From Motilibacter deserti (GTDB taxonomy: Bacteria > Actinomycetota > Actinomycetes > Motilibacterales > Motilibacteraceae), in the NCBI RefSeq assembly GCF_011250635.1, contig NZ_JAANNP010000002.1, forward strand, positions 132,478-196,477: a DNA stretch of 64,000 nucleotides, written 5' to 3'. This document shows, in pieces, positions 1-64,000 of this stretch. Position 1 is the first letter of the stretch. Every line of letters starts with the position of its first letter. The translations under genes were made by a program, and so were the position numbers. Below the pieces are notes generated by a model, which was not told the DNA's origin, ran no database searches, and worked only from the letters and a program-made list of their open reading frames with translations.

Positions 1-67
1 GCTCGCGGTTGCGGGACGCGCGGTGTCGGCGCCGAGGCCGCAGCACGCGGTCAGCGGCGCTCCGCGC

Positions 68-178
68 TCAGCGCTGGGCGCGCGCCCGGGAGGAGCCGAG
101 GTACGCGACGACCAGGAAGAGGACGACCGCGGCCAGGAGGCAGGCGCCCGTGAGGGCGATGAAGAGACCGAGGCTCAC
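68..178 (-). CDS. Small single-pass membrane protein (hypothetical)
   Basis: A 36-codon frame with a GTG start. It encodes a short polar N-terminus, one hydrophobic stretch of about 24 residues (LFIALTGACLLAAVVLFLVV plus AYL) and a basic tail ending SRARAQR, the usual layout of a one-pass membrane micropeptide with its positive end inside. A G-rich stretch sits just upstream of the GTG but it is not a clean Shine-Dalgarno. It lies 64 bases beyond the ku stop on the same strand, so it may share that transcript. No family is recognised. The well-formed membrane segment in such GC-rich DNA argues for a real gene, but the call rests on composition only. Confidence 0.4.
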   Translation of the reverse strand: MSLGLFIALTGACLLAAVVLFLVVAYLGSSRARAQR

Positions 179-242
179 CCCCCAAGCCTAACCGCCCGCG
201 CGGGGCCGGCTCGACGCCGGCGGGGCGGGACGGCCCGCGGTC

Positions 243-1355
243 TCACGCGCTCTTGCGCGCCGCAGCCTTCTTGGTGCCCGTGGTGGCCTTCGTGGCGGTC
301 TGCTTGGCGGTCGTCTTCTTGGCCGGGGCCTTCTTCGCGGCCGACTTCGAGGCAGTCGCCTTCGTCGTCGAGGACGCGGTCTTCTTGGCTGCGGCCTTGC
401 GGGTGCCGCCGTCGTCGTCGCCGGCCGTCTTCTTCGCCGCGGTCTTCTTCGCGGGCTGCTTGGCCGCGGTCCTGCGCGCGGGCTTCGCCGTCTCGGCAGC
501 GTCCTGCTCGTCAGCGGCGCCCTGCTCGTCGGCCTTGTCGTGCTGGGCCGCGCGAGCCGGGGCCGGCGCCCCGCCGGCCCGCTTCGCCTGCGCCGCCTCG
601 ACGCTCGCACGCAGCGCCGCCATCAGGTCGACGACGGTGCCGCCGGTGTCCGGCTCCTCCTGGTCCTCCTGCAGCTCGCGTCCGCCCGTCTTCGCGGCGA
701 CGAGCTCCTCCAGCGCGGTGCGGTAGTCGTCGGTGAACGCCGACGGGTCGAAGTCGTCGGACAGCGTGGAGATGTAGGACTCGGCCATCGCGACCTCCTG
801 GTCGCGGATGTTGACGTCCTCGTCGGGCGCGAACGGCTCGGCCCCGCGCACCTCGTCCGGCCACAGCATCGTCTGCACGAGGAGGGCGCCGTCGCGCGGG
901 CGCATGACGGCGAGCGACTCGCGGTTGCGCAGCGCGACCTTGACCAGCGCCGCGCGGCCGCTGCGCTCGAGCGCGTCGCGGAGCAGGACGTACGGCTTGT
1001 TGCCCGGCCCGTCGGCGGCGATGTAGTACGGCTTGGACATGTAGACGCCGTCGATCTGCTCCAGCGGGACGAACTGGAGGACGTCGATCGTGCGCTTCGT
1101 CGGGAGCGGGAGCGCCGCGAAGTCCTCGTCGGACAGGACGACGATGTCGCCGTCGGGCAACTCGAACCCCTTGACGATGTCGCGGTACGCGACCTCTTCG
1201 CCGTCGACCGAGCAGACCCGCTTGTACTTGATCCGGCCACCGTCGGCGTCGTGCACCTGCCGGAAGGAGATCCCCTTCTCCTCCGTCGCGGCGTAGAGCT
1301 TGACGGGAATGGACACGAGCCCGAAGGACACCGTGCCCTTCCAGATGGCCTGCAT
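243..1355 (-). CDS. ku: Ku protein, DNA end-binding factor of non-homologous end joining
   Basis: 370 aa. Bacterial Ku forms a homodimeric ring that threads onto double-strand DNA ends and recruits LigD. The start chosen is the ATG giving MQAIWKGTVSFGLVSIPVKL, the family's hallmark N-terminus; GGGGAG lies about 9 bases upstream. The Ku core runs to about residue 260 (VHDADGGRIKYKRVC, YYIAADGPGNKPYVLLRDAL). The last ~100 residues are a low-complexity Ala/Lys tail with repeated AAKK/PAKK motifs, as in many actinobacterial Ku proteins, where basic tails aid DNA binding. It is divergent from a LigD-type polymerase gene, 226 bases apart, which supports the NHEJ role. A longer in-frame N-terminal extension upstream of this ATG has no Ku similarity and is rejected. 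Confidence 0.95.
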   Translation of the reverse strand: MQAIWKGTVSFGLVSIPVKLYAATEEKGISFRQVHDADGGRIKYKRVCSVDGEEVAYRDIVKGFELPDGDIVVLSDEDFAALPLPTKRTIDVLQFVPLEQIDGVYMSKPYYIAADGPGNKPYVLLRDALERSGRAALVKVALRNRESLAVMRPRDGALLVQTMLWPDEVRGAEPFAPDEDVNIRDQEVAMAESYISTLSDDFDPSAFTDDYRTALEELVAAKTGGRELQEDQEEPDTGGTVVDLMAALRASVEAAQAKRAGGAPAPARAAQHDKADEQGAADEQDAAETAKPARRTAAKQPAKKTAAKKTAGDDDGGTRKAAAKKTASSTTKATASKSAAKKAPAKKTTAKQTATKATTGTKKAAARKSA

Positions 1356-1581
1356 GGCGATCAGTCTCCCCGAACGGGCCGCGTGTGGAAACAGGGCGCG
1401 CGGGCACGTACGCCCGCAGAAGAGGCTGTGCGAGCGGCGGCCCCTCCGTCGGCACGACGATAGTGGCAGGGTGACAGCCGTTGGACGGCCTCCTGCACGT
1501 CGAGCGGGACGGGCCGTGCGCGGCACGAGCGGGTCGGCCCGTGCGAGGACAGCGGGACGGCCTGCGCGAGGAAGGAGCACC

Positions 1582-2514
1582 GTGGCGCCGACGAAGACGG
1601 GGGTCGAGGTCGAGGGCCGCCAGCTCGTGCTGACGAACCTGGACAAGGTGCTCTATCCCGACGTGGGGTTCACCAAGGGCGAAGTGATCGACTACTACGC
1701 CCGCATCGCCCCGGTCCTGCTGCCCCACCTCGCCGGCCGCGCGCTGACCCGCAAGCGCTACCCCGACGGCGTCGACAGCACCCCGTTCTTCGAGAAGAAC
1801 GCCCCGCGCCACACCCCCGACTGGGTCCGCACGGTCGTGGTGCCCTCGCCGGGCAGCACGAAGGACCGGGAGACGGTCAACTACGTCGTGGTCGAGGGCC
1901 TGCCGACGCTCGTGTGGCTGGCCAACCTGGCGGCGCTCGAGCTGCACGTCCCGCAGTGGACCGTGGGCCCGCGGGGGGCGATCCACGACTCGGACCTGCT
2001 CGTGCTCGACCTCGACCCCGGGCCGCCGGCGACCGTCGTGGAGTGCTGCCAGGTCGCCCTGCTGCTGCGCGAGGTCCTCGCGCGCCCGGAGTACGGCGGG
2101 CTGCAGGCGTGGGCGAAGACGAGCGGATCCAAGGGCCTGCAGCTCTACGTCCCCATCGCGCCGCAGCCGGGGGAGAAGACGTCGGCGTACGCCAAGAAGC
2201 TCGCCGAGTGCCTGGAACGCGAGCACCCCGAGCTCATCGTCTCCCGGATGACGAAGGCGCTGCGGCCGGGCAAGGTGCTCATCGACTGGAGCCAGAACAA
2301 CGCGGCCAAGACCACGGTCGCGCCGTACTCGTTGCGCGCGCGGGAGGCGCCGACGGTCTCGACGCCCGTCACGTGGGCCGAGGTCGAGGCCTGCGACAGC
2401 CCGCAGGACCTGCGGTTCACCGCGGCGGACGTGCTCGAGCGCGTGGACCGGTCGGGCGACCTGTTCGCACCGCTGCTCGAGCTGCGTCAGCGGCTGCCGG
2501 CCCCGCCCGGCTAG
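1582..2514 (+). CDS. ligD: LigD-type DNA polymerase/primase domain protein (stand-alone PolDom)
   Basis: 310 aa. This is the archaeo-eukaryotic-primase-like polymerase used in bacterial end joining to fill or extend ends, typically favouring ribonucleotides. The start is GTG behind GGAAGGAG. Visible motifs: VLTNLDKVLYPD near the N-terminus, the catalytic metal-binding pair in LLVLDLDPG (residues ~140), the nucleotide-binding KTSGSKGLQLYVP (~178; many homologues have His where this has Gln), and IDWSQNNAAKTTVAPYSLRA (~235) with the third catalytic Asp. Only the polymerase module is present: no 3'-phosphoesterase or ATP-ligase domain is fused, so ligase activity must come from elsewhere. It faces ku across a shared upstream region. 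Confidence 0.92.
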   Translation: MAPTKTGVEVEGRQLVLTNLDKVLYPDVGFTKGEVIDYYARIAPVLLPHLAGRALTRKRYPDGVDSTPFFEKNAPRHTPDWVRTVVVPSPGSTKDRETVNYVVVEGLPTLVWLANLAALELHVPQWTVGPRGAIHDSDLLVLDLDPGPPATVVECCQVALLLREVLARPEYGGLQAWAKTSGSKGLQLYVPIAPQPGEKTSAYAKKLAECLEREHPELIVSRMTKALRPGKVLIDWSQNNAAKTTVAPYSLRAREAPTVSTPVTWAEVEACDSPQDLRFTAADVLERVDRSGDLFAPLLELRQRLPAPPG

Positions 2515-2548
2515 CGGTCGTGCGCCTGCCGCCTCGCCCAGCTAGTGG

Positions 2549-3892
2549 TCAGTCCGCGAAGCCCGGCAACCAGCGCTCGAGCTCGGAGCGGAAGGGCGCC
2601 TCCGTGCCGAGCTGGGACAGGACTCCGATGCCGCCCAGCCAGACCCGGTGGATGAGGAGGTACGCCGGCGGCATGTTGAGCTTGAGCCCGACCGTGTAGC
2701 CGGGCTGTCGCGGGTCGTTGATGCGGGCGAACTGCTCGCGCATCCAGTCGCGGGTGAAGCGGAAGCGCGGGGCGCTGGCCGGCTCGATGAACGGGGCGAG
2801 GTAGTCCAGCAGCGCATCGGGGTCGATCGTGACCCCGGGCTTGACGAACCCTTCGTCCCGCAGGCCGGCGAGCATCGTGTAGGCGGCGCCGTCGAGCGCG
2901 CGGCGCATCAGGGTGCCGATGGAGGGCGGCAGCCCTCCGGGCAGGCGGGCGACGGCGCCGAAGTCGAGCACTCCGAGCCGGCCGTCGGGCAGCACCCGGT
3001 AGTTGCCCGGGTGCGGGTCGGCGTGGAGCATCTCCACCCGGGCGGGCCCGGAGAAGAGGAACCGGACGTAGAGCAGTCCGACCCGGTCGCGCTCCTTCGG
3101 GCTGCCGTCCGCGATGAGCCGGGAGAGCGGCTCGCCCTCGAGCCACTCGGTGACGAGGACCCGCCCTGTGCCGGCGAGCACGGGAGGGACGGCGATCTCC
3201 GGGTCCCCGGCGTAGGCGGCGGCGAACGCGCGCTGCGCCTCGGCCTCCAGCCCGTAGTCCAGCTCCTCCGCGACCCGGTCGCGCAGCTCGCGCAGCAGCG
3301 GCTTCATGTCCAGGCCCGGGACAAGCGGGCCGATCACGCGCCCGAGCCGGCTCAGCTGGTCCAGGTCCGCCCGCAGCGCCTCGCCGGCGCCGGGGTACTG
3401 CACCTTGACCGCCACGGCACGGCCGTCGCTCCACCGCGCGCGGTGCACCTGGCCGATGGAGGCCGCGGCGGCGGGCACGTCCTCGAAGCCGGGCAACAGG
3501 TCGGCCCACCTGGGCCCGAGCTCGGCAGCGAGGACCTCACGGACGGTCGATGCCGGCATCGGTGGCGCGGCGTCCTGCAGCCGGGTGAGCGTGGATCGGT
3601 AAGGGGCCGCGACGTCCTCCGGCAGCGCCGCCTCGAAGATCGACATCGCCTGGCCGAGCTTCATCGCTCCGCCCTTGAGGTCGCCCAGCACCCTGAAGAC
3701 CTGGTCGGCCGTCCTCGCCTGCACCTCGGCCGACACCTCATCGGCGGGGCGCCCGCCGAGCCGCTTGCCGAGCCCGAGCGCCGTCCGCCCCGCGAACCCG
3801 ACGGGCAAGGCCGCGAGGCGGGCGGTGCGTGCCACGGCCTTGCGGGGTAGCTCGCTCACCAGACCATCCTGCCTGACGGACGGGGCGGACAT
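2549..3892 (-). CDS. ABC1/UbiB-family atypical protein kinase-like protein
   Basis: 447 aa. UbiB/ADCK proteins have a protein-kinase-like fold with ATPase activity linked to isoprenoid quinone or lipid metabolism; the actinobacterial members are poorly characterised. Diagnostic motifs are present: the KxGQ signature in KGGAMKLGQAMSIFEAALP (~75-95), the Ala-rich nucleotide loop AAAASIGQVHRARW followed by the lysine in VAVKVQYP (~150-170), the catalytic MLHADPHPGNYRV (~295) and LGVLDFGAVARL for metal binding. No clear transmembrane helix is seen at the C-terminus. ATG 3892 is used; a GTG at 3859, preceded by AGGATGG, is a possible alternative start. It follows the ThiF-like gene on the same strand after 172 bases. 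Confidence 0.88.
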   Translation of the reverse strand: MSAPSVRQDGLVSELPRKAVARTARLAALPVGFAGRTALGLGKRLGGRPADEVSAEVQARTADQVFRVLGDLKGGAMKLGQAMSIFEAALPEDVAAPYRSTLTRLQDAAPPMPASTVREVLAAELGPRWADLLPGFEDVPAAAASIGQVHRARWSDGRAVAVKVQYPGAGEALRADLDQLSRLGRVIGPLVPGLDMKPLLRELRDRVAEELDYGLEAEAQRAFAAAYAGDPEIAVPPVLAGTGRVLVTEWLEGEPLSRLIADGSPKERDRVGLLYVRFLFSGPARVEMLHADPHPGNYRVLPDGRLGVLDFGAVARLPGGLPPSIGTLMRRALDGAAYTMLAGLRDEGFVKPGVTIDPDALLDYLAPFIEPASAPRFRFTRDWMREQFARINDPRQPGYTVGLKLNMPPAYLLIHRVWLGGIGVLSQLGTEAPFRSELERWLPGFAD

Positions 3893-4008
3893 GCCGTCCC
3901 GAACCGGTCATTCTCACAGGGCCCGGCCGCGCGCCACCCGGCAAGCCCGCGATGACGTACGGGCGTCGTCGACGGTCTGGCCCACGGACCGCGGCGCGAA
4001 CTCGCGGC

Positions 4009-4090
4009 GCCCGCCCCAGCCGCATGTGCGAAGCGGACGATCCGGCCCCGCACGCTGGCGCGGTTCACGGCCGCCCGCCCCAGCCGCATC
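4009..4090. repeat. Short direct repeat of the end of the ThiF-like gene
   Basis: The motif CGCCCGCCCCAGCCGCAT occurs near 4009 and again near 4073. The second copy is the coding sequence for the end of the ThiF-like protein (MRLGRA in another frame, GCGWGGRP in frame). The first lies in the gap before the UbiB-like gene. It looks like a small local duplication of a gene's 3' end. No function is evident. Confidence 0.5.
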
Positions 4091-5312
4091 CGCAGAGCGG
4101 GTGCATCGACCAGGAGCGCCGCCGGGTCGGGCCGGCCGGCAGCGTCGTCTCGAGCGTGCCGCCACGCGCCGGCGGGCTCTCGTCGCCGTCGAGGTGCGCG
4201 AGCGCCTGCAGCGCCGCGCTCGCCGCAGCGAGCGCCGACAGCGCCACGTCGCAGCTGTCGGCCGGCGGCGTGCCGGGGACCGCCAGCTGCGCGGCGAGCC
4301 GGGGCCAGGCCGGATCGCGGTCGGTCCGGTGCAGGTCGAGGCAGCGCAGGCAGGCCGAGCGGCCGGGCAGCACGAGCGGGTCCACCACGGCGGTCGTCTC
4401 GCGCACGACGACCAGCAGATGCGGCACGCCGCTGCGTACGAGGGACTCGACCAGCTGTGGAGCCGGCGCCACGGTCGGGGCGAGCACGGCGAGGTCTGGC
4501 GGCGGCGAGCCGAGCGCTGGCGCCGCCCGCACGCCGGGTCCCCCGGCACGGGCGCCCGCGGGACGGCCCGCGAGGGCCCCCTCCGCCGGCTGCCCGCCGT
4601 GCGGGGAGGTGCGGGCGGCGTCGGCCCGGGAAGCGTCGTCCGGGTGGTCGGCAGCGACGGGCCGGCCACCACCGCCGGCCCAGCGTGGGCTTTCGCTCGG
4701 CGTGTCCCGGGCCTGGTCCGCAGGTCGGGCCGACCAGCGGGTCGCGGCGCGCTCCGCGGCCGCCCCGCGCGGAGCTCCCAGCCCGTCGGGCGCGTGGCCG
4801 CCCGGGCTGAGGTCGCCGGGGCGCACGGTCCCGGAGTCCTCGACCTCGACCGTGCCGACCCCGGCTGCGGCGAGCAGCGCGGCCACCGTCGCCCCGACGC
4901 GGCCGGCGCCGTGGACCCGCACCCGCCGCGAGAGCCGTGCGCGCAGCGCCGCGGCGCCGCCGTCGGTCGCCCCCTGGCTGAGCGACAGCGCCGACAGGTC
5001 CGGCAGGAGCCGCTCGCGGACCACCGGCGCCAGCTCGCGGAGCACCCGTCGGTCTGCGGCCGCGTCCTCCACGACGCCGCTGTCGGCGAGCAGGTCGAGC
5101 AGCACGCGTGCCGTGGTCGCGTCCACCCCGTAGGACGGGGCGCCCTGCAGCAGCTCTCCGGCCTCCCTGCTCCCGTCCAGCGACTGCAGCAGCCGGGCCG
5201 CGCCGGGCGCCAGCCCGCCGACCACGACCGCGCGATCGGCGTCGAGCCCGAGCTGGACGGTCGCCGGGTCGCGCCACAGGCGGCGGAGCGCTGGCTTGAG
5301 TGCTGGGCGCAT
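4065..5312 (-). CDS. ThiF/E1-like protein of the TOMM leader-peptide-binding type
   Basis: 415 aa, ATG start (MRPALKPALRRLW). N-terminal ~115 residues resemble the winged-helix, leader-peptide-binding part of cyclodehydratase partner proteins (VQLGLDADRAVVVGGL, ARLLQSLDGSR). A Rossmann glycine motif follows (VRVHGAGRVGATVAALLAAAGVG, ~135-155). A poorly conserved Gly/Ala/Pro insert fills ~185-265. Then DLAVLAPTVAPAPQLV, and a putative zinc site made of CLRCLDLHR (~325) and the terminal HPLCGCG. E1-like enzymes adenylate a carboxylate, but the ATP-binding arginine/aspartate residues are not obvious, so catalysis is uncertain. Homologues are widespread in actinobacteria outside any RiPP cluster, and no precursor peptide or YcaO gene lies nearby here. 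Confidence 0.72.
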   Translation of the reverse strand: MRPALKPALRRLWRDPATVQLGLDADRAVVVGGLAPGAARLLQSLDGSREAGELLQGAPSYGVDATTARVLLDLLADSGVVEDAAADRRVLRELAPVVRERLLPDLSALSLSQGATDGGAAALRARLSRRVRVHGAGRVGATVAALLAAAGVGTVEVEDSGTVRPGDLSPGGHAPDGLGAPRGAAAERAATRWSARPADQARDTPSESPRWAGGGGRPVAADHPDDASRADAARTSPHGGQPAEGALAGRPAGARAGGPGVRAAPALGSPPPDLAVLAPTVAPAPQLVESLVRSGVPHLLVVVRETTAVVDPLVLPGRSACLRCLDLHRTDRDPAWPRLAAQLAVPGTPPADSCDVALSALAAASAALQALAHLDGDESPPARGGTLETTLPAGPTRRRSWSMHPLCGCGWGGRP

Positions 5313-5457
5313 GGGGCCTCCGGCGGGAGCGGGCGGTGCGGACGGCTGCAGCCTCCCCGAGCCGTCCCGCCCGGTGGCCGCGTCGTCCACAGGGCGGGCT
5401 CCACCGAGGCTCTCCGGCGCCCGCTCGTCCACAGGGCAGGCCCCGGAAAAGCGGAAC

Positions 5458-5485
5458 GGGGCCGCTCCCGGATGGGAGAGGCCCC
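5458..5485 (-). terminator. Hairpin downstream of the DUF5679 gene
   Basis: GGGGCC (5458-5463) pairs with GGCCCC (5480-5485) and an inner CTCCC/GGGAG stem closes a GGAT loop, with one unpaired base on each side. It begins about 30 bases past the DUF5679 stop codon, where a rho-independent-type terminator is expected. There is no long U-tract, as is usual in high-GC actinomycetes. Confidence 0.55.
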
Positions 5486-5515
5486 GCGTCGCGGTGGATC
5501 GGGCGCTGCGTGCCG

Positions 5516-5674
5516 TCAGGCCTTGCCGAGGATGCGGTTGAGCTTGGTGCCGCAGACCGGGCAGATGCCCTGCGCCATACGACGGCCGGAGTCGCTCACC
5601 TTGACCTCGCCGGTGAACTCCCGCTTCTCCTTGCACTTCACGCAGTACGCCTCGCCGCTGTAGCTCTCGGCCAC
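5516..5674 (-). CDS. DUF5679 small zinc-ribbon protein
   Basis: 52 aa. The start is the GTG at 5674, preceded by AAGGAG six bases upstream. The sequence is nearly all one zinc ribbon: AYCVKCKEKREF (CxxC) and GICPVCGTKLNRI (CxxC) around a conserved VKVSDSGRRMAQG segment. This matches the conserved actinobacterial DUF5679 family. Function is unknown; the fold suggests nucleic-acid or ribosome association, which is inference. A longer in-frame upstream extension is Pro/Arg-rich noise and was discarded. Confidence 0.88.
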   Translation of the reverse strand: MAESYSGEAYCVKCKEKREFTGEVKVSDSGRRMAQGICPVCGTKLNRILGKA

Positions 5675-6212
5675 GAGGATCTCCTTGTCGTCGGGGGAGC
5701 CGGGCTGGGCCAGGGGGAGGGTCTCCCCGGGGCCTCGACGCCCGGCGGGGGCTCCGAGCGGTGAGCCTATGCCAGGCGGCGGCCTACGCCGTGGAGGCCC
5801 ACCGCGAGCGGGCGTGCCGTGGGCGTGCGCCAGAACCGGTCGGGGACCGGCGGGAGGCCGGTCCGGGGCGGCTCGAAGGGCGGGACCGGGGTCGGTCGGA
5901 GGGTCGGCCCGGATCGAACGGGAGGCCGGCCCGGGACCCGTCATGGGTTGTCGAGGGCCGGCCGAGAGCCGGGCAAGGGGACGTCAGCGGCCGGCAGGCG
6001 CACCGGTCCCCGGCCTGCGGACCGGGCGTGGACACGGCGCCCGCGCCATGTGCACGGCCCTGGGGACGACGTGGGCGCAACCTGTGGACGCGCCTGGGGA
6101 TACCTCCACGTACACCGCCGTGACCTGCATCGACTGCGTCCCCTGCCTGTGGAGAGCGGCTCGCTTGAGCGTTCTGCCCCATCCAGGTGGAGATCCGGGG
6201 TAGCGTCCGAAC
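5675..6212. other. 538-base gap without a recognisable gene
   Basis: This is the upstream region of two divergent genes, DUF5679 on the left and the metallopeptidase on the right. No frame with convincing codon use or family similarity was found. It contains a 17-base imperfect direct repeat, CGGGAGGCCGGTCCGGG at 5851 and the same with one change at 5919. The 6080-6200 part is less GC-biased, with CCTGTGGA motifs near 6089 and 6149, and a TAGCGT -10-like box at 6201-6206 just before the right-hand ATG. Promoters are expected here but no -35 could be placed with confidence. Confidence 0.45.
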
Positions 6213-6953
6213 ATGGAGGGACCTCGGGCGCTGCCGGAGGGCGGCGACCAGGCCGCCGAGCGCTCCGCAGGCATCCGCAGAGCGCCGGACGGCAGCCTCG
6301 TCGACGTGCGGCGCAGCGCCCGCCGGCGGCGCACCGTCTCGGCCTACCGCGACGGGGACACCGTGGTCGTGCTGCTGCCCGCGGGGCTCGCCGCGGAGCA
6401 GGAGCGCCACTGGGTCACCACGATGCTGGAGCGGCTCGAGCTGCAGGAGCGGCGCCGCCGCCCGAGCGACGACGGCCTGCTCGACCGGGCCGGGGAGCTG
6501 TCGCGGCGCTACCTGCACGGCCGCGCCGTCCCCGCCACGGTGCGCTGGGTGGACAACCAGGGCAGCCGCTGGGGCTCGTGCACGCCCGCGGACGCCTCCA
6601 TCCGGCTGAGCAGGCGGCTGCAGGGCATGCCGGGCTGGGTGCTCGACTACGTGCTGCTGCACGAGCTCGCCCATCTGATCGAGCCCGACCACGGGCCCGC
6701 CTTCTGGGCGCTGCTCGAGGCCTACCCGCGCACCGAGCGAGCGCGTGGGTTCCTCGAGGGGGTGGAGGCGAGCCGGGGGGTGCCGGACATCCCGAACGGC
6801 CGCCGGGCGGCGGACGGCGACGACACCGCGCCGGGCGGGGCGGCCGGCCGGGGCGCAGCAGTCGCCTGCGGCGGTGAGGGTGACGAGGGGGGCGAGAGCG
6901 GCACCGTGGGCGCGCAGGGGCCGTCCTGGACGACGGCCCACCCTGCGTACTAG
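6213..6953 (+). CDS. YgjP/DUF45-like M48-type metallopeptidase domain protein
   Basis: 246 aa. Zinc metallopeptidase-like domain: the HExxH motif is LLHELAHLIEPDHGPAFW (~150), with the third zinc ligand His in PDHGPAFW. The preceding WGSCTPADASIRLSRRL (~130) is the conserved SRWGSC signature of the YgjP/DUF45 family. The substrate is unknown; some relatives have been reported as nucleotide pyrophosphatases rather than proteases. The last ~60 residues are a Gly/Ala-rich, poorly conserved tail. It converges on the Nudix gene: the two stop codons share the palindromic CTAG at 6950-6953. Confidence 0.85.
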   Translation: MEGPRALPEGGDQAAERSAGIRRAPDGSLVDVRRSARRRRTVSAYRDGDTVVVLLPAGLAAEQERHWVTTMLERLELQERRRRPSDDGLLDRAGELSRRYLHGRAVPATVRWVDNQGSRWGSCTPADASIRLSRRLQGMPGWVLDYVLLHELAHLIEPDHGPAFWALLEAYPRTERARGFLEGVEASRGVPDIPNGRRAADGDDTAPGGAAGRGAAVACGGEGDEGGESGTVGAQGPSWTTAHPAY

Positions 6954-7519
6954 TCCCGGCCCTGCCCGACCGGCTCGGCGAGGGCCCGCCCCGCAGCCGC
7001 GACGAGGGCGACGACGGAGGCGTCCGTCCCCGGGGGAAGGCTGTCGGTCGGGAACCACCGCAGCTCGAGGGACTCCTCGCTGACCTGCTCGACGGCGTCC
7101 GGCGACGCGATGGCGACGTACTGCACGTCGAGGTGGGCGACCGCGCTGCCCGGCCCGGCGCACGGCACGAGATGGCGGTCGAGCCGCACCGGCGCCGGCC
7201 GCAGCGCGAGCCCGGGGATGCCGGACTCCTCGGTCGCCTCGCGCAGGGCCGCGGCGTGCAGCGTCGGGTCGCCGGGCTCGCAGTGGCCACCGAGCTGCAG
7301 CCACCGGCCGAGCTTGCGGTGCAGCGTGAGCAGCACCCGCCCGCCGACGGGGTCGACGACGAGCGCGCTGGCCGTCAGATGGCCCGGCAGGCAGGCGCGC
7401 GCCATGCCGTCCGGGTACGCCGCGAGGTGGTCCAGGTAGGCCCGGCGCAGGGCGTCCTGGCCGGCGTCGGGCGGCTCCCACCCGGACAGGACCGCGACGG
7501 CGTCAGCGTGCAGGGTCAC
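6950..7519 (-). CDS. Nudix hydrolase
   Basis: 189 aa. Nudix enzymes hydrolyse nucleoside diphosphate derivatives or similar substrates. The Nudix box is visible as GGHCEPGD followed after eight residues by REATEESGI (~75-100), supplying the metal-binding Glu residues. ALVVDPVGGRVLLTLHRKLGRWLQLGGH just before it is the usual beta strand lead-in. GTG start at 7519 overlaps the stop of the upstream metalloprotease gene as GTGA, so the two are probably translationally coupled. Substrate cannot be told from sequence. Confidence 0.92.
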   Translation of the reverse strand: MTLHADAVAVLSGWEPPDAGQDALRRAYLDHLAAYPDGMARACLPGHLTASALVVDPVGGRVLLTLHRKLGRWLQLGGHCEPGDPTLHAAALREATEESGIPGLALRPAPVRLDRHLVPCAGPGSAVAHLDVQYVAIASPDAVEQVSEESLELRWFPTDSLPPGTDASVVALVAAAGRALAEPVGQGRD

Positions 7520-9045
7520 GGGCCGGACGGCGCGGGGGGCAGAGGGCGGTCGTCGGGGCCAGTGCCGGGCGCGCTTCCGCCGGTGCCCTGGTCCGGGCCC
7601 TCGGCCGTGCCTCCGCCGGCGCCCTGGTCCCGGCCCCCGGTCGGGCCCTCCTCCTCGGCGGCCGCTCCGGGAACCGGTCCCGGCTCGTCCGCGAGCAGGC
7701 CGGACAGGTCGAACGCCGCGTCGTCGGAAGCCGCGGCGAAGGCGGCGGGGGAGTCGAGGTCGTCGGAGCCGGGCAGCAGGTCCGGGTGCCCCCAGACCGC
7801 GTCCCTGCCCTCGATGCCGCGCACGTCAGCGACCGCCTTCCAGAGGGCAGCGGCCTCGCGCAGCCGGCGTGGGCGCAGCTCCAGGCCCACCAGGCTGGCG
7901 AAGGTCTGCTCGGCCGGGCCGCCGGTGGCCCGGCGGCGGCGCACGGCCTCCCGCAGCGCCGCGGCGTGCTTGAGGGCCGGCTCGGCGGCCGCGGCGACCA
8001 CCTCGTCGACCCACCCCTCGACCAGGGCGAGCAGGGTCTCGAGCCGGGCGAGCGCCGCAGCCTGCGCAGGGGAGGGCTCGACGTCGAAGAGCCCGGAGCC
8101 CAGCGCCTCCTGCAGGGCGGACGGGTCGGAGGGGTCGAGCTGGGCCACCGCCTCCTCGATACGGCCGGTGTCGATCGTGATGCCGGAGGCGTAGGCCTCG
8201 ACCTCGCCGAAGAGCCGGGCGCGCAGCCACGGGACGTGGGCGAACAGCCGCTGGTGGGCGGCCTCGCGCAGCGCGAGGTAGAGGCGTACCTCCTCCTCCG
8301 GGACCTCGAGGCCCTCGGCGAACGCGGCGACACCGGCCGGCAGCAGCGCGGCGCGGCCGTCGAGGAGGGGCACGCCGACGTCCGTCGAGCCCACGACCTC
8401 CCCGGCGAGCGCGGCCAGGCCCTGGCCCACCTGGGCGCCGAACATCGACGCCCCCATCGCGCGGACCATGCCGGAGAGCGGCCCGGTCAGCTGGGCGCCG
8501 AGTGCCTCGGGGCTCATGCCGCCGGCGCCGGCCAGGTCGCCGAAGCCGCGCTGGGCCTGCTCGGCGAGGGTCTCGCCCATGGCCGCGACCACCCGAGCGG
8601 CGACCGGCTCGACGAGGCCCTTCCAGCTGGGCAGGGTGTGCTCCACCCACTCGGCCCGGCTCCACGCCTGCGCGCGGGCGCCGGCGGCGGGCAAGGTGGT
8701 CGCCGGGTCGAGCCACAGGTCGGCCAGGCGCAGCGCCTGCTCCACCTGCTCGCGCTCCGCACCGCCCACCGACCTGTCCTTGCCGGCGATCCCTGCTCGG
8801 GCCACGTCCCGGGCGAGGTCCCAGTTGACGGGGCCGCCCGTCCACGACAGCAGCTGGCCGAGGCGCTGCAGTGCCGCCCCCATCGAGGCCGGGTCGCCCA
8901 TGGCGCCGAGCAGCCCGAAGGGGTCCGAGGGGTCCGGGGAGCGCGGCGCGGGGTCGTTGCCGCCCTCGCCCCCGCCTCCCTGGCCGCCGCCGCCTGGCCC
9001 GCCGGAGCGTCCGGGCGGGCCGAAGCCGAACGGGACGCCGCTCAT
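7516..9045 (-). CDS. Zinc-dependent metalloprotease family protein (DUF2342/TIGR03624 type)
   Basis: 509 aa. N-terminal ~30 residues are a Gly-rich linker, then a mostly alpha-helical conserved body: PVNWDLARDVAR, LWLDPATTLP, RAEWVEHTLPSWKGLVEPVA, and the putative metal-binding LREAAHQRLFAHVPWL (~285), an ExxH-containing variant of the zincin motif. LVEGWVDEVV (~365) and FASLVGLELRPRRLREAAALW (~410) are further family landmarks. The C-terminal ~80 residues are Gly/Glu-rich and variable. Members are conserved in actinobacteria, but proteolytic activity is inferred from the family name. It heads a two-gene unit with the Nudix gene and is divergent from the epimerase gene (128-base gap). Confidence 0.85.
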   Translation of the reverse strand: MSGVPFGFGPPGRSGGPGGGGQGGGGEGGNDPAPRSPDPSDPFGLLGAMGDPASMGAALQRLGQLLSWTGGPVNWDLARDVARAGIAGKDRSVGGAEREQVEQALRLADLWLDPATTLPAAGARAQAWSRAEWVEHTLPSWKGLVEPVAARVVAAMGETLAEQAQRGFGDLAGAGGMSPEALGAQLTGPLSGMVRAMGASMFGAQVGQGLAALAGEVVGSTDVGVPLLDGRAALLPAGVAAFAEGLEVPEEEVRLYLALREAAHQRLFAHVPWLRARLFGEVEAYASGITIDTGRIEEAVAQLDPSDPSALQEALGSGLFDVEPSPAQAAALARLETLLALVEGWVDEVVAAAAEPALKHAAALREAVRRRRATGGPAEQTFASLVGLELRPRRLREAAALWKAVADVRGIEGRDAVWGHPDLLPGSDDLDSPAAFAAASDDAAFDLSGLLADEPGPVPGAAAEEEGPTGGRDQGAGGGTAEGPDQGTGGSAPGTGPDDRPLPPAPSGP

Positions 9046-9173
9046 CGCGCGCCCGGGGCGACGACGTCGGGCCGGTCGCTTGGCAGGATGTGGGCGATGA
9101 ACGCCGCGGCCTTGCTCATGGGTCCCACCGTATCCGCGGGGCCGGACGAGGCGCGCCCTCGCGAAGGGCTGAC

Positions 9174-10277
9174 GTGAGCGCCGCGAGCGGGGTTCGCCCA
9201 GGGCGCAGCGGGCGCGGGCCGACCGTGGCGGTCACCGGCGCCGCGGCCGGGGTCGGACGGCAGGTCGCGGGGCTGCTCGTCGCCCACCCCGACGTCGCGC
9301 AGGTGGTGGCGCTCGACGACCGGACCGGCGACCAGCCGGGGCTTCACGGGGCCACCAGCCGCCTCGTGGACGTGCGCAGCCCATCGCTCGTCGACGCGCT
9401 CGCCGGGGTTGACGTGCTCGTCGCGCTGCAGCCCGAGCCCGCCGTCGCCGGGGACGACGAGGCCGGGCTCGACGGCCCGCACGCGCCGCACGACTACGCC
9501 CGGGCGGCCGCCGCGGTCCTCACCGCCGCCGCGGCGTCGGGCGTACGCCGCGTGGTGCTCGTGACGTCCGCGATGGTCTACGGCGCGCTCCCCGACAACC
9601 CGGTGCCGCTGGACGAGGACGCGCCGCTGCGTGCCCTGCCCGACTCGGCGGTGGTCGGCGACCTGCTCGAGGTGGAGGCGCTCGCGGACCGCTCGCGCGC
9701 GGCCCGCCCGTCGCTCGAGGTCACGGTCGTGCGCCCCGCCCCGCTGGTCGGGCCGGGCGTGGAGAGCGCGCTGACCCGGCACTTCGAGGCGCCACGGCTG
9801 CTGGTCGTACGCGGCACCCGGCCGCGCTGGCAGTTCTGCCACGTCGACGACCTCGCCTCCGCCCTCGTGCTCGCCGCCCTCGGCCGCGTCGAGGGCGCGG
9901 TGACGGTGGGGTGCGAGGGCTGGCTGGAGCAGGAGCGGGTGGAGCAGCTGTCCGGGCTCCGCCGCATCGAGCTCCCCGCGACCCTGGCGTTCGGCACGGC
10001 CGAGCGGCTGCACCGCTTCGGCGTGGTGCACGAGTCGGCGGCCGACCTGGCCTACGTCGTGCACCCCTGGGTCGTTCCGTCGACCCGGCTGCTGGCGGCC
10101 GGGTGGCGGCCGGCGTACGACAACGAGACCGCCCTGGGGCAACTGCTCGAGCAGGCTTCGACCACGGCCGGGCGGCGCGCGGGCCGCCGCGACGCGACGC
10201 TCGGCGCCGCGGGCGCCGCCGTCGCGGTGGTCGGCACCGCCGCGCTCGTCCGCCGGGCCCGCCGGAGGAGGCGCTGA
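9174..10277 (+). CDS. NAD-dependent epimerase/dehydratase family protein (extended SDR)
   Basis: 367 aa. Start is GTG 9174, with AAGGG upstream. A Rossmann motif (VAVTGAAAGVGRQVAGLL, ~17-34) binds NAD(P); VRRVVLVTSAMVYGAL (~125) holds the SDR Ser/Tyr region, with Tyr of MVYGA, though the lysine of the usual YxxxK is not evident. PAPLVGPG and FCHVDDLASALVLA follow the extended-SDR pattern. The C-terminus carries a hydrophobic stretch (LGAAGAAVAVVGTAALV) and a terminal Arg cluster, suggesting a membrane anchor. Substrate unknown. Its stop overlaps the moaE start as ATGA. Confidence 0.83.
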   Translation: MSAASGVRPGRSGRGPTVAVTGAAAGVGRQVAGLLVAHPDVAQVVALDDRTGDQPGLHGATSRLVDVRSPSLVDALAGVDVLVALQPEPAVAGDDEAGLDGPHAPHDYARAAAAVLTAAAASGVRRVVLVTSAMVYGALPDNPVPLDEDAPLRALPDSAVVGDLLEVEALADRSRAARPSLEVTVVRPAPLVGPGVESALTRHFEAPRLLVVRGTRPRWQFCHVDDLASALVLAALGRVEGAVTVGCEGWLEQERVEQLSGLRRIELPATLAFGTAERLHRFGVVHESAADLAYVVHPWVVPSTRLLAAGWRPAYDNETALGQLLEQASTTAGRRAGRRDATLGAAGAAVAVVGTAALVRRARRRRR

Positions 10278-10729
10278 TGACGACGCCCGAGCAGCGACAG
10301 GAGCCGAGCGGGGAGGTACGCCTCGTCGCCGTGCGCGACACGCCGCTCTCGGTGGACGAGGTGATGGACGCGGTGCGGCACGACGGCGCGGGCGGCATCG
10401 TCACGTTCGTCGGGGCCGTCCGCGACTCCGACGGCGGCCGCGCGGTGACGGGGCTCGGCTACTCCGCGCATCCGAGCGCCGCGCAGGCGCTGCAGGAGGT
10501 GGCGGCCGAGGCCGCGGCGGTGCCCGGCGTGCGCGCGGTGGCCGTAGTGCACCGGGAGGGCGACCTGGCGCTGGGCGACCTTGCCGTCGTGGCCGCCGTC
10601 GCAGCAGCCCACCGGCAGCAGGCCTTCGCCGCGTGCGCGCGGCTGATCGACGAGCTCAAGGCGCGCGCCCCGATCTGGAAGCACCAGCTCTTCGCCGACG
10701 GCGGGGAGGAGTGGGTGGGCTCGCCCTGA
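10277..10729 (+). CDS. moaE: Molybdopterin synthase catalytic subunit MoaE
   Basis: 150 aa. MoaE transfers sulfur from the MoaD thiocarboxylate to precursor Z to make molybdopterin. Motifs: GGIVTFVGAVRDSDGGRAVTGLGYSAH (~36-62), VVHREGDLALGDLAVVAAVAAAHR (~93-116) and the catalytic-lysine region ELKARAPIWKHQLFADGGEEWVG (~126-148). It starts inside the stop codon of the epimerase gene. No moaD, moaA or moaC lies in the window, so the pathway is completed elsewhere. Confidence 0.95.
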   Translation: MTTPEQRQEPSGEVRLVAVRDTPLSVDEVMDAVRHDGAGGIVTFVGAVRDSDGGRAVTGLGYSAHPSAAQALQEVAAEAAAVPGVRAVAVVHREGDLALGDLAVVAAVAAAHRQQAFAACARLIDELKARAPIWKHQLFADGGEEWVGSP

Positions 10730-10854
10730 GCCCGGACGGGCCTTTCGCGCTGGAACGGCCTCGTCGGCTGCCGTCGTTACCCTGGACGGACACGGGGCAG
10801 CGGACCGTCGCCGTCCCGAAGCGCACGGCCCGAACGCTCAGGAGAGTTGCGAAC

Positions 10855-11073
10855 GTGGACCAGCTCGCCTGGCTGGCGATCCCGGTGGTCGCGGTGGTGC
10901 TCGCGATCGCGTGGGTCGCGTGGGCGGGCCGCACACGACCGCCGGCCGACACGCACGAGACGGTCGAGGGCTACCGCCGCTTCACGGCGGCGCTGGACTC
11001 CGCCGCGCGCAGCGGGCGCGTGGAGGAGCCCGCGAGCACGGACGACGACCCCGATCCGGGCGCGCGCCGATGA
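10855..11073 (+). CDS. Small membrane protein, conserved between MoaE and YlbL genes
   Basis: 72 aa, GTG start with AGGAGA upstream. One N-terminal transmembrane helix (LAWLAIPVVAVVLAIAWVAW) is followed by a short cytoplasmic or external region, RPPADTHETVEGYRRFTAAL, and an acidic end (STDDDPDPGARR). Its stop overlaps the ATG of the YlbL-like protease gene (ATGA), indicating coupled expression. The HETVEGYRRF helix looks conserved rather than random. Function unknown; linkage suggests an accessory to the neighbouring membrane protease. Confidence 0.8.
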   Translation: MDQLAWLAIPVVAVVLAIAWVAWAGRTRPPADTHETVEGYRRFTAALDSAARSGRVEEPASTDDDPDPGARR

Positions 11074-12275
11074 CGCCGGAGCACCAGCCGCACGAGCCCG
11101 GGGCAGCATCCCCGGCCGGAGGCGGCGCCGCCCCGACGGGCGCGTACGCCGCGCCCGTGCCTGCGGCGGCTCCCGACGATGGCGCCGCGCAGCCGCCGGC
11201 CTCCGACCGGCAGGGCCTGCTCGGCATGGGCCGGCGCGCCTCCACCCTCACCTTCGCGGCGGCCGTCGTGGTGCTGCTGACCGCCATCGCGGCGCTGCTG
11301 CCCGTCCCCTACGTGGTCCTGATGCCCGGGCCGACGAGCAACACGCTGGGCTCGGTCGAGGGGCAGGGCGAGGTCATCAGCGTCTCCGGGCGCAAGACCT
11401 ATCCCACGTCCGGTCATCTGCAGCTGCTCACGGTCTCCGTACGCGGTGGCCCCGGCGCGCGGATGGACCTGTTCGACGCGGTGCGCGGGTGGCTGGACTC
11501 CGCCGACGCCGTGGTGCCGCGCGAGAGCGTCTACCCGGAGGGCCAGACGCGCGAGCAGGCCCGCCAGCTCAACGCCGAGGAGATGGCGGCCTCGCAGAGC
11601 AACGCGACGACGGCCGCGCTGCACTACCTCGAGATCCCGATGGACGTCGTCGTGCAGGCCGTGCTCAAGGACGCCCCGGCCGAGGGGGTCGTACGCGCCG
11701 GCGACGTGATCGTCGCGGTGGACGGCGAGGCGGTGGCCGACCCGGAGGCCGTGCGCGCGGCGATCTCCGCGCACGAGCCCGGCGACACGGTCGTCGTGAC
11801 CGTCGAGCGCGGCGGCGAGCGGCTGCGGCTGACGCTGAAGACCGTCGACGGGGGAGGCGGCCGGGCGATGATCGGCGTCACCCCCTCGGCGCGGGTCCGT
11901 GCCCCGTTGAAGGTCGACATCAAGCTCGAGGACGTGGGCGGGCCGAGCGCCGGCATGATGTTCGCCCTCGGGCTGATCGACAAGCTGACGCCGGGGGAGC
12001 TCACCGGCGGCGCCTTCGTCGCCGGCACCGGCACGATCAGCGAGCAGGGGGAGGTCGGCCCGATCGGCGGCATCCAGCAGAAGCTGGTGGGCGCGAGGCG
12101 CGCCGGCGCCACGGTCTTCCTCGCACCGGCCGCCAACTGCGCCGACACCCGCGGAGCGGTGCCCGACGGGCTCCGCGTGGTCAAGGTCGCCTCTCTGGAG
12201 GAGGCCGTGACCGCGCTGGACACGCTGCGCGAGGGGGACGCGGCGAAGGTCGCGGCCCTGCCCTCCTGCGCCTGA
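11070..12275 (+). CDS. YlbL-type PDZ/Lon (S16) membrane serine protease
   Basis: 401 aa. A disordered Pro/Ala-rich N-terminus (~1-50) is followed by one transmembrane helix (STLTFAAAVVVLLTAIAALLPVP, ~57-80), the extracytoplasmic YVVLMPGPTSNTLG segment, a PDZ domain (~195-270: DAPAEGVVRAGDVIVAVDGEAV) and a C-terminal Lon-like protease domain. The catalytic Ser/Lys dyad is visible: VGGPSAGMMFALG and PIGGIQQKLVGARRAGA. In Bacillus the homologue YlbL degrades a cell-division inhibitor after DNA damage; that role here is inference. It is last in a four-gene, overlapping unit with the epimerase, MoaE and small membrane genes. Confidence 0.92.
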   Translation: MTPEHQPHEPGAASPAGGGAAPTGAYAAPVPAAAPDDGAAQPPASDRQGLLGMGRRASTLTFAAAVVVLLTAIAALLPVPYVVLMPGPTSNTLGSVEGQGEVISVSGRKTYPTSGHLQLLTVSVRGGPGARMDLFDAVRGWLDSADAVVPRESVYPEGQTREQARQLNAEEMAASQSNATTAALHYLEIPMDVVVQAVLKDAPAEGVVRAGDVIVAVDGEAVADPEAVRAAISAHEPGDTVVVTVERGGERLRLTLKTVDGGGGRAMIGVTPSARVRAPLKVDIKLEDVGGPSAGMMFALGLIDKLTPGELTGGAFVAGTGTISEQGEVGPIGGIQQKLVGARRAGATVFLAPAANCADTRGAVPDGLRVVKVASLEEAVTALDTLREGDAAKVAALPSCA

Positions 12276-12352
12276 CCTCGCCGTTCGCCGCGCCCGTCGC
12301 TCGCCCGCGCTGCCCTCGCTGACGCTGCCTGCGAAGCCCGGCGGCCAGGGCG

Positions 12353-12898
12353 TCAGTCGGCGAGCGTGGCCGCCAGCGCGTCGGCCAGCCCTGGGAGCAG
12401 GTCCGGGCCGCGCAGCACGGCGAGGTCGTCGTCATGGGACCGCATGCGCAGGGCGCACGAGCGCTCGCCGCCGCGCAGGACGCCGACGGCGACGCGTACC
12501 TCCTGCCGTTGCGGGTGGGCCGCGAGCCACTCGAGCGCCTCCTGCTCGTCGGCGGGCATGCCCTCCTCGGCCTCCGGCGGCAGCACGAGCCGCTCGACCA
12601 CCAGCGCGGTGCCCAGCACGTCGTCCGGCCAGGCGATGCCGCCGAGCAGCTCCTCGATCGTGGCGTGGCGGGGCAGCTCGTCCTGCTCGACCGGGGTGAG
12701 CGACCCGGGCTCGGGCTCCTCGCCGAGCGCCGCGGCCAGCGCCGGCTCGCGGGCGAGCAGCTCCGCGGTAGGGACGAGGGCGTACAGCCGGGGCGGCCGG
12801 TCCCACCCGGCGGCGGCGGCGTGCCGCTCCACCTCGGCCACGACCGCCTCGAGCGGTGACGGGGGCGGGGGGAGGGAAGGGGCGGGGCTCTCGGTCAT
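12353..12898 (-). CDS. PPA1309 family protein
   Basis: 181 aa, ATG start. A Pro-rich N-terminus precedes the conserved part: AVVAEVERHAAAAGWDRPPRLYALVPTAELL (~18-48), then an acidic loop, ATIEELLGGIAWPDDVLGTALVVERLVLPPEAE (~80-112), and LRGGERSCALRMRSHDDDLAVLRGPDLLPGLADAL near the end. This matches a conserved actinobacterial family without known function. It is soluble, with no signal or membrane segment. It converges with the YlbL gene and is divergent from UPF0182, a commonly seen arrangement. Confidence 0.87.
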   Translation of the reverse strand: MTESPAPSLPPPPSPLEAVVAEVERHAAAAGWDRPPRLYALVPTAELLAREPALAAALGEEPEPGSLTPVEQDELPRHATIEELLGGIAWPDDVLGTALVVERLVLPPEAEEGMPADEQEALEWLAAHPQRQEVRVAVGVLRGGERSCALRMRSHDDDLAVLRGPDLLPGLADALAATLAD

Positions 12899-13048
12899 CC
12901 CGCCATCGTGGCACCGCGGGGCCCTGCACCCGGGGTGGCCGCGCTGGCGCGGGAACTCGGGCGTCCCTGGCGTAAGTTGAGCCGGAACGGGCGCCGTGCC
13001 GCCAGACGCCCGGCGTGACCCCGACCCCGCAACCTAGGTGCTGTCTTC

Positions 13049-16000
13049 GTGAGCTTCTCGATGCCGCGTGACCCGGGGCGTGCGCCCCGACTTCCCCTGT
13101 CGCGACGCCGGGGGCGGGTGCTGCTGCCAACGCTGGCCATCCTCGTCGCGCTGGCGCTCGCGTTCGCCGTGTTCACGGCGTACTACACGGAGCTGCTGTG
13201 GTTCCGCTCCGTCGACGCCTCGGGCGTCTTCAACCGTCGGCTGGGCACGAGCATCGCGCTCTTCCTCGTCTTCGGCCTGCTCACCGCGGGGGCCGTGCTG
13301 CTCAACGCGGTGCTGGCGCACCGCTCGCGCCCGCCCTACATCGCGACGTCGCAGGAGCAGCAGAGCCTCGACCGCTACCGGATGGGCATCGAGCCCTTCC
13401 GCAAGATCCTCGTGATCGGGCTGGCGGTCCTGCTCGGCCTGCTCGCGGGCGGCTCGGCGGCGGGCGAGTGGAAGACGTTCATGCTCTGGCGCTACGGCGG
13501 GTCCTTCGGCACGCAGGACCCGCAGTTCGGCATGGACGTGTCGTTCTTCACCTTCGACCTGCCGTGGTACCGGTTCCTCGTCGGGTTCGGCTTCGCCGTG
13601 ACGGTCCTCAGCCTGCTCGTCACCGTCGCCGTGCTCTACCTCTACGGCGCGATCCGGCTGCAGGGGGTCGGGGACCGCACGACGACCGGTGCGCGGATCC
13701 ACCTCAGCGTGCTGCTCGGCGTGTTCGTGCTGCTGAAGGCGGTGGCGTACTTCCTCGACCGCTACTCGCTCGAGACCCGCGACGCGCGGGTCGGCCGCGC
13801 GGACCTCACCGGCATGACCTACACGGACATCAACGCGCTGCTGCCGGCGAAGACGATCCTCGCCTGGGTCGCGGTGATCTGCGCCGTCCTCTGCTTCGCC
13901 AACATCGCCCGCCGCACCTGGGTGCTCCCCGGCCTCGGGGTCGGCACGCTGGTCATCGCCGCGGTCCTCATCGGCGGCCTCGTGCCCGCGCTGTTCCAGC
14001 AGTTCCGGGTCAAGCCGAGCGAGGCGGACCGCGAGGCGGCGCAGATCAAGCGCAACATCGCCTCGACGCGCGAGGCCTACCAGATCGGGGACGTCGACCG
14101 GCGGTCCTTCAACGCGCAAGCGGGGGCGGCGGTCCCAGAGAGCTCCCCGACGGTCGACAACATCCGGCTCATCGACCCGCTCGTCGTGTCCGACACGTTC
14201 ACCGCCCGCGAGCAGGACAAGGCGTGGTACGAGTTCGCCAGCCCGCTCGACGTCGACCGCTACGACATCGACGGCGAGCAGGTCGAGACGGTCGTGGCGG
14301 TCCGCGAGATCGACACGTCCAAGCTCGACGCCGGGCAGCGCAACTGGACCAACGAGCGCACCGTCTACACCCACGGCTACGGCTTCGTGGCCGCGCCGAG
14401 CGACACCCCGACCTCCAACGGCGAGCCGAGCTTCCTGCGCTCGGGCACGCTGGAGGACTACGAGCCGCGGGTCTACTTCGGGGAGAAGTCGCCGACGTAC
14501 TCCGTGGTCGGGGCGCCCGAGGGAAGCGCGCCGTACGAGGTGGACAACCCCGAGGACGACCGGTCGCGCAACACCTACACCGGGGACGGCGGCGTCAGCA
14601 TCGGCTCGTTCCTGAACCGCACGATGTACGCGCTGAAGTACCGCGACACCAACCTGCTGCTGTCCAACCGCGTCAACGCCCAGTCGCGGATCCTGTACGA
14701 CCGCGAGCCGCGCGAGCGGGTCGAGAAGGTCGCGCCGTGGCTGACGGTGGACGGCAACCCCTACCCGGCGATCGTCGACGGCAAGATCCTCTGGATCCTC
14801 GACGGCTACACGACGTCGAACTCCTACCCGTACTCGACGCGCACCGAGCTCGGCAGCGCCACGGCCGACGTGCTCAACGCGACCGACGCGACCGTGGTGG
14901 CGCGGCAGAGCGACCAGCGCGTCAACTACATCCGCAACTCGGTCAAGGCGACGGTCGACGCCTACACCGGCGAGGTCAAGCTCTACGCCTGGGACGAGCA
15001 GGACCCCGTCCTCAAGGCCTGGCGCAGCGCCTTCCCCGGCACGGTCGAGGACCGGTCCGCCATCGATGGCGTCGAGGGGCTGCTCGACCACATCCGCTAC
15101 CCCGAGGACCTGTTCAAGGTGCAGCGCGAGCTCTACTCGCGCTACCACGTGGACGACCCGCGGACGTTCTTCAGCAGCACGGACTTCTGGCGCATCCCGC
15201 AAGACCCGACGCGCAACGTCGACGACGAGGTGCAGCCGCCCTACTACCTGACCCTGCAGACCGGCGACATGCCGAGCGAGGCGTTCTCGCTGACGACGAC
15301 CTTCGTCCCGATCGGCCGGCGCGACAACCTCACGGCCTTCATGACGGTCAACAGCGACCCGAACTCCGACGAGTTCGGCAAGATCCGCGTCCTCGCGGTG
15401 CCGTCGACGTCGGGGCAGATCAACGGCCCGCAGCTGGCGCAGAACGCGCTGACCTCGAACCAGCAGATCGCCGAGCGCATCACGCTGCTGCAGGGCCGTG
15501 GCGGGTCCTCGAGGGTCGAGTACGGCAACCTGCTCACGCTGCCCGTCGGCTCCGGGGACTCCGCCGGCTTCGTCTACGTGGAGCCGGTGTACGTCCGGGC
15601 GAGCACCGGGACGACCTACCCGCTGCTGCAGATCGTCCTGGCCTCGGACGGCACCCGCAACGTCTACGCGAGCACGCTCGACGACGCGCTGGCCGAGCTG
15701 GAGCGGCTGCGGCGGGGGAGCGGGGCGGCCAGCCCGCCCACGACCACGCCGCCGGAGGACGGGGCCGCCCCGGACCCGGGCGCGTCCCCGTCGCCGCCGA
15801 CGACCGGTGGGACCGGGGGCACGACCCTCGAGGAGGCGCTGGTCGACGCGCAGGAGGCCTACCAGGACGGTCAGCAGGCGCTGCAGCGCGGCGACTTCAC
15901 GGCGTACGGCGAGGCGCAGCAGCGCCTGAAGGACGCGCTCGACCGGGCGACTGCGGCCTCGAACGGCGGCGGGTCGGCTGCCCCGTCGGCCTCGCCCTCT

Positions 16001-16069
16001 GCAGGGGCGTCGGCTGAAGCGTCGGCGGAGGCGCCGCCGAGCCCGGCGAGCACGGCGGAGTCGCGCTAG
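13049..16069 (+). CDS. UPF0182 family large membrane protein
   Basis: 1006 aa. The N-terminal third holds about seven transmembrane helices (RRGRVLLPTLAILVALALAFAV, LFLVFGLLTAGAVLLNAVL, ILVIGLAVLLGLLAGG, FGFAVTVLSLLVTVAVLYLYG, LLGVFVLLKAVAYF, VAVICAVLCFANI, LGVGTLVIAAVLIGGLVPAL). A large extracytoplasmic domain follows (~330-880), with family motifs such as NIRLIDP and LTVDGNPYPAIVDGKILWILDGYTTSNSYPYS. The last ~120 residues are a low-complexity Pro/Thr/Ser/Ala region around a short coiled segment (EEALVDAQEAYQDGQQALQRGD). Function is unknown across the family. Start is the GTG at 13049; no convincing ribosome-binding site was found before it, so an ATG at 13061 remains possible. Confidence 0.9.
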   Translation: MSFSMPRDPGRAPRLPLSRRRGRVLLPTLAILVALALAFAVFTAYYTELLWFRSVDASGVFNRRLGTSIALFLVFGLLTAGAVLLNAVLAHRSRPPYIATSQEQQSLDRYRMGIEPFRKILVIGLAVLLGLLAGGSAAGEWKTFMLWRYGGSFGTQDPQFGMDVSFFTFDLPWYRFLVGFGFAVTVLSLLVTVAVLYLYGAIRLQGVGDRTTTGARIHLSVLLGVFVLLKAVAYFLDRYSLETRDARVGRADLTGMTYTDINALLPAKTILAWVAVICAVLCFANIARRTWVLPGLGVGTLVIAAVLIGGLVPALFQQFRVKPSEADREAAQIKRNIASTREAYQIGDVDRRSFNAQAGAAVPESSPTVDNIRLIDPLVVSDTFTAREQDKAWYEFASPLDVDRYDIDGEQVETVVAVREIDTSKLDAGQRNWTNERTVYTHGYGFVAAPSDTPTSNGEPSFLRSGTLEDYEPRVYFGEKSPTYSVVGAPEGSAPYEVDNPEDDRSRNTYTGDGGVSIGSFLNRTMYALKYRDTNLLLSNRVNAQSRILYDREPRERVEKVAPWLTVDGNPYPAIVDGKILWILDGYTTSNSYPYSTRTELGSATADVLNATDATVVARQSDQRVNYIRNSVKATVDAYTGEVKLYAWDEQDPVLKAWRSAFPGTVEDRSAIDGVEGLLDHIRYPEDLFKVQRELYSRYHVDDPRTFFSSTDFWRIPQDPTRNVDDEVQPPYYLTLQTGDMPSEAFSLTTTFVPIGRRDNLTAFMTVNSDPNSDEFGKIRVLAVPSTSGQINGPQLAQNALTSNQQIAERITLLQGRGGSSRVEYGNLLTLPVGSGDSAGFVYVEPVYVRASTGTTYPLLQIVLASDGTRNVYASTLDDALAELERLRRGSGAASPPTTTPPEDGAAPDPGASPSPPTTGGTGGTTLEEALVDAQEAYQDGQQALQRGDFTAYGEAQQRLKDALDRATAASNGGGSAAPSASPSAGASAEASAEAPPSPASTAESR

Positions 16070-16079
16070 ACACCGGGAT

Positions 16080-16108
16080 TTGGCCTGCCGGCCACGGGCA
16101 CGTATGCT
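16080..16108 (+). promoter_or_regulatory. Promoter of the first initiator tRNA gene
   Basis: TTGGCC (16080-16085) and TATGCT (16103-16108) are separated by 17 bases, a good SigA/HrdB-type promoter. The first tRNA base lies 12 bases after the -10 box, as expected for a short 5' leader. The same TATGCT box precedes the second tRNA at 16418-16423, but no good -35 is seen there. Confidence 0.7.
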
Positions 16109-16119
16109 GGCAGAGCCGA

Positions 16120-16193
16120 CGCGGGGTGGAGCAGCTCGGTAGCTCGCTGGGCTCATAACCCAGAGGTCGCAGGTTCAAATCCTGCCCCCGCTA
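16120..16193 (+). tRNA. Initiator tRNA-fMet (CAT), copy 1
   Basis: 74 bases through the discriminator A; CCA is not encoded. The acceptor stem starts with an unpaired C1 (C1.T72), the anticodon loop is CTCATAA with anticodon CAT, and the anticodon stem has the three G:C pairs (GGG/CCC) that mark initiator tRNA. The T arm is GCAGG-TTCAAAT-CCTGC. An identical copy lies 241 bases downstream. Confidence 0.97.
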
Positions 16194-16199
16194 CAAGAT

Positions 16200-16231
16200 C
16201 CGCAGGCCCTGCCTTCTGGCAGGGCCTGCGG
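16200..16231 (+). terminator. Terminator after tRNA-fMet copy 1
   Basis: A perfect 14-bp stem (CCGCAGGCCCTGCC and its complement) closes a TTCT loop, starting 7 bases past the tRNA 3' end and followed by GCGTTTCC. It should separate the two tRNA transcription units. Confidence 0.85.
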
Positions 16232-16297
16232 CGTTTCCGGCCCTGGACGCGTGAGCTCTCGGCGTCAGGCCGGCGTGCTGTGGGCGCGAGGGCGTCC

Positions 16298-16316
16298 TGC
16301 GGATTGGTGATCCGCA
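16298..16316. repeat. Small hairpin between the two tRNA genes
   Basis: TGCGGAT (16298-16304) and ATCCGCA (16310-16316) form a 7-bp stem with a TGGTG loop. It has no U-rich tail and lies mid-spacer, so its role is unclear. The rest of this 241-base spacer holds no gene. Confidence 0.4.
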
Positions 16317-16434
16317 GATCGGCGATCGGCACTTCGGCTGCGGCTTTCGGTCGCTAGGGCTGTCGCGTACGGCGGGCGTCGGACCGATGTGGTGCGACCG
16401 CTCGCTCCCGCATTAGGTATGCTGTGAACACCGA

Positions 16435-16489
16435 CGCGGGGTGGAGCAGCTCGGTAGCTCGCTGGGCTCATAACCCAGAGGTCGCAGGT

Positions 16490-16508
<19 letters not shown>
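16435..16508 (+). tRNA. Initiator tRNA-fMet (CAT), copy 2
   Basis: Identical over all 74 bases to copy 1, including C1.T72 and the GGG/CCC anticodon stem. A TATGCT -10 box sits at 16418-16423. The last 19 bases overlap, on the opposite strand, the 3' end of the thiE/tenI reading frame, which stops at 16490. Confidence 0.97.
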
Positions 16509-18246
<1,738 letters not shown>

Positions 18247-18250
<4 letters not shown>

Positions 18251-19407
18251 GGTGCCGTGACCTCCCGTTGCGCGTCGATCGACTGGAACCTCTGGGGCGA
18301 GAACCGCTGCAGCAGCGGTGATGCCTGGCCCGTCGCCAGGAGCTCGGCGACGAGGTCGGCGGTGACCGGTGCCAGCAGCACGCCGTTGCGGTGGTGGCCG
18401 GTGGCGAGGACCAGCCCCGGCAGCGCCGACGCCCCGAGTAGCGGGGCGTTGTCGGGCGTGCCTGGTCGCCAGCGGGCCAGCGTCTCGACGAGCTCGAGCT
18501 CGGAGACGCCGGGCACGATCTCGGCGGCGTCGTGGAGCAGGTCGTGCACGGCGCCGGCCGTCACTCGCCCGTCGAAGCCCAGCTCGTCCGTCGTCGCCCC
18601 CACGACCAGGCGCCCGTCCGCCTGCGGCACCAGGTAGGCCGCTCTCCCGTGGACCATCCCGCGCACGGTGCCGGACAGCAGCGGCTCACCGCGCAGCCGC
18701 AGGATCTGCCCCTTCACCGGGCGGACCGGCACCGTGCCGGGCGGCAGGCCCGGCAGCCGCCCGCTCCAGGCGCCGAGGGCGAGCACTACGGCGGGCGCGC
18801 GCAGGTCGCCGTCACACAGGCGTACGCCCATGGCCCGGCCGTCCTCCACGACGAGGCCTTCGACCCGGGACGGCAGCAGCTCGACCCCTGCGCTCCGGCA
18901 CGCCGTGAGCAGCGCCGCGGACAGGGCGCGCGGGTCCACGGAATGGTCGTCGCGGACGAGCACACCGCCGCGGAGCCGCGGGGTGAGCGCGGGCTCGCGT
19001 CGTCGGCAGGCGCTCGCGGTCAGGCGGTCCGCGGCGAGCCCGAGCTCGCGGTGGAAGTCGTGCAGGGCGAACAGCGCCCGCAGGTCGTCCTCGTCGAACC
19101 CGACGAGGAGCGTGCCCGCCGTCCGCAGCCCCACCGACAGCCCGCTGGCCCGCTCGACCTCCGCGACGAACGACGGGTAGCGAGCAAGGGATGCGTGCGC
19201 GAGCTCGAGCAGCGACTCCTCGCCGTACGCGGCCTCTGCGACCGGCGCGAGCATCCCCGCGGCGGCGTGGGACGCGCCGCTGCCGGGGGCGTCGTCGACG
19301 ACCGTGACCCGCAGCCCGTGCTGCGCGGCGCGCCAGGCGACCGCCAGCCCCACGAGCCCGCCGCCGGCGACGACGACGTCGGCCGGGGCACGAGCAGGAA
19401 TGCTCAC
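18247..19407 (-). CDS. thiO: Glycine oxidase ThiO
   Basis: 386 aa FAD-dependent amine oxidase that makes iminoacetate (dehydroglycine) for ThiG from glycine and O2. FAD-binding GxGxxG: DVVVAGGGLVGLAVAWRAAQHG (~10-31). Further motifs: HAAAGMLAPVAEA, VPVRPVKGQILRL, YLVPQADGRLVVGATTDELGFD and the C-terminal LVLATGHHRNGVLLAPVTADLVAELL. The GTG start is only a few bases after the TPP aptamer, and its ribosome-binding site GGGAG is part of the aptamer core. Use of ThiO rather than ThiH fits an aerobic life style. Confidence 0.96.
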
Positions 19408-19408
19408 G

Positions 19409-19496
19409 CGATGCTCCCTACGCCGGCATTACCCGGACAGGTTCCAGCGGTCGGCAGCGCTTCGTAGCCGCCCTCTCAGCCCGGTCGTCCCGAGCT
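19409..19496 (-). promoter_or_regulatory. TPP (THI-box) riboswitch controlling thiOSGE
   Basis: On the minus strand the conserved THI elements appear in order: GGGCTGAGAGGGCGGC (pyrimidine-binding helix), CCGCTGGAACCTGTCCGGGTAATGCCGGCGTAGGGA (pyrophosphate helix), enclosed by a GCTC/GAGC P1 stem. Within this 3' core, GGGAG lies six bases before the thiO GTG, so TPP binding should directly hide the ribosome-binding site. No room remains for a separate expression platform. Confidence 0.95.
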
Positions 19497-19741
19497 CCCG
19501 CACAGCGGCGCGGAGTCTACGGCCTCGTGCTCCCCGGGCGCGCCGGCGCGGTCGCCGGGGGACGTCGGGGTCCGGGGCTCGCCGGGCCGGGACCTTCGTC
19601 CCACGGCCCCGTCGGGACCTTCGCCCGAGCCCTGTCGGGATCACCCGGGCGGCCCTCTGAACTGCCTGCTGCGCAGCCGTTTCTCCCGCTGACGACGGCA
19701 GCGCACGGACGCCTGCCGCGAAGCGCAGGAGGCGTTGCACA

Positions 19742-22700
19742 ATGACTGCTCGCACGGCACGGGGCGTGGCCTGGGCCGGGACGGCCACGGTGGTGGCCCT
19801 GCTGGCCGCCGCCATGACGCCCGTCGCCCCGCCGGCCGAGGCCGCGACGGCCGTCGGCGCGTCGGCGTGGGGCCAGAACGCGTACGCCCAGCTCGGCGAC
19901 GGCACCACCACGGCGCGCAAGACGCCGGTCACCGCGCGGCTCGGCGGCCGGGCCGCGGGCCTCGCCGCCGGCGACCGGCACAGCCTCGCCGTGGCCGAGG
20001 ACGGGACCGTCCTCGCCTGGGGCAGCAACGCGTACGGGCAGCTCGGCGACGGGACCGTCACCACCCGCAAGACCCCGGTCCGGGTGGGGACGCTGACCGA
20101 CGTGGTGGCGGTCGCCGCCGGCGCGTACGCCAGTGTCGCGCTGCGCGCAGACGGCACCGTCTGGGCGTGGGGGCGCAACACCGCCGGCCAGCTCGGCGAC
20201 GGCACGCTGACCAACCGCAGGACGCCGGTCAGGGTGCCGGGCCTCACGGACGTGCGGGCCATCGCGGCGGGAGACACCTTCACGCTCGCGGTCAAGACCG
20301 ACGGCACGGTCTGGGCCTGGGGGGCGAACGCCTCCGGCCAGCTGGGCGACGGCACGGTCACGACCCGCAAGAGCCCGGTGCGCGTGACCGGGATCTCGAA
20401 CGTCCTCTCCGTGGCGGCGGGCATCGCCTCCTCGGTGGCGCTGCGCGCCGACGGCACGGTGTGGACGTGGGGGGCCAACGCGTACGGCCAGCTCGGCGAC
20501 GGCACGCTGACCACCCGCAAGACGCCCGTGCAGGCGGTCGGCGTCACCGGCGCCGTGGCGGTCGACGCCGGCGACCAGGACACGCTGGTGCTGCGCAGCG
20601 ACGGGACCGTCCGGGCCTGGGGCCGCAACCAGAGCGGCCAGCTCGGCGACGGGACGACGACGACCCGCAGGACCGCGGTGTCCGTGACCGGCCTGGCCGG
20701 CGTGACCGGCATCGCGGCCGGTGACACGCACACCCTCGCGGTGCTCGCGGACGGCACGGTCCGCGCGTGGGGCGCGAACGGCAACGGCCAGCTCGGCGAC
20801 GGCACGGCGACCGCGCGCAAGACGCCGGTCGTGGTGAAGGGGCTCAGCGAGGCCGGGGTGATCGCGGCCGGCACGGCGCACACCCTCGCCGCCGCGCGCA
20901 ACGAGGCCTCCGGGCCGCAGCCGTCGGGCTGGTGGCCGGCCGAGGGCGACGGGGACGACGCCGCCGGGGACCTGACGGCGTCGCTCGGCGCCGGCGTCGG
21001 CTTCACGACGGGTGCGGTCGCGTGCGCCTTCGACGTCCCCGCGGACAGCGCGGTCGAGATCGCCGACGACCCCGCGGTCGAGCCCCGCGCCGCCTTCTCG
21101 TTCTCCGCGTGGGTCTCCCCGCAGGCCGTGACCGGCCGCCGCGTCGTCGCCGCCAAGTCGGAGGACGGCCGGCAGGCCTGGGCGCTCGCGGTCGTGGACG
21201 GCAAGCTCTCCGTCGACGTCAGCGCGGACGGCTCCGACGTCCGGACCGTCACCTCGACCTCCGCCGTCGTCGCCGCGAAGCGCTGGCAGCAGGTGGCCGT
21301 GACGTTCGACGGCTCTGTGACCGAGCCCGAGCGCGTGAAGCTGTACGTCGGCGGCCTGCCCGTCGCGGCCGCCGCCACCGCAGGCCCGCACTCCTCGGTC
21401 GCCGACGTGGCCGGGCCGCTGCGCCTCGGCGGCCCCGGCTGGTCCGGAGGGATCGACGAGGCCCGCGTCTTCCCCGGCCCGCTGACGGCCGCCCAGGTCG
21501 CCGACGTGCAGGCCGGTGACGTGGCGAGCGCCGGCGCGCCGTGCGACCTCGTGGCGCCGGTGACCGCGGCCGCCCTCTCCCCGAAGCCCAACACCGCCGG
21601 CTGGAACAACGCCCCGGTGGCCGTCACGCTGACCGCGACCGACAACACCGGCGGCACCGGCGTCGGCTCGCTGACCTACTCCGCGTCGGGGGCGCAGGAG
21701 GTCGAGGAGGACTCGGCCGACGGCGACACCGCGACCCTCACGGTCACCGAGGAGGGCCTCACGACGGTCTCCGCCTCCGCCTCCGACACCGCCGGCAACA
21801 CCGAGGAGGCGCGTGCCTTCGCCGTGCGGGTCGACCGCTCCGCGCCGACGGCGACCGTCTCCCGCGCCCCCGCGGCCAACGCCCAGGGCTGGAACAACGG
21901 CCCCGTCACGGTCGCCTGGGAGTGCGCCGACGCCGTCTCCGGGGTCGCGTCCTGCCCCGCGCCGCGCACCTTCGACACCGACGGCGCCGGCCAGTACGCC
22001 CTGGGCAGCGTCGTCGACGCGGCCGGCAACACCGCCGCCGTCCGCAGCGGTGACGTGAGCATCGACACGACGGCGCCGACCCTCACGGCGGGCCTGGCCG
22101 TCGCGCCTCACGCGTCCGGCTGGTACCGCGAAGACGTGCGCGTCAGCTGGTCCGCCACCGACGCGCTCTCCGGCATCGATGGGGCCGCACCGGCCGACGG
22201 CGTCATCGACGGCGAGGGCCGCGGGCTCACGACGAGCGCGCGGGTCTCCGACCGGGCCGGCAACGTCACCGTGGCCACGTCGCCCGCCGTCTCCATCGAC
22301 CGTACGGCCCCCGTCACGACGGCGTCCGCGCCCGAGGGCTGGGTACGCGGCGCGGCCGTGAAGCTCTCGGCGGCCGACAACCTCTCCGGTGTCGCGGCCA
22401 CCTGGTGGCAGCTCGACGAGGGGCAGCCGCAGCAGGGTGACCACGTCGACATCGACGAGGACGGCATCCATGATCTCCGCTTCTGGAGTGTCGACGCTGC
22501 GGGCAACGCCGAGGAGCCGGCGACCGTGCGGGTCCACGTGGACTCCACCGCGCCCGTCGTCACCCACCGGCTCGACCCCGAGCCGAACGCCCTCGGGTGG
22601 CTCCGGGACGACGTCACCGTGACCTTCGACTGCGCCGACGGCACCTCCGGCGTCGCCGAGTGCACCGCCCCGGTGCGCGTCACCGCAGAGGGAGCGGGCC

Positions 22701-24964
22701 GGACGGTGACGGGCTCCGCCCGTGACGCGGCCGGCAACACCGCGACCGACGTCGCCGTCGTGTCGATCGACCGGACGGCTCCCGCCGTGACGCCGTGGGT
22801 CGACGCGGTCGCCGCCGCCTCGGGCTGGTTCAACACCCCGGTGACCGTGTCCTTCGACTGCGCCGACGCGCTCTCGGGCGTCGTCGAGTGCGCCGGGCCG
22901 GTCACGCTCGGGGAGGGCCGCGGGCAGTCCGCTACGGGCACCGCCACCGACGCGGCGGGCAACGAGGGGAGCGGCACCCGCTCGGGCGTCGACGTCGACC
23001 TCACGGCCCCGACGCTGGCGGGCTCCGCCGGTGAGCGGCCCACGAGCGGCTGGTGGCGCGACGACGTCGTCGTCCGCTGGGAGTGCGACGACGCGCTCTC
23101 CGGGATCGACGGCGGCTGCCCGGCGCCTGCCTCTCTCACCGGCGAGGGCGAGCTCTCGACCGTCGCGAGCGTGGCCGACCGGGCGGGCAACACGACCGTG
23201 GCGCGCGTGGACGGCGTACGCATCGACCGCACCGCCCCTGTCACGACGGCGGACGTGGCCGCGGCGCTGGCGACGGGCTGGCACTCCGGCCCGGTCGAGG
23301 TGGCGCTGGCCGCCACGGACGCGCTGTCCGGCGTCTCGGTGACCCGCTACTCGGTCGACGGGGTGACGGCGTCCTACGACGGGGCCTTCACGGTCAGGGA
23401 GCCGGGCGTGCACGAGATCCGCTTCTGGAGCGAGGACGTCGCGGGCAACGTCGAGCCCGCGGGCTCGCTCACCGTCCGCATCGACGGCATCGCGCCGGCC
23501 GTCGCGGCGTCGTTCACACCCGCCCCGAACGCCGAGGGGTGGAACAACAGCCCCGTCGACGTGACGTTCACCTGCGGCGACGACGAGTCCGGCGTCGCCG
23601 AGTGCCCCGCGCCCGTCTTCGTCGGTGAGGACGGGGCCGGGCGCGCCGTGGCCGGCACCGCCGTGGACGCCGCGGGCAACGCGTCCACCGCGACCGCCGT
23701 CGTCAACCTCGACACCAGGGCGCCCGAGGTGTCGGGTGCCGCGACGACCGAGCCCGCAGCCACGGGCTGGCACCGCGAGCCGGTGACGGTCGCCTTCCGC
23801 TGCGCGGACGAGCTGTCCGGCGTCGCCGACTGCCCCGCCGCCGTCACGGTGGACCGGGAGGGCGAGGGGGTCGTCGTGAGCGGGACCGCCACGGACCGGG
23901 CCGGCAACGTGTCCGAGCCGGCCGAGGTCTCCGTGGACGTCGACCTGACGGCGCCGTCCGTCGCCCTGGCCGGCGGCCCGTCCGGCACGGTGGAGTTCGG
24001 GCAGGTCCCGGACGCCCCGACCTGCGAGGCCCGGGACGCCACGAGCGGTGTGGCCGGCTGCGTGGTGGACGGCTACGGCATCGAGGTCGGCGAGCACGTC
24101 GTGACCGCGACCGCGACCGACGCTGCGGGGTGGACGAGCACGGCCACCCGCGCCTACACGGTGGTCAAGGCCCGCCAGGCCATCCGCTTCGACGCCCTCG
24201 GCGACAAGCGCGCCGGTGACCCGGACGTCAACGTCGTGGCCGTCGCCTCGTCGGGGCTGCCGGTCGAGCTCCGCGCAAGCGGCGCGTGCACCGTGTTCGC
24301 GACGACGGTCCACCTCGTCGGGGCGGGCCAGTGCTCGATCACGGCCTCGCAGCCCGGCAACGGCAGCTACGAGCCGGCGGCAGACGTCACCCGCACCTTC
24401 ACGGTCGCGACCACCGTCCTCGACGGCTTCGACCGAGCCAACGGCTGGGTCGGGTCGGACTGGGCCGGCACTGTGGGCACGGCGTTCTACCGGGTCTCCG
24501 GGCGCGCGCTCGACGTCCGGGCCGGCGGCCCGCTCGTCTACCGGGCCCCGTTCGGCACGACGCAGGAAGCGCAGATCACCCTCACGGACGTCGACCCGCG
24601 CAGCCATGCGGTCGGGGTGCTGCTCAAGGCGCAGACGGGCAGCATCCCGAGCGCCGGGGCGATCTCGGTGACGTACGACGCGAAGGAGAAGGCGGTCGAG
24701 GTCTCGACCTTGCGGGTGGGGACGCTATCCTGGAAGGTCTACACCGGCAAGGCGGTCACGTTCGCCGACGGCGACGTGCTGCGCGCCCGGGTGACGGCCG
24801 CTGGCGACGTGCAGGTCTACCGCAACGCGACGCTCGTCACGACCGTCACGCTGAGCGCGGCCGACAAGGCCTTCTTCAACCCCAAGGGCGGCCAGATCGG
24901 GATCTGGGCCCACCCCTCGACGAGCGGCCTGGTCGACGACTTCGGCGGCGGCACGGTCGGCTGA
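19742..24964 (+). CDS. Secreted RCC1-propeller / LamG / Ig-like repeat protein
   Basis: 1740 aa, ATG with AGGAGG ten bases upstream. A signal peptide (AWAGTATVVALLAAAMTPVAPPAEAA, ~10-35) is followed by seven RCC1 repeats (~38-390; each ...WGxNxxGQLGDGTxTxRKTPV...), enough for a complete seven-bladed propeller. A LamG/concanavalin-like domain follows (~395-595, GWWPAEGD...FSFSAWVSP...). Then come ten ~85-residue Ig-like units with a GW-N/xxPVxV...CxDxxSGVxxC...DxAGN core plus one degenerate unit (~600-1478), a further beta domain (~1480-1555) and a C-terminal beta-jelly-roll-like domain (~1560-1740). No catalytic residues, sortase signal or membrane anchor is visible. It is probably an extracellular adhesive or glycan-binding protein; that is inference from domains. 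It is a single-gene unit ending at a strong terminator. Confidence 0.85.
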   Translation: MTARTARGVAWAGTATVVALLAAAMTPVAPPAEAATAVGASAWGQNAYAQLGDGTTTARKTPVTARLGGRAAGLAAGDRHSLAVAEDGTVLAWGSNAYGQLGDGTVTTRKTPVRVGTLTDVVAVAAGAYASVALRADGTVWAWGRNTAGQLGDGTLTNRRTPVRVPGLTDVRAIAAGDTFTLAVKTDGTVWAWGANASGQLGDGTVTTRKSPVRVTGISNVLSVAAGIASSVALRADGTVWTWGANAYGQLGDGTLTTRKTPVQAVGVTGAVAVDAGDQDTLVLRSDGTVRAWGRNQSGQLGDGTTTTRRTAVSVTGLAGVTGIAAGDTHTLAVLADGTVRAWGANGNGQLGDGTATARKTPVVVKGLSEAGVIAAGTAHTLAAARNEASGPQPSGWWPAEGDGDDAAGDLTASLGAGVGFTTGAVACAFDVPADSAVEIADDPAVEPRAAFSFSAWVSPQAVTGRRVVAAKSEDGRQAWALAVVDGKLSVDVSADGSDVRTVTSTSAVVAAKRWQQVAVTFDGSVTEPERVKLYVGGLPVAAAATAGPHSSVADVAGPLRLGGPGWSGGIDEARVFPGPLTAAQVADVQAGDVASAGAPCDLVAPVTAAALSPKPNTAGWNNAPVAVTLTATDNTGGTGVGSLTYSASGAQEVEEDSADGDTATLTVTEEGLTTVSASASDTAGNTEEARAFAVRVDRSAPTATVSRAPAANAQGWNNGPVTVAWECADAVSGVASCPAPRTFDTDGAGQYALGSVVDAAGNTAAVRSGDVSIDTTAPTLTAGLAVAPHASGWYREDVRVSWSATDALSGIDGAAPADGVIDGEGRGLTTSARVSDRAGNVTVATSPAVSIDRTAPVTTASAPEGWVRGAAVKLSAADNLSGVAATWWQLDEGQPQQGDHVDIDEDGIHDLRFWSVDAAGNAEEPATVRVHVDSTAPVVTHRLDPEPNALGWLRDDVTVTFDCADGTSGVAECTAPVRVTAEGAGRTVTGSARDAAGNTATDVAVVSIDRTAPAVTPWVDAVAAASGWFNTPVTVSFDCADALSGVVECAGPVTLGEGRGQSATGTATDAAGNEGSGTRSGVDVDLTAPTLAGSAGERPTSGWWRDDVVVRWECDDALSGIDGGCPAPASLTGEGELSTVASVADRAGNTTVARVDGVRIDRTAPVTTADVAAALATGWHSGPVEVALAATDALSGVSVTRYSVDGVTASYDGAFTVREPGVHEIRFWSEDVAGNVEPAGSLTVRIDGIAPAVAASFTPAPNAEGWNNSPVDVTFTCGDDESGVAECPAPVFVGEDGAGRAVAGTAVDAAGNASTATAVVNLDTRAPEVSGAATTEPAATGWHREPVTVAFRCADELSGVADCPAAVTVDREGEGVVVSGTATDRAGNVSEPAEVSVDVDLTAPSVALAGGPSGTVEFGQVPDAPTCEARDATSGVAGCVVDGYGIEVGEHVVTATATDAAGWTSTATRAYTVVKARQAIRFDALGDKRAGDPDVNVVAVASSGLPVELRASGACTVFATTVHLVGAGQCSITASQPGNGSYEPAADVTRTFTVATTVLDGFDRANGWVGSDWAGTVGTAFYRVSGRALDVRAGGPLVYRAPFGTTQEAQITLTDVDPRSHAVGVLLKAQTGSIPSAGAISVTYDAKEKAVEVSTLRVGTLSWKVYTGKAVTFADGDVLRARVTAAGDVQVYRNATLVTTVTLSAADKAFFNPKGGQIGIWAHPSTSGLVDDFGGGTVG
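19862..20880 (+). repeat. Seven tandem ~150-bp RCC1-coding repeats
   Basis: The DNA encoding the RCC1 propeller repeats about every 150 bases, with highly similar cores such as CAGCTCGGCGACGG recurring near 19890, 20040, 20190, 20340, 20490, 20640 and 20790. Such near-identical units allow recombination that would change blade number. Confidence 0.85.
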
Positions 24965-24977
24965 GACGGGCCACGAC

Positions 24978-25019
24978 ACGACAGCGGCGCCGGAGGGCAT
25001 CCTCCGGCGCCGCTGTCGT
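24978..25019. terminator. Strong bidirectional terminator
   Basis: A perfect 19-bp stem (24978-24996 with 25001-25019) closes a GCAT loop, 14 bases after the RCC1-protein stop and 18 bases before the stop of the convergent GH43 gene. It can serve both transcripts. Confidence 0.9.
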
Positions 25020-25036
25020 TGAACAACGCGGGAACG

Positions 25037-27406
25037 CTACTTCAGCGGATACGTGTGCACGTAGTCGAACGTGGCCAGGGCGCCGGACGCGTTCATGGAC
25101 ACGAGGCCGATCTTGAGGTCACCTCTCTTCGGCATCGTCCACACGCCACCCCACGTCCACGACGAGCCGTCGGTGCTCGTCGCCATGCGCACCTCGTTCT
25201 CGTTGTGGACCGCGTCGTAGTGGTAGGCCAGCCGCAGCCACGTCGTCACCGCGGGCGGGCCGCCGAACATCGGGCCGTTGAACACCGCGGTCGCGGGGAC
25301 CGTCGTCGGCCGCTCGGCCTCCTTGCCGAACTCGGTCTGGTGCAGCACCGTGTTGGCCAGGCCCGTCAGCGGCAGCACCGAGTGGGCGAGCTTGAACCAC
25401 CGGTCGTCGTTCTCGTAGAGCAGGATGCCGGCCTGCTGGTTGCCGCGCGTCCCGTTGAAGGCCAGCTTCGCCTCCACGACGTAGTCGCCCGCAGGCGTGG
25501 GCCGCGTCAGCACCGAGGCGGTGTTGTTGGTCGTGTAGATCTCCGCGTTCTGCGTCGGCCAGGTGAGCGCGCCGTCGGCCTTGACCGCGTTGGCCGCGCC
25601 GGCGCCGCGGACCCACGTCCACGCCGGGTCGCCTGCCTCCGGCCGGCCGGTGCCGTCGAAGTCGTCGGAGTACGCCGGCAGCAACGGCCCGAGCTGCGGG
25701 TCGTCGACGCGCTCGGTCACCGGGACGTACAGGTCGGCGGCGCTGAGGTTGTCGGCCTGCACGGTGGTGCCGAGCGAGGCGACACCGACGCGTCCGCGCA
25801 CGCCTGCGTCCGGCACGGTCGCGGTGACGGTCCCCAGCGGGTCGCCCAGCCGGTCCTCGGACACCTGCGCGGTGAGGATGTGGCCGCGTACCTCGACCGC
25901 GACGTTGTGCCAGTCGTCGTAGTCGAAGCCGGCGGGGAGCGGCGCGCTGGTCTCCGTGGACTTCTTGCCGTCGCTCACGCTCACCAGGAGGGCCTTGCGG
26001 CCGCGGTCGAGCCACGCGGTGACCCGGTCGTTGCCGCGCTCGGAGACGACGAGCCCGACCGCGCCCGCGCTGCCGCCACCGGTGATGCGCAGGTCGGCCT
26101 CGACGCGGGAGTCGCCGTTCACGCGGGTGTCCGACGTGAGCAGTGCCGGCAGCCCCTTCGTGGGCGAGCCTGTCTGCGTCAGCACGCCGCCCGCGTCCGG
26201 GACCTGCGTGACGGACCACTTCTCGCCCTTGCCGCCGCGCAGCCGCCAGCCGGCAAGGGACGCGGTCTCGAAGCCGGACTGCACCACGCCGGTGGTGACG
26301 GGGGCGGCCTGCGGTGTGTCCGAGGGGCCGGCTCCCGCGCGCAGCACGGGCCAGCCGCCGATCCAGTCGAGGCGGTCGATGAGGAGCGGGCGCTGCGACA
26401 GCGTCTTGACCCCGTCGACCGTGTTGAGCGGCGGGAAGTCCGGAGTGGCCGAGGGGATGCCGTGGTAGACCAGCCAGTCCTGGCCGGCGAGGTCGGTCGT
26501 GATGGCGTTGTGGCCCGGACCGACGAACGTGTTGCCGTTGGCGGCCGCGACGATGCCGGCGTGGCTGCGCAGGTCCATGAGGTCCTGCCCGTCGGGCGCG
26601 AGGAACGGCCCGCGCGGGCTCTTGGACCGCCCGACCTTGACCGTGTAGCCCGAGAAAGCGCCGTCGCAGCAGCCGCCGTCGGAGTAGAACAGGTAGTACC
26701 AGCCGCCGCGGTTGACGACGAAGCCGCCCTCGGCGCGCCGCCCGCGCGCGATCTGGGTGACGGGACCCCTCAAGGCCGTGGCGGTGGCGTTCATAGCCGA
26801 CACGCAGATCGTGTCGTAGCTGCCCCAGTAGAGGTAGTGCGTGCCGTCGGAGTCGGTGAACAGCGCCTGGTCGATGGCGTTGCTCGGGCAGCCGCTGTTG
26901 GGGGGCACGAGCTGGCCGCGGTCGGTCCACGGCCCGGTGGGGGAGTCGCTCGTCGCCAGCCCGATGCCGCTCGTGGACAGCGAGTAGGTCAGGTAGTAGC
27001 GGCCGTCCAGATAGCGGATGTCCGGTGCCCAGGCACGCGTGTTGGAGCGCCACCACGACGGGCGCGCCTCCTGGGCGAACACGTCACCGGCGTACGTCCA
27101 GGTGACCATGTCCGTCGAGCGCAGGATCGGCAGGAAGTGCTCGCGGGTCTCGCCCTTGCTGGAGAAGATCGGGTTCGTGGTGCCGTAGGCGTACCAGGCG
27201 CCGTCCTTCGCGCGGACCATCGTGGGGTCGGGGAGCGTGTCCACCGTCCCGGCGGTCACGGGGTTCGTGTACGTCGCGGGCGGGGCCTGCGGTGCCGCCC
27301 TCCCCGCGGGGGCTGCGGTCGCGGCCCCCGGTGCGGTCACGAGGGAGGCGGACAGGGCGAGGCCGCCGAGCAGCGCCATGGCTCTCGGCTTGGCTGGGGT
27401 TCTCAC
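25037..27406 (-). CDS. Secreted glycoside hydrolase family 43 protein (arabinanase/xylosidase-like)
   Basis: 789 aa. The start is the GTG at 27406, overlapping the sulfatase stop as GTGA; it yields a signal peptide (MALLGGLALSASLVTAPGAATAAPA). The five-bladed GH43 domain (~40-360) shows the catalytic triad: base Asp in DTLPDPTMVRA, pKa-modulating Asp in RAWAPDIRYLDG and acid Glu in GRRAEGGFVV. GGWYYLFYSDGGCC and FVGPGHNAI resemble endo-1,5-alpha-L-arabinanase-like members. Two further beta-sandwich regions follow (~400-560 and ~580-789, the last like the GH43 C-terminal DUF1349-type domain: WTWVRG...FNGTRGNQQAGILLYENDDRWFKL). It likely acts outside the cell on arabinan- or xylan-like chains. 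It is the last gene of the ROK-ABC-sulfatase operon. Confidence 0.9.
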   Translation of the reverse strand: MRTPAKPRAMALLGGLALSASLVTAPGAATAAPAGRAAPQAPPATYTNPVTAGTVDTLPDPTMVRAKDGAWYAYGTTNPIFSSKGETREHFLPILRSTDMVTWTYAGDVFAQEARPSWWRSNTRAWAPDIRYLDGRYYLTYSLSTSGIGLATSDSPTGPWTDRGQLVPPNSGCPSNAIDQALFTDSDGTHYLYWGSYDTICVSAMNATATALRGPVTQIARGRRAEGGFVVNRGGWYYLFYSDGGCCDGAFSGYTVKVGRSKSPRGPFLAPDGQDLMDLRSHAGIVAAANGNTFVGPGHNAITTDLAGQDWLVYHGIPSATPDFPPLNTVDGVKTLSQRPLLIDRLDWIGGWPVLRAGAGPSDTPQAAPVTTGVVQSGFETASLAGWRLRGGKGEKWSVTQVPDAGGVLTQTGSPTKGLPALLTSDTRVNGDSRVEADLRITGGGSAGAVGLVVSERGNDRVTAWLDRGRKALLVSVSDGKKSTETSAPLPAGFDYDDWHNVAVEVRGHILTAQVSEDRLGDPLGTVTATVPDAGVRGRVGVASLGTTVQADNLSAADLYVPVTERVDDPQLGPLLPAYSDDFDGTGRPEAGDPAWTWVRGAGAANAVKADGALTWPTQNAEIYTTNNTASVLTRPTPAGDYVVEAKLAFNGTRGNQQAGILLYENDDRWFKLAHSVLPLTGLANTVLHQTEFGKEAERPTTVPATAVFNGPMFGGPPAVTTWLRLAYHYDAVHNENEVRMATSTDGSSWTWGGVWTMPKRGDLKIGLVSMNASGALATFDYVHTYPLK

Positions 27407-28905
27407 GTCGTCGGGCTCCGATAGGTCGATTCGTCGAGGCCGCTCAGGGTCGGGTCGTACGCGACCTCGCCCACGGCGTACATCGACGTCATCCAGTGGT
27501 AGAAGTTGTCGCCGCGCTCGCGCAGGAGCGTGTAGAGCCGCTGCAGCATCGCGTCTCGGACCGGCCGCATCTCGGGGTGCCCGTAGACGTTGACCAGCTC
27601 GTCGGGGTCGAGCTCCAGGTCGTAGAGCTCGTTCACGGAGTCCGGGTTGACCACCAGCTTGTAGCGGTCGTTGCGGAGCATCCGCTGGGGATAGGGGAAG
27701 TGGTGGCCGTGGAACTCGCACACGACGTCCTCCGCCCACTCGACGTCCGCCCCGCTAGTGAGCGGAAGCAGGCTTCGCGAGTCGACGGCCGGAGCCGGGT
27801 CGATGCCGGCGAGCTCGAGGATGGTGGCGGTGCAGTCGAGCAGGCTGACGAACTCGTCGCGCACAACCCCGGCCGGCTGGCCGGGGACCCGGAGGATCCC
27901 GGGAGTGCGGTAGATGTCCTCGTACATCGCCGGGCCCTTGTCGTGCAAGCGGTGCGACCCGGTGAACTCCCCGTGGTCGCAGGTGAAGAACACGGCGGTC
28001 TCGTCGGTGAGCCCCAGCCGGTCCATCGCGTCGAGGACGCGGCCGACCTCGCGGTCGATGAGCGCGACGTAGCCCTGGTAGACGGCGATGAGCTTGCGCG
28101 AGGCCTCGATCGGCATGGTGTCGAAGGTCCAGTGGGCGCTGTAGTTGCGCTGCACCGGGGGCTTGCCCTCGAACGTCTCGATCACCGAGCGCGGCATCTC
28201 GACCGACTCGGGGTCGACGAGGTCGAAGTACTCGTCGGGGAGGATGTAGGGCAGGTGCGGCCCGAAGAAGCTCAGCTTGAGGAAGAAGGGCGTCCCGTCG
28301 GAACGGGCCTGCTCGGCGTAGCGCTCGAGGTGCTCGATCGCCCGCGTCGCCAGGTAGTGCTCGAACGTCGCCTCGACCGGCTGGTGCAGGCGGGCGGCGA
28401 GCAGGTTGCCCGGCCCACCGTTCGGTAGCGTGCCGCGCACCCGGTCGCTGATCGCGTACTCCGGGAGCCCGTTCTCCTTGAGGTAGGCCAGGTAGTCCGG
28501 CGCGTCCACCGGGTTGTGCCACCCCGGGAGGTCCGGCCCGTCGAAGCCGTAGTCGGCCGGCGCCTTCTCCGTCCCGGTGTGCCACTTGCCGATCAGGCCG
28601 ACGTTGTAGCCCTCCTCGCGCAGCGCCTGTGAGTAGGTGAACGTCCCCTCGGGGAGGTCCTCGAGATAGCCGACGTTGCGTTCGTGGTTCGCCAGCAGCT
28701 TGTGGCGGAAGGGCGCCTGCCCGGTGAGCAGGCTGGCGCGCGAGGGGGTGCAGATCGCGGTCGGTGTGTACCACCGGTCGAACCGCGTCCCCGAGCGCGC
28801 CAGCCCGTCCAGGACCGGCGTCGTCCCCTGCGGGTTCCCGTAGGCCCCGAGCGTGTCCACCCGGTGCTGGTCGGTCATGAGGAAGAGGATGTTGCGCCGG
28901 CTCAC
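27403..28905 (-). CDS. Type I sulfatase (formylglycine-dependent)
   Basis: 500 aa. Alkaline-phosphatase-fold sulfatase hydrolysing sulfate esters. Start GTG 28905 gives MSRRNILFLMTDQHRVDTLG with the metal-binding Asp of TDQHR. The FGly sequence is CTPSRASLLTG with Cys at residue 52, the Cys-type motif needing FGE or a radical-SAM maturase; neither is in the window. Other landmarks: GLIGKWHTG (Lys/His), FFGPHLPY, FFTCDHGEFTGSHRLHDKGPAMYEDIYRTP (metal-binding Asp-His) and NDRYKLVVNPDSVNELYDLELDPDE. No signal peptide, so it acts in the cytoplasm on imported substrate. It lies 5 bases after the binding-protein gene and overlaps the GH43 start. Confidence 0.94.
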   Translation of the reverse strand: MSRRNILFLMTDQHRVDTLGAYGNPQGTTPVLDGLARSGTRFDRWYTPTAICTPSRASLLTGQAPFRHKLLANHERNVGYLEDLPEGTFTYSQALREEGYNVGLIGKWHTGTEKAPADYGFDGPDLPGWHNPVDAPDYLAYLKENGLPEYAISDRVRGTLPNGGPGNLLAARLHQPVEATFEHYLATRAIEHLERYAEQARSDGTPFFLKLSFFGPHLPYILPDEYFDLVDPESVEMPRSVIETFEGKPPVQRNYSAHWTFDTMPIEASRKLIAVYQGYVALIDREVGRVLDAMDRLGLTDETAVFFTCDHGEFTGSHRLHDKGPAMYEDIYRTPGILRVPGQPAGVVRDEFVSLLDCTATILELAGIDPAPAVDSRSLLPLTSGADVEWAEDVVCEFHGHHFPYPQRMLRNDRYKLVVNPDSVNELYDLELDPDELVNVYGHPEMRPVRDAMLQRLYTLLRERGDNFYHWMTSMYAVGEVAYDPTLSGLDESTYRSPTT

Positions 28906-28910
28906 GGTGC

Positions 28911-29924
28911 TCAGCCCTGGCTCGCCGCCTGCGTGAACAGGTCGCCCTCGTAGTAGGTCTTCGGGTCCACCTGGCCCTTGAGCTTGCCGGCCCCGATGAA
29001 GAAGTCGTTGAGCCCGGTGAGCCACTTGTCGATCGTGCCGTCCTTGGTCAGCGTGTCGACCTCGGCCGCGTCCAGGATCTTGTTGTTGCCGGCGTCGGCC
29101 TCGACCTGCGCCTCGTCGATCTTCAGCATCTTCGCGGTGTCGGCGATCGTGGCGTCCAGGTTGGCGGCGCGGTAGGCCATGGCCTCGCGGAGCACCGCGA
29201 CCACCTTCTCGGTCTTCTCCCTCTCCTCGGCGACGACCTTGTTGCCGGCGACGAAGGCGGTCGGGAAGGACAGCTCGTCGGAGAAGTCGGAGTCCTTTGC
29301 GAGCTCGACGAGGTCGGGCACCTGCTGCTTGATGGTGGAGATGGCGGGATACCAGAAGCCGGCTGCGTCGATCTTCTTCGACGAGAACGCGGAGACGATC
29401 GTCGCGGCGTCCATCGGGGTGACCTTGACGTCGTCCTTCGTCAGCCCGGCCTTCTCCAGCGCCAGCGTGAGGATCATGTCGCCGGACGTCCCCTCGGGGA
29501 CGCCCACCGTCTTGCCCTTGAGGTCGGCGACGGACGTGATGCCCGGCTGCGCGATGACGCGGTCGGCGTTGCCGAGCGTGTTGATCGCGATGATCTTCGC
29601 CTGCCCGGAGGCCGGGAGCCACACGGCGCCCGGGCCGATGTAGCCGAAGTCGAGGTCGCCGGTGCCGAGCGCCTGGATCTGCAGCGGGCCGTTGGTGAAG
29701 ACCCTGGTCTCCGCCTTGAGCCCGTGCTTGGCCCAAAGGCCCTGCGAGTCGGCGACGGCGAGCAGGCTGGTGCCGTTGAAGTCGCCGATGTAGCCGAAGT
29801 CGACGGTCTCCAGCTTGCCGGAGGCGGAGCCGCCGCTGGAGCCGTCGTCCCCGCCGCAGGCGGCCAGCAGCACGCTGGCGGCCAGTGCGGCGGTCACGGC
29901 GAGGAGCTTGCGGGGGAGGAGCAT
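28911..29924 (-). CDS. ABC transporter substrate-binding lipoprotein, NitT/TauT (SsuA/TauA) type
   Basis: 337 aa. The ATG at 29924 is chosen because it follows AAGGAG and gives a lipoprotein signal peptide ending in the lipobox LLAAC (Cys ~24), followed by a Gly/Ser linker. The mature part is a periplasmic-binding fold of the sulfonate/nitrate/NMT1 type: VDFGYIGDFNGTSLLAVADSQGLWAKHGLKAET, GDLDFGYIGPGAVWLPASG, ITSVADLKGKTVGVPEGTSGDMIL and AFSSKKIDAAGFWYPA. Relatives bind small anionic compounds such as sulfonates and sulfate esters, rather than sugars. It precedes the sulfatase gene by 5 bases, so a sulfated ligand is likely. Confidence 0.92.
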   Translation of the reverse strand: MLLPRKLLAVTAALAASVLLAACGGDDGSSGGSASGKLETVDFGYIGDFNGTSLLAVADSQGLWAKHGLKAETRVFTNGPLQIQALGTGDLDFGYIGPGAVWLPASGQAKIIAINTLGNADRVIAQPGITSVADLKGKTVGVPEGTSGDMILTLALEKAGLTKDDVKVTPMDAATIVSAFSSKKIDAAGFWYPAISTIKQQVPDLVELAKDSDFSDELSFPTAFVAGNKVVAEEREKTEKVVAVLREAMAYRAANLDATIADTAKMLKIDEAQVEADAGNNKILDAAEVDTLTKDGTIDKWLTGLNDFFIGAGKLKGQVDPKTYYEGDLFTQAASQG

Positions 29925-29943
29925 GAAGTCAGGTTCTCCTTGG

Positions 29944-30750
29944 TCAGGCCGTCGGGACGGACGGCTGGGGGACGACGGCGGGGCCGCCGTCCTGGTGGTG
30001 GACCGCACGCCAGACCCGGTTGCGCAAAGCTGCGAACTCGGGGCTGAGGCGGGCCTCCTCGGGCCGGGGATAGGGCAGGTCGACGTCGATGACGTCGAAG
30101 ACGCGGCCGGGGCGGGCCGCCATGACGACGACGCGGTTGGCCAGGAAGACGGCTTCGTCGACGTCGTGGGTGATGAAGAGCACCGTGCGGCGCTCCTCGT
30201 TCCAGGTCTGCAGCAGCTGCTCCTGCAGGTTCACGCGGGTGAGCGCGTCGAGCGCGCCGAAGGGCTCGTCCATCAGCAGGATCGAGGGGTTGACCGCGTA
30301 CGCCCGCGCGATGGCGCAGCGCTGGCGCATGCCGCCGGAGAGGGTCTTGGGCAGGGCGTCGGCGAACTGCTCGAGCCCCACCAGGCGCAGGTAGTGGTCG
30401 GCGAGCTCGCGCCGTTCCCGGCGGCCGACGCCCTGCTCTCGCAGGCCGAACTCGACGTTCCTGCGCACCGTGAGCCAGGGGAAGAGCGCGTACTGCTGGA
30501 AGATGACGCCGCGGTCCGGGCCGGGGCCGGACACCTCGCGGCCGTCCACCACGGCGTGGCCGCCGGTCGGCTCCTCCAGCCCGGCGAGGATGTTCATCAG
30601 CGTCGTCTTGCCGCACCCCGACGGCCCGACGACGGTGACGAACTCGTTGTCGGCGATGTCGAGGGAGACGTCCTGCAGGGCGGCGAGCTCATGGCCGGCC
30701 AGGTCGAACGTCTTGCTGACGCTGCGGACGGAGATCTTCGGGGTGGCCAT
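29944..30750 (-). CDS. ABC transporter ATP-binding protein, NitT/TauT (SsuB/TauB) type
   Basis: 268 aa. Walker A GPSGCGKTTLMNIL (~44), Q-loop GVIFQQYALFPWLTV, signature LSGGMRQRCAIARAYAV and Walker B SILLMDEPFGALDALTR with the H-loop FITHDVDEAV are all intact. The sequence PFGALDALTRVNLQ is typical of the nitrate/sulfonate/taurine subfamily. Its ATG overlaps the permease stop (ATGA), and the binding-protein gene follows after 19 bases. Confidence 0.95.
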   Translation of the reverse strand: MATPKISVRSVSKTFDLAGHELAALQDVSLDIADNEFVTVVGPSGCGKTTLMNILAGLEEPTGGHAVVDGREVSGPGPDRGVIFQQYALFPWLTVRRNVEFGLREQGVGRRERRELADHYLRLVGLEQFADALPKTLSGGMRQRCAIARAYAVNPSILLMDEPFGALDALTRVNLQEQLLQTWNEERRTVLFITHDVDEAVFLANRVVVMAARPGRVFDVIDVDLPYPRPEEARLSPEFAALRNRVWRAVHHQDGGPAVVPQPSVPTA

Positions 30751-31574
30751 CAGCGGCGCTCCTGCCATCCGGTGACGCGGCGTTCGACCAGCAGCAGCAG
30801 CCGGTCCATCACCAGTCCGAGGACACCGATGCTGATCAGGCCGACGAAGATCGTCGGCAGGTCGTAGTAGAGCTGCGCGCTCTGCATCCGGTAGCCCAGC
30901 CCCGACTGCGCGGCGATCAGCTCGGCGGCCACGAGCGTCGCCCAGGCCGAGCCCAGTCCCACGCGCATGCCGACGAAGATGAACGGCGTCGAGGCCGGGA
31001 TGACGACACGCAGGAAGATCGAGAGGTCCCGCGCGCCGAGGACGCGCGCGGCGTCGATGAGAGTGCGGTTCACGTCGACGACGCCCTGGAACGTGGCGAT
31101 GACGCAGGCGAGGAATGCGGCGAGGAAGATGACGAAGACCTTCGGCGTCTCGTCGATGCCCATCAGCACGATGGCGAGCGGGATGATCGCGAGCGGGGGG
31201 ATGGTGCGGAAGAACTGGATCCACGGCTCGATGAGCGCGCGCGCCGTGGCGTACCACCCCATGAGGAAGCCGACGGGGACGGCGGCCGCCGTGCCGAGGG
31301 CGAAGCCGAGCACCACGCGGCGCAGGCTGGCCCTGACGTCGTCCGCGAGCGTGCCGTCCGCGACCAGCTCGCCGGCGCGGCGCGCTACGGCGGCCGGGGT
31401 CGGCAGCGTGTAGCCCAGCAGGGCGAGCGTCTCCCAGCCGGCGACGCCGAGCACGATGGAGACGAGGTTGAGCACGAGGGAGCGCCCGCGCCATCGCCGC
31501 CGCCGGCGGGCAGGCGCGGGTGTGCCTCCGGTGGTCACGGCGGGCGCGGCGCGGCGCGGGTCCGTCAGCTGCAT
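30750..31574 (-). CDS. ABC transporter permease, NitT/TauT (SsuC/TauC) type
   Basis: 274 aa, ATG behind AGGAAGAG. After a basic N-terminus (RRRRRWRGR) there are about six transmembrane helices, and the cytoplasmic EAA loop is [65 protein letters not shown] is the typical subfamily stretch. It pairs with the ATPase and lipoprotein just downstream. It begins 44 bases after the ROK regulator stop, probably on the same transcript. Confidence 0.95.
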
Positions 31575-31618
31575 TGCGTTCTCTTCCTGACGGCGGGGTG
31601 GGAGTGGTACGCGGGCGG

Positions 31619-32860
31619 TCACGAGGCGCTCGAGCGCGGCTGCGCCGGTCGGTCGTCGTAGGCCGCGACGGGGTAGTCGGCGATGAGCGGCGAGCTGTGG
31701 AAGAGGGCGGCGAGCGCGCCGAGCGCTCCGGACTCGTCGGAGAGCCAGCCGGCCCGGACGCGCGGCTCGCTCGTGGCGTGCGGGAACCGGTCGTAGCGCA
31801 CCGTCGCGGCGACCTGCTCGACGAGCACGGGCGCCACCCGGGCGATCTCGCCGCCGATAACGATCTCGTCGGGGTCGACCGCGACGGCGACCGCGCTGAC
31901 CGCCGCGCCGATCGTCTGCCCGGCCTCGCGCAGGACCCGGTCCACCACCGGGTGGGCGCGCTCCACGTGCGTGCGCAGGTCGGCCAGGGTGCGCGCGTTC
32001 ACCCCTTCCTGCCGACAGCGCGCGAGGACAGCCGGGGTCGAGGCGAGCGTCTCCACGCACCCTCGTTTGCCGCAGCGGCAGGCCTTGCCGCCCGCGGGCA
32101 CGGCCCGGACGTGGCCGAGCTCGCCGGCGAGGCCCGTCGAGCCGGTGACGAGGCGCCCGTCCACGACCAGCCCGCCGCCGACGCCGTCGGCGACCCGGAC
32201 GTAGAGCAGGTTGCGCACCTCCGCGCCGGCGCGCACGGCCTCCCCGAGCGCCGCGAGGCGGGTGTTGTTGTCGAGCACGACCGGGGTCTCGAAGCGGGAG
32301 CTGAACGCCTCCGCGACGCCCTCGGCGGTGTCTCCGAACGGCCGCCCGCTCCGCCTCGTCGGGCGCGGGGCCAGCGCGGAGGAGTAGGGGCCGGGGACGC
32401 CGACCCCGACGCCCTGCAGCGCGCGGTAGTGCACGCCGGACTCGTCGTGCAGCCGGTCCAGCAGGGTGAAAGCGGTCTGCACGCGCTCCGGCCACTCCGC
32501 CGTGGCCCGGGGGTATGCCGCAGCCCCCGCGGCGACGATCTCGTGCGAGGCGTCCGCGACCGCGACGTGGACGGTGCGGTGGCCGAAGTCGACGCCCAGG
32601 AACTGCCCGGATGACGGGTCGAGGGCGAGCCGCTCGGCCGGGCGCCCGCTGCCGGCACGGCCCTCGGCGTCCGTGCCCAGCACGATCACGGCGCCCTGGC
32701 GCAGCAGGCCGCCGGCGATCTCGGAGGTGGAGGAGCGGGAGAGCCCCAGCGTGCGCGCGATCTCGCTGCGCCGCAGCGGGCCCTGCTCGCGGAGGGCGCG
32801 CAGCAGGCGCTCCTCATGCGAGCGGCGGACCGCGTCGTACCGCGCCTGTGGAACCAGCAT
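31619..32860 (-). CDS. ROK family transcriptional regulator
   Basis: 413 aa. N-terminal winged helix-turn-helix (~14-65: [35 protein letters not shown]) fused to a sugar-kinase-like ROK domain. Visible: ATP-site strand [42 protein letters not shown] and the zinc site [29 protein letters not shown] (CxCGxxGC). ROK repressors sense sugars or sugar phosphates. It is first in the transport-sulfatase-GH43 operon, so it likely represses that operon and itself until a glycan-derived ligand binds. The -10 box is only 7 bases before the ATG, implying a leaderless mRNA. Confidence 0.93.
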
Positions 32861-32867
32861 GGTAGGG

Positions 32868-32897
32868 ATACTAGGGCTGCTTGGATTTTTCCTTCAA
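32868..32897 (-). promoter_or_regulatory. Promoter of the ROK/transport/sulfatase operon (probably leaderless)
   Basis: On the minus strand TTGAAG (32892-32897) and TAGTAT (32868-32873) are 18 bases apart. The -10 ends 7 bases before the ROK ATG, so transcription should begin at or next to the start codon. The spacer contains an A-run unusual for this genome. Confidence 0.7.
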
Positions 32898-32928
32898 CGC
32901 GCCGACAGAAAAACTTGGACGATCGTCC
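32885..32928. promoter_or_regulatory. Candidate ROK operator(s)
   Basis: Two symmetrical elements lie at the -35 region and upstream of it: TTTTTC and GAAAAA half-sites about 16 bases apart (32886-32913), and a perfect 12-base palindrome GGACGATCGTCC at 32917-32928. ROK repressors often bind AT-rich inverted repeats, so either could be the operator. The assignment is inferred from position and symmetry only. Confidence 0.45.
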
Positions 32929-33016
32929 GACGGGTCGACAGAAGGAGCCCGAGCCCAGGCAGGAGAGAAGTGTGATTCAGGCAATACGCGTCGTATGCCC
33001 GAGAAAGGCCGGAGGG

Positions 33017-33526
33017 CTACGCCCCGAGCGCGTCGTCGTCCTGCAGGGCGCGGTCGACGAACTGGGCGAGCCGGTCGCGCAGCCGCTCGACCCGGCCGGG
33101 GGAGCCGACCGGCTCGGGCTGGGTGAGCGTCAGCGGGCGCAGCCCGCGGACGTAGAGCGAGCAGGCGAGGTCGCTGCAGATGTAGGTGCCCACCGTGTTG
33201 TCGTTGCGGCCCGCCGCCCCGGCGCGCTTGGCGACCAGCAGCGAGACGTCGCCGGCCGGGTGCGCCGAGTGGCACAGGTTGCACAGGCCCGAGCCGGGGC
33301 GCAGCCCCGAGCGCCCGGTGGCGCGCAGCGCGAGGCCGACGAGCCCGTCGCGGTGCGGGGTGACGAGGTATGCCCGCTGCGGCGAGCGCGGGTCGCGCCA
33401 GCCGAGGAAGTCCAGCGGCTCCCAGTCGAGCGCGTCCAGCCCCGCGGGCAGCGTCATGCGCTTGGCCTCGCTGCGCGAGCAGTTGACGAACGACGCGCGC
33501 AGCTCGTTCTCGCTGACGGCGTCCAC
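33017..33526 (-). CDS. FBP-domain (treble-clef zinc finger) protein
   Basis: 169 aa. The start is the GTG at 33526 with an excellent GAGGAG seven bases upstream. It begins VDAVSENELRASFVNCSRSEAKRM, the start of the actinobacterial FBP domain, related to the C-terminal zinc finger of elongation-factor-binding (FusB-like) proteins. Zinc ligands are CNLCHS (CxxC, ~90) and ICSDLACSLYVRG (C..C, ~120). GWRDPRSPQRAYLV is another family motif. FusB-type proteins bind EF-G and protect translation, but the role in actinobacteria is untested. Confidence 0.82.
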   Translation of the reverse strand: MDAVSENELRASFVNCSRSEAKRMTLPAGLDALDWEPLDFLGWRDPRSPQRAYLVTPHRDGLVGLALRATGRSGLRPGSGLCNLCHSAHPAGDVSLLVAKRAGAAGRNDNTVGTYICSDLACSLYVRGLRPLTLTQPEPVGSPGRVERLRDRLAQFVDRALQDDDALGA

Positions 33527-33622
33527 GTCCCGCTCCTCGTGCCGTAGGCCCGCCCCCTGCGGACGGACAGGGAATCCTCCCACGGGCGCCGGTGCGGCCG
33601 ACGGTGCCTCTCGCCCGACAGG

Positions 33623-35893
33623 GTGGTCGTCCCGCAGACGGCTCGGACGACGTCGATCGGTGCCGATGGTTCAGCTGTGCAACGGTTCCACGTGCCTGGC
33701 GTCCTGCTGGCGGCCGCCGTCACGACAGCTGCCGTCACGGCTGCGGCGGTGCCGGCGTGGCGCGTCCCCGTCGTCCTCGCCGTCTCGGTCGCCGCTCCCG
33801 TCCTCACCCTCGTCGGCGTCGTCGCGCACCGGCCGGTCGCCGCGGTGCGCTGGCTGCTCGTCGCACTGATGCTGGCGCTTTGGGCCGTGGGGACGTGCAC
33901 TGCCGCCGTCCTGGGCAACACCTCGCCGGCCGCGGTGGGGTTCGTCGTCGCGGGGCAGGCGGTCGCGGTCGTCCTCGTGGCGATCCTCTTCGTGCACCGG
34001 ACGGCCTCGCGGTCGCGCCCGGCGGGCGGGCGCCGCGACCGGCTGGGGCGGCGTACGGACGCCGTGCTCCTCTGGTCGGTCCTGGGGCTCGTGTTCGCCC
34101 AGGTCGCCGCCACCTCCGTCGCGGGGGAGGCCGCGGCGCGCGGCTGGGTCTCCGTCGTGCCCGCCGTCGACGTGCTGCTCGCCGGCCTGCTCGTGCGCTT
34201 CGTCGCCTCCCGCGCCCACCTCGAGCCGAGCCGGGCCCTCTCGGTCCTGGCGGCCCTCGCCACGGCGGTCTACGACGTCATGGTGACGCTGGAGGGCGTG
34301 CGCGTCGCGCCGACGAGCAGTCCGAGCAGCGTGGTCTGGGTGCTCGCCTGCTGCCTCTTCGCGACGGCCGCGCTTCTGCCCTCGATGAAGGGAGCATTCG
34401 ACTCGTCGACGCTCTTCTCCCGCCGCTCGGAGTCCTCGCGGCTGCTCGGGCTGGTCCCGCTCGCGGCGGTCCCGGGCGTCCTCTACCTCCTGGTCGGGCG
34501 CCAGAGCGCGAGCGCGCTGCCGACCTGGAGCTACGTGGCGGTCGAGCTCGTGGTCGCCGTGCTGGGGCTGCTGCGCGGCGCGCAGGCCGTGCGCACGAGC
34601 GAGCAGCGCGCCGAGCGGGACCCGCTCACCGGCCTGGCCAACCGGCGGGGGCTCGCCAGGGCCTTCGAGTCCGCCCTCGCCGAGCCGGGGGACGTGCCGG
34701 TCCGGGTGGCGCTGCTCGACGTCGACGACTTCAAGCAGGTGAACGACACCTGGGGGCACGACGCGGGGGACGCGCTGCTCTGCGAGGTGGGCGCGCGGCT
34801 GGGCGCGGCGGTCGGGGGCGCGGGCCTGGTCGCGCGCTCGGGAGGGGACGAGTTCGTCGTCCTCCTGCACGGTGACCCGGGCGCGGCCCGCCGGGCCGTC
34901 GCGAGCGTGTTCGACCGGCCGTTCGACGTGGCGGGCCACTCGCGCCCGATCCGGGTCAGCGCGGGCATCGCCGAAGTGGCGCCCGGCGCCACGCTCGCGC
35001 ACGTCCTCGCCGACGCGGACATCGCCCTCTACGCGGCCAAGGGCGACGGCAAGGGCAAGGTCATGGCCTACACCCCGGACCTTCGCGAGCGGGTCCTCGG
35101 CCGGCTCGCCCTGGTCAGCGAGCTGACCCGGCTGCTCGACGGCGACCCCGACGCGGGCGAGCTGGTCGTGCACTACCAGCCGCTGGTGGACCTGCACACC
35201 GAGGCGGTCTTCGGCTGCGAGGCGCTCGTGCGCTGGCAGCACCCGACGAGGGGCCTGCTCGCGCCCGACGTCTTCCTCGGCCTCGCGGAGGAGCACGGGC
35301 TCGCCGCCCGCGTGGACCGCCGGGTCCTCGACGAGGCGCTCGCCCAGCTGCTGCGGTGGGACCGGGCCGGACTGCCGGAGCTGCGGATGAACGTCAACCT
35401 CGGCCGGTCGAGCATGGAGCACCCCCGCCTGGCCCAGGACGTCATCAGCTCCCTCACCGAGTCGGGGGTCTCGCCGTCAAGGCTGCACGTGGAGATCACC
35501 GAGCACCACGAGCTGCGTCCCGAGGCGGGGGTGAGCGCGCTGCAGCTGCTTTCCGCGCACGGCGTGGGCGTCGGCCTGGACGACTTCGGCGTCGGCTACA
35601 CCTCCCTGGACTACCTGCGCCGCTACCCCATCGAGGTCCTCAAGCTCGACCGCTCCATCACCCGACCGTTGGAGGCCGAGCCGTCCTCGCCGCTGCTCGA
35701 GGGCATCGTCGGGCTGGCCCGCTCGCTCGGGGTGAGCGTGCTGGCCGAGGGGATCGAGACCCCGGCGCAGCGGGACCGGCTCGCCGCGCTGGGGATCGCG
35801 TACGGCCAGGGCTTCTCGATCGCGAGGCCGATGCCGGCTTCTGCTCTGGAGGGCTTCCTGCGCGCGCAGGCGACGGAGCCGGTGCGCGGCTGA
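33623..35893 (+). CDS. Membrane-bound GGDEF-EAL protein (cyclic-di-GMP synthesis/turnover)
   Basis: 756 aa. About eight to nine transmembrane helices form a hydrophobic N-terminal sensor (~20-330). The GGDEF domain (~335-490) has an intact active site, LVARSGGDEFVVLL, but no RxxD inhibitory site five residues before it. The EAL domain (~505-750) keeps FGCEALVRWQHP, LRMNVNLGRSS, LHVEITEHHEL, GLDDFGVGYTSLDYLRR, LKLDRS and LAEGIETPAQ, so metal ligands look complete and both activities are possible. The start is GTG 33623; its ribosome-binding site is weak. Monocistronic, between the FBP gene (divergent) and the SARP regulator. Confidence 0.93.
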   Translation: MVVPQTARTTSIGADGSAVQRFHVPGVLLAAAVTTAAVTAAAVPAWRVPVVLAVSVAAPVLTLVGVVAHRPVAAVRWLLVALMLALWAVGTCTAAVLGNTSPAAVGFVVAGQAVAVVLVAILFVHRTASRSRPAGGRRDRLGRRTDAVLLWSVLGLVFAQVAATSVAGEAAARGWVSVVPAVDVLLAGLLVRFVASRAHLEPSRALSVLAALATAVYDVMVTLEGVRVAPTSSPSSVVWVLACCLFATAALLPSMKGAFDSSTLFSRRSESSRLLGLVPLAAVPGVLYLLVGRQSASALPTWSYVAVELVVAVLGLLRGAQAVRTSEQRAERDPLTGLANRRGLARAFESALAEPGDVPVRVALLDVDDFKQVNDTWGHDAGDALLCEVGARLGAAVGGAGLVARSGGDEFVVLLHGDPGAARRAVASVFDRPFDVAGHSRPIRVSAGIAEVAPGATLAHVLADADIALYAAKGDGKGKVMAYTPDLRERVLGRLALVSELTRLLDGDPDAGELVVHYQPLVDLHTEAVFGCEALVRWQHPTRGLLAPDVFLGLAEEHGLAARVDRRVLDEALAQLLRWDRAGLPELRMNVNLGRSSMEHPRLAQDVISSLTESGVSPSRLHVEITEHHELRPEAGVSALQLLSAHGVGVGLDDFGVGYTSLDYLRRYPIEVLKLDRSITRPLEAEPSSPLLEGIVGLARSLGVSVLAEGIETPAQRDRLAALGIAYGQGFSIARPMPASALEGFLRAQATEPVRG

Positions 35894-35950
35894 CCCGGCG
35901 CTCGTGCCGAAGCCGCCCCGGCCAGGGCGTCCACCCCCTACCGTCGTCGC

Positions 35951-38900
35951 GTGCAGGTGGAGGGGACGGGGCGGCCGCAGTCATCGGGGTCGCAGGAGCC
36001 CGGGCCGCTGCGGATCCAGGTCCTCGGCGGCCTGGCCGCGCGCCGCGGCGGCCTCGAGCTGGACCTCGGAGGGCGGCGGCAGCGGGCCGTGCTGGCGCTG
36101 CTGCTCCTCGCGCGTGGCGAGGCGCTCGGCGCCAGCCGGCTGATCGACCTGCTCTGGGGCGAGCAGCCGCCGGCGAGCGGGCCGGCCGCGCTCCACTCCT
36201 ACGTCTCGCACCTGCGCCGAGCGCTCGAGCCCGACCGCAGCGCCCGCAGCCGCGACACGCTGCTGGTCCGGGAGGGCACCGGCTACGCCTGCCGCCTGCC
36301 CGCGGACGCCGTCGACGCCTGGCGGTTCGAGGCGATGGTGCGCTCGGCGAGCTCGGGCGACGGAGCAGGGGCGGGCTCCGTCGGGGCCGTGGCCGAGCTG
36401 TCGGCGGCGCTCGCGCTGTGGCGGGGCACGCCGTACGCCGAGTGGGCCGGCGAGCCGTGGGCGGACGCCGAGGCCGCGCGGCTGGCCGAGCTGCGGGCCG
36501 TCGCGATCGAGCGCCTGATGGCCGCCCGCCTGGCGGCCGGAGAGGCCGCCGTCCTCGTGCCCGAGCTCGACGCCCTCGTCGCGGAGGAGCCGCTGCGCGA
36601 GGAGCGCTGGCGGCTGCTCGCCCTCGCGCTCTACCGCTCCCAGCGCCAGTCCGACGCCCTGGCCGCCCTGCGCCGGGCGCGCACCCGGCTGTCGGACGAG
36701 CTCGGCGTCGATCCCGGGCCGGCGCTGCGCGAGATCGAGGCCCAGATCCTCGCCCACGCCCCGGCGCTCAGCCTCCCCGCCCCCGGCACCCCCGCCTCCG
36801 CGGCGGATCCGCGCTCGGCACGGACGCGCGCCCCCGCGCAGGCGCCCGTCGCGCCGGCGCCCCGGGTCCCGGAGCAGCAGCGTGCCAGGCCCGCCGAGGA
36901 CGAGATCGTCGAGCGCGACGCGGAGCTGGCCCGCCTGCGCGCCGGCCTGGAGGACGCGCTGGCCGGGCAGGGCGGGGTCGCGCTCGTCGAGGGGCCGGCC
37001 GGCATCGGCAAGACCCGGCTGCTCGCAGAGGCCCGCCGCATGGCCGCCGAGCACGGTGCCACGACGCTGTCGGCGCGCGGCAGCACCCTTGAGCGCGAGT
37101 TCGCCTTCGGCACCGTCCGCCAGCTGTTCGAGCCGTTGCTCGTGGACCCCGTCCGGCGCGCGCGGCTGCTGTCCGGCGCCGCGGCCTCGGCCGCGACCGT
37201 CTTCGACGCCGCTCCCGCCGACGAGGTGCGGGCCGACGGCTCGTTCGCCGTCCTGCACGGGCTCTACTGGCTGACGGTCAACCTCGCCGTCGAGGAGCCC
37301 GTGGTGCTCGCCGTGGACGACCTTCAATGGTGCGACACGGCCTCGCTGCGCTTCCTGGCGTTCCTCGTGCGGCGGGTCGAAGGCGTCCCGGTCGCGCTCG
37401 TCGCCACCCTCCGCACGGGGGAGGAGCACGCCGAGCAGGCGCTGCTGTCGGAGATCACGCTCGACCCGGTGACGCTGTCGGTCCTGCCCGGGCCGCTGAC
37501 CCGGCCCGGCGTCGCCGATCTCGTACGCCGCCGGCTGGGCGCCGACCCCGCCCCCAGCTTCGTGACCGCCTGCCACGAGACGACCGGCGGCAACCCACTG
37601 CTGCTGCGCCAGCTGCTGCGCGCCCTCGAGGCCGATGGCATCCGCCCGGACGAGGCCCACGCCGACACGGTCACGGCGATCGGCTCGCGGGCCGTGTCGA
37701 GCATCGTGCTCATGCGGCTGCGCCGGCTCCCGGCGGAGGCCGGGGAGGTCGCGCGGGCGGTCGCGGTCCTCGGTGACGGCGCGGCCCTGCCCGCGGTGGC
37801 CAGGCTCGCCCAGCTCGACGAGGAGCAGGCCGCGCACGCGATCGCGGCCCTCGCGGCGGCCGAGATCCTGCACGACGAGCACCCGCTCGGGTTCGTGCAC
37901 CCGCTCGTGCGCGACGCGGTCTACCGCGGCCTCGCCCCCGGCCAACGCGAGCTGGCCCACGAGCGGGCGGCGGCCGTGCTGTCGGCCGGCGGCGCCGCGG
38001 CCGAGCAGGTGGCGGCCCACCTGCTGCAGGTCCCGGCGCGCGGTGACGAGTGGGTGGTGGCCACCCTGCGGCACGCCGCGCGGATCGCACGCGACCGCGG
38101 GGCCGCCGAGAGCGCCATCGCCTACCTCGCCCGGGCGCTCACCGAGCCGCCGCTGCCCGAGGAGCGTGGCGAGGTGCTGCTCGAGCTGGGCGGGCTCGAG
38201 GCGCTGACCGACGGCGTGTCCGCGATCGAGCACCTGCGCGAGGCGTACGCCGTGGCCGGCGCCGTGGCGACCCGGGCGCAGGCCGCGCGCATCCTCTCCC
38301 ACAGCCTGGTCTTCGCCGGCGGCCGCGGCGAGGTGACCGCCTTCGCCCGGCAGGCCCGCCTCGCGCTGCCGCCCGAGCTGGCGGACGACCGGCAGGCGCT
38401 GCACGCGCTGGAGCGCATCGGCGGCTACATGCACGGCCTCGACTGTGCGATCTGGCAGCGCGAGGAGATCGTGCTGGACGGCGACGGGCCGGGCGCCCGC
38501 ATGCTCGCCGTGGTCAAGGCATGGGAGACGGTGATCGCGGGCGACGGGCTCGCCGAGTGCGTCGAGCTGGCCCGGTTCGCGCTGCGGGACGGGCTGCTGC
38601 AGCTCGTCGACCCCGGGCTCTTCTGGGTCATCGCCGCGTTCAGCCTGGACATGGCCGACCAGGACCTCGGCGACTTCTGGGACCGGGCGCTGTCCAGCGC
38701 CCACGCGCGGGGCTCGCTCTTCTCGGCGCTCTCGACCCACCTGTGGCGCGGGCACGCCCAGTGGTGGCAGGGCGACCTGCGCGAGGCCGAGCAGTCGTTG
38801 CTGACGGCGAACGAGCAGATGCTGCGCTGGGGCGCGCCCGAGATCGGCGTGGCCTACGGGACCGCGTTCCTGCTCGGCGTGGTGCTCGACCGGGGCGACG

Positions 38901-39652
38901 TCGCGGGCGCGCGCCGGTTCCTGGACTCGGTGAGCGGCCAGCCCCGGGTGGGGGACGGCGGCCGGCTGCTGATGGACGCCGAGACCGACGTCCTGCTCGC
39001 CGAGGGCAGGCACGCGGAGGCGCTGCAGGTCGCCGAGGCGGCTCGCGCCCAGATGCGGACGGTGGCCAACCCGGTGTGGCGGCCGTGGCGGTCCCTGGCC
39101 GCGCGGGCCCTGTCCGGGCTCGGCCGGCACGACGAGGCGGTCGCCCTCGCGCAGGAGGAGGTCGGCCTGGCGCGCAGGTGGGGGGCGCCGCGGCTGACCG
39201 GCCGCTGCCTGCGGCTGCTCGGCGAGGTCCAGGGCACGGCGGGCGAGCCGGCGCTGCGGGCCGCGCTGGACGAGCTGCAGGGGACGTCCTCGCGGCTCGA
39301 GCTCGCGCGGGTGCTGTACGCGCTGGCGGCCCTCGCCCCGCCCGAAGAGGCGGTGACGCTGCGCCAGCGTGCGCTCGAGCTCGCCGAGGCCTGCGGGGCG
39401 GAGGCGCTGCGGACGTCGGTCGCGGAGGCGCTGCGCGGTCAGGGGATCCCGGTGCCGGAGCAGCCGGCGCGCACGGTTCTGACCACGACGCAGCGGCGCA
39501 TCGCCGCGATGGCCGTGGCCGGCTCGGACAACCGGCAGATCGCTGAATCTCTCTTCCTGACTCCGCGTTCGGTCGAGCGCGCTCTCGAGCTCGTACGCCG
39601 CGAGCTCGGCGCGACGTCCGACGCGGAGCTCCGGGTGGCGCTGGCGATGTGA
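35951..39652 (+). CDS. SARP-type regulator with AAA ATPase, TPR and C-terminal LuxR-type domain
   Basis: 1233 aa. Domain order: OmpR-like winged helix (~20-105, RIQVLGGLAARRGG...RRQRAVLALLLLARGEALGASRLIDLLWGE), bacterial transcriptional activator domain (~110-255), AAA_16/STAND ATPase with Walker A GPAGIGKTRLL (~350) and Walker B VVLAVDDLQWCD (~450), a long helical repeat region (~700-1160), and a terminal LuxR-like helix-turn-helix (RRIAAMAVAGSDNRQIAESLFLTPRSVERALELVRRELG). Large ATP-dependent activators of this kind usually carry either a SARP or a LuxR DNA-binding domain. Having both ends suggests DNA looping or a vestigial end. GTG start 35951; a TACCGT box lies ~10 bases before it. No biosynthetic cluster adjoins. 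Confidence 0.9.
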   Translation: MQVEGTGRPQSSGSQEPGPLRIQVLGGLAARRGGLELDLGGRRQRAVLALLLLARGEALGASRLIDLLWGEQPPASGPAALHSYVSHLRRALEPDRSARSRDTLLVREGTGYACRLPADAVDAWRFEAMVRSASSGDGAGAGSVGAVAELSAALALWRGTPYAEWAGEPWADAEAARLAELRAVAIERLMAARLAAGEAAVLVPELDALVAEEPLREERWRLLALALYRSQRQSDALAALRRARTRLSDELGVDPGPALREIEAQILAHAPALSLPAPGTPASAADPRSARTRAPAQAPVAPAPRVPEQQRARPAEDEIVERDAELARLRAGLEDALAGQGGVALVEGPAGIGKTRLLAEARRMAAEHGATTLSARGSTLEREFAFGTVRQLFEPLLVDPVRRARLLSGAAASAATVFDAAPADEVRADGSFAVLHGLYWLTVNLAVEEPVVLAVDDLQWCDTASLRFLAFLVRRVEGVPVALVATLRTGEEHAEQALLSEITLDPVTLSVLPGPLTRPGVADLVRRRLGADPAPSFVTACHETTGGNPLLLRQLLRALEADGIRPDEAHADTVTAIGSRAVSSIVLMRLRRLPAEAGEVARAVAVLGDGAALPAVARLAQLDEEQAAHAIAALAAAEILHDEHPLGFVHPLVRDAVYRGLAPGQRELAHERAAAVLSAGGAAAEQVAAHLLQVPARGDEWVVATLRHAARIARDRGAAESAIAYLARALTEPPLPEERGEVLLELGGLEALTDGVSAIEHLREAYAVAGAVATRAQAARILSHSLVFAGGRGEVTAFARQARLALPPELADDRQALHALERIGGYMHGLDCAIWQREEIVLDGDGPGARMLAVVKAWETVIAGDGLAECVELARFALRDGLLQLVDPGLFWVIAAFSLDMADQDLGDFWDRALSSAHARGSLFSALSTHLWRGHAQWWQGDLREAEQSLLTANEQMLRWGAPEIGVAYGTAFLLGVVLDRGDVAGARRFLDSVSGQPRVGDGGRLLMDAETDVLLAEGRHAEALQVAEAARAQMRTVANPVWRPWRSLAARALSGLGRHDEAVALAQEEVGLARRWGAPRLTGRCLRLLGEVQGTAGEPALRAALDELQGTSSRLELARVLYALAALAPPEEAVTLRQRALELAEACGAEALRTSVAEALRGQGIPVPEQPARTVLTTTQRRIAAMAVAGSDNRQIAESLFLTPRSVERALELVRRELGATSDAELRVALAM

Positions 39653-39761
39653 GCCGTGCCGGGCCGGCGGGTGCCTGCTCCACCCCAGCGGCGGCGTGGC
39701 TGTGTGCCGGGCGGCGCGGCCTCTCCCGGCGTGCTCCGGGGCGGCCGCACATCGCCGCGGG

Positions 39762-39785
39762 GTTTCACCCGCCCGCACCGGGAGA
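39762..39785 (+). promoter_or_regulatory. Possible SigF/SigB-type stress promoter of the hemerythrin gene
   Basis: GTTT (39762-39765) and GGGAGA (39780-39785) are separated by 14 bases, resembling the actinobacterial stress-sigma pattern GTTT...GGGTAT. Spacing and -10 are imperfect. Such hemerythrin genes are often under stress sigma control in mycobacteria. Confidence 0.3.
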
Positions 39786-39806
39786 GGGGGCGGCGCGTAC
39801 GCCCCC
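39786..39806 (+). promoter_or_regulatory. Hairpin in the 5' leader of the hemerythrin gene
   Basis: GGGGGCG (39786-39792) pairs with CGCCCCC (39800-39806) around a GCGCGTA loop. It ends five bases before the AGGAGGA ribosome-binding site and could stabilise the leader or modulate initiation. Confidence 0.4.
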
Positions 39807-39822
39807 GCCCGCAGGAGGATTC

Positions 39823-40884
39823 ATGAGCGTCCGCGCACCCGGCCTTCCGTCGGTCGCCGTCCAGTCCGAGCGCCAACGGGGTGGAAGGGGAAGCATCCTC
39901 TCGCGGCAGAGCCGGGACCACGCCGTCCTGCAGTCGCTGATGCTGGCCTACGAGCACACGCCCTCCGTCCGCAAGCGCGCCAAGATCGTGGACACACTGG
40001 CGGAGCGCGCCCTGCGCCACGCGTTCGCCGAGGAGACGGTGCTCTTCCCGGCCTACCGGAAGTACCTCGGCGAGCAGGCCGACGAGCTCAGTGCCCACAT
40101 CGAGGGCGAGCACCAGGCCGTCAACGAGATGCTCGTGGAGCTGCAGAGCCTCGACCCGCACGACCCCGAGTTCGACCGGACCGTGCGCAAGACGTTCGCG
40201 GTGATCCGCGACGACGCGCGCAACGAGGAGGACGCGCTGCTGCCGCAGCTGCAGCAGGTCGCCACCGGCCGTCAGCTGCGGGCCATCGGCCGCGCCTGGG
40301 AGGTGTCGCGGCGCACGTCCCCGACCCGGCCGCACCCCAAGGTCTCCCGGCGCCCGCCGGGCAACCTGCTCGCCGCGCTCCCGCTCGCCGTCTCCGACCG
40401 GGCCAAGGACGCCGCGCAGCACGTCGTGCCGCCGGCCTCGGGCGTACGCGTCCTCGGCGCCGGCCTGCTCGCCGGTGCCGCGGGGGTGGCCGTGATGACG
40501 CTGGGGGAGAAGGTCGAGCAGGCGTTGACCGGCCGGCCCAACTCCTACGTCCCGAGCCGCGTGCTGGAGCGGCTGACCGGCCTGCACCCGGCCGACGAGG
40601 CCGAGCGGGACGTGCTCAACCTCGCGATGCACTGGGGCCAGGGGACGCTGCTCGGCGTCGTCCGGGCGGCGATGGCGCGCCGCGGCGTCCGCGGCGCGAG
40701 CGGGGCCGTCGCGTTCACCGGGCTGCGGCTCGCGGTGGACCAGACGCTGGAGAACGGCACCGGGGTCGGGGCGCCGCCGTGGACGTGGCCGCGCGACGAG
40801 CTCGTCATCGACGTGGCGCACAAGGCGGTGTACGCCGTCGTCACCGGCTCGGTCGCGGACCGGCTGGTGCGGACGCGCGGCTGA
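39823..40884 (+). CDS. Hemerythrin HHE domain fused to a membrane (DUF1440-like) domain
   Basis: 353 aa, ATG with AGGAGGA. The N-terminal ~150 residues form a hemerythrin-like four-helix bundle: RDHAVLQSLMLAYEH, RHAFAEETVLFPAYRKYL, HIEGEHQAVNEMLVELQSL and DARNEEDALLPQL supply the His/Glu iron ligands. After a basic Pro linker, the second half has several membrane helices (VRVLGAGLLAGAAGVAVMTLGEKVEQALTGRP..., MHWGQGTLLGVVRAAMA, ELVIDVAHKAVYAVVTGSVADRLV), like DUF1440/YagU-type proteins. Non-heme di-iron sensing of oxygen or nitric oxide at the membrane is inferred. Confidence 0.82.
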   Translation: MSVRAPGLPSVAVQSERQRGGRGSILSRQSRDHAVLQSLMLAYEHTPSVRKRAKIVDTLAERALRHAFAEETVLFPAYRKYLGEQADELSAHIEGEHQAVNEMLVELQSLDPHDPEFDRTVRKTFAVIRDDARNEEDALLPQLQQVATGRQLRAIGRAWEVSRRTSPTRPHPKVSRRPPGNLLAALPLAVSDRAKDAAQHVVPPASGVRVLGAGLLAGAAGVAVMTLGEKVEQALTGRPNSYVPSRVLERLTGLHPADEAERDVLNLAMHWGQGTLLGVVRAAMARRGVRGASGAVAFTGLRLAVDQTLENGTGVGAPPWTWPRDELVIDVAHKAVYAVVTGSVADRLVRTRG

Positions 40885-41049
40885 GGCGTACGTCCTGCCG
40901 GCTCGCGCCGCTCCCGGCCGTGCGCGGCGCGACGTGATCGGCCGCCGACGCCGCGCCGCGGCACTTCGTTGCCCGAGTCGGTGCCGCCGACCCTGCACAA
41001 AGCCACCCTGGCGCCCATTCGGCCAGCGGAGTCGCGAGCCGCGCGGCCG

Positions 41050-41820
41050 CTACCGGCGTACGACGGACATCGAGCGCAGCAGCGCCGGGAACGCCTGTCG
41101 CTCGAGCCGGCCGAGCGGTGCCTCCTCCGCGTCGAGGAAGCTCTGCATCAGCGCGCCGTCGTGGAACGCGATCAGCACCCGCGCGGCGAGGTCCGGCGGG
41201 GTGACGAGCTCCCGGCCCGCTCCCTGCATCGCCTTGGTCAGCAGGTCGACGAACTGCGCGGTGAACCGGTCGCGGTGCGCCTGCAGGGCGCGGCCCGCCT
41301 CCTCGTTGCGCGCGGCGTGGACGAGGAACTCGGTCGACACGAGCCACCACCGCCGGTCGACCGGGACCGAGGCGAGGAAGGCCTCGACCGCGGCGTCGAG
41401 GACCTCGTCCGGGTCAGGGCTCTCGTCCGTGTCGCCGGCGGCGCTCTGCGTGGGCGTGGCGTCGACGTCGGCCGGGAAGCCGAGCAGAGCGGCCCGCAGC
41501 GACTCCAGCGCCTCCTCGACCTTGGCCTCCCACAGCGCGAGCATCAGCTCGTCGAGGGTGCGGAAGTTCGAGTAGAACGCGCCGCGCGTGTAGCCGGCCC
41601 GCTCGCACACCTCCTCCACCGTCGCGCCGCGCAGCCCGCGCTCGGCGAACACGTCGAGCGCGGCGTCGAGCAGGCGGCGACGGGTCTCCGCGCGCCGCCT
41701 GGTCACGCGCTGCGGGCGCTCGCCGGCGTCCACGTCATCGACGCCGTCGATCTCCCGCGCCCCGCTGCTCCCCGCGTCGTCGGCGGTGACGGCGCCTTCC
41801 GTCATGGTGCCCTCAGTCAT
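41050..41820 (-). CDS. TetR family transcriptional regulator
   Basis: 256 aa. A Glu/Ala-rich N-terminal extension (~40 residues; a second ATG at 41805 could be the start) precedes the TetR helix-turn-helix (RRRLLDAALDVFAERGLRGATVEEVCERAGYTRGAFYSNFRTLDELMLALWE, ~47-98). The C-terminal ligand domain is helical (WLVSTEFLVHAARN, RVLIAFHDGALMQSFLDAEEAPLG). Its ATG overlaps the MMPL stop (ATGA), so it is co-transcribed with the exporter and probably represses it through the palindrome upstream of MMPL. Confidence 0.93.
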   Translation of the reverse strand: MTEGTMTEGAVTADDAGSSGAREIDGVDDVDAGERPQRVTRRRAETRRRLLDAALDVFAERGLRGATVEEVCERAGYTRGAFYSNFRTLDELMLALWEAKVEEALESLRAALLGFPADVDATPTQSAAGDTDESPDPDEVLDAAVEAFLASVPVDRRWWLVSTEFLVHAARNEEAGRALQAHRDRFTAQFVDLLTKAMQGAGRELVTPPDLAARVLIAFHDGALMQSFLDAEEAPLGRLERQAFPALLRSMSVVRR

Positions 41821-44093
41821 GGCGCCACCTGTCCGGCGGGCACCGGCGCCTCCGACCGCTGGCCCGGGCGGCCCAGCGACTCGCCCTCGATGTCCACGCG
41901 CGGCACCACGCGGTCGAGCCAGCGCGGGATCCACCAGGCCGTACGCCCGAAGAGCGCGAGCACGGCCGGGACGAGCGTCATGCGGACGAGGAAGGCGTCG
42001 GCCAGCACACCGAAAGCGAGCGCGATCGCCATGGGCTTGATCGTCGAGTCCTCGCTGGTCGCGAAGCTCGCGAAGACCGAGAACATGATGAGCGCCGCGG
42101 CCGTGACGACCCGGGCGGCGTGCCGGGAGCCGGCCAGGATCGCCCCGTGCGCGTCGCCGCCGTGGACGTAGTCCTCCCGGATCCGCGACACGAGGAAGAC
42201 CTCGTAGTCCATCGCGAGGCCGAAGAGCACCGCGATCACGATGATCGGCAGGAAGCTGATGACCGGGCCGGTCGTGTGCACGCCGAGGGCGTCGTCGAGC
42301 CAGCCCCACTGGAAGACCGCGACCACGACGCCGAACGCCGCGCCGACCGAGAGCAGGAAGCCGACTGCAGCCTTCACGGGGACGACGATCGAGCGGAACA
42401 CCAGCAGCAGCAGGACCAACGCCAGCCCGACGACGACGCAGGCGAACGGCAGCAGCGCGTCACCGAGCCGGTCCGACACGTCGATCCCGACCGCGGTGTT
42501 GCCCGTGACGGCCAGCGTCGTGCCGGTCTGCGCCTCGAGCTGCCCGGCCTGGCTGCGGATCGCCTGCACCAGGTCCTTCGTCTCGTCCGCGGTCGGCCCG
42601 GTGCCCGGGACCACCTGGACGATCGCCGTGTCGCCCTGGTCGTTGAGCTGCGGCTCCGACACCGACACGACGTTGGGCAGCGCCTTGACCGCAGCCGCGA
42701 CCTGGCCCGCCCCCTGCTGCAGCGCGTCGCGGCCGCCAGGCCCCTCGACCAGGACGAGCAGCGGCCCGTTGAAGCCGGGCCCGAAGCTGGCGGAGATCTC
42801 GTCGTACGCCTCGCGCTGCCCGCTCTCGGGCGCCGCGCTGCCGTTGTCGGGCAGGGCGAGCGCGAGCTCGCGGGCCGGCAGCGCCACGGCCCCGAGGCCG
42901 AGCACGATGACAGCGACGGTCAGCAGGGGCTTGGCGACGACGATGCGCGCCCACCGCTCGCCGAAGGGCCTGGCGGGGGCCGAGTGCGCGGGGTGGCCTG
43001 CCCCCACCGGCACCGAGTGCGCCGGGTGGGCGGCGCCTGCCTGGGACGCGCCGTGCGTGCCGGATATGCGTGCGGACCGCGAGCCTGGCTTCGGGCGCAG
43101 CCGCTCGCCGGCGAAGCCCATGAGCGCGGGGAGCAGCGTCACGGCGATGGCCACGGCGACGACGACGGTGACGGACGCCGCAAGCCCCATCACGGTCAGG
43201 AACGGGATCTTCACCACGCTGAGCCCGGCCATCGCGATCACGACGGTGAGGCCGGCAAAAACGACCGCGCTGCCCGCCGTACCGGTCGCCCGTCCGATCG
43301 AGTCGTGCAGGTCGTCGCCGTCGGCGAGCTGGGTGCGGTGCCGGGACAGGATGAAGAGCGAGTAGTCCAGCCCGACCGCGAGCCCGATCATGAGCGCCAG
43401 CGTCGGCGCGGTCGACGACAGCGTGACGAGCTCGGTCAGCGACAGCAGGCTCGCGAGCCCCACGGCGACGCCCACGAGCGCGGTCAGCAGCGTCATCCCG
43501 GCGGCCAGCGCGGAGCCGAAGGTGACGAGCAGGACGATCAGCGCCACCACGACACCGATGAGCTCCTTCGGCCCGACGGCCACTCCGGTCGTCCCGAGCG
43601 CGTCGCCGCCGACGACGGTCTGCAGGCCGGCGTCCCGCGCCGGGGCGAGCAGCCGGTCGAGCGCGCCCACGGCGCCCTCGTCGAGCTCGCCGCGCTGCAC
43701 GGCGTACTGCACCTGCGCGAGCGCCACCCGGCCGTCGGGCGAGACGGTGCGCGCCGTGAACGGGTCGATCGCCGCCGCGACCTGCGGAGCCGACGCCGCG
43801 GCCCTGACCGCCTCGCCGATGGCCGCCTTCGCCGCGTCGGCGGTGACCGTCGACCCTTCCGGCGCCGTGAACACGACCTGCGCGGACGTGCCGCTCGCCG
43901 CCGGGAACTTCTCGCCCAGCACGTCGAGCGCCTGCTGGGACTCGGTCCCCGGGATGCGGAACTCGTTGTCGGTCTTGCCCCCCGAGGCCACGACTCCGGC
44001 CACGGCCAGGGCGAGCAGCAGCACCCAGGCGGCGAGGACGAGCAGGCGCCGGCGCGCGGAGAAGCGCCCGAGCCGGTAGAGCAGTGCGGCCAC
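41817..44093 (-). CDS. MMPL family RND-type transporter
   Basis: 758 aa; GTG 44093 with AAGGA upstream gives VAALLYRLGRFSARRRLLVLAAWVLLLAL. Twelve transmembrane helices arranged as two MMPL repeats, each after a large extracytoplasmic loop. Helix clusters: LIGVVVALIVLLVTFGSALAAGMTLL..., LALMIGLAVGLDYSLFILSRHRTQL, and in the second half FACVVVGLALVLLLLVFRSIVVPV and VIAVLFGLAMDYEVFLVSRIREDY. The paired GLDYSLF and MDYEVFLVSR motifs carry the proton-relay Asp-Tyr residues of mycobacterial MmpL proteins. A variable cytoplasmic loop (~360-410) contains near-repeats (HPAHSVPVGAGHPAHSAP). It exports lipids or drugs; the substrate is not predictable. Confidence 0.94.
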   Translation of the reverse strand: MAALLYRLGRFSARRRLLVLAAWVLLLALAVAGVVASGGKTDNEFRIPGTESQQALDVLGEKFPAASGTSAQVVFTAPEGSTVTADAAKAAIGEAVRAAASAPQVAAAIDPFTARTVSPDGRVALAQVQYAVQRGELDEGAVGALDRLLAPARDAGLQTVVGGDALGTTGVAVGPKELIGVVVALIVLLVTFGSALAAGMTLLTALVGVAVGLASLLSLTELVTLSSTAPTLALMIGLAVGLDYSLFILSRHRTQLADGDDLHDSIGRATGTAGSAVVFAGLTVVIAMAGLSVVKIPFLTVMGLAASVTVVVAVAIAVTLLPALMGFAGERLRPKPGSRSARISGTHGASQAGAAHPAHSVPVGAGHPAHSAPARPFGERWARIVVAKPLLTVAVIVLGLGAVALPARELALALPDNGSAAPESGQREAYDEISASFGPGFNGPLLVLVEGPGGRDALQQGAGQVAAAVKALPNVVSVSEPQLNDQGDTAIVQVVPGTGPTADETKDLVQAIRSQAGQLEAQTGTTLAVTGNTAVGIDVSDRLGDALLPFACVVVGLALVLLLLVFRSIVVPVKAAVGFLLSVGAAFGVVVAVFQWGWLDDALGVHTTGPVISFLPIIVIAVLFGLAMDYEVFLVSRIREDYVHGGDAHGAILAGSRHAARVVTAAALIMFSVFASFATSEDSTIKPMAIALAFGVLADAFLVRMTLVPAVLALFGRTAWWIPRWLDRVVPRVDIEGESLGRPGQRSEAPVPAGQVAP

Positions 44094-44155
44094 GGAGATG
44101 TTCCTTCCGATGGTGCTCGGGCAGATACGCGCTGTAGCTACCCGTGAGAGCGTTC

Positions 44156-44171
44156 GATACGCCAACGTATC
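44156..44171. promoter_or_regulatory. Candidate TetR operator upstream of the MMPL gene
   Basis: GATACG and CGTATC, perfectly inverted around CCAA (44156-44171), 63 bases upstream of the MMPL start. Partial copies occur nearby: GATAC at 44124 and GTATC at 44184. Minus-strand TTGGCG (44160-44165) within the palindrome and TAGCTA (44135-44140) could be a promoter with a wide 19-base spacer, so binding would block it. Confidence 0.6.
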
Positions 44172-44220
44172 CGATGCACTCGTGTATCCGTCGCGGGCGT
44201 GCTCATGCTTGACCGGCGGT

Positions 44221-44275
44221 GATCACGGGACTCGGCCGGGCGACACGGGCGTGTCGTGAGCCAAGCCCCGTGATC
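44221..44275. repeat. Nested inverted repeat 3' of the DUF1015 gene
   Basis: GATCACGGG (44221-44229) pairs with CCCGTGATC (44267-44275), enclosing a perfect hairpin CGACACG-GG-CGTGTCG (44241-44256). It lies ~50 bases past the DUF1015 stop, so it may terminate that transcript, or it may be a REP-like element. It has no terminal U-run. Confidence 0.55.
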
Positions 44276-44326
44276 GATGGCGTGAAGGGTGAGCTCAGCG
44301 CGGCCCGCCCGGCCCAACTCAGGACT

Positions 44327-45547
44327 TCACCCCACCCTGTGCACGAACAGCCCGCTGCGCAGCTTCGGCTCGAACCACGTCGACTTCGGCGGCATGACGG
44401 CGCCCGCGTCCGCGCACGCGAGCAGCTCCTCGACGGACGTCGCGGGGAGCGCGAAGGCGAGGTCGTACGCCCCGGAGCCCACCAGCCGCACGAGCCCGTC
44501 GACGCCGGCCGAGCCGCCGACGAAGCCGAGCCGCTGGTCGGTACGCGGGTCGGTGATGCCGAGGACGGGGCCGAGCACGTGCTCCTGCAGCACCGACACG
44601 TCGAGCCTGCCGACCACGTCGGCCTCGTCGACCAGCCCCGGTCGCGCGGAGAACCGCAGCCAGCCGCCGGCGGCGTACAGGCCGAAGACGTGCCGCTCGG
44701 CGGGCTCGACGGGGCCGGGGGCCGACGTGACCTCGAAGGCCTCGCGCAGCCGGCCCGACAGGCCCTCGAGCGGGACGCCGCGGACGACCCGGTTGTAAGG
44801 GAGGATCCGCACCTCGTCCGCCGGGAAGACGACGGCGGGGAAGCGACCGGCCTCGACGGAGTCCCGGCCGGCCGCCCGGCGCAGCTCGCGCAGCCGGGCG
44901 GCGGCGGCGCTGCGGTGGTGGCCGTCGGCGACGTAGACCCGCGGGACGGCCGCGAACGCGTCCACCAGGGACGGGACGAGGCCGGAGGCGACCACCCAGA
45001 ACGTGTGCCGGACGCCGTCCGGAGTGCTGAAGTCGTATTCCGGAGTCGCAGAAGTGGCCTCGCTGACGTCACGCCGGACGCCCGCGTCCGGCGGCGCGAT
45101 GAGGAACACCGGCTCGTCGTGCGCGTCGAGGGCGTCGAGATGACGTACGCGGTCGTTCTCCTTGTCCGGCCGCGTGTGCTCGTGGGTCGCGATCGCCCCG
45201 GACTCGTAGTCGTCGACGTCCACGCAGCCGACCACCCCGGTCTGGGCACGCCCGCCCAGCTCCTGGCGGTAGACGTAGAGGCCCGGCTCCGCGTCCGGCC
45301 GGAGCAGCCCGCGGGTGACGAAGCCGTCGAGGGCGCGGCGGCCGGCGGCGTACACCTGCTCCGAGTACGCGTCGGTCCCGTCCGGCAGGTCGATCTCGGG
45401 CCGCGACACGTGCAGGAACGAGTCGGGGTTGCCGGCGGCGAGCTCGCGGGCCGAGGCCACGTCCACCACGTCGTACGGCGGGGCGGCCACGCGCTCGGCG
45501 AGCTCGGGCGGCGGGCGCAGGGCGGCGAAGGGGTGGAGGACGACCAT
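44327..45547 (-). CDS. DUF1015 family protein
   Basis: 406 aa, ATG start. Family motifs: [23 protein letters not shown] (~8-30), [59 protein letters not shown] (~90-135), [19 protein letters not shown] (~225; the conserved DGHHR) and [10 protein letters not shown]. Some archaeal relatives are reported as free-serine kinases, and in bacteria the family often sits near serine biosynthesis genes. No ser gene is adjacent here, so activity is open. It is divergent from pgi (113-base gap). Confidence 0.88.
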
Positions 45548-45660
45548 CTGCCGATTGTCGCCGGGCCCCGGTGGCCTGCGGGGCGCACAACGTGAGGAGG
45601 ATGACGTGTCGGCCTCCGCGCAACGCGGAAGGAGCCGGGGCGACCGAGCATGGAGGACTC

Positions 45661-47295
45661 ATGGCGAGCGCACAGGGCGACGTGGCGGCCGGGCCTGCCT
45701 GGCAGCGGCTGCAGCAGCACTACGAGACGGCGCGCGGCCTGCAGCTGCGCGAGCTGTTCGACGCGGACCCGACCCGGGGTGAGACGTTCACCGCGACGGC
45801 GGGAGAGCTCTACGTCGACTACAGCAAGCACCGCCTGACCGCCGAGACGCTCGAGCTGCTCGTCGCTCTCGCCGAGGAGCGCGGGGTCCCGGAGCAGTTC
45901 GCCGCGATGGTGACCGGGCAGAAGATCAACACCACCGAGGGCCGTGCGGTCCTGCACACCGCCCTGCGCGCGCCGCGCGGCACGGTCGTCGAGGTGGACG
46001 GCGTCGACGTCGTGCCGGGCGTGCACGAGGTGCTCGACAAGATGGCCGGCTTCGCCGACTCGGTCCGGTCCGGGGAGTGGAAGGGACACACCGGCAAGCG
46101 GATCAGGACCGTCATCAACATCGGCATCGGCGGCTCGGACCTCGGTCCCGCGATGGCCTATGACGCCCTGCTGCCCTTCACCCAGCGCGACCTCGACTTC
46201 CGCTTCGTCTCCAACGTCGACGGCGCGGACATCTACGAGGCGACCCGCGACATCGAGGCCGACGAGACGCTCTTCATCGTCAGCTCCAAGACGTTCACGA
46301 CGCAGGAGACGCTGGCCAACGCGCACACCGCGCGGGACTGGCTGCTGGGCAAGCTCGGCGACGAGTCGGCCGTGGCGAAGCACTTCGTCGCGGTGTCGAC
46401 GAACGCCTCGGCTGTGGGCGAGTTCGGCATCGACACCGACAACATGTTCGGCTTCTGGGACTGGGTCGGCGGGCGCTACTCGTTCCCCTCGGCCATCGGG
46501 CTCTCGCTGATGATCGCGATCGGGCCGGACGGCTTCCGCGAGCTGCTCGCCGGCATGCGTGAGATCGACGAGCACGTGCGGACCACGCCGCTGGACCGGA
46601 ACGTCCCCGTCCTGCTCGGCCTCATCGGGGTCTGGTACCGCGACTTCTTCGGCGCGCAGGCGCACGCGGTCCTGCCCTACAGCAACTACCTGGGCAAGTT
46701 CCCCGCCTATCTGCAGCAGCTCGACATGGAGAGCAACGGCAAGTACGTCCGCAAGGACGGCGAGCTCGTGACGGTGGACACCGGGCCGATCGTGTGGGGG
46801 ACCCCCGGCACCAACGGCCAGCACGCGTACTACCAGCTCATCCACCAGGGGACGACGATGATCCCGGCGGACTTCATCGGCATCGCCCGGCCGGCCGAGG
46901 AGATCGGCGAGCACCAGGACCTGCTGGTGGCGAACCTGTTCGCCCAGACCGAGGCGCTCGCGTTCGGCAAGACGCCGGACGAGGTGCGCGCCGAGGGTGT
47001 CGCCGAGGACCTGGTCCAGCACAAGACGTTCCCGGGCAACCGCCCCACGACGACGATCCTCGCGGCCGAGCTGACGCCGCGCGTGCTCGGCCAGCTCGTG
47101 GCGACGTACGAGCACAAGGTCTTCACCCAGGGCGTCATCTGGGGGATCAACAGCTTCGACCAGTGGGGCGTGGAGCTGGGCAAGGTGCTGGCCAAGCGCA
47201 TCGCTCCCGAGCTGACCGAGGCGGAGGTCGACCTCGCGCACGACAGCTCGACGAACACGCTGATCCGCAGATACCGCAGCATGCGGGGCCGCTGA
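45661..47295 (+). CDS. pgi: Glucose-6-phosphate isomerase
   Basis: 544 aa, the usual length; ATG 45661 with GGAGG five bases upstream. Interconverts glucose-6-phosphate and fructose-6-phosphate in glycolysis and gluconeogenesis. Signatures: [45 protein letters not shown] (phosphate binding), [28 protein letters not shown] (PGI signature 1), [24 protein letters not shown] with the catalytic Glu, [15 protein letters not shown] with the catalytic His, and [21 protein letters not shown] (signature 2) with the catalytic Lys further on. Monocistronic. Confidence 0.97.
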
Positions 47296-47442
47296 CCGCG
47301 TCAACAGTGCCCGGGAGCACATGGACCCGGGCCGGGAGCCTCGATAGCGTTCGGCGTGGCGGCTGCTGCCGGGCAGCAGAGGGTCACCGGGACCCGTCCG
47401 GGCGTCCGAGGGGCGTCCGCTCGAGGAGAAGGAGGATCGCCG

Positions 47443-48018
47443 ATGGGCGTCAGCCTGGCGAAGGGCGGCAACGTCTCGCTCACGAAAGGGGTGGCCAACC
47501 TCACGTCGGTGGTGGTGGGCCTCGGATGGGACGTCCGCACGACCACGGGCACCGACTTCGACCTCGACGCGAGCGCCATCATGTGCGGCGCGGACGGGAA
47601 GGTGCTGTCCGACAGCCACTTCGTGTTCTTCAACAACCTGAAGAGCCCGGACGGCACGGTCGTGCACACCGGCGACAACCTCACCGGCGAGGGTGAGGGC
47701 GACGACGAGTCGATCATCGTCGACCTCGCGTGGGTGTCCCCGCAGGTGCAGAAGGTGGTCTTCGCGGTGTCGATCTACGACGCCGAGCCGCGCCGGCAGA
47801 GCTTCGGCCAGGTGCAGAACGCCTTCATCCGCATCGTCGACCAGCCGACGGGCATGGAGATCGCGCGTTACGACCTGGGCGAGGACGCCTCGACCGAGAC
47901 GGCCATGATCTTCGGCGAGGTCTACCGGCACAACGCGGAGTGGAAGTTCCGCGCTGTCGGGCAGGGCTACGCCTCCGGACTGCGCGGCATCGCGCTCGAC
48001 TTCGGCGTGGGGGTCTGA
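47443..48018 (+). CDS. terD: TerD family protein
   Basis: 191 aa, ATG with AAGGAGGA upstream. TerD domains bind calcium and give general stress or tellurite resistance. It starts [16 protein letters not shown], and has the acidic Ca-binding motifs [13 protein letters not shown] and [18 protein letters not shown], then [41 protein letters not shown] pair spaced by 17 bases (47322-47350) may be its promoter. The partner TerD-like gene begins 1 base after the stop. Confidence 0.94.
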
Positions 48019-48019
48019 C

Positions 48020-48727
48020 ATGGCGATCGACTACAACAAGCGCCAGCCCGCCCCGGAGCCGGCGCCGCAGCAGCCGCCGGCCGCCGGCAACGTCTCGCTG
48101 AGCAAGGTGACGCTGACCAAGTCGGCGCCGACCGTCTCGCTCACCAAGGGCGCGGGCGGCTCGGGGACGCTGCGGGTCAACCTGAACTGGAACTCCCGGC
48201 CCGCGGGGCAACAGCCTGCGAAGGGCTTCCTCAAGCGGCTCACCGCCGCGGCGACGCCCGGGATCGACCTCGACCTCGGCTGCCTCTACGAGTTCAGCGA
48301 CGGCAGCAAGGGCGTCGTGCAGGCGCTCGGCAACTCGTTCCAGGCCAGCGCCTACGGCCAGTCGCCGGTCATCCGGCTCGACGGCGACGACCGCTCGGGC
48401 ACCAACGCCGGCGGCGAGAACATGTTCGTCGACCTGTCCCAGCTCGAGGCGATCCGGCGGATCCTCGTCTTCGCGCTGATCTACCAGGGCACGCCGAACT
48501 GGGCCGAGGCCGCCGGCGTGGTCACGCTGTTCCCCACCGCGGGGCCGGAGATCGAGGTGCGCCTGGACGAGACCGACCCGAGCGCGCCGATCTGCGCGAT
48601 CGCGCTGCTGGAGAACGTGGGCGGCCAGCTGCAGGTACGCCGCGAGGTGCGCTACATCCACGGCGCGCAGGACGTCCTGGACCAGGCGTACGGCTTCGGG
48701 CTCAACTGGCGGCCCGGCCGCAAGTAG
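48020..48727 (+). CDS. TerD/TerA-like tellurium-resistance domain protein
   Basis: 235 aa. Starts one base after the terD stop, so the two are one operon. The Pro/Gln N-terminus (QRPAPEPAPQQPP-like) leads to NVSLSKVTLTKSAPTVSLTKG, a doubled TerD-type first strand, then LRVNLNWNSRP, TPGIDLDLGCLYEFSDGSKGVVQALG and RSGTNAGGENMFVDLSQLEAIRRILVFALIYQG. The Ca-binding acidic positions are partly kept (DLDLG, DGDDRSGT). It resembles the longer TerA-like actinobacterial partner of TerD. Other ter genes (terB, terC) are absent from the window. Confidence 0.87.
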   Translation: MAIDYNKRQPAPEPAPQQPPAAGNVSLSKVTLTKSAPTVSLTKGAGGSGTLRVNLNWNSRPAGQQPAKGFLKRLTAAATPGIDLDLGCLYEFSDGSKGVVQALGNSFQASAYGQSPVIRLDGDDRSGTNAGGENMFVDLSQLEAIRRILVFALIYQGTPNWAEAAGVVTLFPTAGPEIEVRLDETDPSAPICAIALLENVGGQLQVRREVRYIHGAQDVLDQAYGFGLNWRPGRK

Positions 48728-48743
48728 GAGCCCTACCGCTCGA

Positions 48744-48780
48744 CGGAGCCCCGGTGCCGCGACACGGCGCCGGGGCTCCG
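48744..48780 (+). terminator. Terminator after the terD pair
   Basis: CGGAGCCCCGG (48744-48754) pairs with CCGGGGCTCCG (48770-48780), extended by an inner GCC/GGC, 17 bases past the stop. A GC-rich hairpin with no U-run, typical of actinomycete terminators. Confidence 0.8.
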
Positions 48781-48861
48781 GCACGTCCGCGCCCGTGCGG
48801 CCAGGATCCGACCGCAACGCCGCCTAGCCTCTCGGAGACGGGTGAGCGTAAGGAGCAGACG

Positions 48862-49494
48862 ATGATCCCCGAGGCCGAGGCGTTCGTGCAGGCCGACCAG
48901 GCCGCGGTCGGGCTCGTCGCACAGATCCTCGCAGCCGAGTGGGAGCTGCTGCTCCCGCCGGTCTTCGACATGCCGGGAGCCGACCGGCCGACGCCCCTGC
49001 GGCAGGTGGTGAGCCGTCTCGCGTACGACGACGCCTGGGTCCCGGACATGCTCGCGGGGCGGACGATGGAGGAGGTGGGGCGGGACGCGTACGCCGGGGA
49101 CCTGCTCGGCGACGACCCGGCCGCCGCGCTGGCGCGGATCGCGGCAGCGGCCCAGCGGGCTGCCGGGCAGGTGACGGACCGGGACGCCGCCGTGCACTGC
49201 TCCTACGGCGACGCCCCGGTGTGGGACTACTTCTGGCAGCTCGTGGTGGCGCGGACGCTCGCGGCGCACGACACGGCCCTGCTGCTCGGGCGGCCGTCGC
49301 CGTTGACGGAGGAGCTGGCCCGGCGCGCGTGGGAGGGCGTGCAGCCGATGGCCGAGGTGTGGCGCGGCATCGGGGTCTTCCGCGACCCCGTCGCGGTCGA
49401 CGACGACGCGGGCTGGGTCGAGCGCTACCTCGCCCTGACCGGGCGCGCGGCCGGGGCGGCCGTCAGCCCGCGGGCGGCGGGGTCGGCTGGCTGA
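48862..49494 (+). CDS. DinB-like / maleylpyruvate-isomerase N-terminal domain protein
   Basis: 210 aa, ATG behind AAGGAG. Predicted four-helix bundle of the DinB/mycothiol-dependent maleylpyruvate isomerase superfamily: AEAFVQADQAAVGLVAQILAAEWELLLPPVFDMPGA, PLRQVVSRLAYDDAWVPDMLAGR, VHCSYGDAPVWDYFWQLVVARTLAAHDTALLLGR. The third segment supplies a His (AAHD), but the usual three metal-binding His residues are not all evident; the first helix has no His where one is usual. Substrate unknown. Its 3' end overlaps the convergent VOC gene by 32 bases. Confidence 0.75.
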   Translation: MIPEAEAFVQADQAAVGLVAQILAAEWELLLPPVFDMPGADRPTPLRQVVSRLAYDDAWVPDMLAGRTMEEVGRDAYAGDLLGDDPAAALARIAAAAQRAAGQVTDRDAAVHCSYGDAPVWDYFWQLVVARTLAAHDTALLLGRPSPLTEELARRAWEGVQPMAEVWRGIGVFRDPVAVDDDAGWVERYLALTGRAAGAAVSPRAAGSAG

Positions 49495-49885
49495 TGCGGA
49501 TGCTGTTGCCGAACGGGTCGCGCAGGCCGAAGTCGATGCCGTACGGCCGCTGCGTGGGCTCGTCGGTCAGCTCGACGCCGCGCGCCTTGAGCGTGTCGTA
49601 GGTCTTCTGCGCATCGTCGGTCTGGAAGAACAGGTGGCCGCCGGTCGCCCCCTTCGCGACCAGCTCGCGGACCGTCTCGGCGGTCGACGGGTCCATCGAG
49701 GGCGGGCCCGGCTTCTCCAGCAGGATCTGCCGGCCCGGGTCACCGGGAACGTTGACCGTCAGCCAACGCATGAAGCCCAGATCGGTGTCGGTGTTGACGT
49801 CGAGGCCCAGCTTGTTCACGTAGAAGTCGAGGGCCTCGTCCTGGTCGAGGACGAAGATCTGCGAGATCGCGAGTGCGTTCAACAT
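49463..49885 (-). CDS. VOC (glyoxalase/bleomycin-resistance) family protein
   Basis: 140 aa, ATG start. Two betaalphabetabetabeta units: LAISQIFVLDQDEALDFYVNKLGLDVNTDTDLG, MRWLTVNVPGDPGRQILLEKPG, and GGHLFFQTDDAQKTYDTLKARGVELTDEPTQRPYGIDFGLRDPFGNSIRISQ. The HLFFQTDD and DPFGNSI landmarks are typical of single-domain VOC proteins that bind or modify small toxic compounds. It follows the AraC gene by 10 bases and is probably its target or co-expressed effector. Confidence 0.9.
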   Translation of the reverse strand: MLNALAISQIFVLDQDEALDFYVNKLGLDVNTDTDLGFMRWLTVNVPGDPGRQILLEKPGPPSMDPSTAETVRELVAKGATGGHLFFQTDDAQKTYDTLKARGVELTDEPTQRPYGIDFGLRDPFGNSIRISQPTPPPAG

Positions 49886-49895
49886 GGGGACGACG

Positions 49896-50318
49896 CTAGT
49901 CGGCGGCGTCGCCCCCGGCTTCTCCGAAACTGCTGGGCCTCATCCAGGCCATCGTGAAGCAGGAGGGGACGGCGGCGACCGGGCCGCGCCGGCGGTAGGC
50001 GCTGGGGGGCTCGCCGACGATGTCGCGGAAGGTCCGGCTGAACGTCCCGAGGCTCGTGAAGCCGACCTCCATGCAGATCTCCGTGACGGGGCGGTCGGTC
50101 TCACGCAGCAGCAGCATGGCTCGCTCCACCCGACGGCGCTGCAGGTAGCGGTGGGGCGTCTCGCCGAACGTCGCGCGAAACGTACGGATGAAGTGCGCTT
50201 CGGAGATGTGTGCGATGCGGGCGAGCGCGGGGACGTCCAACGGCTCCGCGTACGCCCGGTCCATCGCGTCACGGGCGCGCAGCATCCGCCGGTTCGAGTC
50301 CTCCGTCGCGCGGCTCAC
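49896..50318 (-). CDS. AraC family regulator consisting of the DNA-binding domain
   Basis: 140 aa; GTG 50318 overlaps the SARP regulator stop as GTGA. It is nearly all the two-helix-turn-helix AraC domain: ALARIAHISEAHFIRTFRATFGETPHRYLQRRRVERAMLLLRETDRPVTEICMEVGFTSLGTFSRTFRDIVGEPPSAYRRR (~30-112). No ligand domain, so activity is set by abundance or an unknown partner. The tail is Ala/Gly-rich. It shares an operon with the SARP regulator (upstream) and VOC gene (downstream). Confidence 0.92.
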   Translation of the reverse strand: MSRATEDSNRRMLRARDAMDRAYAEPLDVPALARIAHISEAHFIRTFRATFGETPHRYLQRRRVERAMLLLRETDRPVTEICMEVGFTSLGTFSRTFRDIVGEPPSAYRRRGPVAAVPSCFTMAWMRPSSFGEAGGDAAD

Positions 50319-53300
50319 GCCGAGCTGACCACGACCGACATGGGCAGCAGTGCACGGGCACGGGCCTCGAAGAGCGCGGCCCCCTGCTCGCGCGCGACGG
50401 CGACAGCCTCCTGCAGTGCGCCCGAGACCTCCCGGGCCGGGGCGCCCTCCGCCTGCAGCGCCGCCGCGCGCAGCCGGTGCAGCTCGGCGAGGAAGAACCG
50501 CTCCCCGGTGGACTCGGACTCGCCGAACGCCCGGTCGAGCGTCGCCCGGGCCTGCGCCGGCGCGCCGCAGAGCAGCTGCAGGTCGGCCAGCACCCCGAGC
50601 ATGAGGTGGGCGAACATGTGCCGGCCGAGCTGCCCGAACGCCGTCAGCGCCGCCGTCACCTCCGCGATCCCCTCGTCCAGGCGCCCGTCGGCCCGCGCGA
50701 TGCCCCACCCGTGCGGAGGCAGGGAGAACGCCTGCAGCTGCGCGAACCCATGGCGCTGCGCGATGCCGAGGCCGTGCTCGCTGTGCGCGCGGGCCTGCTC
50801 GGGCTCGTCGAGCCACACGTGGCGCCAGGACTCCAAGACTTTGATGTACGCCGCGGTGTAGGGGTCGGCCGCCTCGTCGACGCGGTCCGCGGCGGCCTGG
50901 GCGACGGAGTGGGACTCCTCGACCCGGCCCATCATGGCCAGCACGATCGACCGCCACCCGCGCAGCACCGCCACCGGGTGCTGGAGGAAGAGCTCGAGCG
51001 GGATCTCGTCGCGGGCGCCGTCGGCCAGTGGCATCGCGACGAGGAGCTCGTCGTCGGCCTCGGCCAGCCGGCCCTGGTGCCAGCGCACCTGGCCGCGGGC
51101 GTGGTGCGCCGCCAGCAGGAGCATGACGTCGCCGGTCGCGCCGCCCGCCTCGCCCATCTCGTCGGCCAGCCGGTCCGCGGCCGCGAGGTCCGCGCCGACG
51201 AGCGCGTGGCCCCACGTGCCCCACAGCGCGGAGAGGAGCTCGCCGTGCGAGCCGCCCTCGCGGGCGAGCTGGAGCGCGCGCCGGCGCTGCACCCCCACCT
51301 CGGGCGCGTTGTAGCCGAGCATGAGCGTGAGCAGCGAGCCGAGCGCGACGCGCGCGGCGAGCTCCTGCTGGGTCCGCTCGCCGGCCGGGAGCAGCTGGGC
51401 CGCCGTGATGGCCGCCCGCAGGTGGCGCTCGGCGTCCTCGTAGGCCCACCGGGACCGGGCCGACTCGGCCGCGAGCAGGCTGTAGCGCACGGCTGGCCCA
51501 GCGGCCGCCGCGCTCCCGGCGGCGAGGAAGTGGTGCGCCAGCTCCTCGGCGTGGCCGGCCAGGTCGTCCGCGTGCCGGCGCTCGAGAGCCGCGCCCGCCC
51601 GGGCGTGCAGCCGCGCGCGGCGGGCGGGCCCGGTCTGCTCGAGCAGCGTCTCCTGAACGAGCGCGTGGGCGAACCGGTAGCGCCCGGGGACGTCAGGCTC
51701 GGGGACGAAGATCCCGGCGGCCGTGGCGCGGTCGAGCCGGTCGTCCAGGTCCTCGTCCGACAGCCCCGTCACCTCCTGCAGCAGGGCGAGGTCGAAGGCG
51801 CGCCCCGCGACCGCGACCGCCCGCAACAGCTCGACGTCCTCGGCCGCGAGCGCGCGCAGCCGGCTCGTCACGACGTCGCGCACGGTGCCCGGGACGCCGG
51901 TCGCGCCGGGGGAGTCGAGGCTGCCGTCGGCCGCGAGGGCGCGGACGAGCTCGGCGATGTAGAACGGGTTGCCGTCGGTCCGGCCGCGGATGGCCGCTGC
52001 GACCCCGGGCGCGACGGCCGTGCCGGCTGCGGCCGAGACGTACTCCTCGACGTCGGAGGCCCCCAGCCCCTCGAGGTCGAGGCGGACGGTGCCGGGACGG
52101 CGGGCGAGCTCGGCCAGCATGCCGGAGCTGAGCGGGTCCTGGGCGTCGTTCGGCAGGCGGACCGTGACCAGGACCGCGACCCGGGTGTCGCGCAGGTTGG
52201 CGGCGAGGTATTCGACGAGCTGGCGTGAGCCGGCGTCGCCCCAGTGCAGGTCCTCGAGGACGACGAGCAGCGGCCGGTCACGGCCGAGGGCGGTGAGGAA
52301 CGCGGTGACCGCGTCGTAGACGCGGACCCGGGCGACGTCGGGGGAGGGTGCGGCGGCCGCAGGAGCGGCGGCGAGCGCGCGCAGCTCCGGCACGACCTGC
52401 GCGACGTCGGCCGCGCGCCCCTCGAGGGCGGCGCGGGCAGCGTCGGGGCCGACGGCCTCCGCGACGCCCTGCAGGGCCTGCACCCACGGCCACAGCGCCG
52501 GCGCACCCTCGTGCTCCCAGCAGCGGCCCCACGCGACGACGGCCCCGGCCGCCGCCCCCATGGCCGCGGCCTCCTCGGCCAGTCTGGTCTTGCCGATCCC
52601 GGCCTCGCCGACGAGCGCGACGGTGCGCGGTGACCCGGCCGTGGCCTCCGCGAGCGCCGTGGTGATCGCGGACAGCTCCTCGCCGCGCCCGACGAGCATC
52701 CCGCGCGACGGAGCCGCTGCAGCCGCCGGAGCCGTCGGGGCCGCCGCGGCCGGCTCCGCGCCGGCCGAGCGCACGCTGGGCGCGGGAGCGGTGGGAGCGG
52801 CGGGAGCGGCCGAAGCGGGCAGGTCGAGCTCGGGGTCCTGGCGCAGCACCTGCTCGTGCACACGGGCGAGCGTGCGCCCGGGGTCGACGCCCAGCTCGTC
52901 GGCCAGCGCCTCCCGGCCCTCGGCGTAGACCTGCAGCGCGTCCGCCTGCCGCCCGGAGCGGTAGAGCGCGACCATGAGGGCGGCCCGCAGCCCCTCGCGC
53001 AGCGGCTCCGCGCGGACGAGGGCGGGCAGCCGCTCGGCGAGCTCCGCGTGCCGTCCGAGCCGCAGGTCCAGCTCGCAGGCGAGCTCCACGGCGCCCTGGC
53101 GGAGCTCCTCGAGCCGGGCCGCCTCCGCTCGAGCGAAGGCCGGGGCCACGTCTCCGTACGCGGGGCCGCGCCAGAGCGCGAGGGCCTCCGTCAGCGCCAC
53201 CCGCCCCGCCGCGGTCTCGCCCCGCGCCGCCTGGTCACGGGCCGAGCGGACGAGGGCGGCGAAGCGTACGGAGTCCACCGATTCCGGCGGCACGTCGAGC

Positions 53301-53587
53301 ACGTAGCCAGGGGCGCGCGTGACGAGGACGCCCCAGTCGCCCCGGCCGTCGGGCTCGAGCGCCCGCCGCAGCCGTGAGACGTGGGCGTGCAGGCTGCGCA
53401 CGGCCGTCGCGGGCGGGTCGTCGTCCCAGAGCCGGTCGGCCAGCGCGTCCAGGGAGACGACGCGGCCGGGGTCGACGAGGAGGGCGGCCAGGACGGCCCG
53501 CTGGGCAGGAGCACCCAGGTCCACCTGCTGCGGCCGTCCTCGCACGAGCCTCTCCACGACGAGTGGCCCGAGGACGGAGAACTGCAC
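50315..53587 (-). CDS. SARP-type regulator with AAA ATPase and TPR domains
   Basis: 1090 aa, GTG start (MQFSVLGPLVVERLVRG). Winged helix (~1-98, VDLGAPAQRAVLAALLVDPGRVVSLDALADRLWDDDPPATAVRSLHAHVSRLRRALEPDG), BTAD domain (~100-250), an Ala/Pro linker (~255-295), then a STAND-type ATPase: Walker A LVGEAGIGKTRLAEEA (~325), Walker B PLLVVLEDLHWGD (~440), and a C-terminal TPR-like helical region (~650-1085). Unlike the other SARP here it has no C-terminal LuxR helix-turn-helix. The tight link to AraC and VOC genes suggests control of a small detoxification response rather than a biosynthetic cluster; this is inference. Confidence 0.92.
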   Translation of the reverse strand: MQFSVLGPLVVERLVRGRPQQVDLGAPAQRAVLAALLVDPGRVVSLDALADRLWDDDPPATAVRSLHAHVSRLRRALEPDGRGDWGVLVTRAPGYVLDVPPESVDSVRFAALVRSARDQAARGETAAGRVALTEALALWRGPAYGDVAPAFARAEAARLEELRQGAVELACELDLRLGRHAELAERLPALVRAEPLREGLRAALMVALYRSGRQADALQVYAEGREALADELGVDPGRTLARVHEQVLRQDPELDLPASAAPAAPTAPAPSVRSAGAEPAAAAPTAPAAAAAPSRGMLVGRGEELSAITTALAEATAGSPRTVALVGEAGIGKTRLAEEAAAMGAAAGAVVAWGRCWEHEGAPALWPWVQALQGVAEAVGPDAARAALEGRAADVAQVVPELRALAAAPAAAAPSPDVARVRVYDAVTAFLTALGRDRPLLVVLEDLHWGDAGSRQLVEYLAANLRDTRVAVLVTVRLPNDAQDPLSSGMLAELARRPGTVRLDLEGLGASDVEEYVSAAAGTAVAPGVAAAIRGRTDGNPFYIAELVRALAADGSLDSPGATGVPGTVRDVVTSRLRALAAEDVELLRAVAVAGRAFDLALLQEVTGLSDEDLDDRLDRATAAGIFVPEPDVPGRYRFAHALVQETLLEQTGPARRARLHARAGAALERRHADDLAGHAEELAHHFLAAGSAAAAGPAVRYSLLAAESARSRWAYEDAERHLRAAITAAQLLPAGERTQQELAARVALGSLLTLMLGYNAPEVGVQRRRALQLAREGGSHGELLSALWGTWGHALVGADLAAADRLADEMGEAGGATGDVMLLLAAHHARGQVRWHQGRLAEADDELLVAMPLADGARDEIPLELFLQHPVAVLRGWRSIVLAMMGRVEESHSVAQAAADRVDEAADPYTAAYIKVLESWRHVWLDEPEQARAHSEHGLGIAQRHGFAQLQAFSLPPHGWGIARADGRLDEGIAEVTAALTAFGQLGRHMFAHLMLGVLADLQLLCGAPAQARATLDRAFGESESTGERFFLAELHRLRAAALQAEGAPAREVSGALQEAVAVAREQGAALFEARARALLPMSVVVSSA

Positions 53588-54011
53588 GGCACCCCCATGA
53601 CGACGCTTCGACAGGCAAGCCTAAGCCGCGCGGTGGCGGGAGCGCCTGCAGACCGGCCGCCCTTCCGCCCGTCGGCAGAGGTGCTGGCCGGCGCCACGAA
53701 TACAACCTGCGCTGTGCAAGAGACCCGGAACGATGGGGTTTGTCCACGTGACCACCGGTCGCCGCGCGCCGCCGCAAGCGAACGACAACGTGCTGACAAG
53801 TGGCCGGCGCCAAGGTCTGCTTCGGATGCCCACGCCTGTGGGCGCAGGGCGGGACGGGTGGCTGTCCCTCGGCCGCGGTGGTGGTGGCCCCACCACCGAA
53901 GCGCTGGGGAGCACGGTCGTCCCCCGGCCTCCGGGACGCGATCTTCGACTGCGCCCCGGCTTCGCCCGCGTCGTCGGCATCCGCGCTGCCCGCCTCGAAT
54001 GGAGACCGAAC
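53588..54011. other. 424-base gap upstream of the giant secreted protein
   Basis: Divergent control region between the SARP operon and the giant gene. A frame open from 53733 runs into the giant gene but reads as Arg/Pro/Gly noise with no initiation signal, so it is not used. A hairpin GCCCAC-GCCT-GTGGGC lies at 53828-53843, followed by an imperfect GGTGGTGG/CCACCACC fold near 53876-53898; the giant gene's leader may therefore be structured. I found no match to a known riboswitch. Confidence 0.4.
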
Positions 54012-57000
54012 GTGCCCGCTCGCCCCGCCCGCCTGCCTCGGCCGTCGCGTACGGCTGCCCACCGTGCGGCGCGCCCCTCCGCGCCCCGCCGCCTGCTGCT
54101 CCTGCTCATCGGGCTCCTCGCGACCGTCGGCGTTGCGAGCGCCGTGCGAGCCGGTGCCGCGTCCGGCCCACCAGAACTCGCGTTCACCTGGTCGATGGCT
54201 GAACGGATAGGCGCCGACGCCGACGGGGACGGTCTCGTCGACTACGACACGACGCCGGGATACGTGAATCCGGATTCGTGGAAGGTGACGTTCGACGCGT
54301 GCGCCTCGCCGGCCGTCGTCGACGGCGGCCCGTCGACGACGGTGACGTGGGCCTTCGCCGGCAGTGGCTTCCAAGCGGCGACGACGGGCGCCTGTCGGGT
54401 CGAGCAGTCGTTCCCGGCGCTCGGCGACTACACAGCGACGGCGACGCTGGCTGACGACGCGGACCGGCCGGTGACGCAGACCGTCACGCTCAAGGACCTG
54501 CTCGTCGTCTCGGTCGGCGGGTCCGTCGCTGCCGGTGACGGCACTCCCGACGCGCTGCGACCCGCCGCGAAGAAGCGTGCGGGCCACGACCCGGTCTGGC
54601 AGGACGAGCAGTGCCGGCGCAGCGCGCTCGCTGGCTCGGCGCAGGCAGCGGTCCGCATGGAGAAGCGCGACCCGCACAGCTCGGTCACCTTCCTGCACCT
54701 CGCCTGCTCCGGCGCCACGATCGAACGTGGGCTGCTGAAGCCCCAGCCCGGGGTGGGCAAGGCGGAGCCCGGGCAGCTGGACGAGGCCGTCCGGCTGGCC
54801 CACGGCCGCCCGATCGACGCGCTCCTCGTCTCGGCCGAGCCGCGCAGCGCGGGCTCCACGAAGGCCTACGCGAAGCTCAGCGCGAAGCTCGGCGCCATGA
54901 CCGCCGCCGGCCGGCTGGGGCGCGTCTTCGTCACCGAGCCGTACGACGCCGACGCCTGCCGGGCTGCGGGCGAGCGCGCACGGCAGACGGGCACGGGCGT
55001 GACCCTCGACACCGCGTTCGGCTCCCTCGCCGGTGGCGCGGCCGTGACCGTCATCGACGACGTCGACGACCGCCTCGCGGCCCGCGGCGACTGCGGGCAG
55101 GACAGGGGCAAGGGCCGTCCCGCCGGAGCTCCCGCCCGGCACGCTGCCACCGCCGCTGCGTCTGCCGCCGCCGCGGAGATGCAGTACTTCGGCTACGCCC
55201 TCGCGATCGAGGAGGCGGCCGCGCCTGCCCTCGGTGTCGGAGGCACGCCGCTCGTGGCCGAGGCTCCCGCTGCCGCTGCGGCGGCCGGCGAAGGCGTCGC
55301 GAGCTTCGTCGCGCTGCTCGACAGCGTCGATGCCTTCAAGCAGCTGAAGGGACAGCTGGCCCTCGTCGACCCGAACAGCATCAGCCCCGGCGCGCAGAAG
55401 CTCTTCACCTGGGCCGACACCCTGTCCACGAAGGTCAAGGACCTGGCCTCGAAGGCCGACCAGACACTGACGAAGCTCGACGCCTCGCTCGACGACATCG
55501 ACGGCAACGGCGACACCACCAGTGACATCCCGGTGGTCGACGGGGTGAAGGTCGACCTCGACGTGTCCATCTCCCCGCACGTCCCCGCGGCCGAGTACGA
55601 CGTCACCGTGAAGGTCAAGGCCAACGTCGCGAGCGGCGGGCCGATCTCCTACCTGGCCGACGGGCTCACCCTCAACGGCCAGCCGCTCGGCGGCGACCTC
55701 GGGTGGAAGTCCGAGGTCGCGTTCAAGCTGCGTCCCGAGCTGCCGCAGAAGGAGCGCTTCGTCATCCCCGCCGCGTCGGTGGAGCTCGGCAAGCTGGGCC
55801 TGAGCCTCAACGGCTCGTTCACGGGTGCGTCGAACCCGCTCGCCTTCAACGTGGGCATCCTCGGCGCCTCCGCGACGGGGACGGCCAAGGCGGACGTCGC
55901 CGTCGCCGCCCGGATCGTGGACCCCAACAAGGACGGCAAGATCGACTTCGACGAGCTGACCAGCCCGTCGCGCTCCTTCTCGCTCGCCTGCTCCTCGGGC
56001 GGCGCCCAGCTCGACCTCACCGTGAAGGGCACGCTCGCCGGCCTGACCTCGCAGATCGGCAAGGTCACCCTCGACGACCGCAACCTCTGTGACGGACTGA
56101 AGGCCCCGGAGCTCGAGCTCGCCGAGCTCGGCGACTTCCGCAACGTGACGGTCGCCGACTTCATCAACGGCCTGGCCCAGGTGACGACGGCGCTGAAGAC
56201 CGCGCAGCAGGCGGCCGACCTCGACATCCCCTTCGTCAAGGAGGGCCTCTCCTCGGTCGTGGAGGTGAACGAGCGGCTGGTGAAGTTCTTCGTCGACAAC
56301 CAGCTGACCGACCCGGCCAACCCGATGGGCAGCATCACCATCGACCCGGCGAAGCGGCCCGACCTCGACACGCTGCAGGAGATCGTGCCGAAGCTGGCCT
56401 CGGCCCTCGGCATCAGCCCCTCGACGCTCAATGTGCGGGTGGAGAACCACAAGCTGCTGTTCGACCTCAAGCTCGCGTCCGACCCGGCCGCGAAGCCGGA
56501 GGCCGGTGAGCTCGACTTCAACGACGCGCTCAAGAACACCGGGCTCATCTCCCTCACCGGGAGCGCGAAGGCGACGGTCGACCCGGCGTACTCGCTCAAC
56601 CTCGTGGTGGGTGTCGACCTGCGGCCGAACCCGAACCTGACTCTCGCCGACCGGTTCTTCGTCAAGGTCGACCCCGACGCGCCGGAGCTCAGCCTCGACG
56701 GCGCCGTCACCGCCGACGTGAGCCTCACGGGCAAGGTGGCCGTGATCGACGTCAAGCTCTCCGACTCCAACACCAGCGGCCCGGTGACCCTGCTCGAGCG
56801 CCGCGTGCCCACCGAGCCGATGCTCCGCGTCGACCTCGTCGACACCTTCACCACCACCAACGGCTCCAACGACCTCACGGAGCTGACGCTCGCCGAGCTG
56901 GCCAAGGCGGTCGCGGGGAGCATGTCCCCGATCAAGGTCACCGTCAACGCGAAGGTCCCCACGACCACGCTCTCCGTGCAGGCGTCGTTCGGCGGCAAGG

Positions 57001-60000
57001 AGCTCGCGGGTGGCGCCGTCACCTTCGGGTGGGCGGACCTCGCGGCCACGAGCGGCGACAAGCGGCTCATCATCTCCGGGGACGCCACCTTCAAGAACAA
57101 CCTCCTGCCGTTCGCGTTCGACCCGGAGAACCCGACCGCGATCATCGGGCAGTTCCTGTCGGCCGCACGTGACACGGTGGTGCAGCTGCGCACGGCGATC
57201 GAGAAGAACCCCGCCATGGCGCAGAGCCTCCCGCTCGTGGGCCGCAGCGCCGCCGAGCTCGACCCGATGCTCGGCAAGCTCACCACCACGCTGGACAAGC
57301 TCGTCGCCGCGAACAGCACGCTGACGTTGGCCGAGGCGGAGAAGGCCGCCGAGAAGGCGCTCGCCACCGCGCTGGGGCTCATTGACGGCACGACGCCGGA
57401 CCTGATCACCTTGACCTACGAGCCGCCGAAGAACGGCGCGCAGCCGGCGCTGCTCGTGCGGCTCGCCCTCGGCGCGTGCACCGCGGACCGCAAGGCGATC
57501 CTGCCTGGCTGCACCGTGGAGGCGGAGGACGTCAAGCTGCCGCTGAACCTGCGCCTGGGCAACACGGACGCGGCGAAGGGCCTGGCCGGCGTCGGCACGA
57601 CGGGTGAGGTGAAGGTCAGCTTCGACGCCCGTGCCGTCCTCGAGTTCGGCGTGGAGCTGCGCACGGTCACGCCCGGCGAGAACGCAGGCGACCCGGTCCG
57701 GGTCAGCGGGCCGCTCCTGCGGCCGTTCGTCCTGGACACGACCCGCTTCGACTTCGGGCTCGGCACGAGCGTGGACGCCGCGCTCGACGCGACGCTCGGG
57801 CCGGTCCGGGTCAGCGTCGGGCGTGCGGACAACAAGGCGAAGGCTGCGCTCGCCGCCCGCTTCACGGCCGCGGCGCCGTCGACGACGAACAAGCGGCTCG
57901 GGCTCGACAGCTCGGAGTTCTCCACCTGGGCAGCCTCGCTGCTGCCCAGGACGGACGGCAGCGTCACGCTGCACGAGCCCGACGACCGCCTCAAGGCGTC
58001 CTGCCCGGGCGTGACGGGGAACCCCGACGCCTGCGCCGTCCTTCCGGTCTGGGCCGGCAACACCTCGCTCGGGACTGCGAAGTTCACTGCACCTGACCTG
58101 CTGGCTCCGACCGGCAGCAACGGGTGGAGGTTCGACACCACCGAGATCGAGAGCAAGCTGTCCAACGAGGCGATCCAGTTCTCACTGCTGCTCGACGGGC
58201 TGCGCGCCCTGTCGCAGAAGCTCGCGGGGGCCCTGCAGTCCCTGCCGGCCGGCACGAAGATCCCGCTCCTGGGCACCGATGTGACCGCCGGTGTCGACGT
58301 CCTGGAGACCTTCGACCGAGAGGTCCTGGCCAGAGCGCAGGACATCGTCGACCAGACGACGACGCAGAACCGGCCGGCCGCCAAGGAGTTCGAGGCCAGG
58401 GCCAAGCAGTTGCTCGCGCAGATCCCGATCGTGCGCGACGTCAACGGCAACGGCCGGAAGGACGACGACATCGTGCTCGCGCTGCAGTGCAAGCGCGGCA
58501 ACGGCGTCGGCGACTGCCAGCAGGACAACTCGTTCACGGACATCGTCCGGTTCGAGGTGCGCAAGCTGCCGCTGGGCCAGAGCCTCCAGGGCGGCACCTC
58601 GGCCTTCGACATCGGCTTCCCCGGCCTGCGCCTCAAGAGCGCCGGCCAGGTCACGGGCAAGGCGGGCTACGAGCTGGACCTGGGCTTCGGCCTGGACCAG
58701 GCGCACGGGTTCTACGTGCTCACCAGTGGCAGCGACCCGGAGCTCCGGGTCACGGCCGGTGCGGCGCTGCCCGAGGAGATGAACGCCGACATCGCCTTCC
58801 TACCGATCGGGATCACCGACCTGCACGGCGGTGACGACGTGAGCGTCTCGCTGAAGGTGGACCTCAAGGGCGGTGACGCCGGAGGCGTCCTGAGCCTGCA
58901 GTCGCTGAGCAGCGCGACCCTGGCCGCCTCCGTCGAGGCGAACGCCAATGTCGAGCTCGGCCTCTCCACCCAGATCCAGTCGCCGAAGTCGTCGTTGCCG
59001 AAGCTGAAGGCCGATCTCCTGATCAACGGCAAGCTCGGCTGGGCGGCCGGGGGCAACGTCAGCAACCAGGCCTCCATCCGCTTCGAGAACGTCCGGCTGG
59101 ACGTCGGGAGCTTTGTCAGCGACTTCGTGCGCCCGGTCGCGGCCGAGCTGCGCAAGTACACCAAGCCGCTGGAGCCGACGATCGACGCCATCCGCAAGCC
59201 GATCCCCGGCGTCGCGGAGGCGGCGGAGTGGGCCGGCCTCGATGCGCCGACATGGCTCGAGCTGTTCGAGGCCGTCGACGCGCTCAACACCCAGCAGGGC
59301 AAGGCCAGCGGCCTGCAGATGATCAAGCACGTCATCACGCTGACCGAGCTGGTGCGGGAGTTCGACAAGCCGTCGCAGGCCAACGGCGAGCTCCGGCTGG
59401 GCAAGTTCTCGGTCGACGCCGGGAAGGTGACGAGCCCGGTCCCGGCGGACGAGCTCGACGGCCTCGTCAGCAGCCCGACGGTCCTCACCGGCCCCGGCAA
59501 CTCCAAGAGCGTGTTCGACCGCATCAACATCACCCAGTCGGGGGCGCTTCGGGAGGCGAAGACCAACGGCGGCCTCACGTTCCCGGCCTTCGACGACCCG
59601 GCGAAGCTGTTCGGCCTGCTCGTCGGCCAGGACGTGTCGCTGGTCGAGTTCGACGCCGGCCGGCTCGCGATCTCGCGCAACTTCCAGTTCGCGTTCCCCG
59701 TCGGGCCGATCAGCCTCTACATCGGCGGTGGCGCGAGCCTGGAGGGGCGTTTCGTCGCCGGCTACGACACCTACGGCATCCGCAAGTCCTTCGAGATCCT
59801 CAACGACGGGGACACGTCCAACGACGGGGTCTGGAACGTCGCCGAGGGCATGCTGCAGGGCTTCTACATCAACGACCTGGACGACAAGGGCAACGACGTC
59901 CCGGAGATCACCTTCCGGGCCGAGCTGACCGCTGGTGCGTCCGTCGGGATCCCGCTGCTCTCCGTCTCGGCCGAGGGCGGGGTCGGAGGACAGGTCGACG

Positions 60001-63000
60001 TCAACCTCAAGGACGACGACGGCAAGGTGCGCTTCGAGGACATCGGGGCGCAGCTGAAGCGGAACCCGAACCCGATCTGCTTGTTCGACGCCTCGGCGAA
60101 GATCGACGCGTTCATCCGCGCCAAGCTCGAGACGCCGCTGGGCAACTCGGTCTACCCGATCGTCAACAAGACGATCTACGAGGAGAAGGACCTGCTGAAG
60201 TTCTGCGCCACGAACCCGGAGGGCAACCAGTACGTCCCGAAGCTGGGGACCAAGCTCGCTGACGGCACGTTGGCGCTGAAGGCCTCGGTGACCGACGACG
60301 ACTTCACCGTGGTGCAGTTCGAGCCGGGCAACGTGCTCGTGTCCGGCCAGGGGCTCCAGGAGGAGTTCAAGGGCGTCACGCGGGTCTTCGCCGACCTGCA
60401 GGCCGGCAACGACCGAGTCGACGTCAGCAGCGCCCAGGGGGTGAGCAACCGGCTCGACGTCGTCCTCTGCGGTGGGCTCGGGAACGACGCCCTCACCGCG
60501 ACCAGCGGCCAGGCCGGGCTGTACGGCGACGGCGGGCCGGGGATCAAGGTGGGGGAGCAGAGCCACCCCTGCGCGAACCCCGGTGACGGCGGCGACGACG
60601 AGCTGCAGGCGGGGGCGTACGACGACACCCTCGACAGCGGTGTCGGCAACGACGTCCTCAAGGGGGGCGACGGCACGGACACGCTGAAGGCGGGCTCGGG
60701 GGCCGACACGCTGCGCGGAGGCCTCGGCACCGACAGCATCGACGGCGGCCAGGGCGACGACACGACCGACTACAGCGACCACGACGCCTCGGTGACGGTG
60801 AACCTCGCCGGAACCAGCGGCTCGGGCGACGAGAAGGACACGATCCAGGCGATCGAGAAGGTCATCGGCGGCACCGGCAACGACACCCTGACGGCTGCCG
60901 ACACCCAGAGCGTCCAGCTGGACGGTGGCACCGGGAACGACACGATCACGGGCGGACAGGCCGTCGACCTGCTGCTCGGCGGGGCCGACAACGACACCCT
61001 CACGGGTGGCGGGAGCGGCAACCAGCTCGTCGGCGGGCCGGGCGACGACACGCTCATCGACGGGCCCGGGTCGGACTCGTTCATCGGCCAGGGCGGCGTC
61101 GACACCGCCGACTTCAGCCAGGCGTCCGGGCCGGTCCACGTCCACATCGACGGGCTGCCGAACGACGGTGTGGTCGGCGCGATGCCGGACAACGTCGTGG
61201 ACGTCGACGTCATCCTCGGTGGGCCGCACGACGACGTCCTCTCCGGCGGCTCCGCGTCCGAGACGCTGAAGGGTGGCAAGGGCAAGGACCTGCTCGAGGG
61301 CGGCCCCGGGGACGACACGCTGGTCGCCGGCGAGGGCAACGACGAGCTGCGCGGCGACGCGGGCAAGGACACGCTCTCGGGCGAGGCCGGCGACGACGTG
61401 CTCGGAGGCGGCAAGGGCGGCGACGAGTTCAACGGCGGCGCCGACTTCGACACCGCCGACTACTCCGACCGGACCGATGACCTGAAGATCTACAAGGACA
61501 ACGATCCGAACGACGGCAACTCCGCGTACGACGGCTACGGCAGCGGCGCCACGGACAACGTCAAGCAGGACGTGGAGAAGTACGTCGGCGGCAGCGGCAA
61601 GGACGACTTCTTCGGCTGGGCCGGCAACGAGGTGATCGAGGGTGGCGCCGGGCCGGACTGGCTGAACGGCGAGTACGGCTCGGACACCATCGACGGCGGA
61701 CCGGACGTGGACACCGTCTACGACATCAACCAGAGCCCCAAGCGGGACGAGGACGCCCCCGACGTCCTGCGCGGCGGCGCCGGCAACGACAACGTGTACG
61801 GCCAGGGCGGCAATGACGAGCTCGACGGCAACGCGGGCAGCGACTGGCTCTACGGCGGCGCCGGCAACGACCAGCTGTTCGGCGGGGAGGACACCGACTC
61901 CGACACGCTGAGCGGCGACGGCGGCGACGACGTGCTCCGCAGCGGTGAAGGCGGCGGCGCCCTCTGGGGCAAGGCCGACAACGACCGGATCTACGGCGGC
62001 TCGGGCCACGAGACGATCGCCGGTGGTTTCGGTGCCGACTACATCGAGACCGGCCTCGGCGGCGGCTCGGCGTACGGCGGTGGTGACGACGCCGAGAGCA
62101 AGGAGACGACCCCGAACCGGATCATCGGCGGCTCGGGCCCGGAGCAGGACTCGCTGACCGGCTCCGCCGGCAACGACACCATCTCGGGCGGTGGCGGCGG
62201 CGACCTCATCTTCGGCGGTGAGGGCGACGACGTCATCGACACCCTCGGCGGCACGGTCCTGGCCATCGCCCACGGCCAGGGGGGCAACGACACCATCACC
62301 GGCGGCGAGGGGGAGGAGCAGTTCCACGGCGGCGCCGGGAACGACACCCTCATCGGCAACGGTGGCACCGACACCCTGCAGGGCGACGCGGACGACGACA
62401 AGCTGTACGGCGGGCCCGGCGACGAGTACCAGTTCAGCGGCGGCGCCGGCGACGACCTGCTGGACGGCGGCCCGGGCGCGGACCAGATGTCCGGCGCCCA
62501 GGGCTTCGACACGGTCAGCTACGCGGACCGCGCCGAGCCGCTCGTCATCGACGTCGACGGCCAGGCCGACGACGGTGGTGCCAGCGATGCGCACTCGAAC
62601 CGGACGCTGAACCAGAAGGACAGCGTCAGCACGGACGTCGAGAAGGTCATCGGTGGAGCAGGCGGCGACCGCATCACGGTCGGCGCCCCGCAGACGGGTG
62701 GGTACACCCTCGAGGGCCGAGGCGGCGACGACACCCTCGTCGGCGCGGCCGGGCCTGACGTCCTCGACGGCGGCGAGGGCAACGACGTCGAGCAGGGCAA
62801 CGGCGGTGCGGACACCTTCCTGCAGGGTGCCGCCCCCAACGGTGGCGACGACCTCTCCGGCGGCGAGGGCGCCGACTCGGTGAGCTACGCACTGCGTACG
62901 CGGGGCTCGGTGGCGGTCTCGCTCGACGACGTCGCCAACGACGGCGCGGCGGGGGAGTCCGACAACGTCCGCTCCGACGTCGAGGGCTCGCGCCTCGGCG

Positions 63001-63587
63001 AGGTCGAGCCGCAGCCGGACGGCGGCACGGGCGGCGGTGGCACGGGTGGCGGTGGTGGCACCGGCGGCGGCGGCGGTGGCGGCGGGGGCGGCGGCGGCGG
63101 GGGCGGCAACCCCGCCCCGGTCGAGCCGCAGCCCGCGCCTCCGGCCCCGCAGCCGACCCAGCCGGCTCCTCCGGCGCCCCAGCCGACGCAGCCGGCGCCG
63201 GTGGAGACGCCGGTGCCGCAGCCTCCGGCTCCGCCGGTGGCCCGCAAGCCCGTGATCTCGATCAAGGGTGGCGCGGTGACCGAGGGCAAGAAGGGCCAGC
63301 GCAAGAAGCTGACCTTCACCATCACCCTCTCCGCGCCGGCGAAGGGCAAGGTCACGGTCGCGTGGTCCGCGGCCGGGGTCACCGCGAGGGCGGGCAGCGA
63401 CTTCGCCAAGGCGGCCGGGACGGTCACCTTCGCGAAGGGGCAGAAGGTCAAGACTGTCACCGTCACGATCCTCGGTGACAAGGTGAAGGAGAAGAACGAG
63501 ACCCTCAAGGTCAACCTCTCCAGGCCGACGGGCGCGACCGTCAAGGTGAAGTCGGCGGTCGGGACGATCCGCAACGACGACAAGTAG
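54012..63587 (+). CDS. Giant secreted calcium-binding RTX protein with degenerate SGNH and Calx-beta domains
   Basis: 3191 aa. GTG 54012 with GGAG seven bases upstream gives a basic n-region and a hydrophobic signal core (RRLLLLLIGLLATVGVASAV, ~22-41). Then a PKD-like beta domain (~55-155), an SGNH-hydrolase-like domain (~160-390) with VVSVGGSVAAGDG (GDS changed to GGS) and HLACSGATI but no GGND block, a ~1700-residue beta-rich middle of no known family, and 30-40 RTX nonapeptides (GGxGxDxLx, ~2130-2990). A poly-Gly run, a Pro/Gln linker (~3000-3080) and a terminal Calx-beta domain (~3085-3191, VISIKGGAVTEG...VTILGDKVKEKNETLKVNL) complete it. EF-hand-like loops recur (DPNKDGKIDFDE ~636, DVNGNGRKDDD ~1476). 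No sortase or membrane anchor. Probably an extracellular calcium-folded matrix or adhesion protein. Confidence 0.85.
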   Translation: MPARPARLPRPSRTAAHRAARPSAPRRLLLLLIGLLATVGVASAVRAGAASGPPELAFTWSMAERIGADADGDGLVDYDTTPGYVNPDSWKVTFDACASPAVVDGGPSTTVTWAFAGSGFQAATTGACRVEQSFPALGDYTATATLADDADRPVTQTVTLKDLLVVSVGGSVAAGDGTPDALRPAAKKRAGHDPVWQDEQCRRSALAGSAQAAVRMEKRDPHSSVTFLHLACSGATIERGLLKPQPGVGKAEPGQLDEAVRLAHGRPIDALLVSAEPRSAGSTKAYAKLSAKLGAMTAAGRLGRVFVTEPYDADACRAAGERARQTGTGVTLDTAFGSLAGGAAVTVIDDVDDRLAARGDCGQDRGKGRPAGAPARHAATAAASAAAAEMQYFGYALAIEEAAAPALGVGGTPLVAEAPAAAAAAGEGVASFVALLDSVDAFKQLKGQLALVDPNSISPGAQKLFTWADTLSTKVKDLASKADQTLTKLDASLDDIDGNGDTTSDIPVVDGVKVDLDVSISPHVPAAEYDVTVKVKANVASGGPISYLADGLTLNGQPLGGDLGWKSEVAFKLRPELPQKERFVIPAASVELGKLGLSLNGSFTGASNPLAFNVGILGASATGTAKADVAVAARIVDPNKDGKIDFDELTSPSRSFSLACSSGGAQLDLTVKGTLAGLTSQIGKVTLDDRNLCDGLKAPELELAELGDFRNVTVADFINGLAQVTTALKTAQQAADLDIPFVKEGLSSVVEVNERLVKFFVDNQLTDPANPMGSITIDPAKRPDLDTLQEIVPKLASALGISPSTLNVRVENHKLLFDLKLASDPAAKPEAGELDFNDALKNTGLISLTGSAKATVDPAYSLNLVVGVDLRPNPNLTLADRFFVKVDPDAPELSLDGAVTADVSLTGKVAVIDVKLSDSNTSGPVTLLERRVPTEPMLRVDLVDTFTTTNGSNDLTELTLAELAKAVAGSMSPIKVTVNAKVPTTTLSVQASFGGKELAGGAVTFGWADLAATSGDKRLIISGDATFKNNLLPFAFDPENPTAIIGQFLSAARDTVVQLRTAIEKNPAMAQSLPLVGRSAAELDPMLGKLTTTLDKLVAANSTLTLAEAEKAAEKALATALGLIDGTTPDLITLTYEPPKNGAQPALLVRLALGACTADRKAILPGCTVEAEDVKLPLNLRLGNTDAAKGLAGVGTTGEVKVSFDARAVLEFGVELRTVTPGENAGDPVRVSGPLLRPFVLDTTRFDFGLGTSVDAALDATLGPVRVSVGRADNKAKAALAARFTAAAPSTTNKRLGLDSSEFSTWAASLLPRTDGSVTLHEPDDRLKASCPGVTGNPDACAVLPVWAGNTSLGTAKFTAPDLLAPTGSNGWRFDTTEIESKLSNEAIQFSLLLDGLRALSQKLAGALQSLPAGTKIPLLGTDVTAGVDVLETFDREVLARAQDIVDQTTTQNRPAAKEFEARAKQLLAQIPIVRDVNGNGRKDDDIVLALQCKRGNGVGDCQQDNSFTDIVRFEVRKLPLGQSLQGGTSAFDIGFPGLRLKSAGQVTGKAGYELDLGFGLDQAHGFYVLTSGSDPELRVTAGAALPEEMNADIAFLPIGITDLHGGDDVSVSLKVDLKGGDAGGVLSLQSLSSATLAASVEANANVELGLSTQIQSPKSSLPKLKADLLINGKLGWAAGGNVSNQASIRFENVRLDVGSFVSDFVRPVAAELRKYTKPLEPTIDAIRKPIPGVAEAAEWAGLDAPTWLELFEAVDALNTQQGKASGLQMIKHVITLTELVREFDKPSQANGELRLGKFSVDAGKVTSPVPADELDGLVSSPTVLTGPGNSKSVFDRINITQSGALREAKTNGGLTFPAFDDPAKLFGLLVGQDVSLVEFDAGRLAISRNFQFAFPVGPISLYIGGGASLEGRFVAGYDTYGIRKSFEILNDGDTSNDGVWNVAEGMLQGFYINDLDDKGNDVPEITFRAELTAGASVGIPLLSVSAEGGVGGQVDVNLKDDDGKVRFEDIGAQLKRNPNPICLFDASAKIDAFIRAKLETPLGNSVYPIVNKTIYEEKDLLKFCATNPEGNQYVPKLGTKLADGTLALKASVTDDDFTVVQFEPGNVLVSGQGLQEEFKGVTRVFADLQAGNDRVDVSSAQGVSNRLDVVLCGGLGNDALTATSGQAGLYGDGGPGIKVGEQSHPCANPGDGGDDELQAGAYDDTLDSGVGNDVLKGGDGTDTLKAGSGADTLRGGLGTDSIDGGQGDDTTDYSDHDASVTVNLAGTSGSGDEKDTIQAIEKVIGGTGNDTLTAADTQSVQLDGGTGNDTITGGQAVDLLLGGADNDTLTGGGSGNQLVGGPGDDTLIDGPGSDSFIGQGGVDTADFSQASGPVHVHIDGLPNDGVVGAMPDNVVDVDVILGGPHDDVLSGGSASETLKGGKGKDLLEGGPGDDTLVAGEGNDELRGDAGKDTLSGEAGDDVLGGGKGGDEFNGGADFDTADYSDRTDDLKIYKDNDPNDGNSAYDGYGSGATDNVKQDVEKYVGGSGKDDFFGWAGNEVIEGGAGPDWLNGEYGSDTIDGGPDVDTVYDINQSPKRDEDAPDVLRGGAGNDNVYGQGGNDELDGNAGSDWLYGGAGNDQLFGGEDTDSDTLSGDGGDDVLRSGEGGGALWGKADNDRIYGGSGHETIAGGFGADYIETGLGGGSAYGGGDDAESKETTPNRIIGGSGPEQDSLTGSAGNDTISGGGGGDLIFGGEGDDVIDTLGGTVLAIAHGQGGNDTITGGEGEEQFHGGAGNDTLIGNGGTDTLQGDADDDKLYGGPGDEYQFSGGAGDDLLDGGPGADQMSGAQGFDTVSYADRAEPLVIDVDGQADDGGASDAHSNRTLNQKDSVSTDVEKVIGGAGGDRITVGAPQTGGYTLEGRGGDDTLVGAAGPDVLDGGEGNDVEQGNGGADTFLQGAAPNGGDDLSGGEGADSVSYALRTRGSVAVSLDDVANDGAAGESDNVRSDVEGSRLGEVEPQPDGGTGGGGTGGGGGTGGGGGGGGGGGGGGGNPAPVEPQPAPPAPQPTQPAPPAPQPTQPAPVETPVPQPPAPPVARKPVISIKGGAVTEGKKGQRKKLTFTITLSAPAKGKVTVAWSAAGVTARAGSDFAKAAGTVTFAKGQKVKTVTVTILGDKVKEKNETLKVNLSRPTGATVKVKSAVGTIRNDDK
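60400..63000 (+). repeat. RTX nonapeptide-coding repeat region
   Basis: About 2.6 kb coding for glycine/aspartate-rich GGxGxDxUx units in several blocks, broken by short conserved spacers such as DTADYSDR...V, DTADFSQASGPVHVHIDGLPNDG and DTVSYADRAEPLVIDVDGQADDG. These spacers recur at intervals, so the array consists of larger modules, each several nonapeptides plus one spacer. Confidence 0.85.
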
Positions 63588-63602
63588 CCCTACGCGCTGC
63601 TG

Positions 63603-63638
63603 CGAGCTGCCCATGGCCTCCGGGCCATGGGCAGCTCG
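63603..63638. terminator. Terminator between the giant gene and the aldo/keto reductase
   Basis: A perfect 16-bp stem (63603-63618 with 63623-63638) closes a TCCG loop, 15 bases past the giant gene stop and 31 before the convergent gene's stop. It can act on both strands. Confidence 0.88.
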
Positions 63639-63669
63639 CGTGCCGGGCAGCGCCTGCCTCACCGGGCCC

Positions 63670-64000
63670 TCAGCGCGAGGGGCCGCCGGCGCCGATGGCG
63701 TCGAGGTCGGCCACGGCCTCGGCGGGCAGCCGGAGCCCGGCGCCGGCGACGTTCTCCCGCAGGTGCGCGACGGAGGAGGTCCCCGGGATCAGCAGCATGT
63801 TGGGGGAGCGCTGCAGCAGCCAGGCGAGCGCGACGGCGATCGGAGTCGTCTCCAGGCGGGTGGCCACCGCCCGCAGCGCGTCCGACTGGAGGGGGGAGAA
63901 GCCTCCGAGCGGGAAGTACGGCACGTACGCGATGCCCTGCTCGGCCGTGAGGCCGACCAGCGCGTCGTCCTCGCGCCGGGCGATGTTGTAGAGGTTTTGC
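63670..64000 (-). CDS. Aldo/keto reductase, C-terminal part (cut by window edge)
   Basis: The last 110 codons of a minus-strand gene that starts beyond base 64000. The reading frame begins QNLYNIARREDDALVGLTAEQGIAYVPYFPLGGFSPLQSDAL and continues ETTPIAVALAWLLQRSPNMLLIPGTSSVAHLRENVAGAGLRLPAEAVADLDAIG. QNLYN and PYFPLGG are the barrel strands 6 and 7 of the family, and IPGTSSVAHLRENV is the NADP(H) phosphate-binding region. The catalytic Asp-Tyr-Lys-His lie off the edge. Substrate unknown. Confidence 0.9.
   Translation of the reverse strand, partial: QNLYNIARREDDALVGLTAEQGIAYVPYFPLGGFSPLQSDALRAVATRLETTPIAVALAWLLQRSPNMLLIPGTSSVAHLRENVAGAGLRLPAEAVADLDAIGAGGPSR

Follow-up and report, generated by a model that had tools for sequence, protein, structure and literature searches.

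One gene in the 64,000-nucleotide stretch of Motilibacter deserti DNA analysed here (the window) encodes a run of RCC1 repeats followed by a run of Ig-like repeats, and it raises two questions: whether the repeats make it a fast-changing locus, as a preliminary description had proposed, and what a protein of this layout could do.

Gene and domain architecture

The gene is one ORF (Table 1) whose GC content at the three codon positions is 0.71, 0.61 and 0.97; the antisense ORF at 19517-24607 was rejected as its shadow, the codon-position GC being mirrored there (0.96/0.62/0.71). The order of the domains is signal peptide, seven RCC1 blades, LamG, eleven Ig-like units and C-terminal region, and the most hydrophobic 19-residue stretches of the protein start at aa 8-12. 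Judged from its sequence, the product appears to be a large secreted protein of a high-GC actinobacterium whose anatomy is real, and no enzymatic role was seen for the 1740 aa.

Table 1. Features of the gene and its surroundings (positions in the window)
Feature	Residues	Position	Strand	Basis or remark
Whole gene	1740 aa plus stop	19742..24964	+	single ORF
AGGAGG, Shine-Dalgarno-like		19727..19732	+	9 nt upstream of ATG
Signal peptide, Sec type	1-35	19742..19846	+	sequence; cleavage site judged by eye
Seven-bladed RCC1 propeller	41-386	19862..20899	+	Pfam, period, model, fold matches
LamG (concanavalin-like) domain	435-587	21044..21502	+	Pfam PF13385
Ten Ig-like (OmpL47-type/Big_13) stalk units	602-1400	21545..23941	+	D-x-x-AP units, NCBIfam; four-unit superrepeat
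Eleventh, terminal HYR-like unit	1401-1476	23942..24169	+	D-x-x-AP; similar ends in L071, L072
Weak Ig-like (Big_3_5) piece, Cys1516/Cys1531	1477-1556	24170..24409	+	E=0.0067, under Pfam cut-off
C-terminal domain without Pfam family	1557-1740	24410..24961	+	no significant Pfam match
TPP riboswitch of divergent thiO/thiG genes		19398..19511	-	Rfam RF00059, 60.3 bits
Perfect 19-bp hairpin between the gene and the convergent GH43 gene		24978..25019		probable shared terminator, no T run
GH43 protein, beta-xylosidase-type C-terminal domain		25037-27739	-	convergent neighbour

The propeller head

Exactly seven RCC1 repeats and a LamG domain after them had been described, and both observations held. 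The blade Trp residues lie at aa 43, 93, 143, 193, 243, 293 and 343, a spacing of exactly 50, Pfam RCC1 (PF00415) matches seven stretches of the protein (E=3.9e-75), and the RCC1-like domain PF25390 covers aa 42-383 with 286.7 bits against a cut-off of 150. LamG_3 (PF13385) was found in the whole protein at E=2.6e-19 (70.3 bits, cut-off 27.6) and at E=3.2e-21 when the piece was searched alone, with Cys428 and Cys601 on either side of it. Because of these E-values, the RCC1 and LamG matches did not arise by chance.

The AlphaFold head model, built on an alignment of 29 propellers (A1), shows a closed propeller whose 28 strands span model residues 5-350, and the first strand is set apart from the remaining ones, as expected of a closing strand. 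Block pLDDT was 81 for model residues 1-10 and 91-98 for the rest up to residue 350; the LamG part, which no relative row covered, was of low confidence. Among PDB folds, Foldseek retrieved UVR8, HERC2, HERC1, RPGR and RCC1, then BLIP-II at ranks 46, 48 and 50, and VIA-align of the model gave Z 55.5 for HERC2 (350 residues, 1.4 A), about 51 for UVR8 and about 49 for RCC1. The head is thus placed in the RCC1/BLIPII superfamily, with a predicted closed fold. It shares the RCC1-repeat class and the closed propeller with UVR8, the HERC2 RLD and RCC1 (Z 49-55), whereas these are eukaryotic and have other partners. The propellers of UVR8, HERC2, RCC1 and BLIP-II are binding domains, and that of BLIP-II is seven-bladed.

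BLIP-II, a secreted beta-lactamase inhibitor of Streptomyces, resembles the present protein in being secreted, in coming from a soil actinobacterium and in its RCC1/BLIPII-type propeller. It gave Z 34.1, and none of the structurally aligned folds had a higher identity than its 36% over 263 residues; the available text of PMC9218822 describes it as a binder that soil bacteria secrete. All of this would suit a propeller that inhibits one particular extracellular enzyme, of its own cell or of a competitor, with the stalk only holding it in place. However, BLIP-II was absent among the sequence-search matches of the head, its chain of 268-273 residues has neither stalk nor LamG, its blades measure about 39 residues against 50 here, and no inhibitor gene neighbourhood was seen, so that we consider an inhibitor of this kind unlikely. 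In the literature examined, as far as the accessible portions of the sources go, BLIP-II was the only bacterial secreted-type RCC1 propeller with a named bound ligand.

Blade number and divergence

Blades were counted with an HMM made from six blades of this protein and run over the fetched loci, of which 33 places represent relatives: L033, L034, L009, L010 and L042-L070, the latter being the 29 class loci that scored best against the seven-blade query. An ORF with seven blade matches was present in 28 of the 33, a figure to be read with a choice of loci that favours seven-blade proteins; the others had 11 (L043, where the locus end cuts the ORF), 15 (L034, and an ORF in L055) or, in the divergent ORFs of L009 and L010, four each. 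The seven matches of L059 and L068 are unevenly spaced, and these two were dropped from the blade comparison, which took 26 relatives with exactly seven matches. In that comparison no shift of blade register between this head and the relatives was clearly best, and in the blade tree the nearest neighbour lay within the same protein for 44 of 189 blades and had the equal blade number for 115 of 189.

In this bacterial class, RCC1 propellers of the secreted type are widely distributed: counting the present genome, 62 of the 393 sampled had a propeller match at E<=1e-40 in a survey that scored three candidates per genome only. PF00415 is present in two of the five family genomes, the sister species G001 having no match, and the gene described here is the only one in its own genome with PF00415 matches over the Pfam cut-off. 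The same genome also holds a 714-aa divergent, partial RCC1-like ORF with a C-terminal DUF4082 domain (L010, G000:C231:34446-35171). At L033 (G004:C2:297714-299057), two in-frame TGA codons lie inside the propeller match, which may mean that the gene is broken or that its frame breaks past the propeller.

The preliminary description had the RCC1 repeats nearly identical in DNA, which did not bear out. The 21 blade pairs share 55-73% of their DNA and 44-72% of their protein sequence, and the longest exact word common to blades is 29 bp. At shared residues the blades use the same codon in 359 of 555 cases (0.65, against 0.59 expected from the codon usage of the gene) and the Ig units in 939 of 1517 (0.62 against 0.60), values from non-independent pairs that are given without significance; the blade excess is small, yet above zero. 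Blades and stalk units alike are diverged, with synonymous sites near saturation, and the blades are old rather than fresh copies.

Pereira and Lupas (PMC9218822), in the text available, define a highly repetitive propeller by a median blade identity above 60%; such propellers belong to the RCC1/BLIPII group too and are mostly bacterial, whereas the median here is 0.56 (maximum 0.72) and falls under that threshold. Since blades and units are diverged, their synonymous sites nearly saturated and seven blades steady, we consider it extremely unlikely that near-identical blades recombine and change the length of head or stalk between strains. Tandem repeats are indeed present, blade amplification is documented in other RCC1/BLIPII propellers in the same available text, and some relatives do have similar blades, with medians of 0.73 (L048), 0.70 (L051) and 0.76 (L070). 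For the blades, however, a constant number goes with high divergence between species and genera, and this corrects the idea of a fast-changing repeat locus. Recent blade amplification is more likely in L048, L051 and L070 than in this gene.

Stalk, C-terminal region and anchoring

Eleven units start with D-x-x-AP, the first at aa 602, and seven of them carry two Cys residues 10-12 residues apart. The NCBIfam OmpL47-type domain NF047446 matches at E=1.8e-51 (172.5 bits, cut-off 40), while the equivalog for OmpL47 itself (NF047441) scores 116 against 250 and so stays under its cut-off; a literature search on OmpL47 with the domain name found no paper. Among units 1-10 the mean identity is 0.487 at an offset of four, compared with 0.371-0.413 for every other offset between one and seven; when units 2-10 were shuffled 20,000 times, only 0.135% of the orders came up to the value observed. 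The stalk grew by four units at a time.

The same offset-four peak occurs in two other stalk proteins, L071 of Nocardioides ungokensis (0.49) and L072 of Segeticoccus rhizosphaerae (0.462), whose stalks are 45-47% identical to this one in the best segment. Both have 26 unit matches and no RCC1 match, and their C-termini are presumably PxKF-like. In L071 (9434-16610) the matches are split over two overlapping frames, 20 in the main frame and 6 in the other, owing to a genuine frameshift or to a fault in the assembly. Because both proteins also end with a similar unit (by eye, with HYR matches), we read the eleventh unit as a terminal one; the ten regular units of the preliminary description stood, and the decayed state that it ascribed to the eleventh did not. 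Further, because these stalks have no RCC1 head, the stalk would be a cassette that occurs with different heads.

The head has other company as well: by Pfam scan, four of nine RCC1 ORFs of other genomes contain PASTA, PKD, fn3 or MBG domains, and no Ig units were found in the other RCC1 ORFs of the fetched loci, within their short flanks. Head and stalk therefore behave as separable modules, the stalk having other ends and the head standing beside PKD, fn3, MBG or PASTA. A literature search combining RCC1 repeat, surface protein and Ig-like found no paper, and annotated databases may still hold this architecture.

The C-terminal region had no useful match in Pfam or, by sequence, in the PDB, and the last 203 aa, used as a query against 296 genomes at E<=1e-8, matched only themselves. 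A single-sequence model of aa 1468-1740 reached a pLDDT of 39, too poor for use. No anchor had been seen before, and the motifs tested agree: the protein contains no strict LPXTG, no lipobox and no C-terminal hydrophobic stretch or membrane helix. The genome carries four sortase matches.

These features set the protein beside the RCC1 surface proteins of bee-gut bifidobacteria, which, according to the available parts of PMC4449606 and PMC3447821, are actinobacterial and extracellular, and whose RCC1 domains average seven repeats (PMC4449606, same limit). Those proteins have two to four RCC1 domains each, Flg_new repeats, an LPxTG anchor and tandem gene clusters in the accessible portion of PMC4449606. 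Here, in contrast, we found one propeller, LamG, an Ig stalk and a single RCC1 gene over the cut-off; the Listeria-Bacteroides repeat (Flg_new) is absent from the Pfam matches up to E=1, and the anchor of the bifidobacterial type (C-terminal LPXTG, hydrophobic stretch, charged tail) is lacking in its first two elements. The excerpts of PMC3447821 state that no distinct function has yet been assigned to such surface proteins. With these proteins and the secreted BLIP-II already known, in so far as the sources were available, the present protein probably belongs to a type for which other actinobacteria already provide examples.

Variable face, charge and function of the head

In the strands and loops of the model, the loops after WG (blade positions 10-23) and after AG (42-44) lie on the same side of the propeller, a placement of alternate loops that is general for any four-stranded meander. 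Across 182 blades of the 26 relatives the most variable positions are 13, 44, 43, 10, 12, 25, 23 and 31. The two same-side loops, 17 of the 50 positions, hold six of these eight, and position 25 adjoins them at a strand start. We take this variable face as the putative ligand face, on a comparison made post hoc among relatives that are non-independent.

On this evidence we favour, as probable, a secreted modular binding protein with a propeller head, LamG and an Ig stalk. The propeller would serve as a rigid ligand-binding head, one face of which, formed by the long loop after WG and the short loop after AG, would carry the changeable residues and a seven-fold Lys/Arg position. LamG beside the head may add a second, glycan-type contact, and the ten-unit stalk with its terminal unit would keep the head away from the base. 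Because no covalent anchor was found, the protein would be released, or held non-covalently through the C-terminal region. The signal peptide, the closed 28-strand model with its fold matches, the face-biased variability, the equivalent heads beside other extracellular-type modules in relatives and the bifidobacterial surface proteins, as far as their sources were available, are all consistent with such a binder. Against it, the same loops may vary neutrally in any propeller family, and the protein may simply be shed. The earlier reading of a binding head on a long stalk is thereby upheld in its anatomy, by the closed propeller model, LamG and the Ig units, and binding is made plausible by the face-biased variability.

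Position 25 of the blade is Lys or Arg in all seven blades (aa 60, 110, 160, 210, 260, 310 and 360), against 15 of 182 blades in the relatives and at most three of seven within one protein. Searched as an exact DNA pattern, GQLGDGTxTxRK occurred four times here and a single time in each of G045 and G353, which makes 3 of 393 genomes. Arg at position 24 was considered as a further member of a ring and rejected, since its presence goes with the choice of Asp or Asn at position 18 (among the 182 relative blades D-R 80, D-S 24, N-R 5 and N-S 39, with other pairs making up the remainder; Fisher p 9e-14, without correction for relatedness) and the two residues probably form a structural pair. For that reason only position 25 was kept for a binding ring.

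The pI is 10.2 for the head, 4.3 for LamG and 4.1 for the stalk. The head has a net charge of +7, and the net charge is negative in 23 of the 26 relative propellers (exceptions: L045 +6, L052 +2, L057 +2); with L045 at +6, this head is not alone in being basic. The protein is best read as a secreted binder, its head bearing a cationic face and its stalk being acidic; that the head binds a polyanion is a guess. A more specific version, in which the seven-fold Lys/Arg gives the head a symmetric ring of positive charge by which it captures acidic polymers such as a pectic polysaccharide, teichoic acid or extracellular DNA and tethers them for a genome-specific polysaccharide-use segment, is a long shot. 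If true, it would be a multivalent electrostatic binding mode undescribed for RCC1 propellers in the literature examined, within the portions of it that were available. One basic residue position, recurring in each of the seven blades on the face that differs among relatives, is in any case a simple testable feature.

The charges bear on another possibility, a self-assembling matrix protein whose heads pair face to face, or head to stalk, and link cells or fibres. UVR8, the dimers of which pair face to face, is among the nearest folds, and a basic head with an acidic stalk would allow head-to-stalk contacts between molecules; equal positive charge on both heads, however, opposes face-to-face pairing, and we think a matrix role improbable beside that of a secreted binder.

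Genomic context

The riboswitch heads thiO (FAD-dependent oxidoreductase) and thiG and marks the left edge of a non-syntenic segment. DNA synteny ends at 19519 with G001 (83% DNA identity) and at 19500 with G004 and G003, so that three related genomes lose synteny within about 20 bases of the riboswitch edge. Past the break, G001 has an ORF that we read as GGDEF/EAL from motifs. The 9 kb to the right (24970-34000) gave 40 scattered matches in G001, none of them seen to be colinear and none beside G001 thiO. As synteny stops and the right-hand matches are scattered, the gene sits in a segment absent from the corresponding place in the sister species.

Beyond the convergent GH43 gene lie an NMT1-type solute-binding gene, an ABC ATPase and a ROK regulator, with no syntenic counterpart in the sister species. 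This neighbourhood raises the idea of a scaffold for an adjacent arabinan-degrading locus, in which the GH43 enzyme has plant polysaccharide kept close to it by head and LamG, and the GH43 gene, the ABC transporter, the regulator and the genome-specific segment are all in keeping with it. However, the two genes converge on an intervening hairpin and so are not one operon, the NMT1-type solute-binding protein is no obvious sugar binder, and the co-location may be chance; we regard such a scaffold as quite unlikely.

The PHROGs database names RCC1 proteins of phages, and no phage context was seen at this locus. Elsewhere in the window, two identical tRNA-Met(CAT) genes lie 315 bp apart on the forward strand (16120-16194 and 16435-16509), within a repeat of 97 bp at 95% identity, and 53733-63587 on the same strand holds an ORF of 3284 aa that contains twelve RTX calcium-binding stretches and, at its C-terminus, a Calx-beta domain.

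Follow-up and report, generated by a model that had tools for sequence, protein, structure and literature searches.

Much of the organic sulfur in soil and marine environments is held in sulfate esters. In Pseudomonas, an ABC importer of the SsuA/TauA type (AtsRBC) adjoins the cytosolic arylsulfatase AtsA. Expression of atsA is induced by sulfur starvation (PMC12581299). This Ats system is the nearest described system to a six-gene operon of Motilibacter deserti, located in the 64,000-nucleotide stretch of DNA that was analyzed here as a whole (hereafter, the window). Actinomycetes are major degraders of glycans, and their use of sulfated sugars is little described. The reading that is considered moderately probable is that of a self-regulated operon through which a sulfated glycan or glycoside would serve as a source of carbon and perhaps of sulfur. 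The ROK protein would occupy a palindromic operator that overlies the promoter of its gene, thereby holding the operon off; a secreted GH43 enzyme of the arabinanase/arabinofuranosidase type would trim the substrate outside the cell; an SsuA/TauA-type lipoprotein and an ABC importer would bring in a small sulfated product; a sulfatase in the cytosol, for whose activation a formylglycine-generating enzyme (FGE) is encoded elsewhere in the genome, would take off the sulfate; and the sugar, or its sulfated precursor, would release the ROK protein. This order of events we infer, as we do the identities of cargo, sugar, and inducer, and the notion that carbon, not sulfur, is what the cell chiefly gains.

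The sequence itself shows the content, order, and conservation of the genes, a recurring operator-like site, the protein folds, and active sites that are intact. All six genes were present on the minus strand, from position 32860 down to 25037, and the successive intergenic gaps of 44, -1, 19, 5, and -4 bases were as the preliminary description had given them (-4 to +44). They code for a predicted ROK-family repressor (413 amino acids; 31619-32860; Pfam matches ROK and HTH_IclR), an ABC permease of the SsuC/TauC type (274 amino acids; 30750-31574; BPD_transp_1, PF00528), an ABC ATPase of the NitT/TauT type (268 amino acids; 29944-30750; ABC_tran, PF00005), a substrate-binding lipoprotein of the SsuA/TauA family (337 amino acids; 28911-29924; NMT1), a predicted cytoplasmic S1 sulfatase of the formylglycine type (500 amino acids; 27403-28905; Sulfatase and SGSH_C), and a predicted secreted GH43 enzyme (789 amino acids; 25037-27406; GH43 and GH43_C2). 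Neither a sugar kinase, an isomerase, nor a monooxygenase, which could have confirmed a use of carbon or sulfur, nor a SusC/SusD pair was found among these six fully assigned genes, and Pfam revealed no desulfonating monooxygenase or dioxygenase among them. The 73 bases between the end of the GH43 gene and a convergent gene for an RCC1 protein contained a perfect 19-bp hairpin (24978-25019, no strand assigned; folding dG -50.2 kcal/mol, z -7.0), which likely marks the end of transcription of the operon; a terminator scan did not call it, since the hairpin lacks a T-run. The convergent gene (19742-24964, plus strand) codes for a secreted protein of 1740 amino acids that combines RCC1-like repeats with a LamG-like part and numerous Ig-like repeats. 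On the other side of the operon, a small gene (33017-33526, minus strand) resembles one of a Microbacterium (L066:1298-1786; LRASFVN... LGWRDP), both lying near the locus.

Patterns derived from the sulfatase gene were scanned against 84,980 species, each represented by a single genome. This gave 390 confirmed relatives, the best 80 of which were kept. These best 80 of the 390 displayed 78 to 83% identity, and every named one came from an actinomycete. Dozens of soil and marine actinomycetes have the core of the locus, which occurs in Streptomyces, Kribbella, Actinomadura, Microbacterium, Agromyces, Nonomuraea, Micromonospora, and further genera. Its distribution is patchy and not universal, since only five of 148 sampled related genomes, that of the window counted, carried the sulfatase. 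A search for the same gene order in other actinomycetes had been proposed in the preliminary description, and indeed, of the 67 actinomycete loci whose flanks were nearly complete, 62 had the five-gene core (ROK, permease, ATPase, lipoprotein, and sulfatase) adjoining and on one strand, with median gaps of -1, -4, 18, and -4 bases. With so many loci keeping the core contiguous, the shared arrangement is far beyond chance. A GH43 gene directly after the sulfatase gene, as in the window, occurred in Amycolatopsis acididurans; elsewhere, it was mostly located before the ROK gene or divergently. The window-type GH43 was present in 22 of the 67 loci, and a second secreted GH43-like enzyme (6a) and a TIM-barrel-like protein (6b), counted jointly, in 34; at least one of these enzymes lay within 10 kb in 54 loci, and the other 13 had none of them within about 10 kb. 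Furthermore, an FGE gene was found in 35 of the 67 loci (in 22 directly after the sulfatase gene) and in 45 of 85 loci, and a second sulfatase gene directly followed that of the core in 22 of the 67. A few loci (L041, L070, and L083) contained the ROK and sulfatase genes with the transporter not nearby. These few, like the 13 loci lacking GH43 and 6a/6b, speak against the preferred reading. Isoptericola cucumis possessed two copies of the locus (L041 and L078), of which L041 retained only the ROK and sulfatase genes, preceded by two operator-like sites.

In nearly every relative, the region ahead of the ROK gene contained TCTTTCTGTCGGAGTGTTGACGGAAAAATT, an imperfect palindrome including a -35-like hexamer, the fullest form of which reads TTTTTCTGTC, 8 bases, GACGGAAAAA. 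In the window, the candidate operator (32884-32913, minus strand) is TTTTTCTGTCGGCGCGTTGAAGGAAAAATC, a 30-bp palindrome, new here, that overlaps the -35 hexamer of the ROK promoter. A matrix trained only on ROK upstream sites (n = 67 regions) scored the window site, left out of the training, at 40.4 bits, and this was the only strong site in the window; the same matrix gave no hits of at least 14 bits when the loci were shuffled by mononucleotide (1.18 Mb). The operator pattern occurred once in the 5-Mb genome of the window at up to three mismatches, and among 394 genomes of the class it was found, at one mismatch, only in the window genome and in another locus-carrying genome (G143), a strict pattern that misses variants such as that of G087. 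With the same matrix, operator-like sites were also located before GH43 genes away from the ROK promoter in about 15 loci (e.g., L021, L039, L040, L042, L050, L065, L066, L068, L082, and L083), before many divergent or separate 6a genes, and, where a ROK gene was missing nearby, before the sulfatase gene (L044). This recurrence before separately transcribed GH43 genes suggests that ROK, importer, sulfatase, and GH43 form one regulon, and no other evidence speaks as strongly for a joint control of enzymes and transporter as this shared site. That they make up one transcription unit or regulon, as had been proposed before, is supported by the conserved order, the shared operator-like site, and the fusion of GH43 with 6a in six loci.

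The putative ROK promoter (32868-32897, minus strand), read from the sequence, consists of a -35 hexamer TTGAAG (32892-32897), an 18-nucleotide spacer, and a -10 hexamer TAGTAT (32868-32873) that ends 7 nucleotides before the ATG, indicating a nearly leaderless ROK transcript. A generic promoter scan did not flag this promoter; many relatives have a similar layout, with TTGACG followed by a TA-rich hexamer close to the ATG. Motifs compared across relatives revealed a winged protein with a zinc motif and the ExGH sugar motif. In the alignment with glucokinase 2qm1, an asparagine takes the place of the catalytic aspartate (DNNTR for DNDAN). As the kinase aspartate is replaced and the zinc and ExGH motifs are kept, the ROK protein is most likely a sugar-sensing repressor and not a kinase, in agreement with the regulatory role that had been assigned to it, and it may bind the 30-bp palindromic site.

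The presence of an N-terminal signal sequence, recognized by eye, supports secretion of the GH43 enzyme. Its catalytic D/D/E residues aligned with those of arabinanase 1uv4 (PF04616, 194 bits; five-blade propeller). The label endo-arabinanase AbnA was rejected (NF053747, 123 bits versus a cut-off of 480). In the 148 related genomes, three GH43 enzymes were at least 50% identical to that of the window, all three encoded at the locus; the remaining ones were at most 46% identical and all off-locus. The window genome itself carries a paralogue of 45% identity elsewhere. Similarly, in a maximum-likelihood tree, in which the sampling was uneven as locus members had entered through the sulfatase, 25 locus GH43 enzymes, including that of the window, clustered with 100/100 support and stood apart from seven off-locus relatives, with the exception of L070, which fell with the latter on a long branch. 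GH43 and 6a were fused into a single open frame in six loci, and 6a and 6b in a Kribbella. No 6a relative was found in the window genome, so that the window GH43 must act without it. The 6b proteins (about 400 amino acids) have no Pfam match and carry NEP and TEF motifs; a model of 6b, with a mean pLDDT of only 70.7, matched GH-A TIM barrels (Z 19.8, about 10% identity), and a profile search of the family against solved structures gave no match. They are possibly an undescribed family of glycoside hydrolases. Members of 6b were located beside or fused to 6a in L012:3309-4526, L017:11523-13808, L008, L026, L035, L053, L060, L064, and L081. In Promicromonospora (L062, L067, L074, and L077), a CUT1-like sugar ABC importer directly preceded the GH43 gene, perhaps serving a neutral product.

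Since NCBIfam arabinanase models scored far below their cut-off, endo activity of the GH43 enzyme is not established. These scores, and the fact that SsuA-type binding proteins take small ligands, would suit a narrower version of the preferred reading, in which the substrate is a sulfated small glycoside or natural product and GH43 an exo-glycosidase. The GH43-type fusions in six loci and the adjoining TIM-barrel enzyme suggest a larger glycan instead; this version is rather unlikely. Under the broader reading of a sulfated glycan or glycoside, the substrate is most likely a sulfate-bearing plant or algal sugar. The sugar may be arabinose or xylose, as the preliminary description had proposed, and its desulfated form may be what the ROK protein senses.

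The lipoprotein, with a lipobox LLAAC recognized by eye, exceeded the curated cut-off of the SsuA family model TIGR01728 (226.9 versus 163.5 bits), and the folds nearest to its AlphaFold model (pLDDT 89.8) were those of TauA (Z 29.9) and SsuA (Z 28.4), which upholds the NitT/TauT type proposed earlier for this transporter. For the permease, the NCBIfam models SaoP, TauC, NtrB, and SsuC scored best, and for the ATPase SaoA, NtrCD, and TauB, all of them below cut-off. Across families, the lipoprotein was 58 to 74% identical to its relatives, which we read as pointing to one ligand shared by the lipoproteins of these loci. The cargo may be a sulfated sugar product; we know of no substrate-binding protein of the SsuA/TauA family that binds a sugar sulfate. 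In a reading that seems slightly less likely still than the small glycoside, the operon would scavenge sulfur in the manner of Ats, assorted sulfate esters being imported, the cytosolic sulfatase freeing the sulfate, and GH43 being a loosely attached helper. Indeed, an SsuA-family importer combined with a cytosolic sulfatase is the anatomy of Ats, and the TIGR01728 score fits it as well. The regulator, however, is a sugar-type ROK repressor rather than one of the CysB/LysR type, GH43 or 6a/6b accompanies the core in 54 of the 67 loci and comes under the same operator-like site, and no desulfonating monooxygenase was recognized among the recurrent neighbor families of the loci.

The sulfatase starts with VSRRNILFLMTDQ and lacks a signal peptide, and the consensus of 38 aligned relatives (77-83% identical to it) has only about five residues ahead of the catalytic NILFLMTDQ motif, so that desulfation is expected in the cytosol. 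A sulfatase without and a GH43 with a signal peptide had been noticed before, and both observations stood. The CTPSR motif was confirmed and, together with D12/Q13, K107/H109, H217, D310/H311, and K323, was invariant in 39 sequences; C[TS]P[SA]R was present in 85 of 85 locus sulfatases. The active site of this predicted cytoplasmic enzyme is intact, and the matches with PF00884 (158 bits) and PF16347 place it in the formylglycine S1 type. Choline sulfatase was rejected as its identity (TIGR03417, 180 bits versus a cut-off of 433). Phosphonate monoester hydrolases carry Y-x-T where arylsulfatases have K-x-H; the sulfatase reads GKWH, from which a hydrolase of that kind was rejected too. The window genome encodes only two PF00884 sulfatases, that of the operon and one other, and a single FGE (PF03781, 285 bits; C214), located on a contig other than that of the operon and up to 67% identical to locus FGE enzymes.

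An improbable alternative is that the sulfated glycan is desulfated outside the cell by other sulfatases, that the importer carries free sulfate or another anion, and that the operon sulfatase handles leftovers. The extra sulfatases in many loci, the secreted glycoside hydrolases in or near all loci, and the Promicromonospora CUT1 importers before GH43 would agree with this, but the core sulfatase lacks a signal peptide in the aligned relatives, the window genome has just one other PF00884 sulfatase, and the binding protein is closest to TauA and SsuA, not to sulfate binders. Finally, an importer for the thiamine precursor pyrimidine HMP, suggested by the NMT1 (NMT1/THI5 domain) match of the lipoprotein and by thiO/S/G/E-like genes recognized by eye 6 kb away (16490-19353), was rejected as highly improbable, because the only TPP riboswitch of the window (19398-19511, minus strand) precedes these thi genes, a unit separate from the operon, and not the operon itself, HMP and thiamine binders matched the lipoprotein model less well (Z 25.0 and 23.4) than TauA, and the relatives keep the importer together with the sulfatase. 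A tRNA gene may have been duplicated in the window: two such genes (16120-16193 and 16435-16508, plus strand), separated by about 240 bases, scored equally with Rfam, and the latter of them runs across the end of the thiE-like frame.

Taken together, the loci represent a conserved, probably co-regulated actinomycete system, probably for the use of sulfated carbohydrates, and the main inference of the preliminary description is on much firmer ground than from the window alone. The wider claim, which we hold to be evenly poised, is that of a widespread, undescribed actinomycete regulon in which a sulfonate-type importer has been repurposed for sulfated sugars, which are desulfated after import by a cytosolic formylglycine sulfatase under a dedicated ROK switch. 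If sulfated sugars are indeed the cargo, this would break the expectation of CUT-type sugar importers and extracytoplasmic sulfatases. The locus further offers a testable operator, an unexpected type of importer, a second GH43-like family, and an unassigned TIM-barrel family. No description of the six-gene composition was found in the open full-text literature, leaving uncontradicted the earlier statement that no such pathway had been described; this novelty is provisional, since most subscription journals were outside the search. Among known proteins, the FGE of Streptomyces coelicolor (PDB 2q17), for which the open literature gave no account of a role in sugar use, is close to the FGE enzymes of these loci (448 bits with that of Actinomadura madurae). 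The loci offer a natural setting for such enzymes, akin to one whose structure has been solved. The solved structure nearest to the sulfatase by sequence, exo-2S-iota-carrageenan sulfatase 6pt4, has the same formylglycine catalytic core, but a shared substrate cannot be concluded from only 167 bits over the whole length. In Bacteroidetes and PVC bacteria, loci for the utilization of sulfated polysaccharides similarly combine coregulated sulfatases and glycoside hydrolases, whereas the operon has no SusCD, a predicted cytosolic desulfation, and a NitT/TauT-type importer. The sulfonate importers SsuABC and TauABC resemble it in that its lipoprotein passes the SsuA family model and folds like TauA and SsuA, but the operon contains a sulfatase and neither an SsuD nor a TauD monooxygenase. 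Lastly, the Pseudomonas Ats system shares the SsuA/TauA-type importer and the cytosolic sulfatase, whereas the operon has a ROK repressor, a secreted GH43, and, in its relatives, often an FGE and further sulfatases, a context that suggests a sugar locus rather than sulfur-starvation control.
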